Source: an uncultured Bacteroidales bacterium (GTDB taxonomy: Bacteria > Bacteroidota > Bacteroidia > Bacteroidales > FEN-979). From it: a stretch of 64,000 nt of DNA. Each line of letters begins with the position of its first letter. The first letter of the stretch is position 1. This document shows, piece after piece, positions 1-64,000 of this stretch. Location: the NCBI GenBank assembly GCA_903903985.1, contig CAIVAT010000122.1, forward strand, positions 1 through 64,000, in the 5' to 3' direction. Below the pieces are notes generated by a model. It saw nothing but the letters and a program-made list of their open reading frames with translations, was not told where the DNA came from and searched no databases. Position numbers and translations under genes: made by a program.

Positions 1-67
1 ACTTTATAAGTTATGTTTCACATTGAGCTTCGAGCTCGTTATCAAATATAAAGGTAAGGCTGTGGGG

Positions 68-100
68 GCGTTCCGGCAAAAGCCGGAACGCTGATTTTTA
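68..100 (+). terminator. Rho-independent terminator of an upstream gene
   Basis: A perfect 10-bp stem (68-77 with 82-91, GC-rich) closes an AAAA loop and is followed by a T-rich tail (92-100). It probably ends transcription of a gene lying to the left of the window. The stem is symmetric, but the tail favours the + strand. Confidence 0.75.
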
Positions 101-155
101 TGCGGTGTGTGTATGAACCGCAGTTTTTATGTAAGTTTGTTATAAAACACAACCC

Positions 156-695
156 ATGCACCCACCTTTCGAACATCCATTTCTTTTCAATCTCATTGGC
201 GGATTTTTCAGGTTCTTCTTCGTTTTCGGAGGGGCGTTTTTTTTATTATGGTATTACCTGAAACAGACCCGAAAACCCGCTCCAGTCGTTGGGAATAACC
301 AGGACCATCTGACGATTCTTCCACTGCGCCTCCAGGCATATGAACGTTTTGTTCTTTTTCTTGAGCGGATACATCCATCGAACCTGCTGTTGCGTGTCAA
401 CAGCCCGGATATCACGGCGCTCCAGTTGCAGTCGTTGCTTGTCAGAACCATCCGCGAGGAGTTTGAATACAATTTGTCCCAGCAGCTTTATATCTCGGGG
501 AATTCATGGGAGCTGATCAAAAATGCGAAGGAAGATACCATCGCACTAGTCAACCAGGCCACATCTTCGTTGCCGGAAACTGCCGTTTCATCAGATCTTG
601 TAAAGTGTATTTTTGATGTTGCAATTTCCCGGGGAAAGTTACCGGTGGAAACTGCACTCGAGGAGATCAAGAAAGAGTTGCAGCGGCTATTCTGA
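156..695 (+). CDS. Conserved membrane-anchored protein of unknown function
   Basis: This 179-residue protein has one strongly hydrophobic N-terminal segment (about residues 8-35, rich in Phe) followed by a basic stop-transfer patch. The soluble domain is predicted alpha-helical and contains a run of Leu/Arg and Glu heptads (about 50-179). This architecture, a single N-terminal helix with a cytoplasmic helical domain, matches a small uncharacterised family that I know only from Bacteroidota. No catalytic motif is visible. The ATG at 156 is the first start after the upstream terminator. The gene converges on the next one with 7 bp between the stops. I do not assign a function. Confidence 0.7.
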   Translation: MHPPFEHPFLFNLIGGFFRFFFVFGGAFFLLWYYLKQTRKPAPVVGNNQDHLTILPLRLQAYERFVLFLERIHPSNLLLRVNSPDITALQLQSLLVRTIREEFEYNLSQQLYISGNSWELIKNAKEDTIALVNQATSSLPETAVSSDLVKCIFDVAISRGKLPVETALEEIKKELQRLF

Positions 696-702
696 TCCCG
701 GG

Positions 703-1320
703 CTATTTGCCAAAGCGGTAAGCAACGGATAAACTGGCTGAATTGTTGTTGAAGCCAAAGCCGAAGCCTGAGTTTGTGGTTTCACGGGTTTGAGTTTCCC
801 TTGTATATTTGGACTTTCCAATTGAATATTGAATGTAAGGGGTGATTTCCGCACCGATCACCAGGTGTTCCCCAAAGGTATAGTTCGCGCCAAGAACCAG
901 GTTAACCAAAGGTGCTATAGACCAATTGGTTGTTTCGTAATGAGTGGAAATGTCTTTGTACTTCAATTTGTCGTAATTGAAGTTGAGTCCTGCCTCTAAC
1001 CCCCAGATAAAATTAAAATGTGCAACAACCGGTACCCTCTTTTCAAATCCGATTCTGACACCTGCGCCATAGCTTTGGTGTTTAACATCCAGGGAGTCTT
1101 CCGACTTTCCCCATTGATTGGTATTGCCAAGGTTCATGGAGAGGAGACTCAGTCGTAAAAGGGTTTTTTCGCTGCCGGTTTTGTAGTTTAATCCAAATTG
1201 ATTTAAGTTGCTGAAAGTGATTCCAACCTCGTGGATTTTAGGGATCGCATTTTCCTGGGCAAAAATTCCGCATGAAAGGAAAGATAAAAGCATTGTGAAG
1301 CAAAGGACACGGGTTTTCAT
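703..1320 (-). CDS. Small outer-membrane beta-barrel protein
   Basis: The 205-residue product begins with a clear Sec signal peptide (residues 1-21, ending CGIFAQ). After it come alternating hydrophobic/polar strands typical of 8-stranded barrels (for example the stretches around LNQFGLNY, GVRIGFEK, FGEHLVIGAE), and it ends in an aromatic-rich last strand, VAYRFGK. It belongs to the broad porin-family/OmpA-like beta-barrel group of Bacteroidota. The ligand or role cannot be read from sequence. It is monocistronic on the - strand with about 124 bp of AT-rich sequence upstream. Confidence 0.7.
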   Translation of the reverse strand: MKTRVLCFTMLLSFLSCGIFAQENAIPKIHEVGITFSNLNQFGLNYKTGSEKTLLRLSLLSMNLGNTNQWGKSEDSLDVKHQSYGAGVRIGFEKRVPVVAHFNFIWGLEAGLNFNYDKLKYKDISTHYETTNWSIAPLVNLVLGANYTFGEHLVIGAEITPYIQYSIGKSKYTRETQTRETTNSGFGFGFNNNSASLSVAYRFGK

Positions 1321-1444
1321 AGTTTGTAGGTTTTGGTTAATTAATAAACAATGAATTGAAAAATTTATTTCAGGGAGGGGATTTTGTTTAACAATAATTA
1401 ACAGATTCCTGATTGGTTATTGAATTTGATCAACGCAGGAGTGA

Positions 1445-2179
1445 TCATCTCTTCATCCGGTACCAGTATTGATAGGCTTCTTTGAAACCCATTTTTTCAT
1501 ACAGGGTGAGGGCCGGAATGTTGTCGGTTAAAACCTGGAGGTACGCCGTTTCTGCCCCGTATTTCCTGCCCCATCGCAGGATGTTTTCCACGATCAGGTA
1601 TCCCAATCCGGTTTTGCGGTAGGCTTTTGCGACGACGATATCGAAAAGGCCGAGAAAACTGCCTTCCAGCACGCCAAGGCCCACACCGATCGTTTCCTGG
1701 CCACGAGCCAGTGAAACCAGGCATTTTGGGAGCAGAAGCATGTTCATGATACCGATGTAGGTGGATTTCCTGGCCGGGTCAAATTCATTCATACGGATAA
1801 AATGATCCATCCACCGGGAATTCAGTTCTGTTTCAATATGAAGTTCGTCGAATGGTTCGGGCGGGATTTTTAAAATGTTCAAAGTCTGAAAGGATATCGT
1901 TGAATGTATGAAGTATTCCCTGAAACCGAGCCGGTCATCCATGTCGGCAGGATCGTTGATTGCCGTGATTTTAAAGCAGGGAGTGATGTTTTGCGATTGA
2001 TACAGGCTTTCGCAAAAATTGATCTTCTCCTCGGGGTCAATTGCAGAGGGATAGAGCATGCTAACAGAATTGGCACGCTTGGTCACACCGTTCGCAAACC
2101 TCAGGATCCACCCGTCGTACTGAATGGTTTGAAGGGCCGGCCAGGCATTGTTGCTGAGTTCTTCAAAACGATGAACCAT
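1445..2179 (-). CDS. GNAT-family N-acetyltransferase
   Basis: The 244-residue protein carries a GNAT fold in its C-terminal third (about 155-244). The acetyl-CoA pyrophosphate loop is seen as RKTGLG, followed by an amphipathic helix. The family's closing block is also present: two helices with ADNIPALTLYEKMGF-like spacing, here DNIPALTLYEKMGF. The N-terminal 150 residues are a degenerate companion domain, as in bi-lobed GNATs. Such enzymes transfer an acetyl group from acetyl-CoA to an amine; the substrate is unknown. It lies 68 bp downstream of the AlkD-like gene on the same strand. Confidence 0.8.
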   Translation of the reverse strand: MVHRFEELSNNAWPALQTIQYDGWILRFANGVTKRANSVSMLYPSAIDPEEKINFCESLYQSQNITPCFKITAINDPADMDDRLGFREYFIHSTISFQTLNILKIPPEPFDELHIETELNSRWMDHFIRMNEFDPARKSTYIGIMNMLLLPKCLVSLARGQETIGVGLGVLEGSFLGLFDIVVAKAYRKTGLGYLIVENILRWGRKYGAETAYLQVLTDNIPALTLYEKMGFKEAYQYWYRMKR

Positions 2180-2188
2180 TTTTTATTT

Positions 2189-2218
2189 ACGAATTTCGAT
2201 TTATGAATGACGAATTTC
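2189..2218. repeat. Short direct repeat upstream of the GNAT gene
   Basis: The 9-mer ACGAATTTC occurs at 2189-2197 and again at 2210-2218, a 21-bp period, in an AT-rich spacer. It resembles the wordy intergenic repeats seen elsewhere in this window (44388-44421, 59784-59830, 63959-63985). It has no assigned function. Confidence 0.4.
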
Positions 2219-2247
2219 ACTACGTCTTACGTCCTATGTCCAGCATC

Positions 2248-2970
2248 TCACGCCTCACTTTTTTTCCTTCTGAACCGTTCTTTTCCTTCAGCAGTCATCT
2301 TCTCCGTGGCATACTGAAATATCAGCCGGGGTGCAGAATCCTTGAATTTCAATAAAAACGCCTCGGCAGGTTCAGGTTGTATTTTCCAGGTTTCACGCAG
2401 GAACCAGCCAAGGCCCTGGTGTACCTCGCGCGCCGGATCGTGCATCATTGGCTCGATAAAGTCATAATAAGGACTGAAATCTGTCGAGAGCTTCATGGGT
2501 TTAATGAGGCTGACCACTGCGGCCCGGCGTTGAAATTTATTAGCAGCCGTCCGCCATGGAGCAACAGACCGGAGGTCTATAAGGTTTTTTTTGAAGAAGA
2601 GGTTCATCAATTCTCCGCAGATATAATCAGTTTGCGCCCAATTTGTTATGCCAAGGGAAAACCAATGTTCGACAGTTTTAAAATCTGCAACCGCCCATGT
2701 TTTGTGAAAGCTGCGCAACAGTTGAATTGCGATGACCGTCATTTCATATTTCGGAGATTGTACAAGAAGCCCGGAGGTTTCCGCAATTAATTTCTGCGTG
2801 GTCCAAGGCCATGACAGGATCTCATTTACCTTTTCTGCCACCCGTTCGTGGCTTAAACCATAAGCGTCATATCCCTCTTTGAAATATCTTGAGTATTTTT
2901 CAACGAGGGCAGGGTTCGTGTTTTTTGTACCGAATTCCTGGATGTCTGTAAATATCTCAGCGGGTGTCAT
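2248..2970 (-). CDS. AlkD-like DNA alkylation repair protein (HEAT-like repeats)
   Basis: The 240-residue all-helical protein shows the pattern of the AlkD/AlkC DNA-glycosylase superfamily. It has repeated helical pairs and the conserved patches WAQTDYICG (about residue 112) and RRAAVVSL (about 148), and it ends in a Lys/Arg-rich tail suited to DNA contact. Family members remove positively charged alkylated bases such as N7- and N3-alkylpurines, although many close relatives are uncharacterised. It precedes the GNAT gene on the same strand and could share a transcript with it. Confidence 0.75.
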   Translation of the reverse strand: MTPAEIFTDIQEFGTKNTNPALVEKYSRYFKEGYDAYGLSHERVAEKVNEILSWPWTTQKLIAETSGLLVQSPKYEMTVIAIQLLRSFHKTWAVADFKTVEHWFSLGITNWAQTDYICGELMNLFFKKNLIDLRSVAPWRTAANKFQRRAAVVSLIKPMKLSTDFSPYYDFIEPMMHDPAREVHQGLGWFLRETWKIQPEPAEAFLLKFKDSAPRLIFQYATEKMTAEGKERFRRKKSEA

Positions 2971-3003
2971 AGGAATGATTATTTGAAAGCCGGGACTAAG
3001 TTA

Positions 3004-3058
3004 CCCCACCCTAAATCCCTCTCTAAAAAGGGAAGGACTTGTCGTCTGGACGGGGTGG
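3004..3058. repeat. REP-like nested hairpin in the intergenic space
   Basis: An outer arm CCACCC (3006-3011) pairs with GGGTGG (3053-3058), and an inner arm TCCCT (3016-3020) pairs with AGGGA (3029-3033). The wording of the left half resembles dispersed palindromic repeats common between genes of Bacteroidota. It lies between divergently transcribed genes, so it is unlikely to be a simple terminator. Confidence 0.4.
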
Positions 3059-3196
3059 AAATCTCTGTTGCAACCCTGATACAAATATAGTTTCATCCCG
3101 GATAATTTTCTTTTATAAAAACAAATAAAGGATAAAATAAGCTAACTTTACTTCAACTTTATATTGGATGTAATTTATTATGAAAAACTGACAGCT

Positions 3197-3937
3197 ATGA
3201 AAAACTTTATTTTGCTGATCGCCGTTTTATTTTATATCCCTTTTTCGATGGCACAATGGAGCAAATCACCTGTGTTCGCTGATGGTGTGGTTCCTGGGTC
3301 CCCCGATGATTCTTTCATCCTCATTCCCGATACGGTTAAGTTCCTCTCGGGAAATGATTTTATTGAAGGGAAAGAATTCAGTATTGTCAATCCGCACAAC
3401 TATCCTGTGGATGTCCAGCACATTGATAATTTCGGAATACCTTGCCCTGAATGCATTGCATGGCACATCACCCCCTACGTTTCAAACTACCCGGTTACCA
3501 TACCAGCCAACAGCAGTATCACTTATTTGGTACAGTTTTATGTTGTGGATGCTGCCAGCACCATCTTTGTTAATGATACCTTGAATGTCAATACCGCGGG
3601 AAATTCCAGGCAGGTCATCATTACTGCCGATTCCAACATGATCTTGATCGGCATGGCAGAACCCGGTGGCGGGCGGATGGTTGCCTACCCGAATCCTTTT
3701 AGTGATAGGCTGAATATAACCATCTGTACCACAGATGAAACCAAAGCCGAAGTGCTCATTTACAACGCCCTTGGGCAACCGGTGAAAGAGCTTTTTACAG
3801 GGAACATCTCCCCTTCAGGCAGGAGTTTTTACTGGGATGGTTCAGACCGTTCCGGTACCGACATGATACGGGGGATTTATTTTATCCGTATCAAAACCCC
3901 TTCAGGGCAGAAAATGTTGAAAGTGGTAAAAGTTTAA
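3197..3937 (+). CDS. Small secreted protein with T9SS C-terminal sorting domain
   Basis: I chose the ATG at 3197 because it gives a textbook signal peptide (KNFILLIAVLFYIPFSMAQ); an upstream in-frame ATG-like extension to 3164 would spoil it. The 246-residue product has an Ig-like beta domain in the middle, with a CPEC cysteine pair. It ends in a type-A T9SS sorting domain of about 80 residues: YPNPFSDRLNI at its start, then an FlgD-like GQPVKELF block, GIYFIRI, and a Lys-rich end. It is predicted to be exported to the cell surface or released. No enzymatic motif is seen. Its stop overlaps the stop of holB by 4 bp (convergent). Confidence 0.75.
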   Translation: MKNFILLIAVLFYIPFSMAQWSKSPVFADGVVPGSPDDSFILIPDTVKFLSGNDFIEGKEFSIVNPHNYPVDVQHIDNFGIPCPECIAWHITPYVSNYPVTIPANSSITYLVQFYVVDAASTIFVNDTLNVNTAGNSRQVIITADSNMILIGMAEPGGGRMVAYPNPFSDRLNITICTTDETKAEVLIYNALGQPVKELFTGNISPSGRSFYWDGSDRSGTDMIRGIYFIRIKTPSGQKMLKVVKV

Positions 3938-5058
3938 ACTGAAATCGCCTTATTTGTAATAAATGCCGGTTTGAAAAGCCGGACTATCTGAAGACTTAAA
4001 TCGAGAAAGAGGGTCCCGGGATGGGCATTGCGTTCAATGTGGAATATTGCATCGTTGAGCAACGTGCTGAACCCTGCCAGGTTTTCTGATTTAATGAAAG
4101 GGGAAAAATCCCTGATAAATTTCAATTCGTCACCCTCAATGCCTTCGGGAATTTTCCCGAGATAATTCATGGATGCACAAAACCCGATGGTTTGAAGTGA
4201 ATATATGAGGAGACTTTTTTGTTTTTCCCTTCCTGTTTTGGCAATTTCAGATGCGAATTTTATCAATTCCGTAACTTTAGCTCCATAACAGGCCCGCATC
4301 CATTGGCGAAAAGTCACAAAGTGCATTGCGCTATCTTCATTATTTATATGCAGTCTGGTCAGGGATCTTGGGATCTTTACCATCAGGGTGCGGGAGAGGA
4401 TCGTTTTGATAATCTGATCCGGATCCTCGGAGACCAGGATGAAGAGTGTTTTTTCCGGTGGTTCTTCCAGGATTTTCAGGATCTTGGGCGCAGTAGCGTA
4501 ATAGAGTTTCTCAACCATCCAGATGATCATCACTTTATAGTCTGATTCATAGCTTTTGTAACCAAGAGTGGTGATGATTTCGCTACAGTCATCCGCATTG
4601 ATGATGCCCTGTTTGTTTTCGATGCCGATGGCGTCGTACCAGTTTTGCAACCCTGAACCAAAGTTGTTCTCAAGTAAAAACCTGCGCCACTCCTCAAGAA
4701 AGAGTTTGCTTTGCGGTTTTTTGGTGACCTTTTTTGTTGTAGCAACCGGATAAATGAAATGCAGGTCGGGATGGACAAGCTTCTGGTACTTTATACATGA
4801 TGGGCAGGAGCCGCAAGAGTCGATCCCGGGGGCTGCAGAATCGGTAATCCGTAAATCGGAATTTGAAGATTGTTCTTCCCCCCTGATCCCCTGTTTGTTT
4901 GTGCAATTGATGAATTGGGCGTAGGCAATGGCCAGGGCGAGTTTGTCGCTGTCCTCGGCTCCGAAGAACAATTGGGCATGGCTGACCCGCTGATCCAGGA
5001 CCGTTTGGATCAATTTGTTTTTAATTGCAAGATTTCCCGATATTTCGCTGAATTTCAT
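3934..5058 (-). CDS. holB: DNA polymerase III subunit delta-prime
   Basis: The 374-residue protein is the clamp-loader subunit that, with DnaX and HolA, loads the beta sliding clamp. The N-terminus carries the AAA+ start (SHAQLFFG) with a degenerate P-loop, as usual for delta-prime. A zinc-module cysteine cluster CGSCPSC follows (about residues 82-88), then the diagnostic KILKILEEPPEKT block and a sensor-1 region with LSR (about 210-225). The C-terminal third is the helical collar domain. The 15-residue insertion before the cysteine module is Ser/Gly-rich and probably a loop. A good Bacteroidota-type promoter lies just upstream. Confidence 0.9.
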   Translation of the reverse strand: MKFSEISGNLAIKNKLIQTVLDQRVSHAQLFFGAEDSDKLALAIAYAQFINCTNKQGIRGEEQSSNSDLRITDSAAPGIDSCGSCPSCIKYQKLVHPDLHFIYPVATTKKVTKKPQSKLFLEEWRRFLLENNFGSGLQNWYDAIGIENKQGIINADDCSEIITTLGYKSYESDYKVMIIWMVEKLYYATAPKILKILEEPPEKTLFILVSEDPDQIIKTILSRTLMVKIPRSLTRLHINNEDSAMHFVTFRQWMRACYGAKVTELIKFASEIAKTGREKQKSLLIYSLQTIGFCASMNYLGKIPEGIEGDELKFIRDFSPFIKSENLAGFSTLLNDAIFHIERNAHPGTLFLDLSLQIVRLFKPAFITNKAISV

Positions 5059-5103
5059 GATTTTTCACGGGTAGACATGCGCCATGTTGCCTGTCTGGCC
5101 GTG

Positions 5104-5134
5104 CAAATTTACCCGATTTTATCGATTTTACGAA
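5104..5134 (-). promoter_or_regulatory. Putative Bacteroidota housekeeping promoter for holB
   Basis: Reading the - strand, a TAAATTTG box (5104-5111) matches the Bacteroidota -7 consensus TAnnTTTG exactly. A TTCG (5131-5134), one mismatch from the -33 TTTG, stands 19 bp upstream. The start codon of holB is 45 bp downstream. This is a motif match only. Confidence 0.5.
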
Positions 5135-5650
5135 TCCTTGCCTGATAATTTGGATATTGAACAGCGTCATTGCCAGAATATTTCAGGCAAGGCAGAAAAA
5201 CCCGGTGTTTTTGATTGTAGTTTTGTTTCCGGTACGAGGGATACGGAGCGAACAGGGTATTTCAGTGTTCTTTTTCTTTTTCCGGAGAAAATGATATTCG
5301 AATCAATTTCTACCAACTTGAAACGGAGCAGGGTTCCCATGATGATTTTATTGCTTAATCATCTTTGGCATGAAAAGGTGGAGTACAAATCATAAAAAGT
5401 TATCAACAAAAATATCAGCGGGTGGAATAAATTTGTGCGGTTATGCAGATCAACTCCTTTGAAGGTTTTGAACGGTGGATCGCCCGGATTGAACAGAAAT
5501 AAAGGCCTGGCGGCAAGTCAGTACTTCAGAATAAAAATGTTTTCAGGTCAATATAAAAACATCATTGAACAATGAAGAAACCAGGAAATTGTTTGCAAGG
5601 TTTACTTTAGCATCCGAAATTGTATAAATAATAATCAAATTCAAGCGAAT
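5135..5650. other. Intergenic region upstream of the polysaccharide-utilisation locus
   Basis: About 590 bp (5059-5650) separate holB from susC. The right-hand part contains a -7-like TACTTTAG (5603-5610) but no convincing -33 box at normal spacing, so the susC promoter is not resolved. A 103-codon open frame at 5084-5395 has no recognisable protein character. The regulatory site of the HTCS regulator may lie here, but I cannot point to a specific direct repeat. Confidence 0.4.
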
Positions 5651-8600
5651 ATGAAAATAAAATTTTTCGCTGGTTTATTACTGCTGGTGGTATTTCTTGG
5701 GAACGGTTCAGTTTATGCCCAAACAAAAACGGTAACTGGTGTCGTCATCTCGAAAGATGACGGCCAGACAACTCCCGGTGTCAACGTTCTGGTGAAAGGA
5801 ACCACACATGGTGTTGTGACGGATATTGGAGGCCGGTATTCCATTCAGGCTGATAAAAATGATATCCTGGTATTTTCCTATATCGGTTTTCAGCCACAGG
5901 AATTCACCGTTGGAGAGCAAAAAGAGATCAATGTTATCCTGGTCCCCATTTCAACAAACCTTGATGAAATTGTTGTGGTGGGATACGGATCAAAGAAGAA
6001 AAGTGACCTGATCGGTTCAGTATCCTCAGTGAAAAATTCTGAATTGATTGCGGTCCCGTCTTCAGATATCCAGGGCATGCTCAAAGGACAAGTTGCGGGG
6101 TTGGCTGTATCGGTATCAAATGCGGCACCCGGCGGGAGCTCTAACGTGCTGTTGCGTGGTGTCAACTCATTAAAAGGGGGGACAACCCCATTGTATGTTG
6201 TTGACGGATTGCCGATAGACAATATCAACGAAATAAATGTCAATGACATCGAAACTGTAAGCGTGCTGAAGGACGCTTCGGCCCAGGCCATCTACGGTGC
6301 GCGTGCTTCCAATGGGGTCATCCTCATCACCACCAGGAGAGGCGGGGATTCCAAAGGGAAAATCAACATTTCATATGATGGCTATGTCACCTTCCAGAAT
6401 GTGAGCCATCAGTTTAAATTATTTTCAGCACAGGAATACATTCAGGTCAGGCGTGAAGCTTTCAGGGGGGATGATGCCGATTCGGCAAACGGATGGATTG
6501 GCACCTATAAGCCAGACAGCATCATTTTCAATCCAACGGAACAGCAAAACATCAAGGATGGAAATTTTGTTGACTGGCTCGATCTGGCTTTCAAGAAAAA
6601 CGCATTGCTGACCAAGCACGATATCTCTATTTCAGGAGGAAATGAACATACTAAATATTCCGCATCCATAGGCATTTTTTACCAGGATGGTATCCGGCTG
6701 AGTTCCGATTATAAAAGATACAACGGAAAGTTGGTCCTTGACCAGGATGTCACGAAATGGCTGACAATCGGGGCTTCAGCCTATTATTCACACTACGTGC
6801 AAAATCTTGAAACCCAGCCCCTGACCGGGTTCATCACTTTTTCACCGATTGCCGATCTTTATGATGCGAATGGCAACATGAATCTTTATCCGCTCGGGGA
6901 TTACAAATCAGTAAATCCTTTATGGTGGGAGCAAACCCAGGATTCAACTTACATTGGCGACCGTGGAATTTATACGGGCTACCTGGAGATCCACCCCGGT
7001 TCAATCCCGGGGTTGAAGTATCACCTGAACGGCAGTTATGACAACAGTTACAGGCAGGCTGGCGGTTTCCATTCCCTGGATGATCCCAATAAATACCTGG
7101 GTAAGGGATACATCAATGTGAACTACCGCAAAGTTTGGAGCTACAATATTGAAAATATTCTTACTTACGAAGGAAAGGCGTTCAAGAGCCATCGGTATGA
7201 CATCACCCTTATGCAAAGCCTGTATAAGCGTGATGAGACATCTACTTCCAGTATTGCCACCAAGCTTGCCAACGATTTTTTCGGCATCAATAGCCTGGGT
7301 TCTGCGCTTGAAAGCGGAGTTACCCGGACCGAACAGATACGCAGCATGGTTTCGTTCATGGGCCGTATAAATTATATCATCAACAACAAATACCTCTTCA
7401 ATTTTACCATCCGTGCCGACGGGTCATCCGTTTTTGGATCCAATAACAAATGGGGCTATTTCCCATCAGGAGCATTTTCGTGGAACATGCAAAACGAGCA
7501 ATTCATGAAGAAAATCTCCTGGATATCAGAGTCTAAACTCAGACTTAGCGCCGGGCAGATCGGGAACGAAGGCATTTCACCTTACGGAAGTCTTTCATTG
7601 GCAGATGCAGCCTTTTATGTAAGCAATGGCAACCCCATTATCGGCTACCTTCCGGGGACAAGCCTGGCAAATCCAAACCTGAAATGGGAAACCACCACGA
7701 CCTTTAACATTGGATATGATTTCTCCCTTTTTAAAAGCAGGCTGAACGGAAGCATTGAATTCTATCGTAAAATAACCACCGACCTCCTGGTCAACCGGCT
7801 TATTCCGACCGGCCTTGGATATTCAAGTATTCCTGATAATCTCGGTGAGATCCAGAACACTGGTTTTGAAGCAAGCCTGAATGGTTTTGTAATTTCAAAT
7901 CATGATGTTTCCTGGATGATTGGTGCAAAATTTGCCATGAACAAAAACAAACTGACCAAAGGGGTTCTGATCGATCCTGTTACCGGCGAATATGTAGATG
8001 ATGTGCTTAACAAGTGGTTTATCGGTCAGCCTGTAAATGTTTATTATGATTATAAATATACCGGGATATGGCAAATCGGGGATGATATTGCACATTCCCC
8101 CCAGCCGAAAGCCCGTCCGGGCGATGTTCGGGTTCAGGATGTAAGTGGCCCCAACGGGGTTCCCGACGGTATCATTACTGCCGATGACAGGGTCGTGATT
8201 CAACGGGATCCGGATTTTATCATGTCATTCAATACAACTTTAAAATATAAAGGCCTTGAATTTTCAGCCGATGTCTATATTGTAAAAGGAGCGGTTCGCA
8301 GAAATCAATTCATGTCTGATTACAATTCCGGCGGAACCATGCAGGGAAGCCTGAACGGGGTCTACCGCGATTACTGGCTGCCGGAAACAGGAGGTACCAC
8401 CGCCTTCAGGCCACACTATGACAACGGACTGGTTACGCAATACATGAGTGCGTTGGATTACCAGGATGCCTCTTACGTGCGTCTTACCAATGTAACCATT
8501 GCATACAACCTGCCGGATAAATGGGTGAAATCGATGAAGATGTCAAGGTTTAAAGTCTATGTGCGGGGTGACCGGTTATTGACATTTACGAAATACCAGT

Positions 8601-8677
8601 CGTTTGGGCCGGAAACCGATCCGGATGCCTATCCTGAATCGCGGGATGTGACCATTGGCGTGAATGTAAGTTTTTAA
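5651..8677 (+). CDS. SusC/RagA-family TonB-dependent outer-membrane transporter
   Basis: This 1008-residue protein imports oligosaccharides across the outer membrane using TonB energy. It has a signal peptide (1-24), a carboxypeptidase-regulatory-like Ig domain (about 27-100), a TonB-box-like segment (LDEIVVVGYG, 104-113) and a plug domain (about 115-232). The SusC signatures LYVVDGLPI and GVILITTRRG are present, and a 22-strand barrel follows to the C-terminal Phe. No N-terminal STN (secretin/TonB short N-terminus) domain is present, so signalling through an anti-sigma factor is unlikely. That fits with control by the hybrid two-component regulator downstream. It is immediately followed by its SusD partner. 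Confidence 0.95.
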   Translation: MKIKFFAGLLLLVVFLGNGSVYAQTKTVTGVVISKDDGQTTPGVNVLVKGTTHGVVTDIGGRYSIQADKNDILVFSYIGFQPQEFTVGEQKEINVILVPISTNLDEIVVVGYGSKKKSDLIGSVSSVKNSELIAVPSSDIQGMLKGQVAGLAVSVSNAAPGGSSNVLLRGVNSLKGGTTPLYVVDGLPIDNINEINVNDIETVSVLKDASAQAIYGARASNGVILITTRRGGDSKGKINISYDGYVTFQNVSHQFKLFSAQEYIQVRREAFRGDDADSANGWIGTYKPDSIIFNPTEQQNIKDGNFVDWLDLAFKKNALLTKHDISISGGNEHTKYSASIGIFYQDGIRLSSDYKRYNGKLVLDQDVTKWLTIGASAYYSHYVQNLETQPLTGFITFSPIADLYDANGNMNLYPLGDYKSVNPLWWEQTQDSTYIGDRGIYTGYLEIHPGSIPGLKYHLNGSYDNSYRQAGGFHSLDDPNKYLGKGYINVNYRKVWSYNIENILTYEGKAFKSHRYDITLMQSLYKRDETSTSSIATKLANDFFGINSLGSALESGVTRTEQIRSMVSFMGRINYIINNKYLFNFTIRADGSSVFGSNNKWGYFPSGAFSWNMQNEQFMKKISWISESKLRLSAGQIGNEGISPYGSLSLADAAFYVSNGNPIIGYLPGTSLANPNLKWETTTTFNIGYDFSLFKSRLNGSIEFYRKITTDLLVNRLIPTGLGYSSIPDNLGEIQNTGFEASLNGFVISNHDVSWMIGAKFAMNKNKLTKGVLIDPVTGEYVDDVLNKWFIGQPVNVYYDYKYTGIWQIGDDIAHSPQPKARPGDVRVQDVSGPNGVPDGIITADDRVVIQRDPDFIMSFNTTLKYKGLEFSADVYIVKGAVRRNQFMSDYNSGGTMQGSLNGVYRDYWLPETGGTTAFRPHYDNGLVTQYMSALDYQDASYVRLTNVTIAYNLPDKWVKSMKMSRFKVYVRGDRLLTFTKYQSFGPETDPDAYPESRDVTIGVNVSF

Positions 8678-8700
8678 CCCTTTTGAAAAATTTAAAACCC

Positions 8701-10302
8701 ATGAAATATTATAAAATTCTCCCAACGATATTTTTCGCATCCATTCTTGGTCTCACCGGATGCCAGAAATACCTTGAAGAGACCAATCCTTCACAGGTTA
8801 CAACTGAATTCCTCTATACCACCCCCGAGGGACTGCAATCGGCAGTAAATGGCCTTTACTCGATGGAGCGAGGACAGGTAGATGATAATGAGAGCAACGA
8901 CTTTGCACTCATCCAGGGGGATCTGGGGACTGATATTGATTTCATGCGTGCCGGCACCTACCCGAGTGTCGCCCGGTACAGGTTAGATGGAAATCTTCCA
9001 AACCAGACCGTGATCCAGGGTTGGTGGCGCAAATGGTACCAGATCATTGAAAGGACAAACAGTATCATCACTTTCGGCAAAAAGGCGGATATTTCAGATA
9101 CCACTAAAAAGACAATCCTGCGGGAAGCCTATATATACAGGGCCTATGCGTATTTCTGGCTTGTTCGTAAATTTGATAACATCTGGTTAAATCTTGAGCC
9201 AACAACCTCCGGCAACATTGAAAACCGTGATTATAAGGTGGCATCACAGGATTCGGTGTACCATACGATCATTTCCGATCTCGACATTGCGATTGGTTCT
9301 TATGGCAACGACTGGACAACACGCCCGGGTCAGTTTGGCCTGGGTGCTGCGCTTTACCTGAGAATCGATGTAGCCCTGTGGAGGCAGGATTACCAGCTTG
9401 CCGCCCTGCTTTCTTCGCGCTTGATCCATGAGGGTCCCTATGCCCTGGTAGATCCGGATCAGGTATTTACCCACGACGGGAGGAATGATACCAGGGAGGG
9501 CATTTATGTCATGCAGTTTGATGAATTCGCAGTTGGAGGAGGGAAATTTCATCGTATGCCATTGATCTTTACCGCCGATTACAAATCTGTGCCCGGAACA
9601 AGTATGGTGTCAGAATATGGCGGGTACGGATGGGCCAGGATTTTTCCCAATGAATACCTGACCAGTTTGTACGATTCTGTCAATGATAAAAGATGGAATG
9701 CCTGGTGGCAACATTATTATACCTATAACGATGACGCCTATAACTTCTCGGGTTTTGCCTATAAATTGGGCGATACATTGAAATACGGCCAAAATTCAAC
9801 GCTTACAGGAACCAATTATTTCAAGGATGCAAGCATCAGCTGCAAGAAATACTGGGATTGGGTAAAAATACCAAAGGCGACGGTCTCCTATAACAACATT
9901 TACATGTTCAGGTTTTCGGAAGTCCTCCTGATGGCAGCAGAGGCGGAATGGAGAATCGGGAATACGGCGCAGGCATTGACCTATATCAACACATTGAGGA
10001 TGAACAGAATTCTTCCTGGGCCGAAACAGTTGCTCACGACCATTGACCAGGAGACCATTTTGGAGGAACATGCCCGGGAACTGGCGCTGGAAGGCAAGAG
10101 ATGGTTCTTTTTAAAAAGGCTGGGGCTGCTGGTGGAGCGGGTAAGAGAGTACGGCGGAACAACCATGTTCAGGCATATTCTTGCAACAGACCCTATCTGG
10201 TATTCTCAAAGGACAAACATCCAGGATTACCATGTACGATGGCCCATTCCACAGGGAGAGATTGACGCGATGGGAGGATTCCCTCAGAATCCGGGATATT
10301 AA
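8701..10302 (+). CDS. SusD/RagB-family surface glycan-binding lipoprotein
   Basis: The ATG at 8701 gives a proper lipoprotein signal with lipobox LTGC (Cys21); a TTG 18 bp earlier also stays in frame but is less likely. The 533-residue protein has the SusD-like N-terminal TPR region (starting YLEETNPS) and the C-terminal RagB domain with FRFSEVLLMAAEAEWR and the late block ILEEHARELALEGKRW, both diagnostic. SusD forms the lid over SusC and captures the glycan. The genes are 23 bp apart and clearly co-transcribed. The low sequence conservation of the family prevents predicting the ligand. Confidence 0.95.
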   Translation: MKYYKILPTIFFASILGLTGCQKYLEETNPSQVTTEFLYTTPEGLQSAVNGLYSMERGQVDDNESNDFALIQGDLGTDIDFMRAGTYPSVARYRLDGNLPNQTVIQGWWRKWYQIIERTNSIITFGKKADISDTTKKTILREAYIYRAYAYFWLVRKFDNIWLNLEPTTSGNIENRDYKVASQDSVYHTIISDLDIAIGSYGNDWTTRPGQFGLGAALYLRIDVALWRQDYQLAALLSSRLIHEGPYALVDPDQVFTHDGRNDTREGIYVMQFDEFAVGGGKFHRMPLIFTADYKSVPGTSMVSEYGGYGWARIFPNEYLTSLYDSVNDKRWNAWWQHYYTYNDDAYNFSGFAYKLGDTLKYGQNSTLTGTNYFKDASISCKKYWDWVKIPKATVSYNNIYMFRFSEVLLMAAEAEWRIGNTAQALTYINTLRMNRILPGPKQLLTTIDQETILEEHARELALEGKRWFFLKRLGLLVERVREYGGTTMFRHILATDPIWYSQRTNIQDYHVRWPIPQGEIDAMGGFPQNPGY

Positions 10303-10396
10303 ACATGAACATTTGTGCTGAATATTTTTTACCACAATAGTCGTAAGAGCAGGACAAGAGAAATTTAAGTTTTGTATTGTTAGTAATCATTACCCA

Positions 10397-12733
10397 ATGA
10401 CCATGATAAATAAAATTTCGAAACTACTATTGCTTCTCGGTTTTCTATGGGCTGGTGCCGATGCTCAAACTGTTTTCACACCATCAGATGACAGTTACAT
10501 CTATGCCGGAGGGACAAAAGCAAACGACCCTTACGGGATCATCAATCCCGACACGCTGAAAACACGGAAAAGTGTTGCTTCCGAAGAGTTTACCAGGGAA
10601 ACATATGTACTTTTCAACATCGGGAAACTTGATACGACCTTTTCGTCGGTGAAAGTAAAACTTTACGGGACCGTGGCGGAGGCAAAAAGAACACAGATCT
10701 TTTCCACGGATACCACCTGGCTCGAGGAGACCCTCACCGGGAACAACCGCCCATCGGGTATCTATATCAGCGATATAACCCTGCAGCCTGGCACCGGTTA
10801 TTATTCGTGGGATGTGACAAATTACCTGAACCAGGCGGTGAGCGAGGGACGCCAGCGTGTTTCATTTATCTTCAAGGATATGGCCGGGGCAGTTTCAACC
10901 AAAGACACCCCCTGGCACTCAAAAGAAAACCCATCTGGCAAGGCTCCGCTGATCGAGCTGACCCCCGGACCGCTGCCCTATCACAGGTCCGGTGCATATT
11001 ATATCGATGCAATGCAGGGCAATGATACCAATTCGGCTGAAAGCCCGTTACTTGCCTGGAAAACCCTGGACAGGGTCAATTCCGAGTATTTCGTTGCCGG
11101 CGATTCGGTCCTGTTCAAATGCGACGGAGTGTGGAACGGTCAATTGGCAATAAAGGGAAGTGGTTCGCCCGGTAAACCGATTGTAGTTGGCAGCTATGAC
11201 AGCGGCAATAAACCGGAAATCAATGGACTGGGGCTGGTTGCCAATACTGTGCAGTTCAATGGTCAGCATCACCTGGAGATTCAGGATCTGCATGTTACAA
11301 ATTTGGGCAGTAGCGCCGATTTTCGTCGTGCATTCTATTTCCAGGCCGAAGATATGGGATCCATCGAGCATGTCATTCTGAAGCGGCTGGAGATATCAGA
11401 TGTGAACGGGATAATGGATAATACAGATGCCGCGAAGAACAATGGGGGGATTATTTTTGAGATTTCGGGTACCGCAAGGCAAACCTGGTTTGATACCCTG
11501 GTTGTTGAAGATTGCTATATCCATGATGTTGACCGTAGTGGTATCGCAAACATGTCGACCTGGGAAAACCGTACTCTAACAAACAATACCGACTGGGTTC
11601 CGAGCCGCAACATGATCTTCAGGGGAAACATATTTGAAACGATCGGTGCGAATGCCCTCATCGTCAGGGTTGCTGATAAACCACTGATGGAACACAATTT
11701 ATTCACGCATTGCGGGATCAAGGGAACCGGGAACGCCAGCTTTAATTTTAACACAGACGGGGCCATCTGGCAATACAACGAGGCTTGTTATACGAAATTT
11801 AACTCCGGTGATGAAGATGCCGGTGGATTTGACAGCGATTTCAAATCGATCAACACCCTCATGCAGTATAACTACAGCCATGATAATGACTATGGAGCCG
11901 TGCTGGTAACGGGCGGTCCAACCGGCGGCTTTAATGATGGTACGATTATCCGGTACAATCTTTTTGTCAACAATAAACATCATGAGATCAAGACCTCCGG
12001 CCAGGCCACCAACTCCATGATCTATAACAATACTGTTTATAACCGGCCGACCATGACGGGAATCATTGCAGTTTATCACAAAAGCTGGAGTGGCTATTCC
12101 ATGAATACACAGTACTTTAACAATATTTTCCAGATCATGGGTTCGGGGGCAAGCGTTGATCTCGGAGGAAGTTCGGGCAACATTTTCGATTACAATGTTT
12201 TTTATGGTGCGAACATCTCCAATGAACCAGCCGATGCCCATAAACTAAAGGTTAATCCAATGATCTGCCGGCCCGACTCAGCAGGATATGGTGCCGATAC
12301 CATTTCCGGTTACAGGCTCCTGGTCAACTCTCCTTGCATCAATTCGGGTGTGACTGTTCCGGGCGCCCCTGCCAGGGATATTGAAGGCAACCCGGTTCCG
12401 ATGTACCTGATTCCCGACCGGGGAGCGTTTGAATACTCCGGGCCATATGGAATCAAACCTTTGCCGGTTGATTTTTCCATCAGCATCTTTCCAAACCCTG
12501 CCGCCACGCAGGTCAGTATTCTGGTGAAAAACGCACCTGAACCACCAACTGAATTGGAATTGCAGAGTTTGACCGGAATCCGGGTTTATGAACAAACCTT
12601 CCCTTCTTCATTTGTGCCGGGAACCATTACCATCCCATTGAGTGACCTGAATCTGAAACCCGGTTGCTATATCCTGAAAATGCACTTTGGCAAGGACCAT
12701 GCCTATACTTCTTTGTTGCTGATTGACAAATAA
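10397..12733 (+). CDS. T9SS surface protein: DNRLRE/CBM96-like module plus right-handed beta-helix (putative polysaccharide lyase)
   Basis: The 778-residue protein has a signal peptide (1-24). Residues 25-190 look like a DNRLRE-type beta-sandwich (family CBM96, associated with uronic-acid polymers), with the typical ETYVLFNI core and YYSWDVTNYL block. Residues about 200-680 start with YYIDAMQGNDTNSAESP, the usual entry to secreted right-handed parallel beta-helix proteins. They continue with Asn-rich coils (NNTVYN, DYNVFYG) as in pectate-lyase-like folds. A T9SS sorting domain follows (about 695-778, FPNPAATQ). Beta-helix enzymes of this sort include lyases and epimerases; I cannot identify the catalytic residues. 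It lies directly after susCD, which supports action on the imported glycan. Confidence 0.75.
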   Translation: MTMINKISKLLLLLGFLWAGADAQTVFTPSDDSYIYAGGTKANDPYGIINPDTLKTRKSVASEEFTRETYVLFNIGKLDTTFSSVKVKLYGTVAEAKRTQIFSTDTTWLEETLTGNNRPSGIYISDITLQPGTGYYSWDVTNYLNQAVSEGRQRVSFIFKDMAGAVSTKDTPWHSKENPSGKAPLIELTPGPLPYHRSGAYYIDAMQGNDTNSAESPLLAWKTLDRVNSEYFVAGDSVLFKCDGVWNGQLAIKGSGSPGKPIVVGSYDSGNKPEINGLGLVANTVQFNGQHHLEIQDLHVTNLGSSADFRRAFYFQAEDMGSIEHVILKRLEISDVNGIMDNTDAAKNNGGIIFEISGTARQTWFDTLVVEDCYIHDVDRSGIANMSTWENRTLTNNTDWVPSRNMIFRGNIFETIGANALIVRVADKPLMEHNLFTHCGIKGTGNASFNFNTDGAIWQYNEACYTKFNSGDEDAGGFDSDFKSINTLMQYNYSHDNDYGAVLVTGGPTGGFNDGTIIRYNLFVNNKHHEIKTSGQATNSMIYNNTVYNRPTMTGIIAVYHKSWSGYSMNTQYFNNIFQIMGSGASVDLGGSSGNIFDYNVFYGANISNEPADAHKLKVNPMICRPDSAGYGADTISGYRLLVNSPCINSGVTVPGAPARDIEGNPVPMYLIPDRGAFEYSGPYGIKPLPVDFSISIFPNPAATQVSILVKNAPEPPTELELQSLTGIRVYEQTFPSSFVPGTITIPLSDLNLKPGCYILKMHFGKDHAYTSLLLIDK

Positions 12734-12743
12734 ATACCACCAT

Positions 12744-14150
12744 ATGGCCGCTGTCCATAAGATCATAAACCTGGTCTGCCTGTATCTTGTACTGGTGACT
12801 TCCTGTACATCGACCCATGTTGCACCTTCATCGGGCAAAACAAAGGTTGAAGCGAGGGTATGGAGCAAGATTGACGGGGTGGTTCATTATTCAGACTGGA
12901 AACCATACTATTGCACTACTTTGGCCGATCTCAAGGGATATCACCTGGTTTCAAAACCAACGCAAACGCTTTACGGAAGCGATCCGGATAAAAAATTCAA
13001 AGCGACTGGTTTTTTCCATACAACCAAGGAGGCTGACCGTTGGTGGATTGTTGATCCTGAGGGAAATGCAACATGGAATGTGGCAATAAACGGTTTAAGG
13101 CCGGGTACTTCTGCAAGGAATGAAAAAGCGCTTTCGGAAAAATTCGGGACCACACAAAGTTGGATCACCAGGACCCATAAAGATATTGAAGAACTTGGTT
13201 TTAACGGCACTGCTTGCTGGTCGGAGGTCTCTTTGGTCAGGTACAGCAACCAGCATTGTGCCACTCCGCTATGCTATACCCTGATACTCAGTCTCTACTC
13301 GGGATATCAGAAACAGGCAAAGAGAGATAACCTCAAGGAAACCTCTTTCCCTGTTTTTGATCCGGCATTTGAATCGTATGTTGACAAGCAGGCGCAAAAA
13401 CTAGCTGAAACACGCGATGATCCATCCCTGCTGGGCTATTTTTCCGATAACGAATTAAATTTCAATCCCGGCATCCTGGAGGAATATCTTTCGCTAAAGG
13501 ACCAGGAAAACCCCAATTATAAAGTGGCGAAAAAATGGATCGGACAGGAAGGAATTACGATTGAAAACCTGACAAACCATCATCGTGAAATGTTTTTAGG
13601 AGTTGTGGCAGAGCATTATTATAAAGTGGTGAATGAAGCCATAAAAAGGTACGACCCCAACCACATGTACCTTGGAAGCAGGTTGCATGGCAAGCCAAAG
13701 CACAATAAATACGTTGTTGCTGCCGCAGGTAAATACTGCGATATTATTTCAATAAACTATTATGGCCAGTGGGAGCCTTCTTCAAAGCATTTCAATGAAT
13801 GGAAACTATGGGCAAACAAACCCGTTATCATAACGGAGTTTTATGCAAAGGGCGATGATTCCGGCCTGCCTAATATTTCAGGCGCCGGATGGCGTGTAAA
13901 AACACAGGAAGAAAGGGGCCTCTTTTATGAGAATTTCTGTCTTAAACTGTTGCAGATGAAAAACTGTGTTGGCTGGAATTGGTTCAGATATATGGACAAT
14001 GATCCGACAGATACCCTGGCCGATGAGTCGAACAATGATTCCAACAAAGGGATCGTGAACAACTATTATGATTATTATCAGCCGCTTACACACCATATGA
14101 AAGAATTGAATGAGAACAGGTACGCCCTGATCCGGTATTTCGATCATTGA
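12744..14150 (+). CDS. GH50/agarase-like clan-A glycoside hydrolase lipoprotein
   Basis: The ATG at 12744 gives a lipoprotein signal ending LVTSC (Cys21). The 468-residue mature region has the agarase-type opening WWIVDPEGN, then a TIM-barrel pattern. The probable acid/base Glu lies in FSDNEL (about residue 237). The probable nucleophile Glu is in ITEFYAKG (about residue 365). The spacing of about 130 residues between the two fits clan GH-A retaining enzymes. A late VGWNWFRYMDND block forms the last strand. Family members act on beta-linked galactans, but the uronate context here suggests another substrate. The gene starts 10 bp after the preceding stop. Exact GH family is uncertain. Confidence 0.7.
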   Translation: MAAVHKIINLVCLYLVLVTSCTSTHVAPSSGKTKVEARVWSKIDGVVHYSDWKPYYCTTLADLKGYHLVSKPTQTLYGSDPDKKFKATGFFHTTKEADRWWIVDPEGNATWNVAINGLRPGTSARNEKALSEKFGTTQSWITRTHKDIEELGFNGTACWSEVSLVRYSNQHCATPLCYTLILSLYSGYQKQAKRDNLKETSFPVFDPAFESYVDKQAQKLAETRDDPSLLGYFSDNELNFNPGILEEYLSLKDQENPNYKVAKKWIGQEGITIENLTNHHREMFLGVVAEHYYKVVNEAIKRYDPNHMYLGSRLHGKPKHNKYVVAAAGKYCDIISINYYGQWEPSSKHFNEWKLWANKPVIITEFYAKGDDSGLPNISGAGWRVKTQEERGLFYENFCLKLLQMKNCVGWNWFRYMDNDPTDTLADESNNDSNKGIVNNYYDYYQPLTHHMKELNENRYALIRYFDH

Positions 14151-14179
14151 CCGCCATCCGTTGAAATTAGTTACCTTAG
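14147..14179 (+). promoter_or_regulatory. Candidate promoter of the hybrid regulator
   Basis: A -7-like TACCTTAG (14172-14179, one mismatch to TAnnTTTG) is preceded by TTG (14147-14149) with 22 bp between them. It lies 28 bp before the ATG and would give the regulator its own basal expression. Motif evidence only. Confidence 0.3.
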
Positions 14180-14207
14180 CCTCCTGTTTTATTCCCCAAG
14201 TAGCCCT

Positions 14208-17200
14208 ATGAATATCGGTGGAAGATTTTGCCTTGGATTATTGATCTGTTTGTCTGAAATGGCAGCCGGGCAGGGAAATAATCTACTGTTCCGGCATCTT
14301 ACCACCAACGATGGATTGTCAAACAACACGGTTTATGCCATCAACGAAGACACCCTTGGATTTATATGGATAGGCACCCGGAGTGGTTTAAACAGGTTTG
14401 ACGGTCATGGTTTCAGGATGTATGACAACACCAGCGGTTTAAGAAATGTTTTCATCAACACCATTTTCAGGGATTCAAAAGGCAGAATATGGGTTGGAAC
14501 ACAGGGTGGTGGGATATCAAGATATGAATATGAAACAGGTGGTTTTACTTCGTTTTTCAATGATCCGCAGAAGGCAAATTCAATCAGCCACGATGATGTG
14601 CAGGCGATTGTGGAGGACCGCCTGGGAAATCTATGGATCGGGACCCATGAAGGCGGACTTAACAAACTGGAAATGAAAACAGACCGGGTTACCAGGATCC
14701 CGGTAACTCATTTGCTTCCGGCCGGCTACCGGATCGACCGGATCAACGCCATGCTCATGGAGAACGATACGCTCATCTGGATCGGCACACTTGATGGCCT
14801 TTTTCATTATAATCCGGTGAAGAATGAAATCGTTCCGTACCTCGTCGGTGGGCGGCCGGTAAATGCAAGGATACTTTGTTTCTTCAATGATGGGTTGAAT
14901 AAATTATGGTTAGGCACCCAGTCGGGGATCATCAAAATTGATAAGATCCATCACCTCGCAGAATATGTGACCTCTGTTAAAACAGGCCTTTCCAGCGATC
15001 TCGTGGTTGACATCAAGCAAAGCCCCGATGGCCGGATCATGATCGCAACCGATGGTGGCGGATTAAATATTTATGATCCAGTTTCCGGAGAATATTCAGC
15101 GGTTATGAATAATCCAAACTCTCCCAACAGTCTGAGCAATAATTCGGTATATGCCATATTCATTGATAGTTTCAAAGGATTGTGGGTTGGGAACTACATC
15201 GGAGGAATAAACTATTACAGTGAATATGACTGGAAGTTCAGGCCGGTCAAACATGAATTGAACGACCCGAATAGTTTGTCTGATAATCATGTCAGATGTT
15301 TTTACCAGGACCACCAGGGGACCCTGTGGATCGGGACACTCGGCGGGCTGAACCAATACAATCCGGCCACAGGGAGGTTCACCATATTCACCGCCGACAG
15401 GAAAGATGACCGTTCCCTGGGTTCAAATTCGGTGCTTTCGATATATGAAGACCATGATGATAATCTTTGGATCGGAACATTCGGTGGTGGTATCAGCATC
15501 CTGGATAAGAAAAGAAAGTCCTTCAGCAAATTCAGGCACCCGGATGATCCGACCCGCTCCCTGGATAAAGCAAATATTTACAGCATCCTTGAAACTTCCG
15601 GCAACAAATTGTGTATCGCGAGCCTGGGGGGCATCTATTTGTTTGACCGGAATACCGGTAAAATGAAGAGGTTTCTTTCCACGAACTCCAGACTATCGAA
15701 CAATACGGTCAAAGTGCTGTGTATGGACAAATCGGGTAATGTGTGGGCCGGGACAAATCTCGGGATCAACAAACTGAATCATGAAACCAGCGAAATAAAG
15801 GTTTACACTCATTCAAATACGAATACCAACTCCCTGTCCAATAACAGGGTACTGTCGATTACTGAAGCGAAAGACGGAAAGTTGTGGATTGGTACCGAGG
15901 GAGGAGGTGTTTCGGTGTTCGACCCGGCTTCAGAGCGGTTCACTTCTATCACCACAATTGAGGGATTACCTGATAATGTTGTAAATTCGGTATTACAGGA
16001 CGATCTTGGAATGTACTGGCTTGCAACGAACAAAGGGCTGGTAAGGTATGACCAGGGCCATGGAAAAATGAGGATATATACCAGTGCTGATGGATTGCAG
16101 GCCAATGAATTCAACCAGAATGCCACTTTTGCAGCACGTGACGGGAACCTCTATTTCGGCGGCATCAATGGATACAATATCATCTCACCCCGCAACCTGA
16201 TCACAGAGTATACCCCCCCCAGGGTTATCCTGACGGATCTTTATATTTCCAATAAACTTGTTCAGGTTGGCGATGAACAAAGTCCCCTTGAAAAGCAGCT
16301 CTTCCTTGAAAAAAAGATATCACTGAGTTACGAAACAACATTTGAGATCGACTTTGCAGCCCTGGGTTTTATCAACAGGGGGAAATGCCAGTATTCCTAT
16401 TTAATGAAAGGGCTCTCTGACGACTGGTCAGAATTCCGTGATACCCGGTCGGCAAGTTTCTCAAGCCTTCCTCCCGGGTTATATACATTCATGGTAAATG
16501 CCCGTAACAACGATGGGATCCTCAATGAAACGCCTGCAATCATACAGATCAGAATATTGCCGCCCCTATGGAAGACATGGTGGGCATTCAGCCTGTATGC
16601 CCTGGCCATCCTTGGGCTGCTGTTCCTGTTCATGAGGTACAATATTTCCTGGATCCGCGTGAAGAACCAGCTCATCCTTGAAAGAAAGGAAAAGGAGCAG
16701 ATTGAAGAACTGAACCAGATGAAACTGGGTTTTTTTACAAATATCTCGCATGAATTTAAAACCCCGCTGACGCTTATTTTAGGCTATCTTGACAACATGA
16801 AGGCCACGGGCACGTTCAAGCAATCCACTGCTCTTGGCAACATTGAGAAAAATGCACAGAGGCTGCTGATCCTGATCAACCAGCTCCTGGAATTCAGGAA
16901 AGCCGAGAACGGGTTGATGAAACTGAAGGCTTCGAAAGGGAATATCGTTTATTTCCTGTCGGGCATCAAAGAGAGTTTTGAAGAGTTTGCAAAGTCGAAA
17001 AATGTTCAGTTTGAATTCAATGCTGCCGGAAATATTCCTGAAATCTGGTTCGATGCGGAGAAGATTGAAAAGATCATGTACAACCTGCTTTCGAACGCTT
17101 TCAAATTTGTGGACCCCGGTGGAAAGATCGAAATCAATGTGGCCTGCAGGGAAATGGAGCCGCAAAGGGGGACAAACGGGCAACGCAGTTTCGTAGAGGT

Positions 17201-18308
17201 GGTTGTCAAGGATACCGGGCAGGGAATTTCTCAGGAGGACCTGAAGAATATTTTCGACAGGTTCTACCAGGAATCAAAGGATTCCAATAAAGTGCGCCAT
17301 ACCGAAGGATCGGGTATCGGCCTTGCCTATAGCAAGAAACTTGTAGAACTGCACCATGGCGGCATCTATGTTGAGAGCGCACCCGGTTCCGGCTCGTCAT
17401 TCATTATCCGGCTTCCGGTCGGCAAGGATCATCTGAATGACGATGAAATAAAGGAAGATCTGAGTTTTCAACTGAAGATGGATTACCAGGGGTTATCGGG
17501 AGTTCATGAGGATGATGGCCCGCAGCCAGACATGGTGCCTGTGGTGGATGATAATATCCCGATACTGCTTGTAGTCGATGATAATCCCATGATCTGCAGC
17601 GTTATTGCTGACAAATTTCAAAATCATTTTCAGGTTATTTCCGCCGGAAACGGCATTGAAGGGTTGCGGAAAGCCAGGAAATATGTTCCGGATGTGATCA
17701 TCTCGGATATCCTGATGCCGGGAATGGACGGCATAGAGTTTTGCCAGAAGATCAAGGAAGATTTGCTGACCTGCCATATCCCGGTCATCATGTTGACGGC
17801 CAAGAGCGATGACGACAGCCAAATCCAGGGGATCACAATGGGAGCCGATGCCTATATCGCCAAACCCTATAACCCGGATCTGCTGCAGGCAACACTGCGT
17901 AACCTGGTGAATTCCAGGAAAGTACTGCGGAATAAATTTTACGGGAAAGAACAGTTTGTTCCATCGGAAGTGGTCAGTAATAAAATGGACGAAAAGTTCC
18001 TGAACAAGCTGATCGGAATGATTGAGGAGTCGGCGGATGAGGAAACGGTAGATATTGCTGCCCTTTGCCGTGACATCGCGATGAGCCGGTCGGCACTATA
18101 CCGAAAACTTAAGGCACTGACCGGAAATTCGATCCAGGATTTTATCCGGATGGTCAAGTTACGCAAGGCATCGCGGATGCTGATGGAAACCACCCTGACG
18201 ATCTCTGAGATCGCCTACCAGTCTGGCTTCCCAAATACCAAGCATTTCAGTACTTCCTTTAAGAAACAGTTTGGGAAAACCCCCACCGAGTACAGGCAGC
18301 ATAACTGA
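14208..18308 (+). CDS. Hybrid two-component system regulator (HTCS), one-piece sensor kinase/AraC regulator
   Basis: The 1366-residue protein contains an entire signalling pathway. A signal sequence comes first. About 14 two-component propeller repeats follow (roughly 25-670, recurring LWIGT and GGG patches) that form the periplasmic sugar sensor. Next are a Y_Y_Y domain (about 690-775) and one membrane helix (about 791-811). A HisKA dimer follows with the phospho-acceptor His848 in ISHEFKTPL. The ATPase domain (NLLSNAFKF, DTGQGIS, GSGIGLAYSKKL) and a receiver with Asp1167 in SDILMPGMD come next. An AraC-type HTH ends the protein (about 1262-1364, ISEIAYQSGFP). Such regulators sense an oligosaccharide and switch on the neighbouring susCD operon. 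It is the only dedicated regulator seen in the locus. Confidence 0.95.
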   Translation: MNIGGRFCLGLLICLSEMAAGQGNNLLFRHLTTNDGLSNNTVYAINEDTLGFIWIGTRSGLNRFDGHGFRMYDNTSGLRNVFINTIFRDSKGRIWVGTQGGGISRYEYETGGFTSFFNDPQKANSISHDDVQAIVEDRLGNLWIGTHEGGLNKLEMKTDRVTRIPVTHLLPAGYRIDRINAMLMENDTLIWIGTLDGLFHYNPVKNEIVPYLVGGRPVNARILCFFNDGLNKLWLGTQSGIIKIDKIHHLAEYVTSVKTGLSSDLVVDIKQSPDGRIMIATDGGGLNIYDPVSGEYSAVMNNPNSPNSLSNNSVYAIFIDSFKGLWVGNYIGGINYYSEYDWKFRPVKHELNDPNSLSDNHVRCFYQDHQGTLWIGTLGGLNQYNPATGRFTIFTADRKDDRSLGSNSVLSIYEDHDDNLWIGTFGGGISILDKKRKSFSKFRHPDDPTRSLDKANIYSILETSGNKLCIASLGGIYLFDRNTGKMKRFLSTNSRLSNNTVKVLCMDKSGNVWAGTNLGINKLNHETSEIKVYTHSNTNTNSLSNNRVLSITEAKDGKLWIGTEGGGVSVFDPASERFTSITTIEGLPDNVVNSVLQDDLGMYWLATNKGLVRYDQGHGKMRIYTSADGLQANEFNQNATFAARDGNLYFGGINGYNIISPRNLITEYTPPRVILTDLYISNKLVQVGDEQSPLEKQLFLEKKISLSYETTFEIDFAALGFINRGKCQYSYLMKGLSDDWSEFRDTRSASFSSLPPGLYTFMVNARNNDGILNETPAIIQIRILPPLWKTWWAFSLYALAILGLLFLFMRYNISWIRVKNQLILERKEKEQIEELNQMKLGFFTNISHEFKTPLTLILGYLDNMKATGTFKQSTALGNIEKNAQRLLILINQLLEFRKAENGLMKLKASKGNIVYFLSGIKESFEEFAKSKNVQFEFNAAGNIPEIWFDAEKIEKIMYNLLSNAFKFVDPGGKIEINVACREMEPQRGTNGQRSFVEVVVKDTGQGISQEDLKNIFDRFYQESKDSNKVRHTEGSGIGLAYSKKLVELHHGGIYVESAPGSGSSFIIRLPVGKDHLNDDEIKEDLSFQLKMDYQGLSGVHEDDGPQPDMVPVVDDNIPILLVVDDNPMICSVIADKFQNHFQVISAGNGIEGLRKARKYVPDVIISDILMPGMDGIEFCQKIKEDLLTCHIPVIMLTAKSDDDSQIQGITMGADAYIAKPYNPDLLQATLRNLVNSRKVLRNKFYGKEQFVPSEVVSNKMDEKFLNKLIGMIEESADEETVDIAALCRDIAMSRSALYRKLKALTGNSIQDFIRMVKLRKASRMLMETTLTISEIAYQSGFPNTKHFSTSFKKQFGKTPTEYRQHN

Positions 18309-18707
18309 TTTTGCGCAAGAACGAGGTGTTCCGGATTTACCGGCTAAAAGGCTCTTGCGATTGCTCATGGTTCCTCATTTGGTTCAACATCATTAACAAG
18401 GATCACGTTGTCGTTTTACGGGCCTGGTTAATTATAAATTCCATGGCACAAATACTTTGAGCAATAGAGAAACGGAAATGAACAATTCTGAAACTCCGGT
18501 TATGTCTCAATCTGATAATTTAGCCGGAAAGTAAATCCCGGTGACCCCATTAACATTAACTTTCATCGTCATGGTAAAACTTCAGGGACCTTCCGCCAGG
18601 ATTTCATTTAATCCGTGTGGTAACAGAAGGGCATGAAAAAACAATTAAAACGTTTAATCCAAAAGCAGACAACAACCCATTATAAAAACAAATCAAATCA
18701 AAACCCT
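18309..18707. other. Intergenic region with an imperfect hairpin after the regulator
   Basis: About 400 bp without a convincing gene. An inverted repeat CGCAAGA (18314-18320)/TCTTGCG (18353-18359), with an internal CCGG-N5-CCGG, could be a weak terminator of the regulator gene, but no T tract follows. The frame of the next gene stays open up to 18633, but its signal peptide starts at 18708. Confidence 0.35.
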
Positions 18708-21700
18708 ATGAAAATCAAGACAATCTTTGTAGTAATTCTTATGTTTGGAGCTGCTTTGCTTTTATCCTCCTTTGGTGGAAATGAGAACTTGGATAATCCA
18801 TCGGGTGCCCCCTCTGGCAATACCGGATCACCCGGCGACGGGCAGAATTGTCAAAACTGCCATGGTGGTACGGCTACCTCCGTGTCGAACTGGATCACCT
18901 CCAACATCCCTGCGCAGGGCTATACACCGGGAACGACCTACAATATCACTGTAACCGTTACCGGTTCAGGGAATAAAGGGTTCCAGGTCTCTCCCCAGAC
19001 TACTTCGGGAACCTTGCTCGGAACCCTCACCGCCGGATCGGGAAGCAAAACGACCGGTAGCGGGAAATATGTAACACACAACGCTTCAAGTTCATCCAAT
19101 CCTTCGTCCTGGACTTTCCAGTGGACTGCACCTGTTGCAGGGACAGGTACTGTTACCTTCTACGGGGCTTTTTGTGTTACGAAATCCGTTACGAGAACTT
19201 CAACAATGGTTGTAGGTGAAGCTGCTTCAACATCGATGACAGTTACAGCCACCGCAACCCCGTCATCGATCGGTACCGGACAATCCTCCCAGTTAAATGC
19301 CACTGTTACAGGAGGTTCAGGATCCTACACCTATTCATGGACATCGAATCCTCCGGGTTTCACATCCACACTGCAGAACCCCACGGTAACCCCGAACGTT
19401 ACAACCATATATACCGTGCAAGTCAATGACGGATCAAACATTGCCAGTAAAACTGTCCAGGTTACCGTTGGAGCGGTTCCCATATCCATTTTCCAGTTTA
19501 CCTTCGAAGGTGTGCTGACCCCTGTTGTTGACAATGCCATTGGGACTCCATCATTCACATCATCGGGGGTAGGCGGGCTGAATTTCAATGCTACCACACC
19601 CTGCGAAGGGGCCACAATGTACCAGGGTTCCTATTGGACCCCCGGGGATTATTACCAGTTCACGGTGAATACAACCGGGTATTCCAATTTGACTTTCAGC
19701 TATTGTGAGCGGGGCTCCAATTCGCTGATGGGCAATTTCCTGGTGAGGGTGAGTCCGGACGGAACCAACTGGACGACCCTGATTCCTGCCTACGTGCCTT
19801 TAACTTCGAATACAACCCAAACCACGCCTGTGTTTCCAGCATCATGTGAAAATGCACCCACCGTATATATTCAGATTTACAAGACGGATGATCCGGGGTC
19901 GACGGGGAGGAGCCTGAGACTGGATAACTCCATCCTCACGGGCACACCTGAAAATTCGCCTCCCTTAGCCACCTTTAATCCGATATCAGGGTCAACAGGG
20001 GTTTTGGTGAATGTCAATCCAACAATTACTTTTAATGAACCGGTATTAAAGACGAACGGGACGCCACTAACCAATGCCGACCTGTCATCGCTCATTACTT
20101 TTAAAACAACTGATGCCAGCGGAACGAATGTTCCTTTCAGTGCAACCATCAACGATTTAAAAACCATTATAACGGTTGTGCCCACCTCAAATCTGGTTTT
20201 TACCCAATTGTATTACCTGGCGACGGGACCCGTTGAGGATGGCCTTGGAAATGAATCGGTTATCCAGAGTGCCACCTTTACTACCATGAATAACACTGTC
20301 AGCAATGATGCCACCCTGAGTGATCTTGCAGTTGATGGAACCACCGTGGCAGGGTTTAGCGCTGCGACACTTGCATATAATGTTGTGTTGCCTTTTGGTA
20401 CTACGATCGTTCCGACAGTGACCGCAACACCGACATTCGGCATGGCGAACGTTTCCATCACGCCTGCAACCGCTCTGCCCGGCACCACCAGCGTTTTGGT
20501 GACCGCACAGGATGGTATCACGCAACTTACTTACTCCGTTGCATTTACTATTACGCCTCCAGGCACCGACGCGACCCTCAGCACGCTCAAGTGGGTGCCT
20601 GCCGGAGGGAGCCAGAGCGTCCTGGTTACCGGCTTTACCCCGGCAACCCTGAATTATACAATTGACTTACCCGTTGAAGTAACTTCATTGACCATGTCCG
20701 CAATAACAACATCGAGTGGAGCCACCATGCTGATCACTCCCCCGGCCGACCTGTCCGGTACGACGGTGCAGCGTACGGGAACGGTTGTTGTTACCGCGCA
20801 GGACGGCATTACGGTCCAGACTTATTCCGTACTTTTCAACATTGATGCATCGCTGGCCTATAATTTCAAGGAAGGATTCGCGACTTTCCCTCCAAATAAC
20901 TGGTCCTTTACCGGTAATATCAGCTTGTCAACGGCAAACGGAGTGGGTATATATATTCCCGGATTATCGTGTCCCAAGTTCAAATGGACAACGCCAACCG
21001 ATGGCGGGATACTCACCACTCCAACCTGCAACACAGCCGGAACCCTGGTATTCTACGTAAGAGTTCTTGATAATAATCCTGCCAGCCAGTTGCACCTGTA
21101 TATCGAAAAGTCGACGAACGACGGTGCCAGCTGGACAACCCTCAGCACTGACCCCATGCCGATGACCGGGAGCACGACCCTTTGGCACCAGGTCACCATT
21201 GCCGTAAATGACAACAGCCCTGCCGTGATCCTGCGATTCCGGGGATCGGCCATCACGGGCACCACATCAACCGGTCTTTTCTACATCGACGATGTAAGCC
21301 TGACCATGAACCCGGTCACCGATGCAAGCCTCAGCGACCTGAAAGTTGACGGAACGACCATTCCGGGGTTTTCATCAGGTACATACAGTTACAATGTATT
21401 ATTGCCACCGGGAACAACCATTGTCCCCCCTGTTACCGCCACCCCATCGTCGTCGGGCGCAAGTGCTGTCGTGACCAATGCGGCAGGCCTGCCAGGAACC
21501 GCAACCGTGCTGGTGACAGCTGCGAACGGGATAACTACCAGTACCTATACCGTAAACCTGTCTGATTCAATTAATGCTCCTTCGAACCTTCTTGCCACAC
21601 AGGTGGCCGGTGGACAGGTAAACCTGACATGGACTGACAACAACTCAAATGAGACAGGATTCAGAATCGAACGCAAACCTACCGGTGGATTGTTTGCTCA

Positions 21701-23516
21701 TGTTGCAAATGCAGGAGCCAATGCCACTTTACGAACCAATGTGGTTCCGGGTCTCGATCCAAATGCCTTCGTCCCGGCCGACCGGTTTTCAGCTGTGACC
21801 GTAACTTCAGGAGTCAAGTTCGCTGATGTGATCAACTACCAGGGCAATCCGATATCCCTTTATCTTGATGTTTATGAGCCAACCGGAGATACGACACTTG
21901 CCCGCCCGATGATCATCTGGATCCATGGCGGAGGGTTCCGGACCGACTCCTACAGGACGCAGGGATATATCGTGGATTACAGCACCCGGTTTGCAAAAAG
22001 GGGCTATGTGTGCATGTCCATCGATTACAGGCTTAGGGATGCTGCTTCCATGCCAACACAGGCATCAGAATTTCCCGCACTGCAGGATGCTGCCCGCGAT
22101 GCAAACGAGGCGATCAGCTGGGTAAAGGCCAATGCAGCTGCATACAGGATCGACCCTAACCTGATCTTCATTGCAGGTGGTTCTGCAGGTGGCCGGACAG
22201 CGCAAACAGTTTGCCAGTTCGATGGTCCCGATCCGACGGCTTTATATCCTCCTGAAAATCAGTACCTGACTACACCATGGAACAAAACAGGCCTGATTGC
22301 CAATGCAACCCTCTGGGGCGGACTGGAACCTGAAATGCGTGGCTGGGTATACCCTTACCTGCAACCAACTGATATTCCTACCATCCTGGTTCATGGCAGT
22401 GCTGACGTGACCATTCTCCCGCAAAACAGCATTGACCTGAACGATACCCTTACGGCAACAGGCATAACCAGTGAACTTCATATCATTCCGGGCGCAACAC
22501 ACAGTTGCCTTGGACATGAAACGGAAATATCCGCATGGGTGGCCTCATTTTTTGCCCAGGAGTGGAATAAAGTCAATGCGCTTGCTTCCTCTCATACTTA
22601 TCGCATCAGCACCTACAATGGGGCCGGCAGTTCAAGGTACTCAAATACATCAGGCTGGCCAAAGGCCGACAATGCCACACCAACCGGTTTTACGTTAAAA
22701 GTGAATCTCAATGTACCGGGAACATCATGGTATGTGGTTCTGCCCGGAGGAGATCCTGCCCCAACTTCAATACAGGTGAAGGCCGGAAAAAATGCCGCCG
22801 GGACAATCCTGGCAAGCAATCTCAAAGGTTCGATCATTTCTGCCGCCGGGAAAACCGAATATTCGGGGGTCATTTCCGGTTTGTCCAATTCAACATTATA
22901 TGATGTCTATTTCGTGGCAGAGAATGCCCTGCAGAAGCTCCAGCCATCACCAACAAAGGTGACTCTTGCGACTACGGCCCCTTCGGTGCCTGCAAATATT
23001 GCCCTGGCAAGGTCAGTTACAGAACCCATGTGTTTCAATGCGACCAGCACAATCACCGTTGCCGGGACACCCGACGAATTTATTGTTGAAAGCGGTGGAG
23101 AGGCAACCCTGATTGCCGGTTCGAACATCGTTTTCCTTCCGGGAACCAAAGTCCTTCCCGGAGGTTATATGTGGGGTTACATTACCACAAATGGATCATA
23201 TTGCGGAACAAAATCTCCCGGTATCGTAATGTCAGCCGGCAATAGCACTCAAGATCAAAACGGGCCCGAACGATCCATGTTCAAGGTTTACCCAAACCCG
23301 ACCTCCGGGATTTTCACGCTTGAACTTCAGGATGTGCCTGACCATGTCAAGATCCAGTTGGAAGGATATGGGATGCATGGAGAGAAGGCGTTTTCTGCCG
23401 ATCTTACCGGTGAACATACACATCGTTTTTCTTTAGCCCAACAGTCTGCAGGAATCTATTTTATCCGCATCATCGCCGGAGAAAAAGTGGAAACGGTCAA
23501 AATTATCAAATATTAA
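18708..23516 (+). CDS. Giant T9SS multidomain esterase with CxxCH N-terminal domain
   Basis: I set the start at 18708 (MKIKTIFVV), which gives a signal sequence that matches the N-terminus of the giant gene ending at 53714. The 1602-residue protein has, in order: a choice-of-anchor-V-like domain with CQNCH (Cys48, Cys51, His52) and GNTGSPGDG; an Ig/PKD-like repeat; a lectin-like beta-sandwich; a SbsA-type Ig domain; and cadherin-like beta-sandwich modules (DATLSDL...). Then come a choice-of-anchor-J/MAM-like domain with FYIDDVSL and a fibronectin type III domain. An alpha/beta-hydrolase esterase domain lies inside this last domain (oxyanion HGGGF, nucleophile Ser1159 in GGSAGG, acid in HGSADV, His in GATHSC). 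The protein ends with a 3-coathanger-like stack and a T9SS sorting domain. It probably deacylates the target glycan at the cell surface. Confidence 0.8.
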   Translation: MKIKTIFVVILMFGAALLLSSFGGNENLDNPSGAPSGNTGSPGDGQNCQNCHGGTATSVSNWITSNIPAQGYTPGTTYNITVTVTGSGNKGFQVSPQTTSGTLLGTLTAGSGSKTTGSGKYVTHNASSSSNPSSWTFQWTAPVAGTGTVTFYGAFCVTKSVTRTSTMVVGEAASTSMTVTATATPSSIGTGQSSQLNATVTGGSGSYTYSWTSNPPGFTSTLQNPTVTPNVTTIYTVQVNDGSNIASKTVQVTVGAVPISIFQFTFEGVLTPVVDNAIGTPSFTSSGVGGLNFNATTPCEGATMYQGSYWTPGDYYQFTVNTTGYSNLTFSYCERGSNSLMGNFLVRVSPDGTNWTTLIPAYVPLTSNTTQTTPVFPASCENAPTVYIQIYKTDDPGSTGRSLRLDNSILTGTPENSPPLATFNPISGSTGVLVNVNPTITFNEPVLKTNGTPLTNADLSSLITFKTTDASGTNVPFSATINDLKTIITVVPTSNLVFTQLYYLATGPVEDGLGNESVIQSATFTTMNNTVSNDATLSDLAVDGTTVAGFSAATLAYNVVLPFGTTIVPTVTATPTFGMANVSITPATALPGTTSVLVTAQDGITQLTYSVAFTITPPGTDATLSTLKWVPAGGSQSVLVTGFTPATLNYTIDLPVEVTSLTMSAITTSSGATMLITPPADLSGTTVQRTGTVVVTAQDGITVQTYSVLFNIDASLAYNFKEGFATFPPNNWSFTGNISLSTANGVGIYIPGLSCPKFKWTTPTDGGILTTPTCNTAGTLVFYVRVLDNNPASQLHLYIEKSTNDGASWTTLSTDPMPMTGSTTLWHQVTIAVNDNSPAVILRFRGSAITGTTSTGLFYIDDVSLTMNPVTDASLSDLKVDGTTIPGFSSGTYSYNVLLPPGTTIVPPVTATPSSSGASAVVTNAAGLPGTATVLVTAANGITTSTYTVNLSDSINAPSNLLATQVAGGQVNLTWTDNNSNETGFRIERKPTGGLFAHVANAGANATLRTNVVPGLDPNAFVPADRFSAVTVTSGVKFADVINYQGNPISLYLDVYEPTGDTTLARPMIIWIHGGGFRTDSYRTQGYIVDYSTRFAKRGYVCMSIDYRLRDAASMPTQASEFPALQDAARDANEAISWVKANAAAYRIDPNLIFIAGGSAGGRTAQTVCQFDGPDPTALYPPENQYLTTPWNKTGLIANATLWGGLEPEMRGWVYPYLQPTDIPTILVHGSADVTILPQNSIDLNDTLTATGITSELHIIPGATHSCLGHETEISAWVASFFAQEWNKVNALASSHTYRISTYNGAGSSRYSNTSGWPKADNATPTGFTLKVNLNVPGTSWYVVLPGGDPAPTSIQVKAGKNAAGTILASNLKGSIISAAGKTEYSGVISGLSNSTLYDVYFVAENALQKLQPSPTKVTLATTAPSVPANIALARSVTEPMCFNATSTITVAGTPDEFIVESGGEATLIAGSNIVFLPGTKVLPGGYMWGYITTNGSYCGTKSPGIVMSAGNSTQDQNGPERSMFKVYPNPTSGIFTLELQDVPDHVKIQLEGYGMHGEKAFSADLTGEHTHRFSLAQQSAGIYFIRIIAGEKVETVKIIKY

Positions 23517-23597
23517 ACGGTCTGCATGCAAAGGGATATTTTCTCTGCGTAAATACCGGGAAATAAACCGGAATTAAAAAAATCGATATCAAACAAT

Positions 23598-25490
23598 ATG
23601 AGCAGAATATCCCTGGTGCACGTTTTTTTATGGTATGTTTCCACATTCATCCTGTCAGGAACCGTCATCCGGGCGCAATCTTACAGACCGGATGACGGCA
23701 ACTGCACCAATCCTGGTGGAATTGCAGTGGCAAAACAGCACATCGAAAGTACAATCTATTATATTGATGCCATTGCAGGTGATGATGCCGGCAACGGGAC
23801 AACCCCATCATCGGCCTGGAAAACACTGGTAAAGATCAATGGGACGACTTTTTTAGCCGGGGATAAAATCCTCTTCAAAGCCGGGGAAGCATGGACGGGA
23901 AGACTCTACCCTAAAGGTTCAGGAATTTCCGGAAGCCCTGTCATCATCGACATGTACGGAACCGGAAGCAAACCGTTGATTGATGGGAACGGAATGACCG
24001 GTACAGGGGTGGTATACCTCTATAACCAGCAATATTGGGAGATCAATAACCTGGAGATTACCAACAATGCCGCAACCGGGGCCGACCGCCGGGGTGTCAG
24101 GATCGAAGCCAAGAATTTCGGGACTGCCAACCATATTTATCTACAAAACCTTGATATTCACAATATCAAAGGGCTGGTTGGGCAGGGACGCACCGAAAAA
24201 AGGACAGGCGGCATAGGGTTTGGCATCGTGGGTGTTTCCGGCATGGATACCCATTTCAATGATATCCTGGTGGAGAACTGTGTGATCACTTCCTGCGATA
24301 ACCAGGGGATCATCACCGAATGTGTATCCGGCGATGGATTTGATCCTTACTCTCCCGAGTGGAACTCAATGAAGATCACCAATGCCGTTATCCGCAACAA
24401 CACCATCTCCGTAATTTCAAAGAATGCCATGATCATCCGGTTGTTTGAAGGAGGTATTGTTGAAAATAACCTTTGCTTCAATACCGCCAACGGGATCAGC
24501 GGCAACACGATCTTCTCCGCCGCCTGTTACGGCACTGTTTTCCAGTACAATGAAGGCTACGGGAATCATTCTCCTGATGCCGACGGAAGCCTGTACGACG
24601 CCGACCTTCGGTCACCAAACACATACTGGCAATATAGTTACAGCCATGAAAATGCTCACGGACTTTTCTGGACCTGCACCGATCAGGTGGATGAAAACGT
24701 TGTATGCCGGTATAATATCAGCCAGAATGACCAGGGAATTATTTTCTGCATTAACTACCCGGTGACGTCGGTAAGCGTGTACAACAATACAGTCTATTGC
24801 GACGCAGATTGCTCATCCATCATCATTTCGGAGAGAAACAACGGAGGAAGCGGGACCAGGACATATACCTTTAACAACAACCTGATCTATAACCTAAGTT
24901 CCTCCGTCAGTTACGACTTTGATTCGGATTATATCCGGACGATCGATTATAACTGTTTCTGGGGAATCCATCCGGCTACTGAACCAGCAGATCTTCATAA
25001 GATCATCACCGACCCGAAACTGGTTAATCCCGGAAGCGGGGGCATTGGAATCAATACTGTGAACGGTTATCTGCTGAGGGAAAACTCATCCTGCATCAAC
25101 AAGGGTAAAGTGATTTCAGGAAACGGAGGCAAAGACTTCTGGGGAAATGTTCTTTACAACGGGGCCCCCGATATCGGGGCCCACGAATATACCGGGCCGT
25201 CCCTGGGAATGCAGCGTGATCCGGAAGGTCAATCAGGGCGGGAGCAATCTTTTGTCAGGGTTTTTCCAAACCCCTCGACAGGTATTTGTACCTTTGAATT
25301 TCAGAATGTTGCGGAAAATTGCAGGATCCGTACCGAAGGTTACGGGAACACTGGAGCAGCAGTATTTACAGCCGATCTGAGGGGGGAGAAGAGACACAAT
25401 TATTCACTGTCACATCTTCCGGCCGGGATCTATTTTGTTCGCGTGATCGCCGGAGAAAAGATGGAAACAATCAAGATCATCAAACAATAA
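23598..25490 (+). CDS. T9SS right-handed beta-helix protein, copy 1 (putative lyase)
   Basis: The 630-residue protein has a signal peptide (to about residue 27, VIRAQ) and a beta-helix domain from YYIDAIAGDDAGNG to GAPDIGAHEY (about 52-530). A T9SS sorting domain follows (about 548-630, VFPNPSTG). The helix contains conserved Asn/Asp/Lys/Arg-rich turns such as ADRRGVRIEA, SRNNGG-like loops and ENCVITSCDNQG. It is closely similar along its length to the beta-helix part of the gene at 26485. The fold and context suggest a polysaccharide lyase or epimerase. I cannot place it in a PL family. Its stop overlaps the start of the next gene (TAATG). Confidence 0.75.
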   Translation: MSRISLVHVFLWYVSTFILSGTVIRAQSYRPDDGNCTNPGGIAVAKQHIESTIYYIDAIAGDDAGNGTTPSSAWKTLVKINGTTFLAGDKILFKAGEAWTGRLYPKGSGISGSPVIIDMYGTGSKPLIDGNGMTGTGVVYLYNQQYWEINNLEITNNAATGADRRGVRIEAKNFGTANHIYLQNLDIHNIKGLVGQGRTEKRTGGIGFGIVGVSGMDTHFNDILVENCVITSCDNQGIITECVSGDGFDPYSPEWNSMKITNAVIRNNTISVISKNAMIIRLFEGGIVENNLCFNTANGISGNTIFSAACYGTVFQYNEGYGNHSPDADGSLYDADLRSPNTYWQYSYSHENAHGLFWTCTDQVDENVVCRYNISQNDQGIIFCINYPVTSVSVYNNTVYCDADCSSIIISERNNGGSGTRTYTFNNNLIYNLSSSVSYDFDSDYIRTIDYNCFWGIHPATEPADLHKIITDPKLVNPGSGGIGINTVNGYLLRENSSCINKGKVISGNGGKDFWGNVLYNGAPDIGAHEYTGPSLGMQRDPEGQSGREQSFVRVFPNPSTGICTFEFQNVAENCRIRTEGYGNTGAAVFTADLRGEKRHNYSLSHLPAGIYFVRVIAGEKMETIKIIKQ

Positions 25491-26473
25491 TGGGCAGGGT
25501 AATTTTAACGGGATTGGTTCTTTTTTTATGTGTCATTACCTGCTGCGGTGCTGAAACGAACGGCGGTGCGTCACTGATATCCGATTCAGCCCTGGTGGCA
25601 ACGGTGAACGGGGAGCCTGTGATCTGCCGTGAATTCATGCTGCTTGCCCGGTCACAAAGGTCAAGAGTTATTAACGAGTATCTCCATAATCACGGAGGTG
25701 AATATGGCAGCGATTTCTGGTCGAGGAATTATAATGGGAAAACACCCATGGATGTGTTGAAGAAAAGAACACTGGATACGATCGTTTCGATCAAAATCCA
25801 GGAAATCTGTGCCCGGCAGGCTGGTCTCGTGGATGACATCAGCTACCGGGGATTTCTGAAGGCACTGGAGGCCGAGAACCATCGCCGGCTTGTTGCAAAG
25901 CAAACCGGAAAGGTGATTTACGGGCCGGTGCAATACAGCGAGGAGGTATATTACAATTATCTTTTCAGCAACCTGGTAAACAATTTAAAGGAAAACCTTG
26001 CCGGGTCAGTTTTCAGCATCACCGATGAAAAATTGAAGGCAACTTATGAAAGACAAAAGGATTCCCTTTACCGCAAAGGATTTATTACAGAGGTGAGACT
26101 TGTTAAGCTGGAACACGGCATGGAAAAAGCAGGGGATGACAAGGGAAAGGCAATGCAGAAAGCGGAAACTGTGCTGGTTTTCAATGATTCAGTATATGTC
26201 CCGGAAGAAGAAGACCCATTCAGGTTGATAGTACGGGAAACTGCAGGAAAAATGGCAGTGGGGCAATCAAGTCAGCCAATAGAATTTCAGGGCACTTTTT
26301 ATATTGTGCATGTGAAGAATAGAATATCATTGGGCTTCCGTAACTTTGAAAGCTGTAAAACTGCTGTAAGGATGGTTTTACTCGACCGGATGTATGATCA
26401 GTATATCCGTGGTCTTGTTAATCAGGCTGCGTGTTTGCCCGACAAAGATGTTTACGAACAAATACACTATTAA
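25490..26473 (+). CDS. SurA/PpiC-like peptidyl-prolyl isomerase-type lipoprotein
   Basis: The ATG at 25490 overlaps the TAA of the upstream beta-helix gene by one base, implying translational coupling. It yields a lipoprotein signal (VLFLCVITCC). The 327-residue protein has the N-terminal pattern of periplasmic parvulin chaperones: ALVATVNGEPVICREF followed by long helices (about 25-190). A degraded rotamase-like domain follows, with the closing motif MAVGQSSQPIEFQGTFYIVHV (split: MAVGQSSQPIEF, then GTFYIVHV). Its sandwiched position between two near-identical beta-helix genes suggests a dedicated chaperone for these secreted enzymes. Isomerase activity is not certain because the rotamase core is short. 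Confidence 0.7.
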   Translation: MGRVILTGLVLFLCVITCCGAETNGGASLISDSALVATVNGEPVICREFMLLARSQRSRVINEYLHNHGGEYGSDFWSRNYNGKTPMDVLKKRTLDTIVSIKIQEICARQAGLVDDISYRGFLKALEAENHRRLVAKQTGKVIYGPVQYSEEVYYNYLFSNLVNNLKENLAGSVFSITDEKLKATYERQKDSLYRKGFITEVRLVKLEHGMEKAGDDKGKAMQKAETVLVFNDSVYVPEEEDPFRLIVRETAGKMAVGQSSQPIEFQGTFYIVHVKNRISLGFRNFESCKTAVRMVLLDRMYDQYIRGLVNQAACLPDKDVYEQIHY

Positions 26474-26484
26474 CAAACAAATTA

Positions 26485-29358
26485 ATGATCCTGAAACAAT
26501 TTCACTCAAAGTTTTTTCTTTTCATTTTATTCTGTGGTTCAGCCTTCTTCATGGCTGAAACCAGAATTCATGCGCAAACATTCAATCCGGTGGCCGACTC
26601 CTATATTCATGATGTCAATCCCACGGTAAATTATGGCACTTCGGTTGATCTTTATGTGAAAAAAGGGACTGCTTCCAACTTTCGGAAGACATACATGAAA
26701 TTTGACCTGACCACTTCAGGGATCAGTGTTATAAGCAGTGCAATCGTGAGATTATATGCCACCACCTCGACGGCAATTGCAATGAATGTCCACCAGGTAT
26801 CGGATGCATGGACCGAAACCGGGCTGACGTGGAACAATGCCCCGGCTGAAGGAGCAATTATTTCAGCCTCTTCGCTGCTGGCCGCTCCCGGCTATTATGA
26901 ATGGGATGTCACCGCCTATGTGCAAAGTCAGTTCGCATCAACTGATAAAGTGATCAGCATGGTGTTTTATTCGGCAACTGTCAGTTCCTCTTCCATCATT
27001 TTCAGCAGCCGGGATGCCACGGCAAATAAGCCGGAACTGGTGATCAATGGAAACATAACGGCTCCTTTGGCTCCCACGAACCTTGTAGCAACGGCCTCCT
27101 CAATCAGCCAGATCGATCTTACCTGGGCAGATAATGCCACCAATGAATCGGGCTATAAAATAGAGAGCCGGACCGGCTCAAATCCATTCACAGAGGTGGC
27201 CAGTGTCGGATCGGGATTCACCACCTGGTCAAATACAGGCCTTCCGATGAGTACTGCCGTGACTTACCGGGTTTATGCATACAACATCGCAGGAAATTCG
27301 GCCTATTCAAACGAAGCTACCGCATCAACCCTGAGCCCCGGTACAACATACTATTATGTAGATGCCACCGGCGGAAATGATGGCAACAATGGGTTATCCC
27401 CTTCAACAGCCTGGAAATCGCTGGCCAAAGTCAATGGGATTACATTTACCCCCGGGAGCAGGATCCTTTTCAAAGCCGGGGAAGTATGGACCGGAAGACT
27501 ATTCCCGAAAGGATCAGGAATAGCCGGATTCCCCATCATCATCGATATGTATGGAACGGGCAGCAAGCCCCTGATCGATGGCAACGGGATGACCGGAACA
27601 GGTGTGGTTTACCTGTACAACCAGGAATACTGGGAGATCAGCAACCTGGAGATCATCAACGATGGTGCAACCGGTGCCGACCGGCGCGGGGTGCGGATCG
27701 ACGCTGAAAATTTCGGCACGGCCGATCATATATATTTAACGAACCTGAATATTCATAATATCAAAGGATTGGTAGGGCAGGGTCGCCCTGAAAAAAGGAC
27801 GAGTGGAATCGGCTTTGGTATTGTGGATGTTTCGAGCCTGGAAACCCATTTCAATGATATCCTGGTCGAAAATTGCGTGATCACCTCCTGCGATAACCAG
27901 GGGATCATTACCGAGTGTGTTTCAGGTGACGGTTATGATCCCTATTCGGCCGAATGGAATTCAATGAAGATTACCAATGCCGTAATCCGCAACAATATAA
28001 TTTCAGATATATCCAAGAACGCCATGATCATCCGGTTGTTTGAAGGAGGTGTTGTTGAGAATAACCTTTGTTACAACACTGCCAACGGGATCACCGGCAA
28101 CACGATCTTCTCGGCATCCTGCTCAGGTACTGTTTTTCAGTACAATGAAGGCTATGATAATCATTCTCCGGATTTTGACGGAAGCCTGTACGATCCCGAC
28201 CTGCGGTCGCCCAATACTTACTGGCAGTATAGTTACAGCCATGACAATGCGCATGGCCTTTTCTGGACATGTACCGTCCAGGCCGATGCGAATGTTGTTT
28301 GCCGTTACAATATCAGCCAGAATGACCAGGGTATTATTTTTTGCATCAATTACCCGGTTACTTCGGTGAAGGTTTACAACAACACGGTGTATTGCCCGGC
28401 AAACCTTTCACCCATCATTATTTCTGAGCGCAATAATGGCGGAGGTGGTTCACGGACCTATACCTTTAATAATAACCTGATCTACAACCTCAGCACCACA
28501 GCGAGTTACGACTATACTTCAGGATACAGCAGGTCGATCGATTACAACTGTTTCTGGGGAGTTCATCCGGCCACGGAACCGGCCGATGCGCATAAGATCA
28601 CAGCCGATCCGAAACTGGTCAGCCCCGGAAGCGGAGGCATCGGCATCAACACGGTGGACGGGTATAAACTGCAGTCAAATTCCTCCTGCATCAATAAAGG
28701 AAAAGTAATTTCCGGCAACGGGGGAAAGGATTATTGGGGAAATCTGCTTTACAACGGGGCGCCCGATATCGGTTGCCATGAGTGGGTGCCTCCGCCACCG
28801 GCACCCATGAACCTTGTTCCAACGGTAACCCCGCCAAACCAGATCAACCTGGGCTGGACGGATAATTCAACCAATGAGAGCGGATTCAGGATCGAACGCA
28901 AGGACAATACCGGGGCGTTCTCTGTGATCGCATCTGTTGGGACGGATGTCAATACCTTTAACGACCCGGGTGTTTCATTGGATACTGCGCATATTTACAG
29001 GGTTTGCGCTTTCAATTCAGCCGGCAATTCAGGGTATTCAAATGAAGTCCTGGCGACTGATTGCTGGACCGGTGCAGGCGACACGGATTGGACCAATGGA
29101 GCGAACTGGTCTGCAGGAGTCATCCCTGATACAGCGGCCTATGTGACAATTCTTCCTTCCGCTCAAAATCCGGTCATTGTTTCAACCGTAACACTCAGCG
29201 ACCTCAGGATAAGGAGTGGGGCTTTGCTGACTGTTGCCCCGGGGGGAACGCTTATTATGAATAATACGATCATCCTTGACGGGGAAACCGATCGCGGAAT
29301 CATCGATCCATCAGGCAAGATTACTCGTTTTGATTGCCAAAGAAACCCTATTGAATAG
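26485..29358 (+). CDS. DNRLRE-FN3-beta-helix-FN3 secreted protein, copy 2 (putative lyase), without T9SS tail
   Basis: The ATG at 26485 (11 bp after the previous stop) gives a signal peptide ending RIHAQ. The 957 residues comprise a DNRLRE/CBM96-like module (about 31-190, FNPVADSYIHD), an FN3 domain (about 193-285), the beta-helix (about 288-767), a second FN3 (about 772-858), and the beginning of a beta-rich domain (WTGAGDTDWTNGANWS). The last domain also occurs in the giant - strand proteins. The protein stops abruptly without the sorting domain carried by its paralogue, so it may be truncated. It is otherwise intact. The paralogue's catalytic loops are conserved, so activity is probably retained. 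Confidence 0.75.
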   Translation: MILKQFHSKFFLFILFCGSAFFMAETRIHAQTFNPVADSYIHDVNPTVNYGTSVDLYVKKGTASNFRKTYMKFDLTTSGISVISSAIVRLYATTSTAIAMNVHQVSDAWTETGLTWNNAPAEGAIISASSLLAAPGYYEWDVTAYVQSQFASTDKVISMVFYSATVSSSSIIFSSRDATANKPELVINGNITAPLAPTNLVATASSISQIDLTWADNATNESGYKIESRTGSNPFTEVASVGSGFTTWSNTGLPMSTAVTYRVYAYNIAGNSAYSNEATASTLSPGTTYYYVDATGGNDGNNGLSPSTAWKSLAKVNGITFTPGSRILFKAGEVWTGRLFPKGSGIAGFPIIIDMYGTGSKPLIDGNGMTGTGVVYLYNQEYWEISNLEIINDGATGADRRGVRIDAENFGTADHIYLTNLNIHNIKGLVGQGRPEKRTSGIGFGIVDVSSLETHFNDILVENCVITSCDNQGIITECVSGDGYDPYSAEWNSMKITNAVIRNNIISDISKNAMIIRLFEGGVVENNLCYNTANGITGNTIFSASCSGTVFQYNEGYDNHSPDFDGSLYDPDLRSPNTYWQYSYSHDNAHGLFWTCTVQADANVVCRYNISQNDQGIIFCINYPVTSVKVYNNTVYCPANLSPIIISERNNGGGGSRTYTFNNNLIYNLSTTASYDYTSGYSRSIDYNCFWGVHPATEPADAHKITADPKLVSPGSGGIGINTVDGYKLQSNSSCINKGKVISGNGGKDYWGNLLYNGAPDIGCHEWVPPPPAPMNLVPTVTPPNQINLGWTDNSTNESGFRIERKDNTGAFSVIASVGTDVNTFNDPGVSLDTAHIYRVCAFNSAGNSGYSNEVLATDCWTGAGDTDWTNGANWSAGVIPDTAAYVTILPSAQNPVIVSTVTLSDLRIRSGALLTVAPGGTLIMNNTIILDGETDRGIIDPSGKITRFDCQRNPIE

Positions 29359-29423
29359 AAAAGAAACCATTTTTGGCCAGCGGTGCCCGTACCTTTGTCT
29401 ATTCGCTTTAAGGAACATATCCC

Positions 29424-29510
29424 ATGAAACAAAAACGACTCATATTCTGGCAAACGCTACTGATCGTGTTGTTGGTAATCATGATATTTTTCTTTATTTC
29501 CATGATATAA
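29424..29510 (+). CDS. Possible 28-residue membrane microprotein
   Basis: An ATG opens a frame of 28 codons: a basic N-terminus (MKQKR), then a hydrophobic helix of about 21 residues that ends at ATA TAA. It lies in the 193-bp gap between the truncated beta-helix gene and the next T9SS gene. It could be a real small membrane protein, or the signal-peptide remnant of a lost gene. No homology can be claimed. Confidence 0.3.
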   Translation: MKQKRLIFWQTLLIVLLVIMIFFFISMI

Positions 29511-29551
29511 AGACATCTTATATTTTGAATGAATACTTAATTCCGAGGCTC

Positions 29552-31261
29552 ATGAAACGTCTTTTACAATTTAGTCTGGTAATTATCCTGGTCATTCTTG
29601 CAGGGTTCTCGCAACACCTCCATGGTCAGGTTCTCATGGCCGATAATTTCGATTATCCGGCAGGGGACACTTTGATCAGACACAACTGGCTCCAGCAACA
29701 AACCAATGCGACCAATCCGATCATGGTAACCAGCCAGGGGCTTTCCTATGCCGGATATATAGGTTCAGGCATCGGGAATGCAGCTGCATTGGGGGTTGAA
29801 GGACAGGATTTATTCCGTGGATTTGTAAAGCAGACTCTTCCGGGCACGCTATACCTCACTTGTCTTGCAAAAGTGACTGCAGCAACAACCTCCGGTGATT
29901 ATTTTATCTCCTTCAAGGAATCGGCAACATCGCCTACCAATGTGAATTATCGCGGCAGGGTTTGGGTGAAGGCTGATGGATCCGGCAACATTGCCTTTGG
30001 CGTGACCAAAGGTGCAATGACTTCTCCAATGGTTCCGAATTATACAGAATTTACCTATAGTGTGAATACCACGTACCTCCTGGTAATGAAATTCACCATC
30101 GTTGAAGGAACCGTCCCCAATGACAGTGCACAGTTGTTCATTAACCCGGTAATCGGCGCTCCTGAGCCCGCTGCATCGGTCATATGCCCGGATGTCAATT
30201 CAGGAAGTGACCTGGGTCTGGGCTCCGTGCTGTTGAGGCAGGGAACCACTGGTTCTTCTCCAACGGTTATTGTTGACGGCATCCGTGTTGCTAAAACATG
30301 GCAGTCAGCTACCACTCAAAGCAACGTATCCACCTTGAGCGATCTGCAGGTTGACGGGGTTAAAATCATCGGTTTTTTACCCGGTACATTCACTTATAAT
30401 GATACGGTCCCCGCCGGGCAAACTTCAGTGGCATTGAATTCTACCACAACCTGTTTTATGGCAACCAAGGTTACCGATACCGCCACAGCCATCCCGGGAA
30501 TATCTACCGTTGTTGTTACGGCGGAAAATGGCACAAGCACAAGCACATATAAGATTTTCCATGCTTATTCCTTTTACACGGTGCAACTGTTTGCAGCACC
30601 CGCAGGTACCGGTTCTGTAGCAGGCGGAGGAGTGCTGCCGGGCGGTCTTCCCGCAACGGTCGTTGCAACAGCGAATATAGGGTACCAGTTTGTCAACTGG
30701 ACTGAAGCCGGCAATGTGGTCAGTACGAATCCCTCTTACACATTTGTCCCTGTAAACAATACCGACCTTACTGCCAATTTTGTTCAGTCCTTCCAGGTTA
30801 CGGCAACTGCATCACCTGCGGCTGGTGGAACAATATCGGGAACGGGGAATGTTGCAGCAGGCGGAAGCCTCACCCTGACTGCTTTCCAGAACGCTGGTTA
30901 CAAATTCGTAAACTGGACCGAGAACAGCAATGTGCTGGGAACCGCCACATCGCTGACCCTCTCCAATATCCAGGCTAACCATGCGATTGTGGCCAATTTC
31001 CGCGAGGTGGGCATTGGCATTGACACGCATGCCGCCCCGGCAATCAGCGTGTTTCCGACGCTTGTAAAAGATATTGTGAATATTAAAGCTCCAAGCATCA
31101 TCGAGGAAATCCAGGTAACAGACATGACAGGCAGAATGATCTTTAGGCACAAGATCGGGGAGTCTATCATCGTACTGAATACTTCACAATGGAAAGAAGG
31201 CACCTATTTTGTCACTATTTTTACCGGAGATAAAACTGAAACCCGGAGAATTATAAAATAA
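29552..31261 (+). CDS. T9SS surface protein with lectin-like domain and InlB B-repeats
   Basis: The ATG at 29552 gives a signal peptide (LVIILVILAGFSQHLHGQ); the frame is open further upstream but without a signal. The 569-residue protein has a LamG-like beta-sandwich (about 24-245, FDYPAGDTL, VDGIRV), closely matching the N-terminus of the protein encoded at 45832-48612. A cadherin-like sandwich and two divergent InlB B-repeats (about 343-485, each with the FVNWTE motif) follow. The C-terminus is a T9SS sorting domain (VFPTLVKDIVNI). No catalytic motif is seen; I infer a glycan-binding or adhesin role. Confidence 0.75.
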   Translation: MKRLLQFSLVIILVILAGFSQHLHGQVLMADNFDYPAGDTLIRHNWLQQQTNATNPIMVTSQGLSYAGYIGSGIGNAAALGVEGQDLFRGFVKQTLPGTLYLTCLAKVTAATTSGDYFISFKESATSPTNVNYRGRVWVKADGSGNIAFGVTKGAMTSPMVPNYTEFTYSVNTTYLLVMKFTIVEGTVPNDSAQLFINPVIGAPEPAASVICPDVNSGSDLGLGSVLLRQGTTGSSPTVIVDGIRVAKTWQSATTQSNVSTLSDLQVDGVKIIGFLPGTFTYNDTVPAGQTSVALNSTTTCFMATKVTDTATAIPGISTVVVTAENGTSTSTYKIFHAYSFYTVQLFAAPAGTGSVAGGGVLPGGLPATVVATANIGYQFVNWTEAGNVVSTNPSYTFVPVNNTDLTANFVQSFQVTATASPAAGGTISGTGNVAAGGSLTLTAFQNAGYKFVNWTENSNVLGTATSLTLSNIQANHAIVANFREVGIGIDTHAAPAISVFPTLVKDIVNIKAPSIIEEIQVTDMTGRMIFRHKIGESIIVLNTSQWKEGTYFVTIFTGDKTETRRIIK

Positions 31262-31292
31262 CAAACCGTATAACCTTATAAACAGATCTCAT

Positions 31293-32798
31293 ATGAAAAA
31301 AAATCTACCAATCCGTTTTTTCGTTGTAATCCTGCTGATGTTCCTCTTCTCCGGGTCATTATTTGCGCAGGTGTATCATTTTCAGGAGGGGTTCGCAGCA
31401 AATGCACCCCCTGCCGGCTGGATAACAACAAATGTTGCCTGGTCCACCACGCATAACAACGGGCTTTACACCGGTGCCTATTCAGCCAAACTGAAGCCCA
31501 ATGAGTCATTCCTGATCTGTAAGGTGATCAACACGGCTGACGTACTCCAGTTTTATTGCCAGGTGAGGGATACCACAGCAGCAACCAATTTTCACCTGAT
31601 GATTGAGAAATCAACTGATAAACTTACCTGGGCGGAAATAGGTAAAGATCCTTTCAGCAAGGCTGATACAAACTGGCAGAAGATCAATATGGATGTCAAG
31701 GACAATTCACCCCAGCTGTACATCCGGTTTCACGCCACTGCACAGGGTGGAACAGCTGCACTGGGCCTCTGTTACATCGATGATGTGAGCGTGACCAAAC
31801 TGGCGGTTTCACCTTCAGATGCCACGCTTACTGATTTTACATACAACGGTACTACCGTGGATGGTTTTACGGCGGCAACCTTGCAGTACGCCGTTGAAGT
31901 CCCTTACTTTATCGACCATGTTGCAATGGGAGGCACACCAAACAATCCCGCTTCTACCATGACCATCACAAATCCGTCAAAATTGCGTGGAACCGAAGCA
32001 GAACGAACGGGTACGGTCCTTGTCAAAGCCCCCGATGGTGTCACGACTAAATCATACCAGATTGTTTTTACAGTTTCAAAATACATATACAAGACAGGCT
32101 TTGTTACCACCGGCGCCTCGATGCCGCCTTTTGATGGCTGGACCACCGCTTATACTTATACCACCACGACCATCCCGATGGGTGACCACGGTACTTTCCC
32201 CGGCCCTGCTGCTTTCAGGTTTATCAGGGGACAAACTGACAAGATCGGGTTCCTCAATACAGCCAAATATGTAAAATCAGACACATTGGGGTTCTGGCTG
32301 GCTGTAGACCAGGGAGATGGTGTTGAGCAGTTACTGATCGAGAAACGGGTTCTCGGCGGAATAAAAGTGACCATTGCCAACCTGCTGGCTGCCGACATGA
32401 GTCCCGACTGGAAAGAATTCAAATACCCCATTAAAACAGACGATAGTACCGAGATCATTTTCACTCCGACCATCACACCGGAAAGTGCGGTAACCAGGAT
32501 TTACATGGATGATTTGTACATGACGGGGAAACCGGTTACTGACGGTATCGAAAAGATTGCATCCAAAGGCCTTGTTTCTTTTTACCCGAACCCTGCAACG
32601 GATTATGTGATCATCAATATAAATGATCCCGCATACCATTCGGTTGATGTATTCGACATTGACGGGAAAAAGGTTTTTTCTGCCGGTGTAAATGGGCGGG
32701 GAATCACCATCGATCTGCGTAACTATCCAAGGGGAATATATTTTGTAAATTGCAGTGGAAACAACATTGCCATCACCGGAAAGTTTATAAAGAATTAA
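31293..32798 (+). CDS. T9SS surface protein with two MAM/choice-of-anchor-J-like domains
   Basis: The 501-residue product has a signal peptide (1-26, SGSLFAQ) and a first jelly-roll domain beginning FQEGFAANAPPAGW and ending CYIDDVSV (about 27-170). A cadherin-like sandwich (DATLTDFTYNG, about 175-255), a second jelly-roll (about 260-415, ending IYMDDLYM) and a T9SS sorting domain (SFYPNPATDYV) follow. It sits 31 bp after the preceding gene. The domain set is non-enzymatic and fits carbohydrate binding or cell-surface structure. Confidence 0.75.
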   Translation: MKKNLPIRFFVVILLMFLFSGSLFAQVYHFQEGFAANAPPAGWITTNVAWSTTHNNGLYTGAYSAKLKPNESFLICKVINTADVLQFYCQVRDTTAATNFHLMIEKSTDKLTWAEIGKDPFSKADTNWQKINMDVKDNSPQLYIRFHATAQGGTAALGLCYIDDVSVTKLAVSPSDATLTDFTYNGTTVDGFTAATLQYAVEVPYFIDHVAMGGTPNNPASTMTITNPSKLRGTEAERTGTVLVKAPDGVTTKSYQIVFTVSKYIYKTGFVTTGASMPPFDGWTTAYTYTTTTIPMGDHGTFPGPAAFRFIRGQTDKIGFLNTAKYVKSDTLGFWLAVDQGDGVEQLLIEKRVLGGIKVTIANLLAADMSPDWKEFKYPIKTDDSTEIIFTPTITPESAVTRIYMDDLYMTGKPVTDGIEKIASKGLVSFYPNPATDYVIININDPAYHSVDVFDIDGKKVFSAGVNGRGITIDLRNYPRGIYFVNCSGNNIAITGKFIKN

Positions 32799-32825
32799 AG
32801 CCATTCCGGTTGGTTTATATATTGT

Positions 32826-32849
32826 AGGGTCGTCACATTTGATGACCCT
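32826..32849. terminator. Hairpin between the T9SS genes and the GH2 gene
   Basis: AGGGTCGTCA (32826-32835) pairs with TGATGACCCT (32840-32849) through one G-T wobble. A direct repeat of ATGACCCTGCA follows at once (32842-32852 and 32860-32870). There is no clear T tract, so it may be attenuating or an RNA-processing structure instead of a full terminator. Confidence 0.35.
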
Positions 32850-32896
32850 GCAAAATTTTATGACCCTGCATTTTCAACATGTGCCAATCAATCATC

Positions 32897-34759
32897 ATGA
32901 TAAAATCGATAACAACAAGGATCTTTGGACTGGTTACCATTCTGTTTCTTCTCCCTGCATTTCCTTTTTCAACAAGCCTTGCACAAACTGCCCTGATCCA
33001 GAATATCCCGAAACGCGCTGTTCTGTCACTCAATGGCAAATGGAACTACATCATCGATCCGTACGAAACGGGTTACTATGATTACCGGACCAAACCCTTT
33101 GATGAGAGCCTGAAACAACAAGACCGGGCATTTTATACAAATACCAAACCTAAAGATAAAACAGAACGTATCGAATATGATTTTGACAAGTCTCCTACGC
33201 TGCTTGTGCCCAGGGATTGGAATTCACAGGAAGAGAAGCTCCTGTATTATGAAGGCACCATCTGGTATAAAAAGTCCTTTGATTTTAAAACATCAGCACC
33301 CGGAAACAGGATTTTTCTTTATTTCGGCGCCGTAAACTACAGGGCAGATGTGTACCTGAACGGTAAAAAACTTGGATTTCACAAAGGTGGGTTTACCCCG
33401 TTTAATTTCGAAGTAACCGGACTGGTCAGGGAGAAGGATAACTTCCTGATTATTAAGGTGAACAACACACGCAAAGCCGATGAAGTCCCAACGCTCAATA
33501 CCGACTGGTGGAATTATGGAGGAATTACACGTGATGTAATTGTTGCTGAAACGCCGGCCACTTTCATCAGCGATTATTTCGTGCAATTGAAAAAAGGTTC
33601 TGAGGATGTTCTTTCAGGGTATGTGAAACTTAACGGGCCGGCCAGGTCGGGTATCGAGGTTGTTTTAAGCATTGCGGAATTAAAAACCCACATAACAGTA
33701 AGAACTGACACATCAGGGATGGCGGCCATTGAACTGGCTGTCCGCGATCTGCACCGTTGGTCACCCCAGGATCCGTTTCTTTATGATGTTAAGATCAGTA
33801 CCACCGTCGATGAAGTCACCGACAGGATAGGTTTTCGCACCATCGTGACAAGCGGGCCGGAAATACTTCTTAACGGAAGACCGATTTTTTTGCGGGGGAT
33901 CAGCATCCATGAGGAAAATGCCATCCGGGGAGGAAGGGCATATTCCAGGGAGGATGCACAAATGCTGCTTTCATGGGCGAAGGAGTTGGGCTGCAACTTT
34001 GTCCGGCTTGCCCATTATCCGCATAATGAAAACATGGCCAGGCTGGCCGATGAAATGGGAATCTTGGTATGGGAAGAAAACCCTGTTTACTGGACCATCC
34101 AGTGGTCAAACCCGGAAACATTCGAAACGGCTGCCAATCAGCTGAAAGAGATGATCTCGCGCGATAAGAACCGGGCTTCGGTCATCGTCTGGTCCATGGC
34201 CAATGAAACACCGGTTACCCCCGAACGGATGACATTCCTGAAGAACCTGGCGGATACTGCCCGGCATATCGACAATGTTCGCCTCATCAGCGCTGCGCTG
34301 GAACAGCATGGTATTCCCGGGAATGAACTGGTGCGTACCATCGAAGACCCTTTCGCGCAATATGTCGACCTGGTCAGTTTCAACGAATATATCGGATGGT
34401 ACGATGGTTTACCGGATAAATGCGCGAAGATTGAATGGAAGTTCGATTTTAACAAACCGGTATTCATTTCAGAATTCGGTGCGGATGCACTTGGTGGCAT
34501 GCATGGCGACAGCCTGACCCGCTGGTCTGAAGAATATCAGCAATATATGTATCAAGAAACACTGAAAATGATCGGAAAGATCCCCAATCTGCGGGGTTGT
34601 TCACCCTGGATCCTGGTCGATTTCAGGTCGCCCAGGCGCGTACTTCCTGGAATCCAGGATGGCTGGAACCGCAAAGGACTTATATCGGAAACGGGCAACA
34701 GGAAAAAGGCCTTTTACACGTTGAAACAATTCTACGAAACAATCAGTAAAAAGTATTGA
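32897..34759 (+). CDS. GH2 beta-glucuronidase-like glycoside hydrolase
   Basis: I prefer the ATG at 32897 because it starts a clean signal peptide (ending STSLAQ); another ATG 18 bp upstream is in frame. The 620-residue enzyme has the GH2 order: sugar-binding jelly roll (about 40-230, YRADVYLNGK, DWWNYGGITRDV), Ig-like domain (about 235-330) and TIM barrel (about 335-620). The acid/base is Glu437 in WSMANETP and the nucleophile is Glu526 in ISEFGADA. The DWWNYGG strand is found in beta-glucuronidases as well as beta-galactosidases. The uronate operon immediately downstream favours release of glucuronic acid in the periplasm. No T9SS tail. Confidence 0.85.
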   Translation: MIKSITTRIFGLVTILFLLPAFPFSTSLAQTALIQNIPKRAVLSLNGKWNYIIDPYETGYYDYRTKPFDESLKQQDRAFYTNTKPKDKTERIEYDFDKSPTLLVPRDWNSQEEKLLYYEGTIWYKKSFDFKTSAPGNRIFLYFGAVNYRADVYLNGKKLGFHKGGFTPFNFEVTGLVREKDNFLIIKVNNTRKADEVPTLNTDWWNYGGITRDVIVAETPATFISDYFVQLKKGSEDVLSGYVKLNGPARSGIEVVLSIAELKTHITVRTDTSGMAAIELAVRDLHRWSPQDPFLYDVKISTTVDEVTDRIGFRTIVTSGPEILLNGRPIFLRGISIHEENAIRGGRAYSREDAQMLLSWAKELGCNFVRLAHYPHNENMARLADEMGILVWEENPVYWTIQWSNPETFETAANQLKEMISRDKNRASVIVWSMANETPVTPERMTFLKNLADTARHIDNVRLISAALEQHGIPGNELVRTIEDPFAQYVDLVSFNEYIGWYDGLPDKCAKIEWKFDFNKPVFISEFGADALGGMHGDSLTRWSEEYQQYMYQETLKMIGKIPNLRGCSPWILVDFRSPRRVLPGIQDGWNRKGLISETGNRKKAFYTLKQFYETISKKY

Positions 34760-34800
34760 AGGTGCCTTGTGGCAAAAGATAATTTCAAGAAAACGGAAAA

Positions 34801-35652
34801 ATGGATAAACCAAGTTTCAACGACCTGAAAAACTCCCTTACTGTGATCACCGGAGGCGCCGGCATCATCGGAAAAGCAATTGCCATGGGACTCGCCTCCA
34901 TCGGGGGCAGGACGATCATCCTTGACATTGACCTGGGCGCCGCACAGGCGGTTGCCGAGGAGGTCGGGAAACTCACAGGTGCCTTTTCCATGGGGGTTCA
35001 GGCCGATGTCCTGAACAAATCATCGTTGCTGGCTGCCAGGGAAATCATTCACCGCGATGCAGGGAAAATAAATTTCCTGATCAACGGCGCAGGCGGAAAC
35101 GCACCGAAAGGTACAACAAAAATTGAAGAGATCCTTCCGCATCAGGCCAGCGATCTGGACGGTTCGTTTTTCGGACTGGAACTGGAAAGCCTTGAGCGTA
35201 TTTTCGACCTGAATTATTTTGGTACAATCATTCCTACCATGGTTTTTGCAACCGATATGGTGGAAGCCGGCAAGGGTGCTATCCTGAACATCTCTTCGCT
35301 GAGTGCCTTCCACCCGCTCACGAAAATTCCGGCTTATTCCGCTGCCAAAGCAGCAATCAATAATTTTACGGAATGGCTGGCCGTACATATGGCTAAGACC
35401 GGTGTGCGTGTAAACGCCATCGCACCGGGTTTTTTTCTGACCAAACAGAACAGGTTTTTGCTGATTGATGAACAAACCGGAACCCTGTTGCCGCGTGGTG
35501 AAAAAATTATGGCAGGAACACCGATGGGACGATTCGGAACACCCGATGAACTTGCCGGGCCGGTTGCCTTTCTCTTGTCGGATATGGCGCGGTACATCAA
35601 TGGTACCGTGATGCTGGTCGATGGAGGATACAATGCATACAGCGGCGTATAA
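34801..35652 (+). CDS. uxuB: SDR-type D-mannonate oxidoreductase (fructuronate reductase)
   Basis: This 283-residue short-chain dehydrogenase would reduce D-fructuronate to D-mannonate with NAD(P)H. The nucleotide loop is TGGAGIIG (residues 17-24), with an acidic residue at the end of strand 2 (LDID), favouring NADH. The catalytic set is Ser166, Tyr179, Lys183 in the YSAAK motif. The block VNAIAPGFF with TKQN is typical of the Bacillus/Thermotoga SDR form of UxuB, which replaces the larger enterobacterial UxuB. It lies 41 bp after the GH2 gene and opens the tight uronate operon. An alternative would be gluconate 5-dehydrogenase. Confidence 0.8.
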   Translation: MDKPSFNDLKNSLTVITGGAGIIGKAIAMGLASIGGRTIILDIDLGAAQAVAEEVGKLTGAFSMGVQADVLNKSSLLAAREIIHRDAGKINFLINGAGGNAPKGTTKIEEILPHQASDLDGSFFGLELESLERIFDLNYFGTIIPTMVFATDMVEAGKGAILNISSLSAFHPLTKIPAYSAAKAAINNFTEWLAVHMAKTGVRVNAIAPGFFLTKQNRFLLIDEQTGTLLPRGEKIMAGTPMGRFGTPDELAGPVAFLLSDMARYINGTVMLVDGGYNAYSGV

Positions 35653-35718
35653 AGAATTTCAGAACAATTCCCTGCTGCTGAAAAGCATGGAAGGTTAATT
35701 GAAAATTAAGCAGACAAC

Positions 35719-36798
35719 ATGAGCATACATCTGAAAAAAGAGTTTGCCTGGTCATTGCTGGTCCCTACCAGCATGGGGGTGCGCATCAGCCCGTTGGCAG
35801 GGCAACCTGTACATTGCAGCACTACTTTTAGCATGCAGGCGACAAGTGCTGAAACCAATGTGGCAAACATCCCGGCCAGCCTGGGACTGCCGGTGAAAGT
35901 CTTGACCAATTTTGTCAAAGACAGCCCGGTTGCCCTGTTCATAAAAAACAGCCTTGCCGGGCGTCGCATGGCTTATGAAGGAAAAGAAGTGGAACAGGGT
36001 GGCCCCTGGGGATTCCGGCACCAGTTCAACATCGCCGACAGCGGATTTGGCTCCCGTGGCCCGCGCGTACACAACGACCGCGCAGGTGAGGTTGGCCGCA
36101 GCCTGAATGTGAATGATTTTGACCTGGCACGGATCTTTGAAAAAGAGGGCGTTCAAATCATGCACCTTTCCGGCCTGATCGCTGCGTTATCGCCGGAAAC
36201 AGGAGCCTTTTGCCTTGAACTGGCGCGTGCAGCCAGGCGGACAGATACCCGGATTTCGTTTGACCTGAACTTCCGTGCTTCATTCTGGAAGGGACGTGAA
36301 GAGGAATTGCATGGTATTTTTACTGAAATCGCCGGTGTTTCTGATATCCTGGTGGGAAATGAAGAAGATTTTCAGCTTTGCCTTGGTATTGAAGGACCAG
36401 CGGCAGGCGGGAACAGCATTGGTTCGCAGCTTGGCAGTTTTAAAATGATGATAACCCATGCAAAGGAAGCCTTCCCGAATGCTTCGGTATTTGCGACCAC
36501 CTTGCGGCAGGTTGTGAGCGCAAATCAACATTTATGGGGTGCGATCATGCACGAAGGGAACACCTGGCATGTGGCCGAGCCACGCGAAATTACCGTTCTT
36601 GACCGCATTGGCGGTGGTGATGGTTTTGTTGGCGGATTGCTTTACGGAATTCTCAGGGACTGGGAACCGGAAAAGTGGTTGCAGTTTGGTTGGGCAAGTG
36701 GAGCACTTGCCACTACCTTTTTAACCGATTATGCCCAACCTGCCGATGAGGAAATGGTCTGGAGCATCTGGAAAGGAAATGCACGGGTAAGCCGTTAA
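35719..36798 (+). CDS. PfkB-family sugar-acid kinase (KDG kinase or possibly gluconokinase)
   Basis: The 359-residue protein has the ribokinase fold. The PfkB signature is IGGGDGF with the catalytic Asp301 near the C-terminus, and the sugar-binding segment FDLNFRASFW resembles 2-dehydro-3-deoxygluconate kinases (usual FDLNYRxxLW). In the classical pathway it would phosphorylate KDG made by UxuA. In this operon no dehydratase is present, whereas the LarA homologue and Gnd are. A role as gluconate kinase is therefore worth testing. It is 66 bp after uxuB and 22 bp before the next gene. Confidence 0.75.
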   Translation: MSIHLKKEFAWSLLVPTSMGVRISPLAGQPVHCSTTFSMQATSAETNVANIPASLGLPVKVLTNFVKDSPVALFIKNSLAGRRMAYEGKEVEQGGPWGFRHQFNIADSGFGSRGPRVHNDRAGEVGRSLNVNDFDLARIFEKEGVQIMHLSGLIAALSPETGAFCLELARAARRTDTRISFDLNFRASFWKGREEELHGIFTEIAGVSDILVGNEEDFQLCLGIEGPAAGGNSIGSQLGSFKMMITHAKEAFPNASVFATTLRQVVSANQHLWGAIMHEGNTWHVAEPREITVLDRIGGGDGFVGGLLYGILRDWEPEKWLQFGWASGALATTFLTDYAQPADEEMVWSIWKGNARVSR

Positions 36799-36820
36799 TC
36801 TTTAATTACATGGGAAACCA

Positions 36821-38092
36821 ATGATTTATTTCCAGGGTGGTTCGACAAATTCACAGTTAAATTCTGAAACGCTGAGAAAGAGCCTTTTTACAGCGCTCGA
36901 TAAACTTGGCCCGCGGAGCAAAGTGCTGGTCATTCCTCCGGATTTTACCCGTTTTCATTCTTACGCCGGCCTCCTCACTGAAATGGTGTACGAATATTAC
37001 GGCAATGCGGTCACCGATATTCTCCCTGCACTCGGAACCCATACTGCAATGACCGGGACGGAAATCACCACCATGTTTGGAAGTGTTCCACATTCTCTAT
37101 TCAGGGTGCATGACTGGCGGAATGATATCGTTACCCTGGGAGAAGTACCTGAGGAATTTGTTCGGACTGTGTCGGAGAATAAAGTCGGGTTTTCATGGCC
37201 GGCACAGGTAAACAAATTGTTGACCGATCCGGCATTTGATCTTATCCTGTCGATCGGGCAGGTTGTGCCTCATGAAGTGATCGGGATGGCCAACTATAAT
37301 AAAAATATTTTCGTAGGAACGGGTGGCCGCGACGGAATCAACAAAAGCCATTTTCTGGGTGCTGCTTATGGAATGGAAAGGATCATGGGCAAGGCGGATA
37401 ACCCGGTACGGCAGGTACTTAATTATGCCTCAGTACATTTTGCGGCCCATCTGCCTATTGTTTATATCCATACCGTGGTTTCAAAATCAACAGACGGGAA
37501 CCTGGGAGTCAACGGGCTTTTCATTGGAGATGATCAGGAGTGTTTTACCGGCGCTTCCGCCTTATCGATGCAGGTCAATTTTGAACGGGTAGAAGAAACC
37601 CTGAAAAAGGTGGTCGTTTACCTTGATCCTGAAGAGTTTAAAAGCACCTGGCTGGGCAATAAAAGCATTTACCGCACACGCATGGCAATTGCCGACGGTG
37701 GGGAACTGATCATCCTGGGCCCGGGGATCCAAACATTCGGAGAGGACAAGGAAATCGACCGCCTGATAAGAAAGTATGGTTACCGTTCCACCCCTGAGAT
37801 ACTGAAAATGGTCTGGGAAAATGAAGACCTTGCAAACAACCTCAGCGCTGCTGCCCATCTGATCCATGGCTCTTCGGAAAATCGATTTAAAATTACGTAT
37901 TGTCCCGGCCATCTTACTCGTGAGGAAATTGAAGGCGTGAATTTTCATTATGCAGACCTGGCATCGATGTTGAAAAAGTACAATCCTGCTCTGCTGCACG
38001 ATGGATTCAACCAGGTTGGTGATGAAAAGGTGTTTTTCATTTCCAATCCGGCCCTTGGCTTATGGGCACATGAGAGCCGACTCGTACCATAA
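36821..38092 (+). CDS. LarA-family nickel-dependent hydroxyacid racemase/epimerase
   Basis: The 423-residue protein belongs to the lactate-racemase superfamily (DUF2088 N-terminal domain), whose members use a nickel-pincer nucleotide covalently bound to Lys. Compared with LarA of Lactobacillus (His108, His174, Lys184, His200), I find His74 in LGTHTAMT, His151 in VVPHEVIG, Lys161 in NYNKNIF and His177 in NKSHFLG. The spacings of 10 and 16 residues are exactly as in LarA. The PPDFTR patch (residues 39-44) matches LarA's substrate loop. The superfamily includes D-gluconate 2-epimerases that interconvert gluconate and mannonate. This fits the neighbours uxuB and gnd. Cofactor genes larB, larC and larE are not in the window. 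Confidence 0.8.
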   Translation: MIYFQGGSTNSQLNSETLRKSLFTALDKLGPRSKVLVIPPDFTRFHSYAGLLTEMVYEYYGNAVTDILPALGTHTAMTGTEITTMFGSVPHSLFRVHDWRNDIVTLGEVPEEFVRTVSENKVGFSWPAQVNKLLTDPAFDLILSIGQVVPHEVIGMANYNKNIFVGTGGRDGINKSHFLGAAYGMERIMGKADNPVRQVLNYASVHFAAHLPIVYIHTVVSKSTDGNLGVNGLFIGDDQECFTGASALSMQVNFERVEETLKKVVVYLDPEEFKSTWLGNKSIYRTRMAIADGGELIILGPGIQTFGEDKEIDRLIRKYGYRSTPEILKMVWENEDLANNLSAAAHLIHGSSENRFKITYCPGHLTREEIEGVNFHYADLASMLKKYNPALLHDGFNQVGDEKVFFISNPALGLWAHESRLVP

Positions 38093-38101
38093 TATTTAAA
38101 A

Positions 38102-39235
38102 ATGATAACGATCATTGCAGATGATAAGATTCCGTTCCTGAAAGGTGCCCTGGAACCCTGGGCTTCCATCCGTTATATGAACGGCCGGGAAATTGACCAT
38201 TCAGCCGTGGAACATGCCGATGCCCTGCTCATCAGGACCCGGACCCGGTGCGATGAGGACCTTCTTCATGGCTCACAGGTGAAATTCATTGCTACCGCAA
38301 CCATCGGGTTCGAACATATCAACACCGATTATTGTGATAACCATGCAATTGCCTGGACCAATGCCCCGGGATGCAATGCCGCTTCAGTCCAGCAATATAT
38401 AGCCTCTGTCCTGGCAACCCTGGCCCTCCGGCACGATTTTTCGCTTCGGGGTAAGACACTTGGCATTATCGGGGTCGGACATGTTGGGAAAAAGGTTGAA
38501 ACCCTTGGCCGCCTGCTTGGAATGAAGGTGCTTCTGAACGATCCTCCACGTTGGAGGATGGAAGGGAATGGAGGGTTTGTTTCGCTTGCCAGGCTTCTTG
38601 AAGAATCTGAAATCATTACCCTTCATGTTCCACTGAACAGGACCGGGGAAGATAAAACAGCTCATCTCATCAACAAGGATACACTTGGAAGGATCAAACC
38701 CGGCGCCTGGCTGATCAATTCATCGCGGGGTGAAGTGGTAGAAAGTCATGCATTGCAATCGGCATTATCTGAAGGCAGGCTTTCCGGCGCTGCCCTCGAT
38801 GTCTGGGAAAACGAGCCGGTAGTGGATCCGCAACTTCTTGATAAAGTGACCCTTGCCACAACCCACATTGCCGGGTATTCTGCCGATGGGAAAAGGAACG
38901 GAACCGTTCAGGTGGTGCGGAGCCTGGGAGCACATTTTAATCTGCCGGTCACTTCATGGGACGTCTCCGGGCTCCCTGAACCGTCAGATCTTGCAATCAT
39001 CACTGATTGCCTGGACCAATCCCTGGAAAAACTTGTATGCAAGGCAATCCTGCATACCTATGATGTGATTGAAGACGATGTTCGTTTTCGTACAAATCCC
39101 CTTGATTTCGAATGGCTGAGAGGCAATTATCCTGTGAGGAGAGAATTCCCGGCATATAAAATTATGTTAATGAACGGAAGTGCAGAGGCAAAGGCGATGT
39201 TCCTGGCCCTGGGCTTCCAGGTAGTTGAAATATAG
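38102..39235 (+). CDS. pdxB: 4-phosphoerythronate dehydrogenase
   Basis: The 377-residue protein is a D-2-hydroxyacid dehydrogenase with the Rossmann loop GVGHVG (124-129) and the catalytic triad Arg209 (SSRGE), Glu238 (NEPVVD) and His255 (HIAGYSADGK). The PdxB-specific C-terminal dimer domain carries RGNYPVRREF. PdxB oxidises 4-phospho-D-erythronate in pyridoxal-phosphate synthesis. The GCNAASVQQYI segment (90-100) is also typical. It is unusual that a vitamin-B6 gene sits between the LarA homologue (9-bp gap) and gnd (19-bp gap). Function by homology is strong, but recruitment to sugar-acid catabolism cannot be excluded. Confidence 0.85.
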   Translation: MITIIADDKIPFLKGALEPWASIRYMNGREIDHSAVEHADALLIRTRTRCDEDLLHGSQVKFIATATIGFEHINTDYCDNHAIAWTNAPGCNAASVQQYIASVLATLALRHDFSLRGKTLGIIGVGHVGKKVETLGRLLGMKVLLNDPPRWRMEGNGGFVSLARLLEESEIITLHVPLNRTGEDKTAHLINKDTLGRIKPGAWLINSSRGEVVESHALQSALSEGRLSGAALDVWENEPVVDPQLLDKVTLATTHIAGYSADGKRNGTVQVVRSLGAHFNLPVTSWDVSGLPEPSDLAIITDCLDQSLEKLVCKAILHTYDVIEDDVRFRTNPLDFEWLRGNYPVRREFPAYKIMLMNGSAEAKAMFLALGFQVVEI

Positions 39236-39254
39236 CTTTCTAAAGATTTAATCT

Positions 39255-40709
39255 ATGAGCAAACTCGCAGATATCGGATTGATCGGTCTGGCCGTAATGG
39301 GCGAAAACCTCGTGCTGAACATGGCAGGCAAAGGATTTACGGTAGCCGTTTACAACCGTTCAATTGATAAAGTCGACCATTTTGTGCATGGCCGGGGCAA
39401 TCACAACAATATCATCGGAACCCGTTCGATTGCCGCATTTGTCAGTGCCCTCGAACGGCCCAGGAAGATCATGCTGATGGTAAAAGCCGGCAGCCCCGTG
39501 GATGAATTTATCGAATTGCTGCTTCCATTTCTTGAAAAGGGAGATATTATCATCGACGGCGGCAATTCACACTTTCCTGATTCAAACCGCCGAACGGCAT
39601 ACCTTGAAAGCAAAGGGATTTTGTTTATAGGTACAGGTGTCTCAGGGGGTGAGGAAGGCGCTTTGCGCGGCCCTTCCATCATGCCCGGAGGATCTCCGGC
39701 AGCCTGGCCGTTTGTAAAACCGATATTTCAGGCCATCGCCGCCAAAGTTGGAGAGGGGATTCCATGCTGCGACTGGGTTGGCGAAAACGGAGCAGGCCAT
39801 TTTGTAAAAATGGTCCATAACGGGATCGAGTATGGTGACATGCAGCTGATATGTGAAGCTTACCAGGTGATGCGCGACCTGCTTGGGATGACGGCGCATG
39901 AAATTCATGAGGTTTTTGCCGAATGGAACGAAGGTGAACTGGGAAGCTACCTGGTGGAGATCACGCGGGATATTTTTGCTTACCGCGATGAGGATGGGTC
40001 TGCACTGGTCGATCACATCCTGGATACAGCAGGCCAAAAAGGAACAGGGAAATGGACGGGCACTGCGGCCCTCGATCTGGGCGTTCCGTTAACATTGATC
40101 GGCGAAGCGGTGTTTGCTCGTTGCCTCTCCTCGCAAAAAGAGGAAAGGGTTGAAGCCTCGAAAATATTGGCCGGGCCGGCACGCAGGCGCATGGATAACC
40201 GAAAGAGTTTCCTGGCCCGTTTAAAAGATGCCCTCTATGCTTCAAAGATCGTATCGTATACCCAGGGTTATCTCCTGATGCGGGCTGCCGCAAAGGAAAA
40301 CAAATGGAACCTGAATTACGGAGGGATCGCACTGATGTGGAGGGGAGGGTGCATCATTCGCTCTGTTTTCCTTGAAAAAATAAGGGATGCTTACACCCTT
40401 GATCCGCAACTTGCAAACCTGATGCTTGACCCGTTTTTCAGGGATAACCTGATGCACATTCAAACAGGTTGGAGAACAGTGATCTCCGAAGCCGTTCTTA
40501 GTGGAATACCAGTACCGGCGATGGCATCGGCCCTGACTTACTATGATGGGTTCAGAACAGCAAAACTGCCTGCAAACCTGCTGCAGGCACAGCGTGATTA
40601 CTTTGGAGCGCATACCTATGAACGCACCGATCGTCCACGCGGAGAATTCTTCCATACCAACTGGACAGGCCACGGTGGAGATACGGCATCAACAACGTAT
40701 AATGTATGA
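39255..40709 (+). CDS. gnd: 6-phosphogluconate dehydrogenase, decarboxylating
   Basis: The 484-residue enzyme oxidatively decarboxylates 6-phosphogluconate to ribulose 5-phosphate. The cofactor loop GLAVMG lies near the start. NRxS-type residues determine NADP: AVYNRSIDKVD. The catalytic Lys185, His188 and Asn189 are in HFVKMVHNGIEYGD. The C-terminal tail ends with the conserved HTNWTGHGG. The length is the usual 470-485. It is not next to zwf or pgl, which would be normal in an oxidative pentose-phosphate operon; it sits inside the uronate operon. This supports a supply of 6-phosphogluconate from a sugar acid. Its stop overlaps an upstream ATG of the next gene. Confidence 0.95.
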   Translation: MSKLADIGLIGLAVMGENLVLNMAGKGFTVAVYNRSIDKVDHFVHGRGNHNNIIGTRSIAAFVSALERPRKIMLMVKAGSPVDEFIELLLPFLEKGDIIIDGGNSHFPDSNRRTAYLESKGILFIGTGVSGGEEGALRGPSIMPGGSPAAWPFVKPIFQAIAAKVGEGIPCCDWVGENGAGHFVKMVHNGIEYGDMQLICEAYQVMRDLLGMTAHEIHEVFAEWNEGELGSYLVEITRDIFAYRDEDGSALVDHILDTAGQKGTGKWTGTAALDLGVPLTLIGEAVFARCLSSQKEERVEASKILAGPARRRMDNRKSFLARLKDALYASKIVSYTQGYLLMRAAAKENKWNLNYGGIALMWRGGCIIRSVFLEKIRDAYTLDPQLANLMLDPFFRDNLMHIQTGWRTVISEAVLSGIPVPAMASALTYYDGFRTAKLPANLLQAQRDYFGAHTYERTDRPRGEFFHTNWTGHGGDTASTTYNV

Positions 40710-40726
40710 TCAATAAAATATTAACA

Positions 40727-41425
40727 ATGAAAAAAAGAATTATCCTGATTTCTCTCTTCATTGCAGGACTATTGCAGGTCTACGCACAGACAAAGAATAA
40801 CCCTAAGCTATTCACTGATTTTTTTAATCAGGACAGCTGCATATTGCTCACCTCAGGCCGCAATACCTATTTTATCCTTGAGCCCGGTTACCAGTTGATA
40901 TTACAGGGTATTGAAGGGAAAGACACTACCCGGCTGATTATTACTGTATTAACTGAAATAAAAAGAATAGGCACCGTTGAAACAAGGGTGGTTGAAGAAA
41001 ATGAATCCGTAAACGGGAAAGTAGTAGAGATTTCCAGGAACTATATGGGCTTTTGCAAACAAACAGGCAGCATTTTTTATTTTGGAGAAGATGTGGATAT
41101 TTATAAAGGAGGAAAAATTGTAAGCCATTCAGGTGGTTGGATTGCAGAAGGAAAAAACAGGGCTGGTATAATGATGCCGGGATTCCCATTGCTTGGAGCA
41201 AGATATTACCAGGAAATTGCTCCCGGAGTTGCCATGGACCGGGCAGAAATTATCAGTATCAGTGAGCAAGTTAACGCACCTGCCGGACCGTTTACGAATG
41301 TAATGAAGATTGAAGAAACAACTCCGCTTGAACCAAAGGACAAAGAATTCAAGCTTTATGCACCCGGTATAGGACTGATCAAAGACGAAAACCTATTGCT
41401 TGTAAAGTATGGCATTAATAAATAA
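40727..41425 (+). CDS. Secreted protein of unknown function in the uronate operon
   Basis: I chose the ATG at 40727, giving the signal peptide KKRIILISLFIAGLLQVYAQ; an in-frame ATG at 40706 overlaps gnd and would add seven residues. The 232-residue mature protein is beta-rich and compact. Its last segment, LYAPGIGLIKDENLLLVKYG, is typical of a family of bacterial secreted proteins without known function that I cannot name with confidence. I see no catalytic motif, lipobox or T9SS tail. Its position between gnd and an SGNH hydrolase suggests a periplasmic accessory role, but no more can be said. Confidence 0.65.
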   Translation: MKKRIILISLFIAGLLQVYAQTKNNPKLFTDFFNQDSCILLTSGRNTYFILEPGYQLILQGIEGKDTTRLIITVLTEIKRIGTVETRVVEENESVNGKVVEISRNYMGFCKQTGSIFYFGEDVDIYKGGKIVSHSGGWIAEGKNRAGIMMPGFPLLGARYYQEIAPGVAMDRAEIISISEQVNAPAGPFTNVMKIEETTPLEPKDKEFKLYAPGIGLIKDENLLLVKYGINK

Positions 41426-42800
41426 AACAGAAGAGTTTACACCTGCCCGGTTGCCCACCTGTCCTCCAGAGCGCCTGGCCTCCAGTCATCCGGACCGCCA
41501 TTTATGGATCACACTTGTAGCCCTTTCACTGGTTTTTTTCAATGTATTTCCGGGTATTTCATCGGGCCAGGATAAGAAGATCGCTGTTTTTGGTTCCTCC
41601 GTCGCAAAGGGTTCAGGCGATACGACCGGAACGGGAGGTTATGCCGGGATGTTTAAAACCCTTCTTGAAAACCGGGGATGGATGGTAGTAAATGTTTCCC
41701 GCGGGGGTGACAATACCGTGAAAATTATGCCGCGGTTTGAAAAGGAGCTGCTGCCTGAAAAACCGGGCTATGTGATCATCGGTTTATCCCTGGGAAACGA
41801 GGGGATTGCCAATGCCTCCGAACTCAAACGAAACAGGATTTTTGAACGGTTCAGAAGCGGAATACTGCACCTGATCAACCTTTGCCGCGAAAACGGGATG
41901 GTTCCGGTTGTAGTGAACTGCTACGCGAGGAATGATTTTAACCAGGAGCAATATGAAGCGGTAAGGAAAATGAACCTGCTGATCAATACCTGGAATGTTG
42001 CAAGTATCAACGCCCTGGGTGCGATCGACGATGGAACCGGAAAGTGGGCAGCGGGATACTGGCATGACAAATCGCATCCGAACGAAAAAGGACACCGGGA
42101 GATTTATTATGCAATCGTCCCTACTTTGTTTGATGCGCTCGGAACAGGAAAGAAGTGCCCCGAAAAGTTCCGTGGAAGCAGCTATCTTTCGGTCTCTTCC
42201 GGGGCTTCAGCCAAACCGCTGGTTTACATTCCCGATGACACGATCCATTCCTTCACGGTCAGTTTCCAGGTTAAAAGCACGGATGAAGGAACTGTCTCGG
42301 CCCTTGCCGGAAAGAATACCCATGTAACCGTGTCATTGGAAAACGGCAGGATCAGGTTTCAAACATCGGCTAATGAAATTTTTGAAGCAGATACTTCGGA
42401 TGAAAACAAAGGATGGCAATATGTAGTGATCAGCTACAGGCATTCGACTGGCCATACTGTTTTCTATGCGAACGGAAAACCCATTGGAATCAGGTCTGGT
42501 CCCCTGGATTTCAGGGAATTGATCCTTGGAGGCAGCGGCAGTGAAATGGTCTCCCCGCCGCAGCAGGCAGGATACAGGGAATTAATGATTTTCCGGTCGG
42601 CCCTGAACACGGATGAAGTGCATGCCCTCTATAATGATCAGTTGCTTCAATCAAGCCTGGAGATCTATGCCCCGCTCAACGATCCCGTATTCCGTGCAGG
42701 AACAGAGGCGGCAAATCGCGCTCAGAGCATGTCGAAACTGATGATCACGGGCAGCCACCTTGTTTCTGCATCAGAGGAAAATGGAGAGACCTCCAAATGA
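41409..42800 (+). CDS. SGNH/GDSL hydrolase with C-terminal LamG-like domain
   Basis: The 463-residue protein has an unusual 30-residue Pro-rich leader before one hydrophobic segment (LWITLVALSLVFFNVF), which serves as a signal anchor or late signal peptide. No alternative start lies between. The SGNH domain (about 55-245) shows block I FGSSVAKGSG with Ser, block II with GGDN, block III LSLGNEG and block V DKSHPNEKGH with Asp/His. Such enzymes are carbohydrate esterases or acyl hydrolases. The C-terminal half (about 255-420) is a concanavalin A/LamG-like beta sandwich with GWQYVVISYRH and YANGKPIG. Its start overlaps the preceding gene by 17 bp. It probably deacylates the glycan in the periplasm. 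Confidence 0.8.
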   Translation: MALINKTEEFTPARLPTCPPERLASSHPDRHLWITLVALSLVFFNVFPGISSGQDKKIAVFGSSVAKGSGDTTGTGGYAGMFKTLLENRGWMVVNVSRGGDNTVKIMPRFEKELLPEKPGYVIIGLSLGNEGIANASELKRNRIFERFRSGILHLINLCRENGMVPVVVNCYARNDFNQEQYEAVRKMNLLINTWNVASINALGAIDDGTGKWAAGYWHDKSHPNEKGHREIYYAIVPTLFDALGTGKKCPEKFRGSSYLSVSSGASAKPLVYIPDDTIHSFTVSFQVKSTDEGTVSALAGKNTHVTVSLENGRIRFQTSANEIFEADTSDENKGWQYVVISYRHSTGHTVFYANGKPIGIRSGPLDFRELILGGSGSEMVSPPQQAGYRELMIFRSALNTDEVHALYNDQLLQSSLEIYAPLNDPVFRAGTEAANRAQSMSKLMITGSHLVSASEENGETSK

Positions 42801-42825
42801 ATATCATCATTAAACTGTCATGTGA

Positions 42826-44226
42826 ATGAAACCTTTTCCTGATAAACACTTCCTGTTGCATGGCCCGCGGGCCATCGAATTGTTCGATCAATTTGCAGCA
42901 GTCCAGCCAATCATCGATTATCACTGCCATCTCAACCCGAAGGATATTGCAGCAGACCGCCGGTTTGAAAATCTTTCCCAGGCCTGGCTTGCCGGCGATC
43001 ATTATAAATGGCGTGCCATGCGCACCAATGGCATTGATGAACGATTCTGTACAGGGGATGCAGATGATTATGAAAAATTCTCAAAATGGGCTGAAACTGT
43101 TCCGTACACCCTGCGCAATCCCCTTTATCACTGGACCCACCTTGAGTTGCAGCGTTATTTCAGCATCTATAAACTGCTGAACCCGGCCACTGCAAGGGAA
43201 ATCTATGATGAAGCTTCAATGAAGCTTAACACCAGCGAATTCTCGGTGAGGAACCTGTTGCGAAAAATGAAGGTGGAACTGGTTTGTACAACCGATGACC
43301 CCATCGATTCTCTCGAGCATCATCGGAAGATCAGGGAAGATCATTTTGAAATCAGCGTGATTCCGGCCTGGCGGCCCGATAAAGCCATCGCAGCTGAGGA
43401 TGTAACTACTTACAACCGGTATCTTGATAAACTGTCGGAAGCTGCCGGAATAGAAATTACACAATTTGATGATCTGCTGGAAGCCCTCCAAATACGCCAT
43501 GACTATTTTCATCAGCATGGCTGCAGGATTTCAGATCATGGACTCGACCGGTTTTATATTAAAGAAAACCTGAAAGGGGAGGTTGGTTCAATATTTAATA
43601 AGTTGCGGAGAGGGCTGTTACTGGACCACCATGATGTCAAAAAGTTCAAATCGGCAATGCTGTATCATTTGGCAATCATGGATCATGAAAAAAACTGGGT
43701 GCAGCAGTATCATATCGGGGCGATGCGCAACAACAACAGCAAGATGTTTAACCTGGTTGGAGCAGATACCGGATTTGATTCGATCGGCGATCTTCCTGTT
43801 GCCGAAAGCATGTCCGTTTTCCTCGACAGGCTGAACAGGGAAGAAAAACTGGCAAAAACCATTTTGTACAACCTGAACCCTGCAGATAATGAAGTGTATG
43901 CCACCATGACCGGCAATTTCCAGGACGGTTCCGTACCCGGGAAAATCCAATGGGGCGCAGGATGGTGGTTCCTCGATCAGAAGGATGGTATTGAAAAGCA
44001 TCTCAATGCCTTATCATCCCTGGGTTTGCTGAGCCGGTTCGTGGGCATGCTGACCGATTCCAGGAGTTTTCTCTCCTTCCCGAGGCATGAGTATTTCAGG
44101 CGGATTCTTTGCAATATTTTAGGAAATGAAATGGAAAGGGGAGAACTCCCTGATGATATCGACCTGGTGGGCAGAATGGTGTCAGCCATTTGTTACCAGA
44201 ATGCCCGGAAATATTTCAATTTCTGA
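42826..44226 (+). CDS. uxaC: Glucuronate isomerase
   Basis: The 466-residue enzyme interconverts D-glucuronate and D-fructuronate (and galacturonate/tagaturonate). The metal-site start is DYHCHLNP with His33 and His35, and the usual AADRRFENLSQAWL follows. CTTDDPIDSLEHH (about 151) and the conserved GAGWWFLDQKDG with LTDSRSFLSFPRHEYFRRI give an unmistakable match. Length is normal. It closes the operon that starts at uxuB and precedes a hexuronate-type transporter by about 210 bp. It is the clearest proof that the locus handles uronic acids. Confidence 0.97.
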   Translation: MKPFPDKHFLLHGPRAIELFDQFAAVQPIIDYHCHLNPKDIAADRRFENLSQAWLAGDHYKWRAMRTNGIDERFCTGDADDYEKFSKWAETVPYTLRNPLYHWTHLELQRYFSIYKLLNPATAREIYDEASMKLNTSEFSVRNLLRKMKVELVCTTDDPIDSLEHHRKIREDHFEISVIPAWRPDKAIAAEDVTTYNRYLDKLSEAAGIEITQFDDLLEALQIRHDYFHQHGCRISDHGLDRFYIKENLKGEVGSIFNKLRRGLLLDHHDVKKFKSAMLYHLAIMDHEKNWVQQYHIGAMRNNNSKMFNLVGADTGFDSIGDLPVAESMSVFLDRLNREEKLAKTILYNLNPADNEVYATMTGNFQDGSVPGKIQWGAGWWFLDQKDGIEKHLNALSSLGLLSRFVGMLTDSRSFLSFPRHEYFRRILCNILGNEMERGELPDDIDLVGRMVSAICYQNARKYFNF

Positions 44227-44387
44227 GTCAACGGAATGTTTCCGGCAGTTTCCATGTGGATTTTCGCCGAACAACTGGTTGAAATATTCTATTCATTCAC
44301 ATTTAGTGCTTTCATACATCCTATGAACTTTTATTGAATCTGTTTTTATAAGCAAATAAAAAACACGAGGTAAACAACCATCAATCT

Positions 44388-44421
44388 GCGGAAATCTGCA
44401 CTTTAATCAGCGGAAATCTGC
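44388..44421 (+). repeat. Two 12-bp direct repeats in front of the hexuronate transporter
   Basis: GCGGAAATCTGC occurs at 44388-44399 and at 44410-44421, 22 bp apart, about two helical turns, and ends 15 bp before the ATG at 44437. The position would suit an operator, but similar word-like repeats occur between genes elsewhere in this window, so a neutral repeat is equally possible. Confidence 0.45.
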
Positions 44422-44436
44422 GTGAAACAAAAATCC

Positions 44437-45738
44437 ATGAATGAAAAAATAGGACAATACCGGTGGACCATCTGTGCGCTGGTGTTCTTTGCTACCACGA
44501 TAAATTATCTTGACCGTCAGGTGATCAGCCTGCTGAAACCATATCTTGAAGAGGCGTTTCAGTGGACTGAAAAGGATTACTCCCACATTGTAATGGCCTT
44601 TCAGTTTGCGTATGCCATCGGGTTGATCGGGTTTGGGCGTTTCATTGATAAAATCGGCACCAAACTCGGATATGCATTGTCGCTCACGGTTTGGAGCATC
44701 GCTGCCATCGCCCATGCCTTGGCCCGGAATACTTTTGGTTTTGGTGTGGCACGCGCAGTCCTTGGATTAAGCGAAGCCGGTAATTTTCCTGCTGCCATCA
44801 AGACGGTCGCTGAATGGTTTCCAAAGAAGGAACGGGCACTGGCTACAGGTATATTTAATTCCGGATCAAATGTCGGAGCGATCATTGCTCCGCTGGTGGT
44901 ACCGTGGATTGCAGTCAATTGGGGCTGGCAGGAGGCCTTTATCCTTACCGGGGCTATCGGATTTATTTGGCTCATTCTCTGGTTCATTTATTATGAAGTA
45001 CCGGCAAAGCAGAAGCGATTGTCGAAGGATGAATTCACCTATATCCATGCGGATACTGACAATTCGGCTGAAGACCCCGGCAAACCGGTAAGTTGGATGA
45101 AACTGCTCGGTTTTAAACAAACATGGGCATTCGTGATCGGTAAATTTATGACCGATCCGATCTGGTGGTTTCTGCTTTTCTGGTTGCCATCTTTTCTGAA
45201 AACAGAATATGGAATGACCGGGACTCAGGTTGGTTTACCCATTGCACTGGTCTATGTGATGACCACCTTCGGAAGCATTGGTGGCGGCTGGATCTCGGGA
45301 TATCTGATCAGGAAGGGCTGGCCTGTTTACCGGGCACGTAAAACATCCATGCTGGGTTTCGCTTTGTGTGTTATCCCGGTTGTTTCAGCACAGGCGCTTG
45401 GCACGATCAGTCCCTGGCTGGCCATCATCGTGATCGGCATTGCTGCCTCGGCCCACCAGGCATGGTCGGCAAATATCTTTACCACGGTATCCGATATGTT
45501 CCCCAAAAAGGCAGTTGGCTCCGTGGTGGGCATCGGAGGCATGGCCGGTGCCATCGGGGGTCTGTTAATTTCCTGGTTTACCGGCTTGATCCTTGATCAC
45601 TATAAAGTACTGGGGCATATTCAAACCGGGTATTACATCTTATTTATCATAGCAGGTTCAGCATATCTCATCGCATGGATTATCATGCATCTGCTGACCC
45701 CTAAAATGGCGCAGGTTGAACTTCCATCACGGGATTAA
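44437..45738 (+). CDS. MFS hexuronate transporter (ExuT-like, anion:cation symporter family)
   Basis: The ATG at 44437 is preferred over an in-frame GTG 15 bp earlier. The 433-residue protein has 12 membrane helices. The family signatures are INYLDRQVISLLKPYL in helix 1, RFIDKIGTKLGY between helices 2 and 3, and GLSEAGNFPAAIKTVAEWF with helix 4. FIDKxG-type loops and the central cytoplasmic loop are typical of the anion:cation symporter branch that includes ExuT, which carries glucuronate and galacturonate with protons. It follows uxaC by 210 bp. Together with the operon it would supply free glucuronate released by the GH2 enzyme. Confidence 0.85.
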   Translation: MNEKIGQYRWTICALVFFATTINYLDRQVISLLKPYLEEAFQWTEKDYSHIVMAFQFAYAIGLIGFGRFIDKIGTKLGYALSLTVWSIAAIAHALARNTFGFGVARAVLGLSEAGNFPAAIKTVAEWFPKKERALATGIFNSGSNVGAIIAPLVVPWIAVNWGWQEAFILTGAIGFIWLILWFIYYEVPAKQKRLSKDEFTYIHADTDNSAEDPGKPVSWMKLLGFKQTWAFVIGKFMTDPIWWFLLFWLPSFLKTEYGMTGTQVGLPIALVYVMTTFGSIGGGWISGYLIRKGWPVYRARKTSMLGFALCVIPVVSAQALGTISPWLAIIVIGIAASAHQAWSANIFTTVSDMFPKKAVGSVVGIGGMAGAIGGLLISWFTGLILDHYKVLGHIQTGYYILFIIAGSAYLIAWIIMHLLTPKMAQVELPSRD

Positions 45739-45743
45739 ATAAC

Positions 45744-45775
45744 AAAAAAGCCACCCCCGGAGAAACGGGGATGGC
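45744..45775 (-). terminator. Rho-independent terminator (- strand) between MFS and giant gene
   Basis: Read on the - strand, the stem GCCATCCCCG/CGGGGGTGGC (45766-45775 with 45750-45759) ends in TTTTTTG. It terminates the gene at 45832-48612 and, because the stem is symmetric, may also help end the MFS transcript. Its core GCCAC/GTGGC recurs in the next two terminators. Confidence 0.75.
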
Positions 45776-45831
45776 CACAACCAAACACAAACTTGAGAAA
45801 AATCAAGTATTTTATCAGCGCAGGGGTGTTG

Positions 45832-48612
45832 TTACTGCTTGATGATTTTTGTCAACTCGGCCCTGTCATTGGAAATCATCCGGAAGAGATAACATCCTGC
45901 CTTGTTTCCGTCAAGCGAGAATACATGTTTTCTTTCACCGCTGACAGATGTTGTCAGAACCTTCTGTCCCTGCATGTTGTAAATTTCCACCAGGGTGTTT
46001 TCAACAGGAGTTCCGTTCGTGAATTCCAGGGTGAATTCACCCGATGTTGGATTAGGATAAACCTTGAAGAAGGTTTTTTCTGAATTAACCGGGATCTCTT
46101 CCTGGCTGGCGGAAACATTTGCGATCGAAGCGCTTTTTACATTGCAAAACGGGCCATCGGGAGCGATTTTCCCAACCATCAAACCGCCAGATTCGACCTT
46201 GGTTCCGGGTTCATAAAGGATATTCTGACCTGCAATCATCGTGGCTTGGCCGCCATTTTGAACGATAAATGTATTTGAATTGCCGGCAACGGTGATTGTC
46301 TGCAGCGCGTTGTAACATTGTGTCTGCAGGTTGCCGACCGTACCGGTTACTTCTGTTGTGTTAGGGATTGAATTGGCACTAAGGCTCACATCATCCAGGT
46401 AAAATAATCCCGTCGAATTGTCTCCTGTGGAGGCGGTGGCCCGGAACCGGATGTATACGGAAGGATTGAGATCATTGATTGTGAGAATGACCTGGTGCCA
46501 TTGCGAAATGCTGACATATAAAGGCATCGGGTCCTGGCTGACAAGGCTCCAGTCAGCATTGTTATTTGATTTCTCAACGAAAAAGTGGAGATTGCTTGCG
46601 ACATTTTTATCCAGGACCTTAACAATGAACTTCAGAACGTTTGCACCATTGTTTGCAGGGGTTTCGAGGATCCCGCCATCGTTTGGGGAAGACCATTTGA
46701 ATTTCGGCGTCGCATAGGCTGTCGTAGAACCATAAAAGCCCATTCCATTGGTAGCTGAAGTACCGACATTTGCGGTATTGGTCCATCCGGCAGGGGGCAT
46801 GATATCAAATCCTTCTTTAAAAAGGTACACGGTGGAGGATGATTCTTTAGTGAACAGAACATGGTATGTCGTTGTAGTGATGCCATCCTGGGCTGTGCAG
46901 ACAATATTCGCCGTGCGTTCTGCTACTGTCCCTGTCAAATTGACGGGTTGGGTAACAACATAGGTAGCGGGTGGACACCCGGCGGCGGGGATTACAAATT
47001 CAGGCTCAGCATCGACGATAAGCGAGGAGGTTTCAATAGGAATTTCCACAGAATAATCGAGTGTGGTTGATGAAAAATCTTTTACCCTGATGTTCTGTTT
47101 AACAGGGTCAAACCCATTGGGCAGCCATTTGATGTAGGTGAGCGCCGAATTAGTGCTTGGAGGGGCATGGGTGAAGGTGATGGTATATGTGAGCTGCGTA
47201 ATACCGTCCTGGGCGGTTACATGGATATTGGTAGTGCCCGGGAGGGAGGCGGCAGGGGTGATCAGCAGGGTGGCCAAAGGATAGTTTTGAGTGGCAGTCA
47301 CGGTAGGAACTACGGTCGCTCCATATGGAACGGAAACATTATAGTTCAGGATGGCCGGTGAAAAACCTGCCACGGTAGTGCCGTCTACCTGCAGGTCACT
47401 CAGTGTGGCGTCATTGCTGATTGTATTCGCAATTGTTGTAAAGGTGGAAGCCTGGGTTGCTGAGTTATTTCCGGCCCCATCCTGCACCGGAGCAACCGAC
47501 AGGTAATATACCTGTGAATAGTCCAATGGTGCTGAAGGTGTAATTGTAATTATTTTGCCCGTACCATCAATGGTGGCTGTGAAGGAAACATTGGGTCCGG
47601 AAGCATTTGTTTTTTTGAAGGTGATCAGCGATGCCAGGTCAGCGTTGAGTATTGGAGACCCATCTGTTTTCCTGACGGGTTCGTTAAATGTAATCGTTGG
47701 AATGGCGGATGGGACAATATTTATGGCACCGTTGCCGGGATCAAAGGTCGCAACAGGCGGGAGAAGATCCTGGGTTACGGCATCGGCCCATGCAATGCCG
47801 GCCCGGATACCGTCAACAATGACTACCGGGGAATTTACCGTTCCCTGCCGCAGTTGGACGCAGCGTTGACCGGTTCCATCCGATCCCGCATCGGCGGTGA
47901 TGGCATTTGGAGTAGCCGGTTCAGTCACCGGGAAAGGATTTGCAGGATCGAAGATATACATGCTTACCGAATCATTCACCGTTCCTGTATAAAAGGTGTA
48001 TTTCAATACCGCCAGGTACGTTGTGCCGAAGGTAAAATAGGTCGGGCACCATTTTATTGGTGCTGTAGGACCGGAAGCGCTTTTCGTGACCCCGAATACA
48101 AGATTCCCGGTGCCCAGTGAATCTTTGGCATATAACCTTCCTTTGAATACAGTCAAAGTGGAGCCGGTTGTCTCCTTGAAACTCAGGAAATAATCGCCAC
48201 CCCTGGTTGCGGAGGTAACTTTGACAAGTGCAGAAATATAAACACTCCCCGAACTGATCGAATTTGTTCCTGTAAAATTACTGAAGAGGTCCTGGCCTCC
48301 TGCGGTATTCCTCGCTACGGTAGCCGCGAACCCGATACCGGATGATTGGTATTGAGGGTAATACAGGCCCGGTGATGTCACCTGGATCGGGTTGGTGTTG
48401 TCGGTTCCCTGTAAAGTCCAGCCGCCGCCCTGGCCAAGCAGGTTCCCGGTGGTATAGGCGAAGTTTTCGGCAAACGGGATCATCTGGCCCCACGCACTGC
48501 CTGTAAACAAGCACAACGTCAGCAAGATGATGGCTGCGAAACGCCCGGTATTATGTCTGGCCGCGGAAATGGTATTTTGCCCGGCATACTTTGGTAAGTA
48601 ATGATTATTCAT
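45832..48612 (-). CDS. T9SS surface protein: LamG-, Ig-, cadherin-like and jelly-roll domains
   Basis: The 926-residue protein has a long signal peptide (to about residue 43, GSAWGQ) and a LamG-like domain (about 44-270), related to the N-terminus of the gene at 29552. A SbsA-type Ig domain (FNEPVRKTDGSPIL, about 280-375), two cadherin-like sandwiches (NDATLSDLQVDG), and a MAM/jelly-roll domain ending GLFYLDDVSL follow. At the end are a 3-coathanger-like stack (AGQNILYEPGTKVESGG) and a T9SS sorting domain (VYPNPTSGEFTLEF). No catalytic motif. The Ig, cadherin and jelly-roll part is closely related to that of the 1602-residue esterase at 18708. It is monocistronic with its own terminator. Confidence 0.75.
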   Translation of the reverse strand: MNNHYLPKYAGQNTISAARHNTGRFAAIILLTLCLFTGSAWGQMIPFAENFAYTTGNLLGQGGGWTLQGTDNTNPIQVTSPGLYYPQYQSSGIGFAATVARNTAGGQDLFSNFTGTNSISSGSVYISALVKVTSATRGGDYFLSFKETTGSTLTVFKGRLYAKDSLGTGNLVFGVTKSASGPTAPIKWCPTYFTFGTTYLAVLKYTFYTGTVNDSVSMYIFDPANPFPVTEPATPNAITADAGSDGTGQRCVQLRQGTVNSPVVIVDGIRAGIAWADAVTQDLLPPVATFDPGNGAINIVPSAIPTITFNEPVRKTDGSPILNADLASLITFKKTNASGPNVSFTATIDGTGKIITITPSAPLDYSQVYYLSVAPVQDGAGNNSATQASTFTTIANTISNDATLSDLQVDGTTVAGFSPAILNYNVSVPYGATVVPTVTATQNYPLATLLITPAASLPGTTNIHVTAQDGITQLTYTITFTHAPPSTNSALTYIKWLPNGFDPVKQNIRVKDFSSTTLDYSVEIPIETSSLIVDAEPEFVIPAAGCPPATYVVTQPVNLTGTVAERTANIVCTAQDGITTTTYHVLFTKESSSTVYLFKEGFDIMPPAGWTNTANVGTSATNGMGFYGSTTAYATPKFKWSSPNDGGILETPANNGANVLKFIVKVLDKNVASNLHFFVEKSNNNADWSLVSQDPMPLYVSISQWHQVILTINDLNPSVYIRFRATASTGDNSTGLFYLDDVSLSANSIPNTTEVTGTVGNLQTQCYNALQTITVAGNSNTFIVQNGGQATMIAGQNILYEPGTKVESGGLMVGKIAPDGPFCNVKSASIANVSASQEEIPVNSEKTFFKVYPNPTSGEFTLEFTNGTPVENTLVEIYNMQGQKVLTTSVSGERKHVFSLDGNKAGCYLFRMISNDRAELTKIIKQ

Positions 48613-48785
48613 ACGGTTTCTTTTAAGTGGTCCCTGTTTGAATTGATGACTATTCCTTCGGTTTTTAACAGGATAAATTTAAGAAGAATCCTGATGGACG
48701 GAGTTTGCTGGCAGATCATTTGGGTTTCTGACTTATTCAAACAGGTTCTCTGATATTAAATTGCCGTCACCCCTGAAACTGATAA

Positions 48786-48823
48786 AAGTAAAATGCCACC
48801 CCCTGCATTCAGGAGGCGGCATT
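48786..48823 (-). terminator. Terminator of the giant gene at 48869-53473
   Basis: The stem AATGCC...GGCATT (48792-48797 with 48818-48823), extended by CCCCCTG/CAGGAGG pairs, is followed on the - strand by TTTTACTTTT. It lies 46 bp downstream of the stop. Confidence 0.65.
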
Positions 48824-48868
48824 GACCAAACAAAAATAAAGCCAGAACAATTAAGCGACTGGGAATGA

Positions 48869-51800
48869 CTATTGCTTAATGATCTTCATCACACCGGAAC
48901 GGTCATCGCAGATTACACGGATAAAATAGCATCCTGCCCGGTTGCCATCCAGTGAAAATGTATGCTTCTGTTCACCGGAAATGGAAGATGTAAGAACCTT
49001 TTCTCCCTGCATGCCAAATATTTCCACCTTTGTAATTGCAAGAGGGTTTTCCTGTGTTAATTCCAGGGTGAAGGATCCGTTTGTCGGGTTAGGGTAAATT
49101 CTGAAGAAGGATGATGTTTTTTGTAATCCTGCCTGCTCCGTATCTGTTTTTAGCGTCAGCATCGAAGGTGATTTCATCCCGCAGAATGGACCACCAGGAG
49201 CAATCTTTCCATGCATTAGTCCGCCTGATTGAACTGTTGTTCCAGGGTAATAAATGATATTCTGACCGGCGATCATATTTGCACTTCCTCCTGGTTCAAC
49301 GGTAAAAGTATCCGGGTCAACTGCAACTTTGATCGTCTGAACAGCATCGTAACATTCGCTTTGTCCGTTTATCACATTCCCGCTGACGGTTTGATTTAAG
49401 TTGATCACAATCATGGTTATCATGTTGGAAGTTGCCGGATTACCTGAAACGCAGGCTGCATCAGCGATGAGTTTTACATAAACCTGGTCGCCATCTGCAG
49501 GTTCATAGGCATACGAAGGGCCCGTCTCCCCATATACCAGGCCTGCATTCTTATACCAGGTATAAACCGGGCTGATGCCTCCATTGACCGGTGTAGCCGT
49601 AAAGGTAACCAGTGTGCCGGTAGGTACAGCGTTGGCTGATGCTGCGATGGAAACACCGACAGGCAACACCGGGTTCACAATCATGGTAATAGCATCCGAA
49701 GCCGCAGGACTGCCGGTTTTGCAGGTTTCACTTGATGTAAGTTGCACATAGACCTGGTCGCCGTTTGCCGGTGTATAAACATATACCGGTCCTGTTTCTC
49801 CATCGACTACCGTGGAATTTTTATACCAGGTATAAACCGGGCTGCTGCCTCCATGGGTTGGTGTGGCAGTGAAAGTTACCTGTGTCCCCGCACATATCGG
49901 GTTGGCATCCGTTGCAAGAGATACGGTGACTGCCAGTACCGGGTTCACCGTCATGGAAACAACATCCGATGTTGCAGGGCTGCCGGTGTTGCAGGTTTCA
50001 CTTGATGTAAGTTGCACATAGACCTGGTCGCCGTTTACCGGTGTATAAACATATGCCGGTCCTGTTTCTCCATCGACCACCGTGGAATTTTTATACCATG
50101 CGTAAACCGGGCTGCTGCCTCCATGGGTTGGTGTGGCCGTGAAAGTTACCTGTGTCCCCGCACATACCGGGTTGGCATCCGCTGCAAGAGATACGGTGAC
50201 TGCCAGTACCGGGTTCACGGTCATGGTTACAACATCCGAAGCCGCAGGGCTGCCGGTTTTGCAGGTTTCACTTGATGTCAGTTGCACGTAGACCTGGTCG
50301 CCGTTTACCGGTGTATAAACATATGCTGGTCCTGTTTCTCCATCGACCACCGTGGAATTTTTATACCATGCATAAACCGGGCTGCTGCCTCCATGGGTTG
50401 GTGTGGCCGTGAAAGTTACTTGTGTCCCCGCACATACAGGGTTGGCATCTGTTGCAACAGCTACGCTGACCGGCAACACAGGATTAATGGTTATTGCGAC
50501 GGTACCTGTCATATCATGGGAACATCCTCCGATGGTACGTGTTCCGGTAACAGAATAGGAACCTGCCGCCGCCTGATCGCCGAATGTAATACCGCTGCCT
50601 GTTCCGCCTACTGGTAATCCCACGGGTGTAGTTCCTCCGATAAACAACTGGTAATCAACACCAATTTCCGAATTGTCGAGGCCTACAGCCATTCCTGTTC
50701 CCCCTGAACAGTACGTCCCGCCCCCGGTAACATTAAATGCAACAGGTGTGACACAAGATGCTTCTCCATCGATGAAATCACTGAAAGAGGCAATTCCGGT
50801 AATTTTGGTTGTGCTGGATGTACGGGTACTGATGGTGGTTGAGTTCCATGTTGATGGATCCCATTTCATCATGATAAAATCAGCTGTATTGGCTCCTCCA
50901 AGAATGTCTCCGGGGACAAACGTAAAGGTGGCATCGCAGGTGGCGAAGGAAATTCCATTGTTCGCAAGGGTCCAGTAACGGTTAACACATTTGGATGTAT
51001 TGATGCCGGATGAAATCGCATTGGGGTGGAGACCCGGTGTTGTCGTGGCCGTTAATTTACCGGATATGGTAACACCAGCAAAGTCGAGGGATACAGGCGT
51101 ATAATTGGCAGCATCACCGATTGCAAAAGTCGTCGATGATGTCCCGGATGGAATATTCATCTGCAATCTTCCGTGTACATATTTTCCGGTTCCTGCTCCG
51201 GTGAGATTTACACCCGATGACAGGGAAAATGTGTTTGCACCTGTTGAAATGATCCCGGACTGAAATACTAGGCTGTCGGCTGCAATATCCCTGTCCAGGA
51301 CAATCCCGGCTGAGTTGTTGACTGTGATATAGCTGTTTAAACCAAAAGTCAGGGTTCCGGTCCCGCCGATGGTTTGTGCGGCTGTTCCACTCAAAGTCAG
51401 GTTGGTCAGTTTTGTTGCATTTCCAAAGGTCAGGGTCGCTGTAGGGGCGACAGAAATATTGCCTTTGATAACCACACCACCGCTGAAATCCCAGTTTACG
51501 GTACCGCTCGTCACTGTATAATTGTCGCAGGTCATGGGGCTGCTGCCCTGGTTATTCTGTGTTGAAGTTGAAGGGGGATCATTTTCAAAGTTTGCATAGG
51601 TTCTGCCACTATAGGAAGGTCCACCACTTGATGCGGTAAATTTGTATAAACTTCCCGGTTCAAAAGTAACCACTGAATTTGGTTGTCCCGCACCAAAAGG
51701 ATTGGCTCCGGCGTCCTGGATATAGGTTGATCCTGCCTGGAATTTAACCGAATTCAGGCTTGTGGTTCCAAAAACATTGCCTGTAAAGCCGGTCGTAACT

Positions 51801-53473
51801 TTGAAAACACTGCCATTTGCAAAAACAAGACTGCTGGCATCTGCAGCCTTCAGCACATGCGCAGCGCCGCTGAATGTCATGGAACTGCTAATCAGTCCAT
51901 TGGTTCCTGTATTCAATGATATTGTCAGAACCAGGGTTCCGGAAACATTCAGCTCAGAACCTGTTCCCGAAACGGCCAGATCATCACCCGTACTCCCGGC
52001 AATCGTGAGGGTTGCAATTGCAGCGGCCTGAAGTGTTATTTTTGAACCATCGGTAACCTGCAACTGAGCAATTGTTTGTGCAGGCACATTGGTTATGGTG
52101 TAAGTGCTCCCGTTATTGAAATGCAAAATATCATTGATGGCTGGTGCACTCCTGGCCGGGCTCCAGTTTCCCGAATTCTGCCAGTCATTGTTGGTAGCAC
52201 CGGTCCAGGTGTAGGTGGTCGGGCCGGCAACTACAAAACCGCTGCAGGTCACATTCTGTGTTGCCGCACCGCCACCTGAATTTGAAACAATTTCAGAATT
52301 ATAATTTCCAATTCCCAACCCGCCTTTTAACCTCACATACACCGGGGTTGCTGCAAGGGTGGCTGAAGAATATCCGACATTTACCGAATCGTAAAAATTA
52401 GCGTTATCTGTTGAAACTTCGTAGTTGGTCAGGCATCGTGCCTTAATATTCCCGGAAGCGCCTGTCAGGTTTACCCCGCTAAGCGAATACGATTGCGAGG
52501 CTGATGGTCCTGATCCGACAATATATGTAAAGCCGCTTCGTGATGACGGGGCCACACTTAACGTTGGGGTCACGACAGCGGTTACATTAACCCTGTAATT
52601 GTCAAAATAGGAATTAGTCCCCGATGAAGTGCTGTAATTCCAGAAATACCCGAATACACTCATGGCTGCATTGGTATAAGTATTGTCGGTAGCAGTGCCA
52701 ACGAGATTGGAGGTTGTTGTGGGATCAGCCCAGGCAGCTGCGGCGGAAAGCCCGTCGACTCTTTCATAAAGGTTCCATGAATTAGTAGCCGGATCATACG
52801 TCACTTTGATGCTCATGTAATCTCTCAGGTTGTTCGGCGAGGTAGAAGTTGGGAGTATACCGGCGATAACGGATGTGAAATTGGCCTGCGCACCCAGTCC
52901 ATTTGTGAACCTGACGAGATTGTATACGTTTCCGCTGCTGGGTGCTCCCATTACCACGGCATAGCCATTGCAACCACTGGCGAGCAGGTCGGAACTGGTT
53001 GCAACCAGGACGACAGCTATTCCATAACTGGTTGCAGCAAATCCGGATAAGGTCGTTGTGCTGCCTCCCCCTCTGTTATGTCTGATGTTGAAAGACCAGG
53101 TTACAAGTCCCGGATTCGATGAAAGGGTAGTGGAAAAGGGAGTGGAATAGGTGGATAATGGGCCTGTAAGATAGCTTCTTCCTGCCGGGCTGCCATTGGC
53201 TATTTTAAGATATGGAACGGTTCCTGTTGTCAAGGTGCTTTCGAGAACCTCTGTACCAGCACCTGTGTTTGTTGCCGTATAGGTTATTAAAGGCGTCCCG
53301 CCAGGTGATACAGGTACACGGTTGAAATCGTCATAAAAAACATTTTGTCCCCATCCTTTGCCGGCGAGCAGCAATAGTATCAGTACAGCAAGCGCCGGCA
53401 GAGAAAATAGGGTCCGGATGCCCGAACTCATATTTTCATGCCTTTTTGACATTAACATGTAAATGTTTTTCAT
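48869..53473 (-). CDS. Giant T9SS surface protein with tandem Ig modules
   Basis: I start at the ATG complementary to 53471-53473 (MKNIYMLMSKR); the signal sequence ends GKGWGQ. An upstream ATG would add 16 residues. The approximately 1534-residue protein has a lectin-like domain (FYDDFNRVPVSPGG), a choice-of-anchor segment with GLSAAAAW, and an Ig domain ending TQNVTCSGF. Then a beta-helix/autotransporter-like repeat region begins TYTWTGATNNDWQNSGNW. Four 90-residue Ig/PKD-type modules follow, then a 3-coathanger-like stack (AGQNIIYYPGTTVQSGG) and a T9SS sorting domain. Its C-terminal half is closely paralogous to the gene at 53714. It is a probable adhesin or structural surface protein; no enzyme domain. 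Confidence 0.75.
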   Translation of the reverse strand: MKNIYMLMSKRHENMSSGIRTLFSLPALAVLILLLLAGKGWGQNVFYDDFNRVPVSPGGTPLITYTATNTGAGTEVLESTLTTGTVPYLKIANGSPAGRSYLTGPLSTYSTPFSTTLSSNPGLVTWSFNIRHNRGGGSTTTLSGFAATSYGIAVVLVATSSDLLASGCNGYAVVMGAPSSGNVYNLVRFTNGLGAQANFTSVIAGILPTSTSPNNLRDYMSIKVTYDPATNSWNLYERVDGLSAAAAWADPTTTSNLVGTATDNTYTNAAMSVFGYFWNYSTSSGTNSYFDNYRVNVTAVVTPTLSVAPSSRSGFTYIVGSGPSASQSYSLSGVNLTGASGNIKARCLTNYEVSTDNANFYDSVNVGYSSATLAATPVYVRLKGGLGIGNYNSEIVSNSGGGAATQNVTCSGFVVAGPTTYTWTGATNNDWQNSGNWSPARSAPAINDILHFNNGSTYTITNVPAQTIAQLQVTDGSKITLQAAAIATLTIAGSTGDDLAVSGTGSELNVSGTLVLTISLNTGTNGLISSSMTFSGAAHVLKAADASSLVFANGSVFKVTTGFTGNVFGTTSLNSVKFQAGSTYIQDAGANPFGAGQPNSVVTFEPGSLYKFTASSGGPSYSGRTYANFENDPPSTSTQNNQGSSPMTCDNYTVTSGTVNWDFSGGVVIKGNISVAPTATLTFGNATKLTNLTLSGTAAQTIGGTGTLTFGLNSYITVNNSAGIVLDRDIAADSLVFQSGIISTGANTFSLSSGVNLTGAGTGKYVHGRLQMNIPSGTSSTTFAIGDAANYTPVSLDFAGVTISGKLTATTTPGLHPNAISSGINTSKCVNRYWTLANNGISFATCDATFTFVPGDILGGANTADFIMMKWDPSTWNSTTISTRTSSTTKITGIASFSDFIDGEASCVTPVAFNVTGGGTYCSGGTGMAVGLDNSEIGVDYQLFIGGTTPVGLPVGGTGSGITFGDQAAAGSYSVTGTRTIGGCSHDMTGTVAITINPVLPVSVAVATDANPVCAGTQVTFTATPTHGGSSPVYAWYKNSTVVDGETGPAYVYTPVNGDQVYVQLTSSETCKTGSPAASDVVTMTVNPVLAVTVSLAADANPVCAGTQVTFTATPTHGGSSPVYAWYKNSTVVDGETGPAYVYTPVNGDQVYVQLTSSETCNTGSPATSDVVSMTVNPVLAVTVSLATDANPICAGTQVTFTATPTHGGSSPVYTWYKNSTVVDGETGPVYVYTPANGDQVYVQLTSSETCKTGSPAASDAITMIVNPVLPVGVSIAASANAVPTGTLVTFTATPVNGGISPVYTWYKNAGLVYGETGPSYAYEPADGDQVYVKLIADAACVSGNPATSNMITMIVINLNQTVSGNVINGQSECYDAVQTIKVAVDPDTFTVEPGGSANMIAGQNIIYYPGTTVQSGGLMHGKIAPGGPFCGMKSPSMLTLKTDTEQAGLQKTSSFFRIYPNPTNGSFTLELTQENPLAITKVEIFGMQGEKVLTSSISGEQKHTFSLDGNRAGCYFIRVICDDRSGVMKIIKQ
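49403..50482 (-). repeat. Array of four 270-bp coding repeats (Ig/PKD-like modules)
   Basis: Three copies with unit starts (on the + strand) at 49673, 49943 and 50213 repeat every 270 bp, exactly 90 codons, and are nearly identical in DNA. A fourth, more diverged copy lies at 49403-49672. Each encodes a module with FTATPTHGGSSPVY and DQVYVQLTSSETC. The paralogue at 53714 has only one such module. Confidence 0.9.
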
Positions 53474-53630
53474 AAAATTTTCTTTTTTAGTGTTGTTTGT
53501 TTTGAATATCCTCCCGTTCATGCATCAATTCACATGTGCACGATGACAAAGTAAAAATATTAACAAAGCGAGGGAAAGTGGTTTCTGAAACGTTCTATTG
53601 GGTTTCTGATTTATTCATTTGCGATGCCAG

Positions 53631-53667
53631 GAAAAAAAGGCCACCCCCATAATGATGAGGGTGGCCT
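53631..53667 (-). terminator. Terminator of the giant gene at 53714-57907
   Basis: The stem AGGCCACCC/GGGTGGCCT (53638-53646 with 53659-53667), closed by CAT/ATG and AATG, is followed on the - strand by TTTTTTT. It lies 46 bp after the stop, the same distance as for the neighbouring giant gene. Confidence 0.75.
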
Positions 53668-53713
53668 GAATATAACACAAACACAAAACGATTGTTTTTC
53701 TTATGCCTGTTTT

Positions 53714-56700
53714 TTATTGCTTGATGATCTTCATCACGCCGGAATGGTCATCGCAGATCACGCGGATAAAATAGCATCCTGCCCGGTTGCCATCCAATGA
53801 AAATGTATGCTTCTGTTCACCGGAAATGGAGGATGTGAGAACTTTTTCCCCCTGCATGCCAAATATTTCCACCTTTGTAATTGCAAGAGGATTTTCCTGT
53901 GTTAATTCCAGGGTGAAAGATCCGTTTGTCGGGTTAGGGTAAATTCTGAAGAAGGATGATGTTTTTGGTAATTCTGACTGTTCCGGTGCTGTTTTTAACG
54001 TTAGCATCGAAGGCATTTTCATCCCGCAGAATGGACCGCTGGGAGCAATCGTACCATGCATTTGTCCGCCCGGTTGAACCGTTGTTCCCGGGTAAAAAAT
54101 GATGTTCTGGCCGGCGATCATGTTCGCAATTCCTCCTGTTTCAACAGTAAATGTGCTGGGGGCAACCGCAACGGAGATCGTTTGTACCGCATCGTAACAT
54201 TCGCTTTGTCCGTTTATCACATTCCCGCTGACAGTTTGATTTAGTGGGATCACCGTCATGGTTACCGTGTTGGATGTTGCCGGATTGCCTGAAACGCAGG
54301 CTGCATCTGAGGTCAGTTCAACATAAACCTGGTCGCCATCAGCAGGTTGATAGGTGTATAAAGAGCCTGTCTCGCCGTAAACCAGGCTTGCATTCTTATA
54401 CCATGCATAGGCCGGGCTGACGCCTCCGTTAACCGGTGTAGCTGTAAAGGTCACTGAGGTCCCGGCAGAAACCGGGTTGGCAGACGATGCAATGGATACG
54501 CTAACCGGCAAGAGCGGGTTGATCGTTATGACCGCAGTACCTGACATATCTGTGGAGCACCCTCCGGCTGTCCGGGTCCCGGTAACAGAATAGGATCCTG
54601 CAAGAACCTGGCTGCCAAACGAAATGGAACCACCTGTGCCGGGTTGCGGTGATCCAACCGGTGTTGTGTCCCCGATATACAGCTGGTATAAGACTCCTGT
54701 TTCTGAACCGTTAAGACCGACAGGCATTCCGGTTCCCCCGGAACAATAAGCTCCACCGCCTGTTACATTGAATACTGCAGGTGGTACGCAGGCTGCCTCG
54801 CCAATCATGAAATCACTGAAGGACCCAATCCCGGTAACCTTCGTAGTGGTGGCCGTGCGCACATCTACCGTAGTTGAACTCCATGTTGACGGATCCCATT
54901 TTTTCACGATAAAATTATTCGGGTCGGCTCCTCCAAGAAGGTCACCCGCGGAGAATGTAAAGGTGGCATCACAGTTTGTAAATGCAATGCTGCTGTTCAT
55001 GAGTGTGTAATACCGGTTGACACATTTTGCGGTATTGATGCCTGATGTTGAGGCATTTGGATGGAGGCCAGGAGTTGTACTGGCAGTCAAGGTGCCGGAG
55101 GTTGTAACACCAGCAAAGTCGACAGCAACAGGTGTATAATTGGTGGCATCCCCGATGGCGAAATTTGTCGAAGACGTCCCTGCCGGGATGGTCATCTGAA
55201 GTTTCCCGTTCACATATTTTCCGGTTCCTGCACCGGCAAGATTTACTCCTGCTGAGAGATACAGGGTGTTTGCGCCGGTAGAAATGATTCCTGCCTGGAA
55301 GACCAGGCTGTCTGCTGCAATATCCCTGTCAAGGACAATTCCTGCCGAATTGTTCACCGTAATATAACTTCTTGTTCCAAAAGTCAGTGTTCCCGATCCG
55401 CCGATCGGTTGTGCTGCTGTTCCGCTCAGGGTCAGGTTGGTCAATTTTGTTGCATTTCCAAAGGTCAGGGTTGCAGCAGGGGCGACCGAAATGTTGCCTT
55501 TGATCACCATTCCACCGGTGAAGTCCCAGTTGACAATACCGCTGGTAACTATATAATTATCGCATGTCATGGGGTTGCTTCCCTGGTTATTCTGGGTTGT
55601 AGGGGAATCATTTTCAAAGTTTGCGTAGGTTCTGCCGCTATAAGAAGGTCCACCACTTGAAGCTGTAAATTTGTAAAGACTTCCTGATTCAAAAGTAACA
55701 ACTGAACTTGGTTGTCCTGCACCAAACGGATTGGCTCCGGCATCCTGGATATAGGTTGACCCGGCCTGGAATTTAACCGAATTCAGGGCGGTGGTTCCAA
55801 ACAAATTGCCGGTGAAACCCGTGGTCACCTTGCAAACACTGCCATTCGCAAAAACCAGGCTGTTGGCATCTGTTGCCTTTAATACATGAGGAGCTCCGCT
55901 CACTGTCATTGAACCACTGATCAACCCGTTGGTCCCTGCATTCAGGGATATTGTTAAAACGGGAGTTCCTGAAATATTCAATTCCGAACCACTTCCGGAA
56001 ACGGTCAGATCATCACCGGCAGTTCCGGCAATGGTGAGGATCGCCGAGGGAACAGCCTGCAAAGTTATTTTAGAACCGCCGGAAACCGATAACTGGGCAA
56101 TCGTTTGAGCAGGCACATTGATCACCGTGTATGTGTTTCCATTATTGAATACCAGGATGTCATTAATTGCTGGAGCGATACGGGAAGGGCTCCAGTTTCC
56201 CGAGTTCTGCCAGCTATTGTCAGATGCACCGGTCCATGTATAAGTGGCCGGCGGTCCAAGAACAAATCCACTGCAGGTTACATTCTGCGTTGCACCGCCA
56301 CCCGCGTTTGAAACAGTTTCTGCATTGTAATTTCCTACTGGTAACCCGGCTTTTAATCGCACATGAATCTTGGTTGCCGGCAAGGTGGCTGACGAATATC
56401 CAACATTAACGGATCCGAAAAAATTAATGCTATCCTTTGAAACCTCGTAGTTGGTCAGGCAGCCTACTGCAATATTTCCGGGAGCTCCCGTAAGATTTAC
56501 GCCGCTCAACAGGTAGGATTGAGAAGCGGATGGTCCGGAACCCGTTACATAATTAAAGCCGCTTAAAGAGGTAGGTACAACACTCAGTACGGGAGTGAGA
56601 ACAGGTGTGACAACCACGTTGAAGTTGTCATATATTCCTTTGTTTGAGGCGCCGGCGCCATTGCTGTGATTCCACAAAAAACCAAAGCTTGTCATGGCTG

Positions 56701-57907
56701 ATGAAGTGTATGTGCTGTTTACAACGCTTGTGCCCACTTGTGTCAGGGTACCTATGGTTGGATACAACGGATCTGTTGTGCTGCCATCATCCCTCACATA
56801 AAGTTCCCAGGTATTGGATGAAGGGGTATAAACCACCCTGATACTGGCGTATCGTGTCATTGCCCCCAGATCGGCAGAGGGACCGATGATGGTCGTAACA
56901 TTCGAATTCAATACCAGGCCATTGGCAAATCTTACAAGCTTAACCGCATTGTTGGTTGTGCCTTTAACCAGAACAACTGCGTAGCCGTTTGTTGTTGTAT
57001 TGGTTGGGTTACTGCTCGTCATGGCAAGGATGACCGCAGAACCATAATTGCCGGCATCAAAACCTGACAATGCCGTCGACCTGTTCGTTTTCATGTTAAA
57101 GGTCCAGGTAACAGGCCCGGGGTTGGCATTGAGTGTAGATGAAAAAGGGGATGAGTACGTTGACAATGGTCCTGTGATATAGGTTCTGCCGGCAGCAGGA
57201 GTGGCGTTTGCATAGATCTGAACAACATAATTCGAAGGATCAATTGTGGCGGCATTGGTAATGGATAACCCTGGATTGGTTGCCGTACTTGCCGTGGTCC
57301 AGGTCATGGCTGGAGTTCCTCCATTGGTCAATGGAGATACCCCCAGGTCGCGGTTATAGCTGTCGGTAAAAACGGTTGGTGTGGGTGTAGCTGTCTCATT
57401 TACAACCAGTGTCGATAACCTTGTGTCGGATTGCGTAACACAGAAAGCCCCGTAGAAAGTCACTGAACCTGTACCTGAAACTGGTGCCGTCCACTGGAAG
57501 GTCCAGTTCGCCGGATTTGATGAATTTGAACTGGTGTGTGTCATGTATTTCCCGGTTCCGGTCGTTTGAGTTCCTACTCCGGCAATCAGCGTTCCAAGTA
57601 AGGTCCCCGCAACATTCTGTGGAGATACCTGAAATCCTTTATTTCCTGTACCTGTAACACTGACGGTAATATTGTACGTGGTGCCCGGTGTGTAGCCCTG
57701 GGCGGGGATGTTGGAGGTTATCCAGCCAACAGTTGAGGTAGCCGTACCGCCATGACAAGATGAGCAATCCTGCCCGTCGCCCGGTGATCCGGTGTTACCT
57801 GAAGGTGCGCCATCCGGATATTTAGAATTCCCACCCCCGCCAAAGGAGGATAAAAGCAATGTAATCCCGAACAACAGAATTACTACAACGATTGTATTGA
57901 TCTTCAT
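53714..57907 (-). CDS. Giant T9SS surface protein with N-terminal CxxCH domain
   Basis: The 1397-residue protein starts with a signal sequence (MKINTIVVVILLFG) and a choice-of-anchor-V-like domain with CSSCH (about residues 48-52) and GNTGSPGDG, as in the esterase at 18708. Next are a lectin-like jelly-roll (FTDSYNRDLGVSP), an Ig domain, and the beta-rich repeat region beginning TYTWTGASDNSWQNSGNW. One Ig/PKD module, a 3-coathanger-like stack and a T9SS sorting domain follow. The last is identical to that of the neighbouring giant protein except for one residue. The CxxCH resembles a c-type heme site, but whether heme is bound is unknown. No enzyme domain. Monocistronic. Confidence 0.75.
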   Translation of the reverse strand: MKINTIVVVILLFGITLLLSSFGGGGNSKYPDGAPSGNTGSPGDGQDCSSCHGGTATSTVGWITSNIPAQGYTPGTTYNITVSVTGTGNKGFQVSPQNVAGTLLGTLIAGVGTQTTGTGKYMTHTSSNSSNPANWTFQWTAPVSGTGSVTFYGAFCVTQSDTRLSTLVVNETATPTPTVFTDSYNRDLGVSPLTNGGTPAMTWTTASTATNPGLSITNAATIDPSNYVVQIYANATPAAGRTYITGPLSTYSSPFSSTLNANPGPVTWTFNMKTNRSTALSGFDAGNYGSAVILAMTSSNPTNTTTNGYAVVLVKGTTNNAVKLVRFANGLVLNSNVTTIIGPSADLGAMTRYASIRVVYTPSSNTWELYVRDDGSTTDPLYPTIGTLTQVGTSVVNSTYTSSAMTSFGFLWNHSNGAGASNKGIYDNFNVVVTPVLTPVLSVVPTSLSGFNYVTGSGPSASQSYLLSGVNLTGAPGNIAVGCLTNYEVSKDSINFFGSVNVGYSSATLPATKIHVRLKAGLPVGNYNAETVSNAGGGATQNVTCSGFVLGPPATYTWTGASDNSWQNSGNWSPSRIAPAINDILVFNNGNTYTVINVPAQTIAQLSVSGGSKITLQAVPSAILTIAGTAGDDLTVSGSGSELNISGTPVLTISLNAGTNGLISGSMTVSGAPHVLKATDANSLVFANGSVCKVTTGFTGNLFGTTALNSVKFQAGSTYIQDAGANPFGAGQPSSVVTFESGSLYKFTASSGGPSYSGRTYANFENDSPTTQNNQGSNPMTCDNYIVTSGIVNWDFTGGMVIKGNISVAPAATLTFGNATKLTNLTLSGTAAQPIGGSGTLTFGTRSYITVNNSAGIVLDRDIAADSLVFQAGIISTGANTLYLSAGVNLAGAGTGKYVNGKLQMTIPAGTSSTNFAIGDATNYTPVAVDFAGVTTSGTLTASTTPGLHPNASTSGINTAKCVNRYYTLMNSSIAFTNCDATFTFSAGDLLGGADPNNFIVKKWDPSTWSSTTVDVRTATTTKVTGIGSFSDFMIGEAACVPPAVFNVTGGGAYCSGGTGMPVGLNGSETGVLYQLYIGDTTPVGSPQPGTGGSISFGSQVLAGSYSVTGTRTAGGCSTDMSGTAVITINPLLPVSVSIASSANPVSAGTSVTFTATPVNGGVSPAYAWYKNASLVYGETGSLYTYQPADGDQVYVELTSDAACVSGNPATSNTVTMTVIPLNQTVSGNVINGQSECYDAVQTISVAVAPSTFTVETGGIANMIAGQNIIFYPGTTVQPGGQMHGTIAPSGPFCGMKMPSMLTLKTAPEQSELPKTSSFFRIYPNPTNGSFTLELTQENPLAITKVEIFGMQGEKVLTSSISGEQKHTFSLDGNRAGCYFIRVICDDHSGVMKIIKQ

Positions 57908-58469
57908 AGGTTTTAGATTTTGTTTGTTATTATTTATTGACTCTCTCTTGTATTTTTGCTGGATAATGAACGCCCTGGAATTTTACCACGACTTTGAAAG
58001 AAAAGGTTACACTTCCCTCTGTGAATTATTTTTCGCCTGGTTTATATGATAAGGTCGAAAATGGAGTTAAATGAAATGTTCCCAGGCCCCTCCCGGTTAT
58101 AGTTAGTTGCCCTCCTTAGCTTTTTATGCCAGATGGGGCAAGATGTGTAATCATTTTTCATCGGGTTTGGGTTTTAGTAATTTTGTAAAATTGATTGTCA
58201 GGTTTTGGCGATATAAAATTATTTACAACCAATGGAAATTGAGTTTCTTCCCCGTTCTAATGGGTTTCTAAATCAATCATTGTGACATTCTTCACAGAAA
58301 GACCCCTAAGCTGTCATTCGTTTTTTGTATTGTTGCATTTTTATTGATCGGAGCGGGGAGAACGCAATTTGAAATATGAACCGGAATAAAATTTGAACAG
58401 TCTTAAAACTGAAAAGTATGAAATAACTTCACCTTCTTCATCAGGAGAATGGGGTAAAAAAAACTTCTT
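57908..58469. other. Intergenic region between the giant gene and the small membrane protein
   Basis: About 560 bp, AT-rich. No convincing protein-coding frame, RNA gene or terminator is visible. It must hold the - strand promoter of the giant gene and the + strand promoter of the next gene, but neither shows a clear TAnnTTTG box at normal spacing. Confidence 0.4.
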
Positions 58470-58982
58470 ATGGAACAGGAATTAAAAAACTATTTGGCCT
58501 TACATAAATGGAGCGCAGTCAGGCATATTCTCTTTAACGGTGCGGCTGTTGCATTTATCCTAATCGCACCCGGGCTGGCCCACCTGTTTTCCTTCCCGCT
58601 CTGGTACCTGGAACCCATGCGGTTGGTGCTGGTCCTGGCAATGGTGCATACATCAAAACAAAATGGTTATTTGCTCGCACTGGTACTTCCACTTTGTTCA
58701 TGGATCTTTTCAGGCCACCCGGAGTTGATAAAGATGCTGATTATCACCATGGAACTGGTCGCAAATGCGGCCCTGTTTTATTGGCTTAACCATCGGCTTA
58801 ACAAGCCATTTGCAGCCATGCTGACTGCAATTTTCACAAGTAAAATTATGTGTTACCTTATGTATTGGGGAGTCTTTTCAGCCGCATTTCTCAAGGCTGA
58901 AACCGGGATGGCATTTATCATGGTCCAGGTTGTGGTCACATTCTTTTTTAGCCTCTATACGGCAATTGTGATTAAAAGATAA
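58470..58982 (+). CDS. Small integral membrane protein, possibly ECF-type S component
   Basis: The 170-residue protein has five to six predicted membrane helices. The pattern LVLPLCSWIFSGHPELIKM followed by a helix starting MELVANAALFY (Pro...G.P...ME) is like the signature of energy-coupling-factor substrate-binding (S) subunits. No EcfA/EcfT genes are nearby, so a stand-alone S protein using a shared energy module would be implied. The substrate is unknown. The stop is 15 bp from the convergent stop of sdhB. Assignment is tentative. Confidence 0.5.
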   Translation: MEQELKNYLALHKWSAVRHILFNGAAVAFILIAPGLAHLFSFPLWYLEPMRLVLVLAMVHTSKQNGYLLALVLPLCSWIFSGHPELIKMLIITMELVANAALFYWLNHRLNKPFAAMLTAIFTSKIMCYLMYWGVFSAAFLKAETGMAFIMVQVVVTFFFSLYTAIVIKR

Positions 58983-58997
58983 AGCCAAAGGTCCTGG

Positions 58998-59738
58998 TTA
59001 AATAACCTTCGCACACATGAACTCCCGGTTCATGCGGGCAATGTTTGAGCGGGAAATCAATTTCGGGCATTCTGCCTCGCAGGCATAGGTATTCGTGCAA
59101 TTGCCAAACCCGAGTTCATCCATCATCCTGACCATTTTTTTAACACGCTGTTTGGCTTCAACCTGCCCTTGCGGAAGAAGGGCAAACTGGGAGATTTTTG
59201 CAGAAACAAAGAGCATCGCCGAAGCATTTTTACATGCGGCCACGCAGGCGCCACAGCCGATACAGGCCGCTGCATCCATGGCCAGTTCGGCATTTTCCTT
59301 GCCTACCAGGATGTTGTTGGCTTCGGCGGCGCCACCGGTATTCACAGAGATATAACCGCCCTCCTGGATGATCCTGTCAAAAGCAGAACGATCCACCATC
59401 AGGTCCCTGACCACCGGGAATGGTTTGGCACGCCAGGGCTCGACAACAATCGTATCGCCATCACTGAATTTACGCATGTGAAGCTGACACACCGTCACCG
59501 CATCATCGGGGCCATGCGGCCTGCCATTGATATACAGGCTGCACATCCCGCAAATGCCCTCCCGGCAATCGTGGTCAAATACCACCGGTTCTTCATTCTT
59601 CCGGATGAGCTGTTCATTCAGAATATCCAACATTTCAAGGAAAGAACAGTTCGGTGAAATATTATCTAATGGGTAAGTAACAAATTTACCGGTGGATTTC
59701 GCATCCTTTTGTCTCCAGATCTTCAGCGTCAGCTTCAT
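58998..59738 (-). CDS. sdhB: Succinate dehydrogenase/fumarate reductase iron-sulfur subunit
   Basis: The 246-residue protein carries the electron-transfer clusters. The 2Fe-2S ligands are in CREGICGMC with the later CQLHM. The second domain has [11 protein letters not shown] and the closing CEAEC with CTNTYAC, for the 4Fe-4S and 3Fe-4S clusters. It shuttles electrons between SdhA and the diheme SdhC. It is the last gene of the sdhC-sdhA-sdhB operon, with a 94-bp spacer after sdhA that holds a low-complexity repeat (59784-59830). Whether the complex works as succinate oxidase or fumarate reductase cannot be read from sequence. Confidence 0.93.
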
Positions 59739-59783
59739 AGGTTGCTTGGTGCTTAATGGTAAAAACTCAAAAATCTTAATTCA

Positions 59784-59830
59784 AAATTCACTTCGATATT
59801 CAATATTTGTTGTTCAATATCCGATATTCA
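59784..59830. repeat. AT-rich word repeat between sdhA and sdhB
   Basis: The spacer contains CGATATTCA twice (about 59793 and 59822) and CAATAT twice. It is a degenerate, AT-rich, direct-repeat sequence of the kind found between genes in Bacteroidota. Regulatory role unknown. Confidence 0.35.
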
Positions 59831-59832
59831 TT

Positions 59833-61770
59833 TTATTTATACACCCGTTGCTTCACTTCAATCTCCTCGTATGCCAGGTCCTCTTTGTGCAATTTGAATT
59901 GACCTTCAGAAACATACTCCCATGCAGCCACATATTTGAAGTCTTCATCATTGCGTTTGCATTCGCCTTCTTCGGTCTGGTATTCTTCACGGAAATGGCC
60001 ACCGCAGCTTTCGTTGCGGTTGAGGGCGTCGAAAGCCAGCAACTCGCCCAATTCAAGGAAGTCGGCTACCCGGTTGGCTTTTTCAAGTTCGATATTCAGT
60101 TCGTTCATGGTTCCTGGGATTTTAACATCCTTCCAGAAATCGTCACGCAGTTGCCGGATAAGTTCGATGGCTTTTTTGAGTCCGGCTTCGTTGCGCGCCA
60201 TTCCAACAAATTCCCACATGATCTTTCCAAGCTCCTTGTGGAAATGGTCGACAGACCTGGTTCCGTGAATGCCCATCAGTTTGTCGAGACGTGCCTGTAC
60301 GGCTTTTTCAGCTTCGTCAAACTCAGCCTTATCTGTCGGCATCCGGGCCACGCGTATCTCCCCTGCAAGGTAATTCTGAACAGTATAGGGTAAAACGAAA
60401 TACCCATCGGCCAGCCCCTGCATCAATGCGGAAGCGCCAAGACGGTTGGCGCCATGGTCGGAGAAGTTGGCTTCGCCGGCTGCAAACAAGCCGGTGACAG
60501 TGGTCTGCAGCTCATAGTCGACCCAGGTGCCGCCCATGGTATAATGTACTGCGGGATAGATCATCATCGGGTTTACGTAAGGATTTTCATCCACGATCTT
60601 TTCATACATCTGGAAGAGGTTACCATACCGCTCTTCGATGACATTTTTCCCGAGGCGGCCGATCGACTCCCTGAAATCAAGGAACACGGCCAGGCCGGTT
60701 GAGCCAACGCCATAACCGGCGTCGCAGCGCTCTTTGGCGGCACGCGAAGCTACATCGCGGGGCACCAGGTTCCCAAAGGCCGGGTAGCGGCGTTCGAGGA
60801 AATAGTCCCGGTTTTCTTCGGGAATATCATTTGCTTTCAACTTTCCGTTCCGGTGTGCTTCGGCATCTTCTTTCCTTTTGGGCACCCAGATGCGGCCATC
60901 GTTGCGAAGGCTTTCACTCATGAGGGTGAGTTTCGACTGATAATCACCGTGAACCGGGATGCAGGTCGGATGGATCTGTGTGAAACAAGGGTTTGCAAAC
61001 CAGGCGCCTTTCTTGAATATCTGCCAGATGGCGCTGGTGTTGGAGCCCATGGCATTGGTGGAGAGATAGAATACATTCCCGTACCCGCCGGTTGCAACAA
61101 TTACAGCGTGTCCGAAGTGGCGCTCGAGTTTTCCGGTGATCAGGTCGCGGGCAATGATGCCACGGGCTTTCCCGTCGACAATAACCACATCCATCATCTC
61201 GTGGCGGTTATAAAGCTTGACCGTTCCAAGTTTGATCTGCCGGCTAAGTGCGCCATAGGAGCCTAGAAGCAATTGCTGCCCGGTTTGTCCGCGGGCAAAA
61301 AAAGTGCGTGATACCTGTGCACCGCCAAAGGAACGATTTTCAAGCGATCCGCCATATTCACGGGCAAAAGGAACACCCTGGGCCACACACTGGTCGATGA
61401 TGTTGTTGCTCACTTCCGCAAGGCGGTATACGTTTGCCTCCCGTGCCCTGTAATCACCGCCTTTGATGGTGTCATAAAAAAGCCGGTAGATGCTGTCGCC
61501 GTCGTTGGGATAGTTCTTGGCGGCGTTGATCCCGCCCTGGGCTGCAATGCTGTGGGCGCGGCGCGGGGAGTCCTGGTAGCAGAATATTTTAACGTTGAAA
61601 CCCATTTCGCCGAGCGATGCAGCGGCAGCCGAGCCAGCCAGCCCGGTCCCTACGATAATGATGTCGAGTTTGCGCTTGTTACTGGGATTAACGAGGTTCT
61701 GGTGGTCTTTATAATGAGTCCATTTTGAGGTCAGCGGACCTTTGGGGATTTTTGAATTTAATTCAGCCAT
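59833..61770 (-). CDS. sdhA: Succinate dehydrogenase/fumarate reductase flavoprotein subunit
   Basis: The 645-residue protein binds FAD covalently and interconverts succinate and fumarate. The dinucleotide loop is [17 protein letters not shown] near residue 40. The FAD-attachment segment is [14 protein letters not shown], with the His that links to FAD. The substrate-site Arg and His lie in TQIHPTC and [17 protein letters not shown]. The length and the YGGS...[13 protein letters not shown] region match the type-B enzymes of Bacteroidota and epsilonproteobacteria. It starts 6 bp after sdhC. Confidence 0.96.
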
Positions 61771-61775
61771 GACAA

Positions 61776-62447
61776 TTAGCGGATAAGTAAAAAGTAAATG
61801 GGAATGATGATGAAGCCCAGGGGAACAACAATGGCATAAAATATTCCGAAACGCCGGATAAATGCGTTATACTGCAGATGGTTGACCCCAAGCGTCTGCC
61901 ATGCCGCCTGGAATGCCTGGTTCAGGTGAAACCCCAGGACAATGAAAAGAACAATGTATAGGAGGGAATAAGCAGGCATTGAAAATAATTGAATCGCAAT
62001 GGTATAAAAATCAGGTTCTCCTTCCGGTGTCATGTTGGGGTTGGAGACCAGCCCCATTTTGATGAAATAGAAATTTATAAAATGGATGACCAGGAATACC
62101 AGGACGATCCCACCCGTATAGATCATGTATTTCGAAAGGAAAGGGGTAGTGGTTTTATTGGTGACCATATACCTTACCGGCCGGGCCAACCAGTTTTGGA
62201 CCTGCAGGACGATCCCGAGGAAAACATGAAGAATGAAACCGGCGAAAAGGACGATTTCAAAAACCTTGATAATGTAGTTCGTCCCCATGAAATGAGCTGC
62301 GGCAGTAAACCAGGCACCTCCGTCATCGCGCAACAAACATAAATTGATACCCAGGTGAACCACCAGGAAAATCATCAGAAAAAGGCCCAGAAATGCCATC
62401 CAGATCTTTTTTGTGATTGAAGAAAATCGTATAAATGATAGATTCAT
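61776..62447 (-). CDS. sdhC: Succinate dehydrogenase/fumarate reductase cytochrome b subunit (type B)
   Basis: The 223-residue membrane protein has five helices and His residues in several of them ([32 protein letters not shown]) fit to bind two hemes b. This single large anchor, in place of separate SdhC and SdhD, defines the type-B complex. It exchanges electrons with menaquinone and is first in the operon sdhC-sdhA-sdhB. A TAATTTTG box (62479-62486, - strand) matches the Bacteroidota -7 consensus 32 bp before the start codon, but no clear -33 box is seen. Confidence 0.92.
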
Positions 62448-62478
62448 AACAAGCTTTTAATATATTTGTTCATTGATT

Positions 62479-62486
62479 CAAAATTA
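62479..62486 (-). promoter_or_regulatory. Candidate -7 promoter element of the sdh operon
   Basis: On the - strand TAATTTTG matches TAnnTTTG exactly and lies 32 bp upstream of the sdhC ATG. The expected -33 TTTG is not present at 19 bp; only a T-rich stretch is found there. Confidence 0.35.
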
Positions 62487-62551
62487 GAACGAAATTTTTA
62501 GTAAAAAAGAAATTCACAGAAAATATTCACAATTCAAATCCAGTCTAAATT

Positions 62552-63937
62552 ATGTTTCCAACGATCGTCTATGGCAATCGCCGCAAAAATCTCCGCGCAG
62601 AACTCTCCGGCGGACTCATTTTATTTTTAGGCAACCAGGAAGTACCTTTCAATTATCCTGCAAATACTTATTCCTTCAGGCAGGATAGTAACTTCTCCTA
62701 TTTTTTCGGGTTGGACCATCCCGACCTGGCTGCGGTCATCGATCTTGATGAACAAAAGGATTATATCTTCGGGAACGATGTGGATATGGATGACATCATC
62801 TGGATGGGCGTTCAGCCTACCATTCAGGATCAGGCAGCCATGGCCGGCGTACAGCACACTGCCCCGCTGACCGGCCTGAATGATCTGATTAAAAGTGCAA
62901 TTGCCAGGGAGCGAAAGGTGCATTTTGCACCTCCGTACCGGGGTGAAACTATTTTATGGCTTTCTGATTTATTGGGCATCCCGCATTTGAATTTGAAAGA
63001 AAACGCTTCTGAACCGCTGATCAGGGCGATCATCAAACTTCGTATGAAGAAGGATCCCATTGAGATCGCTGAAATCGAGAAAATGGTGGATATCGCCCGC
63101 GAAATGCATACAACGGGTATGAAAATGGCCAAACCGGGGGTGGTGGAACGACAAATCGCTGGAACCATCGAAGGGATCGCCTTGTCGCAGTGCGGCCCGG
63201 TTTCTTTCCCCGTCATTCTCTCCATCAATGGACAAACCCTGCACAATCATTATCACGGCAATACACTCGTTGAGGGCAGGATGCTGGTGATCGATGCCGG
63301 GTGCGAGAATGACCTGCATTATTGCAGCGACATTACAAGGACTGTGCCTGTAGGAGGGAAATTCAATGCCCGGCAGAAGGGAATCTACGAAGTTGTGCTG
63401 AATGCCAACCTTGCCGCCATTAAAGCGGCGAAGCCGGGGGTTCCGTTCAGGGAGATCCACATGCTTGCTGCCACAGAAATTGCCAAAGGACTCACCGGTT
63501 TGGGAATTATGAAGGGCGACCCGGAGGCAGCCGCGCTGAAAGGTGCCCACACCCTTTTCTTTCCGCACGGATTGGGCCATCCGCTTGGATTGGATGTGCA
63601 TGACCTGGAAGGACTCGGCGAAAACCTGATCGGTTACGATGAGGAGGTTCAGCGAAGCAAGGAGTTCGGGCTCGCCTTCCTCCGGTTCGGCAGAAAACTG
63701 CAGGAGGGCTTTGTGATGACGATTGAACCTGGCATTTACTTCATTCCCGAATTGATCGACCTGTGGAAAGCCGAAAACAAACTTGCAGAGTTCATTAATT
63801 ATAATGTGGTGGAAACCTACAAGGATTTCGGCGGCATCCGCATTGAAGATGATATCCTGGTTACTGCGGACGGATGCAGGGTACTTGGAAAGCCGATTCC
63901 CAAGACGGTCGGGGAGATTGAACAAATAATGCAGTAA
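62552..63937 (+). CDS. pepP: Aminopeptidase P (Xaa-Pro aminopeptidase)
   Basis: The 461-residue enzyme removes N-terminal residues before proline. It has the creatinase-type N-terminal domain (about 1-165) and a pita-bread metallopeptidase domain (about 170-450). The two-metal ligands are seen: Asp in IDAGCEN, Asp in CSDITRTVP, His in FFPHGLGHPLGLDVHD, Glu in TIEPGIY and Glu in GIRIEDDI. The length is usual for PepP. The gene is divergent from sdhC with 104 bp between them. It is a housekeeping peptidase with no link to the glycan locus. Confidence 0.92.
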   Translation: MFPTIVYGNRRKNLRAELSGGLILFLGNQEVPFNYPANTYSFRQDSNFSYFFGLDHPDLAAVIDLDEQKDYIFGNDVDMDDIIWMGVQPTIQDQAAMAGVQHTAPLTGLNDLIKSAIARERKVHFAPPYRGETILWLSDLLGIPHLNLKENASEPLIRAIIKLRMKKDPIEIAEIEKMVDIAREMHTTGMKMAKPGVVERQIAGTIEGIALSQCGPVSFPVILSINGQTLHNHYHGNTLVEGRMLVIDAGCENDLHYCSDITRTVPVGGKFNARQKGIYEVVLNANLAAIKAAKPGVPFREIHMLAATEIAKGLTGLGIMKGDPEAAALKGAHTLFFPHGLGHPLGLDVHDLEGLGENLIGYDEEVQRSKEFGLAFLRFGRKLQEGFVMTIEPGIYFIPELIDLWKAENKLAEFINYNVVETYKDFGGIRIEDDILVTADGCRVLGKPIPKTVGEIEQIMQ

Positions 63938-63958
63938 CATCAAAGCTGGCAATTCTTG

Positions 63959-63985
63959 AAATCGCAAATCGTAAACCGTAAATCC
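63959..63985. repeat. Short A/T-rich repeat words after pepP
   Basis: A stretch of repeated words of the type AAATCG/GTAAA: AAATCGCAAATCGTAAACC then GTAAATCC. It belongs to the same class of intergenic word repeats as those at 2189, 44388 and 59784. Function unknown. Confidence 0.35.
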
Positions 63986-64000
63986 AATATGTCTGTAATA

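Follow-up and report, generated by a model that had tools for sequence, protein, structure and literature searches.

Gene evidence for a glucuronate-catabolising operon that would join mannonate to the oxidative pentose phosphate pathway through a group-18 LarA homologue in an uncultured Bacteroidales bacterium

Analysing a stretch of 64,000 nucleotides from an uncultured Bacteroidales bacterium (hereafter the window), we found a + strand operon that probably catabolises glucuronate via the oxidative pentose phosphate pathway. In the proposed route, a GH2 enzyme would release glucuronate and an MFS protein would import it, after which UxaC would convert glucuronate to fructuronate, UxuB would reduce fructuronate to D-mannonate, a group-18 LarA homologue would turn D-mannonate into D-gluconate by inversion at C2, a PfkB kinase would phosphorylate D-gluconate to 6-phosphogluconate, and Gnd would decarboxylate the latter to ribulose 5-phosphate. 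For this route to be redox-neutral, UxuB would need to accept NADPH, or a transhydrogenase would be needed. The initial annotation had put forward the same route as one without a known description, and while the gene evidence assembled below (UxuA, Eda and Zwf not found, a single Gnd in the operon, recurring linkage, a hexonate signature and a distinct kinase clade) fits the route, its novelty does not stand: Rodionova et al. had put forward these reactions for Thermotoga maritima in 2012 (as related in PMC6978723, PMC7583248 and PMC3750489), and a 2020 study demonstrated D-mannonate/D-gluconate epimerisation by the GntE activity of a T. maritima LarA homologue (PMC7583248).

To describe the cluster, we follow its genes in order, all of them on the + strand. 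A beta-glucuronidase-like GH2 glycosidase (32879..34759; Pfam GH2 domains, PRK10150 at 273 bits, below the cut-off of 544) probably releases glucuronate and is followed after 41 bp by a UxuB-type SDR, a fructuronate reductase (D-mannonate oxidoreductase; 34801..35652; NF006132/PRK08277 at 344 bits, cut-off 281). Next come a PfkB-family kinase, the proposed gluconate (or mannonate) 6-kinase (35719..36798; PF00294 at 55 bits, cut-off 25.8; no NCBIfam model over its cut-off, the best scoring 153 against 700), the LarA homologue of group 18, the proposed mannonate/gluconate 2-epimerase (36821..38092; NF052594, NPN_18_hexonate, at 654 bits, cut-off 500), the 4-phosphoerythronate dehydrogenase PdxB (38102..39235; NF001309 at 443 bits, cut-off 434) and Gnd, the decarboxylating NADP-dependent 6-phosphogluconate dehydrogenase (39255..40709; TIGR00873 at 762 bits, cut-off 427). 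These are followed by a putative secreted protein (40706..41425), read as secreted from its N-terminus and matching no Pfam or NCBIfam model at E<=0.001, by an SGNH/GDSL hydrolase with a laminin-G-like domain (41409..42800; PF13472, PF13385) that is possibly a deacetylase of the polymer, and by the uronate isomerase UxaC (42826..44226; NF002794 at 626 bits, cut-off 387; PF02614 at 678 bits). The gaps from UxuB through UxaC are 66, 22, 9, 19, -4, -17 and 25 bp, and a further 195 bp separates UxaC from an MFS carrier (44422..45738; PF07690).

Every gene previously listed for this operon was found at its place on the + strand, but its start at UxuB was not upheld, as the cluster extends upstream by at least one gene, the GH2 gene, which is likely the first of the operon. 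Likewise, the label of hexuronate carrier held for the MFS family, whereas the organic anion/hexuronate type is assigned only by similarity (the best NCBIfam model, TIGR00893, scores 252 bits, below its cut-off of 395, and no other reaches its own), such that hexuronate is a predicted substrate. A genome of another family (G119) carries the order GH2-UxuB-PfkB-LarA-PdxB-Gnd-SGNH-UxaC-MFS without the secreted protein, its GH2 counterpart standing in the same place at 73% identity and its SGNH counterpart being 56% identical. Scans for promoters and terminators returned matches not above those of shuffled sequence (24 vs 20.9 and 18 vs 18.1, respectively).

Central to the proposed route is the LarA homologue, which we placed in group 18 because it passes the curated cut-off of NF052594. 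Aligning it to 4nar with the residue list of PMC7583248 (reference numbering: catalytic D72, H108, H174 and K298; NPN-binding R75, K184 and H200), we found catalytic D41, H74, H151 and K281 and NPN-binding R44, K161 and H177, all seven of which are kept in 69/69 aligned rows (48 named and 21 from the order; the patterns used to collect the named rows, but not the order rows, themselves included H74 or K161). Of the hexonate substrate signature given in section 8 of PMC7583248, which also has an alpha-14 A/V part, the loop E(V/S) and the alpha-11 W are present as E152, V153 and W277 in all 69 rows. An AlphaFold2 model (mean pLDDT 87, with substrate-loop residues 153-156 below 50) gave 18 Foldseek matches at E<=0.001, all LarA-type, and the best, at 22% identity in the fold alignment, was 4nar, the T. 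maritima GntE2 that converts D-mannonate (PMC7583248). Groups 19 and 20 (GntE1 and GntE2; PMC7583248) have the hexonate signature and the NPN and catalytic residues in common with group 18; these two groups and LarAH15 (PMC11770544) have been assayed, whereas the activity of group 18 is here predicted. We found no assay of a group-18 LarA in the literature searched; a 2024 paper numbers the groups differently without naming group 18, and might include a member of this group among its enzymes.

We infer that epimerisation comes before phosphorylation. The converse order, in which the PfkB kinase would make 6-phosphomannonate and LarA would act as a 6-phosphomannonate 2-epimerase to yield 6-phosphogluconate by the same net path, seems unlikely to us, though it has a precedent in the galacturonate pathway of Lactobacillus suebicus. 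As described in PMC6978723, that pathway also joins mannonate to 6-phosphogluconate and Gnd and is redox-neutral to ribulose 5-phosphate, but differs in placing the kinase first, in using a 6-phosphomannonate 2-epimerase and in having phosphoketolase below; extracts phosphorylate mannonate and then epimerise it, with no structural genes assigned to these two new steps. The position of the kinase gene ahead of the LarA gene in the window would suit this order, as would basic residues of group 18 without an assigned role (among them R197, R285 and R355, in 69/69 rows), whereas groups 19 and 20, with their similar signatures, use unphosphorylated D-mannonate (PMC7583248), which speaks against it.

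We then weighed the epimerase-first shunt against the canonical lower route of glucuronate catabolism. The canonical isomerase (Ashwell) pathway runs UxaC-UxuB-UxuA-KdgK-KdgA, and its UxaC and UxuB steps are common to the window cluster, whereas its lower half (UxuA and KDPG aldolase) was not found in the source genome. That neither gene is found in the window was already noted, and across the entire source assembly (195 contigs, 87.26% complete) we found no match to UxuA (PF03786) or KDPG aldolase/Eda (PF01081). Neither was glucose-6-phosphate dehydrogenase (Zwf) found in this 87% complete genome, and the single match to Gnd (PF00393) is the operon copy. The proposed mannonate-to-gluconate shunt is the only route found for glucuronate in the draft genome. 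Among 149 genomes of the order, 22 possess a group-18 LarA, and UxuA, Eda and Zwf were all not found in four of these, namely the source genome (G000), G112 (98% complete), G119 (96%) and G136 (92%). That LarA simply takes the place of UxuA throughout the order is ruled out: UxuA is commoner in group-18 genomes (9/22 vs 20/127 others; Fisher 0.016), and so the route is no general substitute for UxuA; Eda occurs in 16/22 of them vs 28/127 others.

The kinase bears on the same comparison. Window-type kinases, of which there are 33 in 95 loci, adjoin LarA in 25 cases, stand <=2 genes off in 6 and never adjoin Eda, while KdgK-type kinases (>=50% identity to an Eda-linked reference) are at LarA in 0/12 cases and adjoin Eda in 7. 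Kinases that best match KdgK at <50% identity adjoin LarA in 12/15 cases, which puts remote relatives of KdgK at LarA as well. In a quick tree with long branches, a branch of SH-aLRT 100 separates 32 window-type rows from the Eda-linked kinases, and the window kinase scores 19.7 bits with the DhDoxglucKinKdgK model (cut-off 400), which sets it apart from KdgK. Beside LarA we observed three kinds of kinase (window-type PfkB, other PfkB and PFK-A with HAD), an observation with no bearing on the order of kinase and epimerase; none of the three lies <=4 kb from LarA in 7/20 order loci and 15/44 scorable named loci. The nearest solved structures of the window kinase include the KDG kinases 2afb and 1v19, though its substrate is not readable from these solved relatives.

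With this in hand, a canonical route appears improbable in which KDPG aldolase and a mannonate dehydratase (UxuA or one of the enolase superfamily) were missed, the PfkB enzyme phosphorylates KDG, and LarA and Gnd serve free gluconate. The missed genes could sit in the unassembled part of the genome or in families outside the search, such as the enolase-superfamily mannonate dehydratases, and both the solved KDG kinases and the presence of UxuA and Eda in many group-18 relatives speak for it; the three more complete genomes that likewise yielded no UxuA, Eda or Zwf, and the separation of window-type from Eda-linked kinases in tree and neighbourhood, speak against it.

The shunt through D-gluconate gains further weight from gene neighbourhoods, since the linkage around LarA recurs far beyond chance. 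Gnd lies <=4 kb from LarA in 17/20 order loci, the exceptions being one whose contig ends first (G074), one with Gnd 5.5 kb away (G022) and one with none in the stretch (G064), and in 30/44 scorable named loci, including 22/22 from Bacteroidota, 0/6 from Acidobacteriota and 0/5 from Verrucomicrobiota. A UxuB match lies within the same distance in 19/20 order loci, and UxuA in 3/20 order loci and 5/75 named loci. This neighbourhood recurs widely, but does not extend to the sole other genome of the source family searched (G100), which has no group-18 LarA. Cultured carriers are among those with the enzyme, namely Mariniphaga sediminis SY21 and Geofilum rubicundum JCM 15548. That LarA instead acts on another hexonate, with Gnd and PdxB present as housekeeping genes, is the least credible reading: PMC7583248 has group 18 as only suspected to act on "a hexonate" and group 19 as perhaps having another native substrate, and the scorable loci of Acidobacteriota and Verrucomicrobiota have no Gnd close to LarA, yet one C2 inversion and one phosphorylation join D-mannonate, the UxuB product, to 6-phosphogluconate, the Gnd substrate, and Zwf, the one other source of 6-phosphogluconate covered by our searches, was not found in 8/22 group-18 genomes.

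Comparing the window with T. maritima, we see UxuB, a LarA-type epimerase, a putative sugar-acid kinase and Gnd encoded together, a set that would correspond to the GntE shunt of Rodionova et al. if the kinase takes gluconate. The T. maritima gnd-uxaRED-gntEK locus combines, as proposed here, mannonate-to-gluconate conversion by a LarA homologue with a gluconokinase and Gnd, and holds the UxaE and Gnd genes in one locus (PMC3750489, PMC6978723, PMC7583248). The two differ in that the T. maritima genome encodes a kdgAK-uxuBA operon as well (PMC3750489) whereas UxuA, Eda and Zwf were not found here, in that its epimerase belongs to group 20 and that of the window to group 18, and in the presence of PdxB in the window cluster. 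We ruled out that PdxB is a uronate-specific extra copy, as there is one match >=315 bits in every group-18 genome (22/22; in the source genome, the operon copy), with no match between 315 and 141 bits across the 149 genomes. Missing vitamin B6 synthesis behind another role of PdxB was also ruled out, with PdxJ in 21/22 of these genomes, including the source genome (not G118).

LarC and LarE make the nickel-pincer nucleotide (NPN) cofactor with which the window LarA would be loaded. The initial annotation assumed maturation by LarBCE, an assumption without support from the source genome (87% complete), in which LarC has no match and LarE has three model matches, the best at 33 bits and none over the cut-off of 150. 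Neither LarC nor LarE was found in 9/22 group-18 genomes, the source genome included. Loss of cofactor residues in LarC-less genomes is ruled out, with none lost in 9/9 order rows and 26/26 rows overall. Nor do the data favour one common origin for the lack of LarC: the LarA tree (69 rows, 26 of them LarC-less; 24/65 inner branches weak) requires 17 changes of state, at least 9 of them forced by well-supported branches, with the label somewhat clustered (12/500 shuffles as low). Part of the LarC-less calls will be draft-genome gaps. Tentatively, group-18 LarA may be the sole mannonate exit in many carriers unable to make NPN, which might take NPN or a late precursor from neighbours, as with a vitamin, or make it with unknown enzymes.

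Taken together, what is new here is the group-18 assignment of the shunt epimerase, its spread and the LarC/LarE puzzle, the route itself having been proposed before. These findings raise the sharp question of how LarA works in genomes without detected LarC and LarE, and they give LarAH group 18, so far a suspected hexonate epimerase, a concrete proposed substrate and pathway. The route would alter the expected yield from glucuronate, giving CO2, NADPH and pentose phosphate rather than pyruvate and triose, and gene linkage points to such a nickel-dependent uronate-to-pentose-phosphate shunt in Bacteroidota, Ignavibacteriota, some Planctomycetota and one Spirochaetota MAG.

Evaluating the window's gene cluster, we found UxuB, a PfkB kinase, a LarA homologue, PdxB, Gnd, a secreted unknown, an SGNH hydrolase, UxaC and an MFS carrier in that order on the + strand, just as the initial annotation had described, with gaps of 66, 22, 9, 19, -4, -17 and 25 bp from UxuB through UxaC and 195 bp between UxaC and the MFS gene. 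Ahead of uxuB, at a distance of 41 bp, comes a beta-glucuronidase-like GH2 gene that is probably part of the cluster. Curated NCBIfam cut-offs were passed by UxuB (subfamily), LarA (group 18), PdxB, Gnd and UxaC, and reached by none of the PfkB kinase, MFS and GH2 proteins. Upstream, the window carries a SusC/SusD pair together with a hybrid two-component regulator (5651-10302 and 14208-18308), an arrangement like that of polysaccharide-utilisation loci. Several long proteins are encoded on either side of the operon (window 10397-32798 and 53714-57907), and among nine scanned, a Por_Secre_tail sorting domain exceeded its cut-off in five and CBM96 in two.

The absence of uxuA and eda, previously noted for the window, held across the source genome assembly (G000; 5.2 Mb, 195 contigs, 87.26% complete), which gave no match to UxuA, KDPG/KHG aldolase or glucose-6-phosphate dehydrogenase (Zwf), and only one 6-phosphogluconate dehydrogenase, the operon copy. 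Given these absences and the single Gnd, LarA would be the mannonate exit left, and phosphorylated gluconate the 6-phosphogluconate source left, among the families searched (UxuA, KDPG/KHG aldolase, Zwf and Gnd). Across the order, group-18 LarA exceeded its cut-off in 22 of 149 genomes (23 at E<=0.001), and these 22 include 9 with UxuA (that of G007 a weak fragment), 16 with Eda, 14 with Zwf, 13 with LarC and 22 with PdxB (one match of at least 315 bits). UxuA was thus enriched, not depleted, with group-18 LarA (9/22 vs 20/127 others; Fisher P=0.016, uncorrected for kinship), as were Eda (28/127 others), Zwf (18/127), LarC (3/127) and PdxB (49/127), likewise uncorrected. UxuA, Eda and Zwf were all missing from four group-18 genomes, namely G000, G112 (98% complete), G119 (96%) and G136 (92%), and because the last three repeat the triple absence, the 'sole route' state is more than one draft's artefact; in other genomes, the canonical genes coexist with the shunt. 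Within the family, the only further genome searched, G100, has Zwf and lacks group-18 LarA, UxuA and Eda.

The window LarA scored 654 bits against the NCBIfam model 'nickel-dependent putative hexonate epimerase', and its only PDB sequence match at E<=0.01 was 4NAR, also the best Foldseek match of its AlphaFold2 model (mean pLDDT 87; below 50 at substrate-loop residues 153-156). PMC7583248 identifies 4NAR as T. maritima GntE2, which epimerises D-mannonate with a KM of 17 mM. Seven catalytic and nickel-pincer nucleotide (NPN)-binding residues and the E-V/W signature were present in 69/69 LarA rows, of which the 48 named ones had been found via patterns holding two of those residues.

For gene neighbourhoods, we fetched 20 of the 21 order loci besides the window and the best 80 of at least 563 named loci. 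A simple script called the genes, and each took its name from the window or relative protein that it matched best. The uxuB-larA-gnd neighbourhood recurred: in the 20 order loci, the 4 kb around LarA held UxuB in 19, Gnd in 17, PdxB in 13, any of three kinase types in 13, UxaC in 8, UxaE in 6, UxuA in 3 and Eda in 1. Where Gnd fell outside this distance, the contig stops just past PdxB (G074), Gnd lies at 5.5 kb (G022) or the stretch has none (G064); UxaE, where present, would admit galacturonate too. LarA frames were called in 75 of the best 80 named loci, 44 of these 75 were scorable (4 kb on both sides), and 30 of the 44 had Gnd within 4 kb: Bacteroidota 22/22, Ignavibacteriota 4/4, Spirochaetota 1/1, Planctomycetota 3/5, Verrucomicrobiota 0/5, Acidobacteriota 0/6 and unassigned 0/1. 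The Acidobacteriota and Verrucomicrobiota loci (e.g., L069, L072, L082, L086, L091, L109, L120) have no Gnd within 4 kb, LarA adjoins another PfkB clade in some Verrucomicrobiota (L082, L086), and the pathway below LarA may be different there. A GFO/IDH/MocA oxidoreductase follows LarA, ahead of PdxB or Gnd, in several loci (L046:8309-9310, L049:2063-3052, L093, L101, L110, L125, L126, L127, L129, L131).

Kinases were counted over the 95 loci where a LarA frame had been called (20 order, 75 of the best 80 of at least 563 named). The 33 window-type kinases adjoin LarA in 25 cases, lie within two genes in 6 and elsewhere in 2, never next to Eda, while the 12 kinases at least 50% identical to an Eda-linked reference (itself included) were never at LarA and 7 were next to Eda. 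A third set of 15, matching that reference best but with less than 50% identity, adjoins LarA in 12 cases, which shows that remote relatives of KdgK can sit beside LarA. A quick tree built from 62 kinases separated 32 window-type rows, the window's included, from the Eda-linked ones by a branch with SH-aLRT 100, with a program warning that long branches meet. Elsewhere (L035, L047, L050, L052, L070, L085, L100, L108, L110, L118, L123) a PFK-A-family kinase (PF00365) and then a HAD protein replace the PfkB kinase directly upstream of LarA, hinting at a PFK-type hexonate kinase. Such changing kinase ancestry beside LarA and Gnd would be the expected look of a gluconate- or mannonate-phosphorylating step, the substrate being putative.

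We favor, with reasonable confidence, an epimerase-first glucuronate route, in which group-18 LarA would epimerise mannonate, the kinase would then act on gluconate and Gnd would follow. A kinase-first version, as found in L. suebicus extracts (PMC6978723), seems unlikely beside the mannonate activity of GntE2. The pathway outline of the initial annotation is probably right in one order or the other, and its description as new is not, since for T. maritima Rodionova et al. 2012 had already put forward epimerisation of mannonate to gluconate, gluconokinase and Gnd (as relayed in PMC6978723). T. maritima has the genes gnd-uxaRED-gntEK and, in an operon apart from these, kdgAK-uxuBA (PMC3750489). 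With this proposal, the GntE2 activity and the L. suebicus extracts, the reaction logic is already known. New, as far as the open-access literature searched shows, would be the putative assignment of group 18 to the mannonate/gluconate step and its association with Gnd in Bacteroidota and elsewhere, along with its kinases, the genomes that yielded no other route and the failure to find LarC/LarE.

PdxB is encoded no more than 4 kb from LarA in 13/20 order loci, 12 of which place it between LarA and Gnd. PdxJ is present in 21/22 group-18 genomes, so vitamin B6 synthesis can account for PdxB. Protection of Gnd as a second role is possible, if doubtful: in B. subtilis, Gnd is inhibited by 4-phosphoerythronate, which arises from erythrose 4-phosphate, and a cpgA mutant accumulating this inhibitor benefits from expressing E. 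coli 'PdxB', but the same source (PMC12445079) calls that 'PdxB' a GAPDH paralogue acting on erythrose 4-phosphate, at odds with the PdxB family description, which makes this support unsure. Across the order, PdxJ occurs in 133/149 genomes and high-scoring PdxB in only 71, which means that many genomes must have another way to fill the PdxB step.

Maturation of LarA by LarBCE, as initially assumed, did not fit the source genome, where neither LarC nor LarE was found (87.26% complete). LarC (PF01969) matched in 16/149 order genomes, and exactly these 16 also had LarE above its cut-off (TIGR00268), leaving 9/22 group-18 genomes with neither (G000, G022, G058, G072, G074, G096, G108, G119, G136), five of them at least 97% complete. 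LarC likewise had no match in 18 of 50 named genomes (from the best 80 of at least 563; completeness not given). Divergent LarC is detectable, as short LarC scored 72-83 bits in G143 and in the genomes behind L055 (a Marinilabiliaceae MAG) and L092 (Geofilum rubicundum). The G143 protein (269 aa), beside LarB at L133:6098-7652, reached 76 bits for LarC1 (cut-off 90) with no LarC2 domain match. The LarC-less order rows keep the NPN-holding residues (9/9), and lack of a LarC match turns up in scattered places on the LarA tree. So either these genomes import NPN, or enzymes that escape these models make it, or both genes were missed in several drafts. The reverse case, larBCE without larA, is in print for ~15% of genomes (PMC11796402), and among the matches listed, titles and abstract openings gave no treatment of NPN salvage. 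We regard this cofactor question as the most interesting part of the finding.
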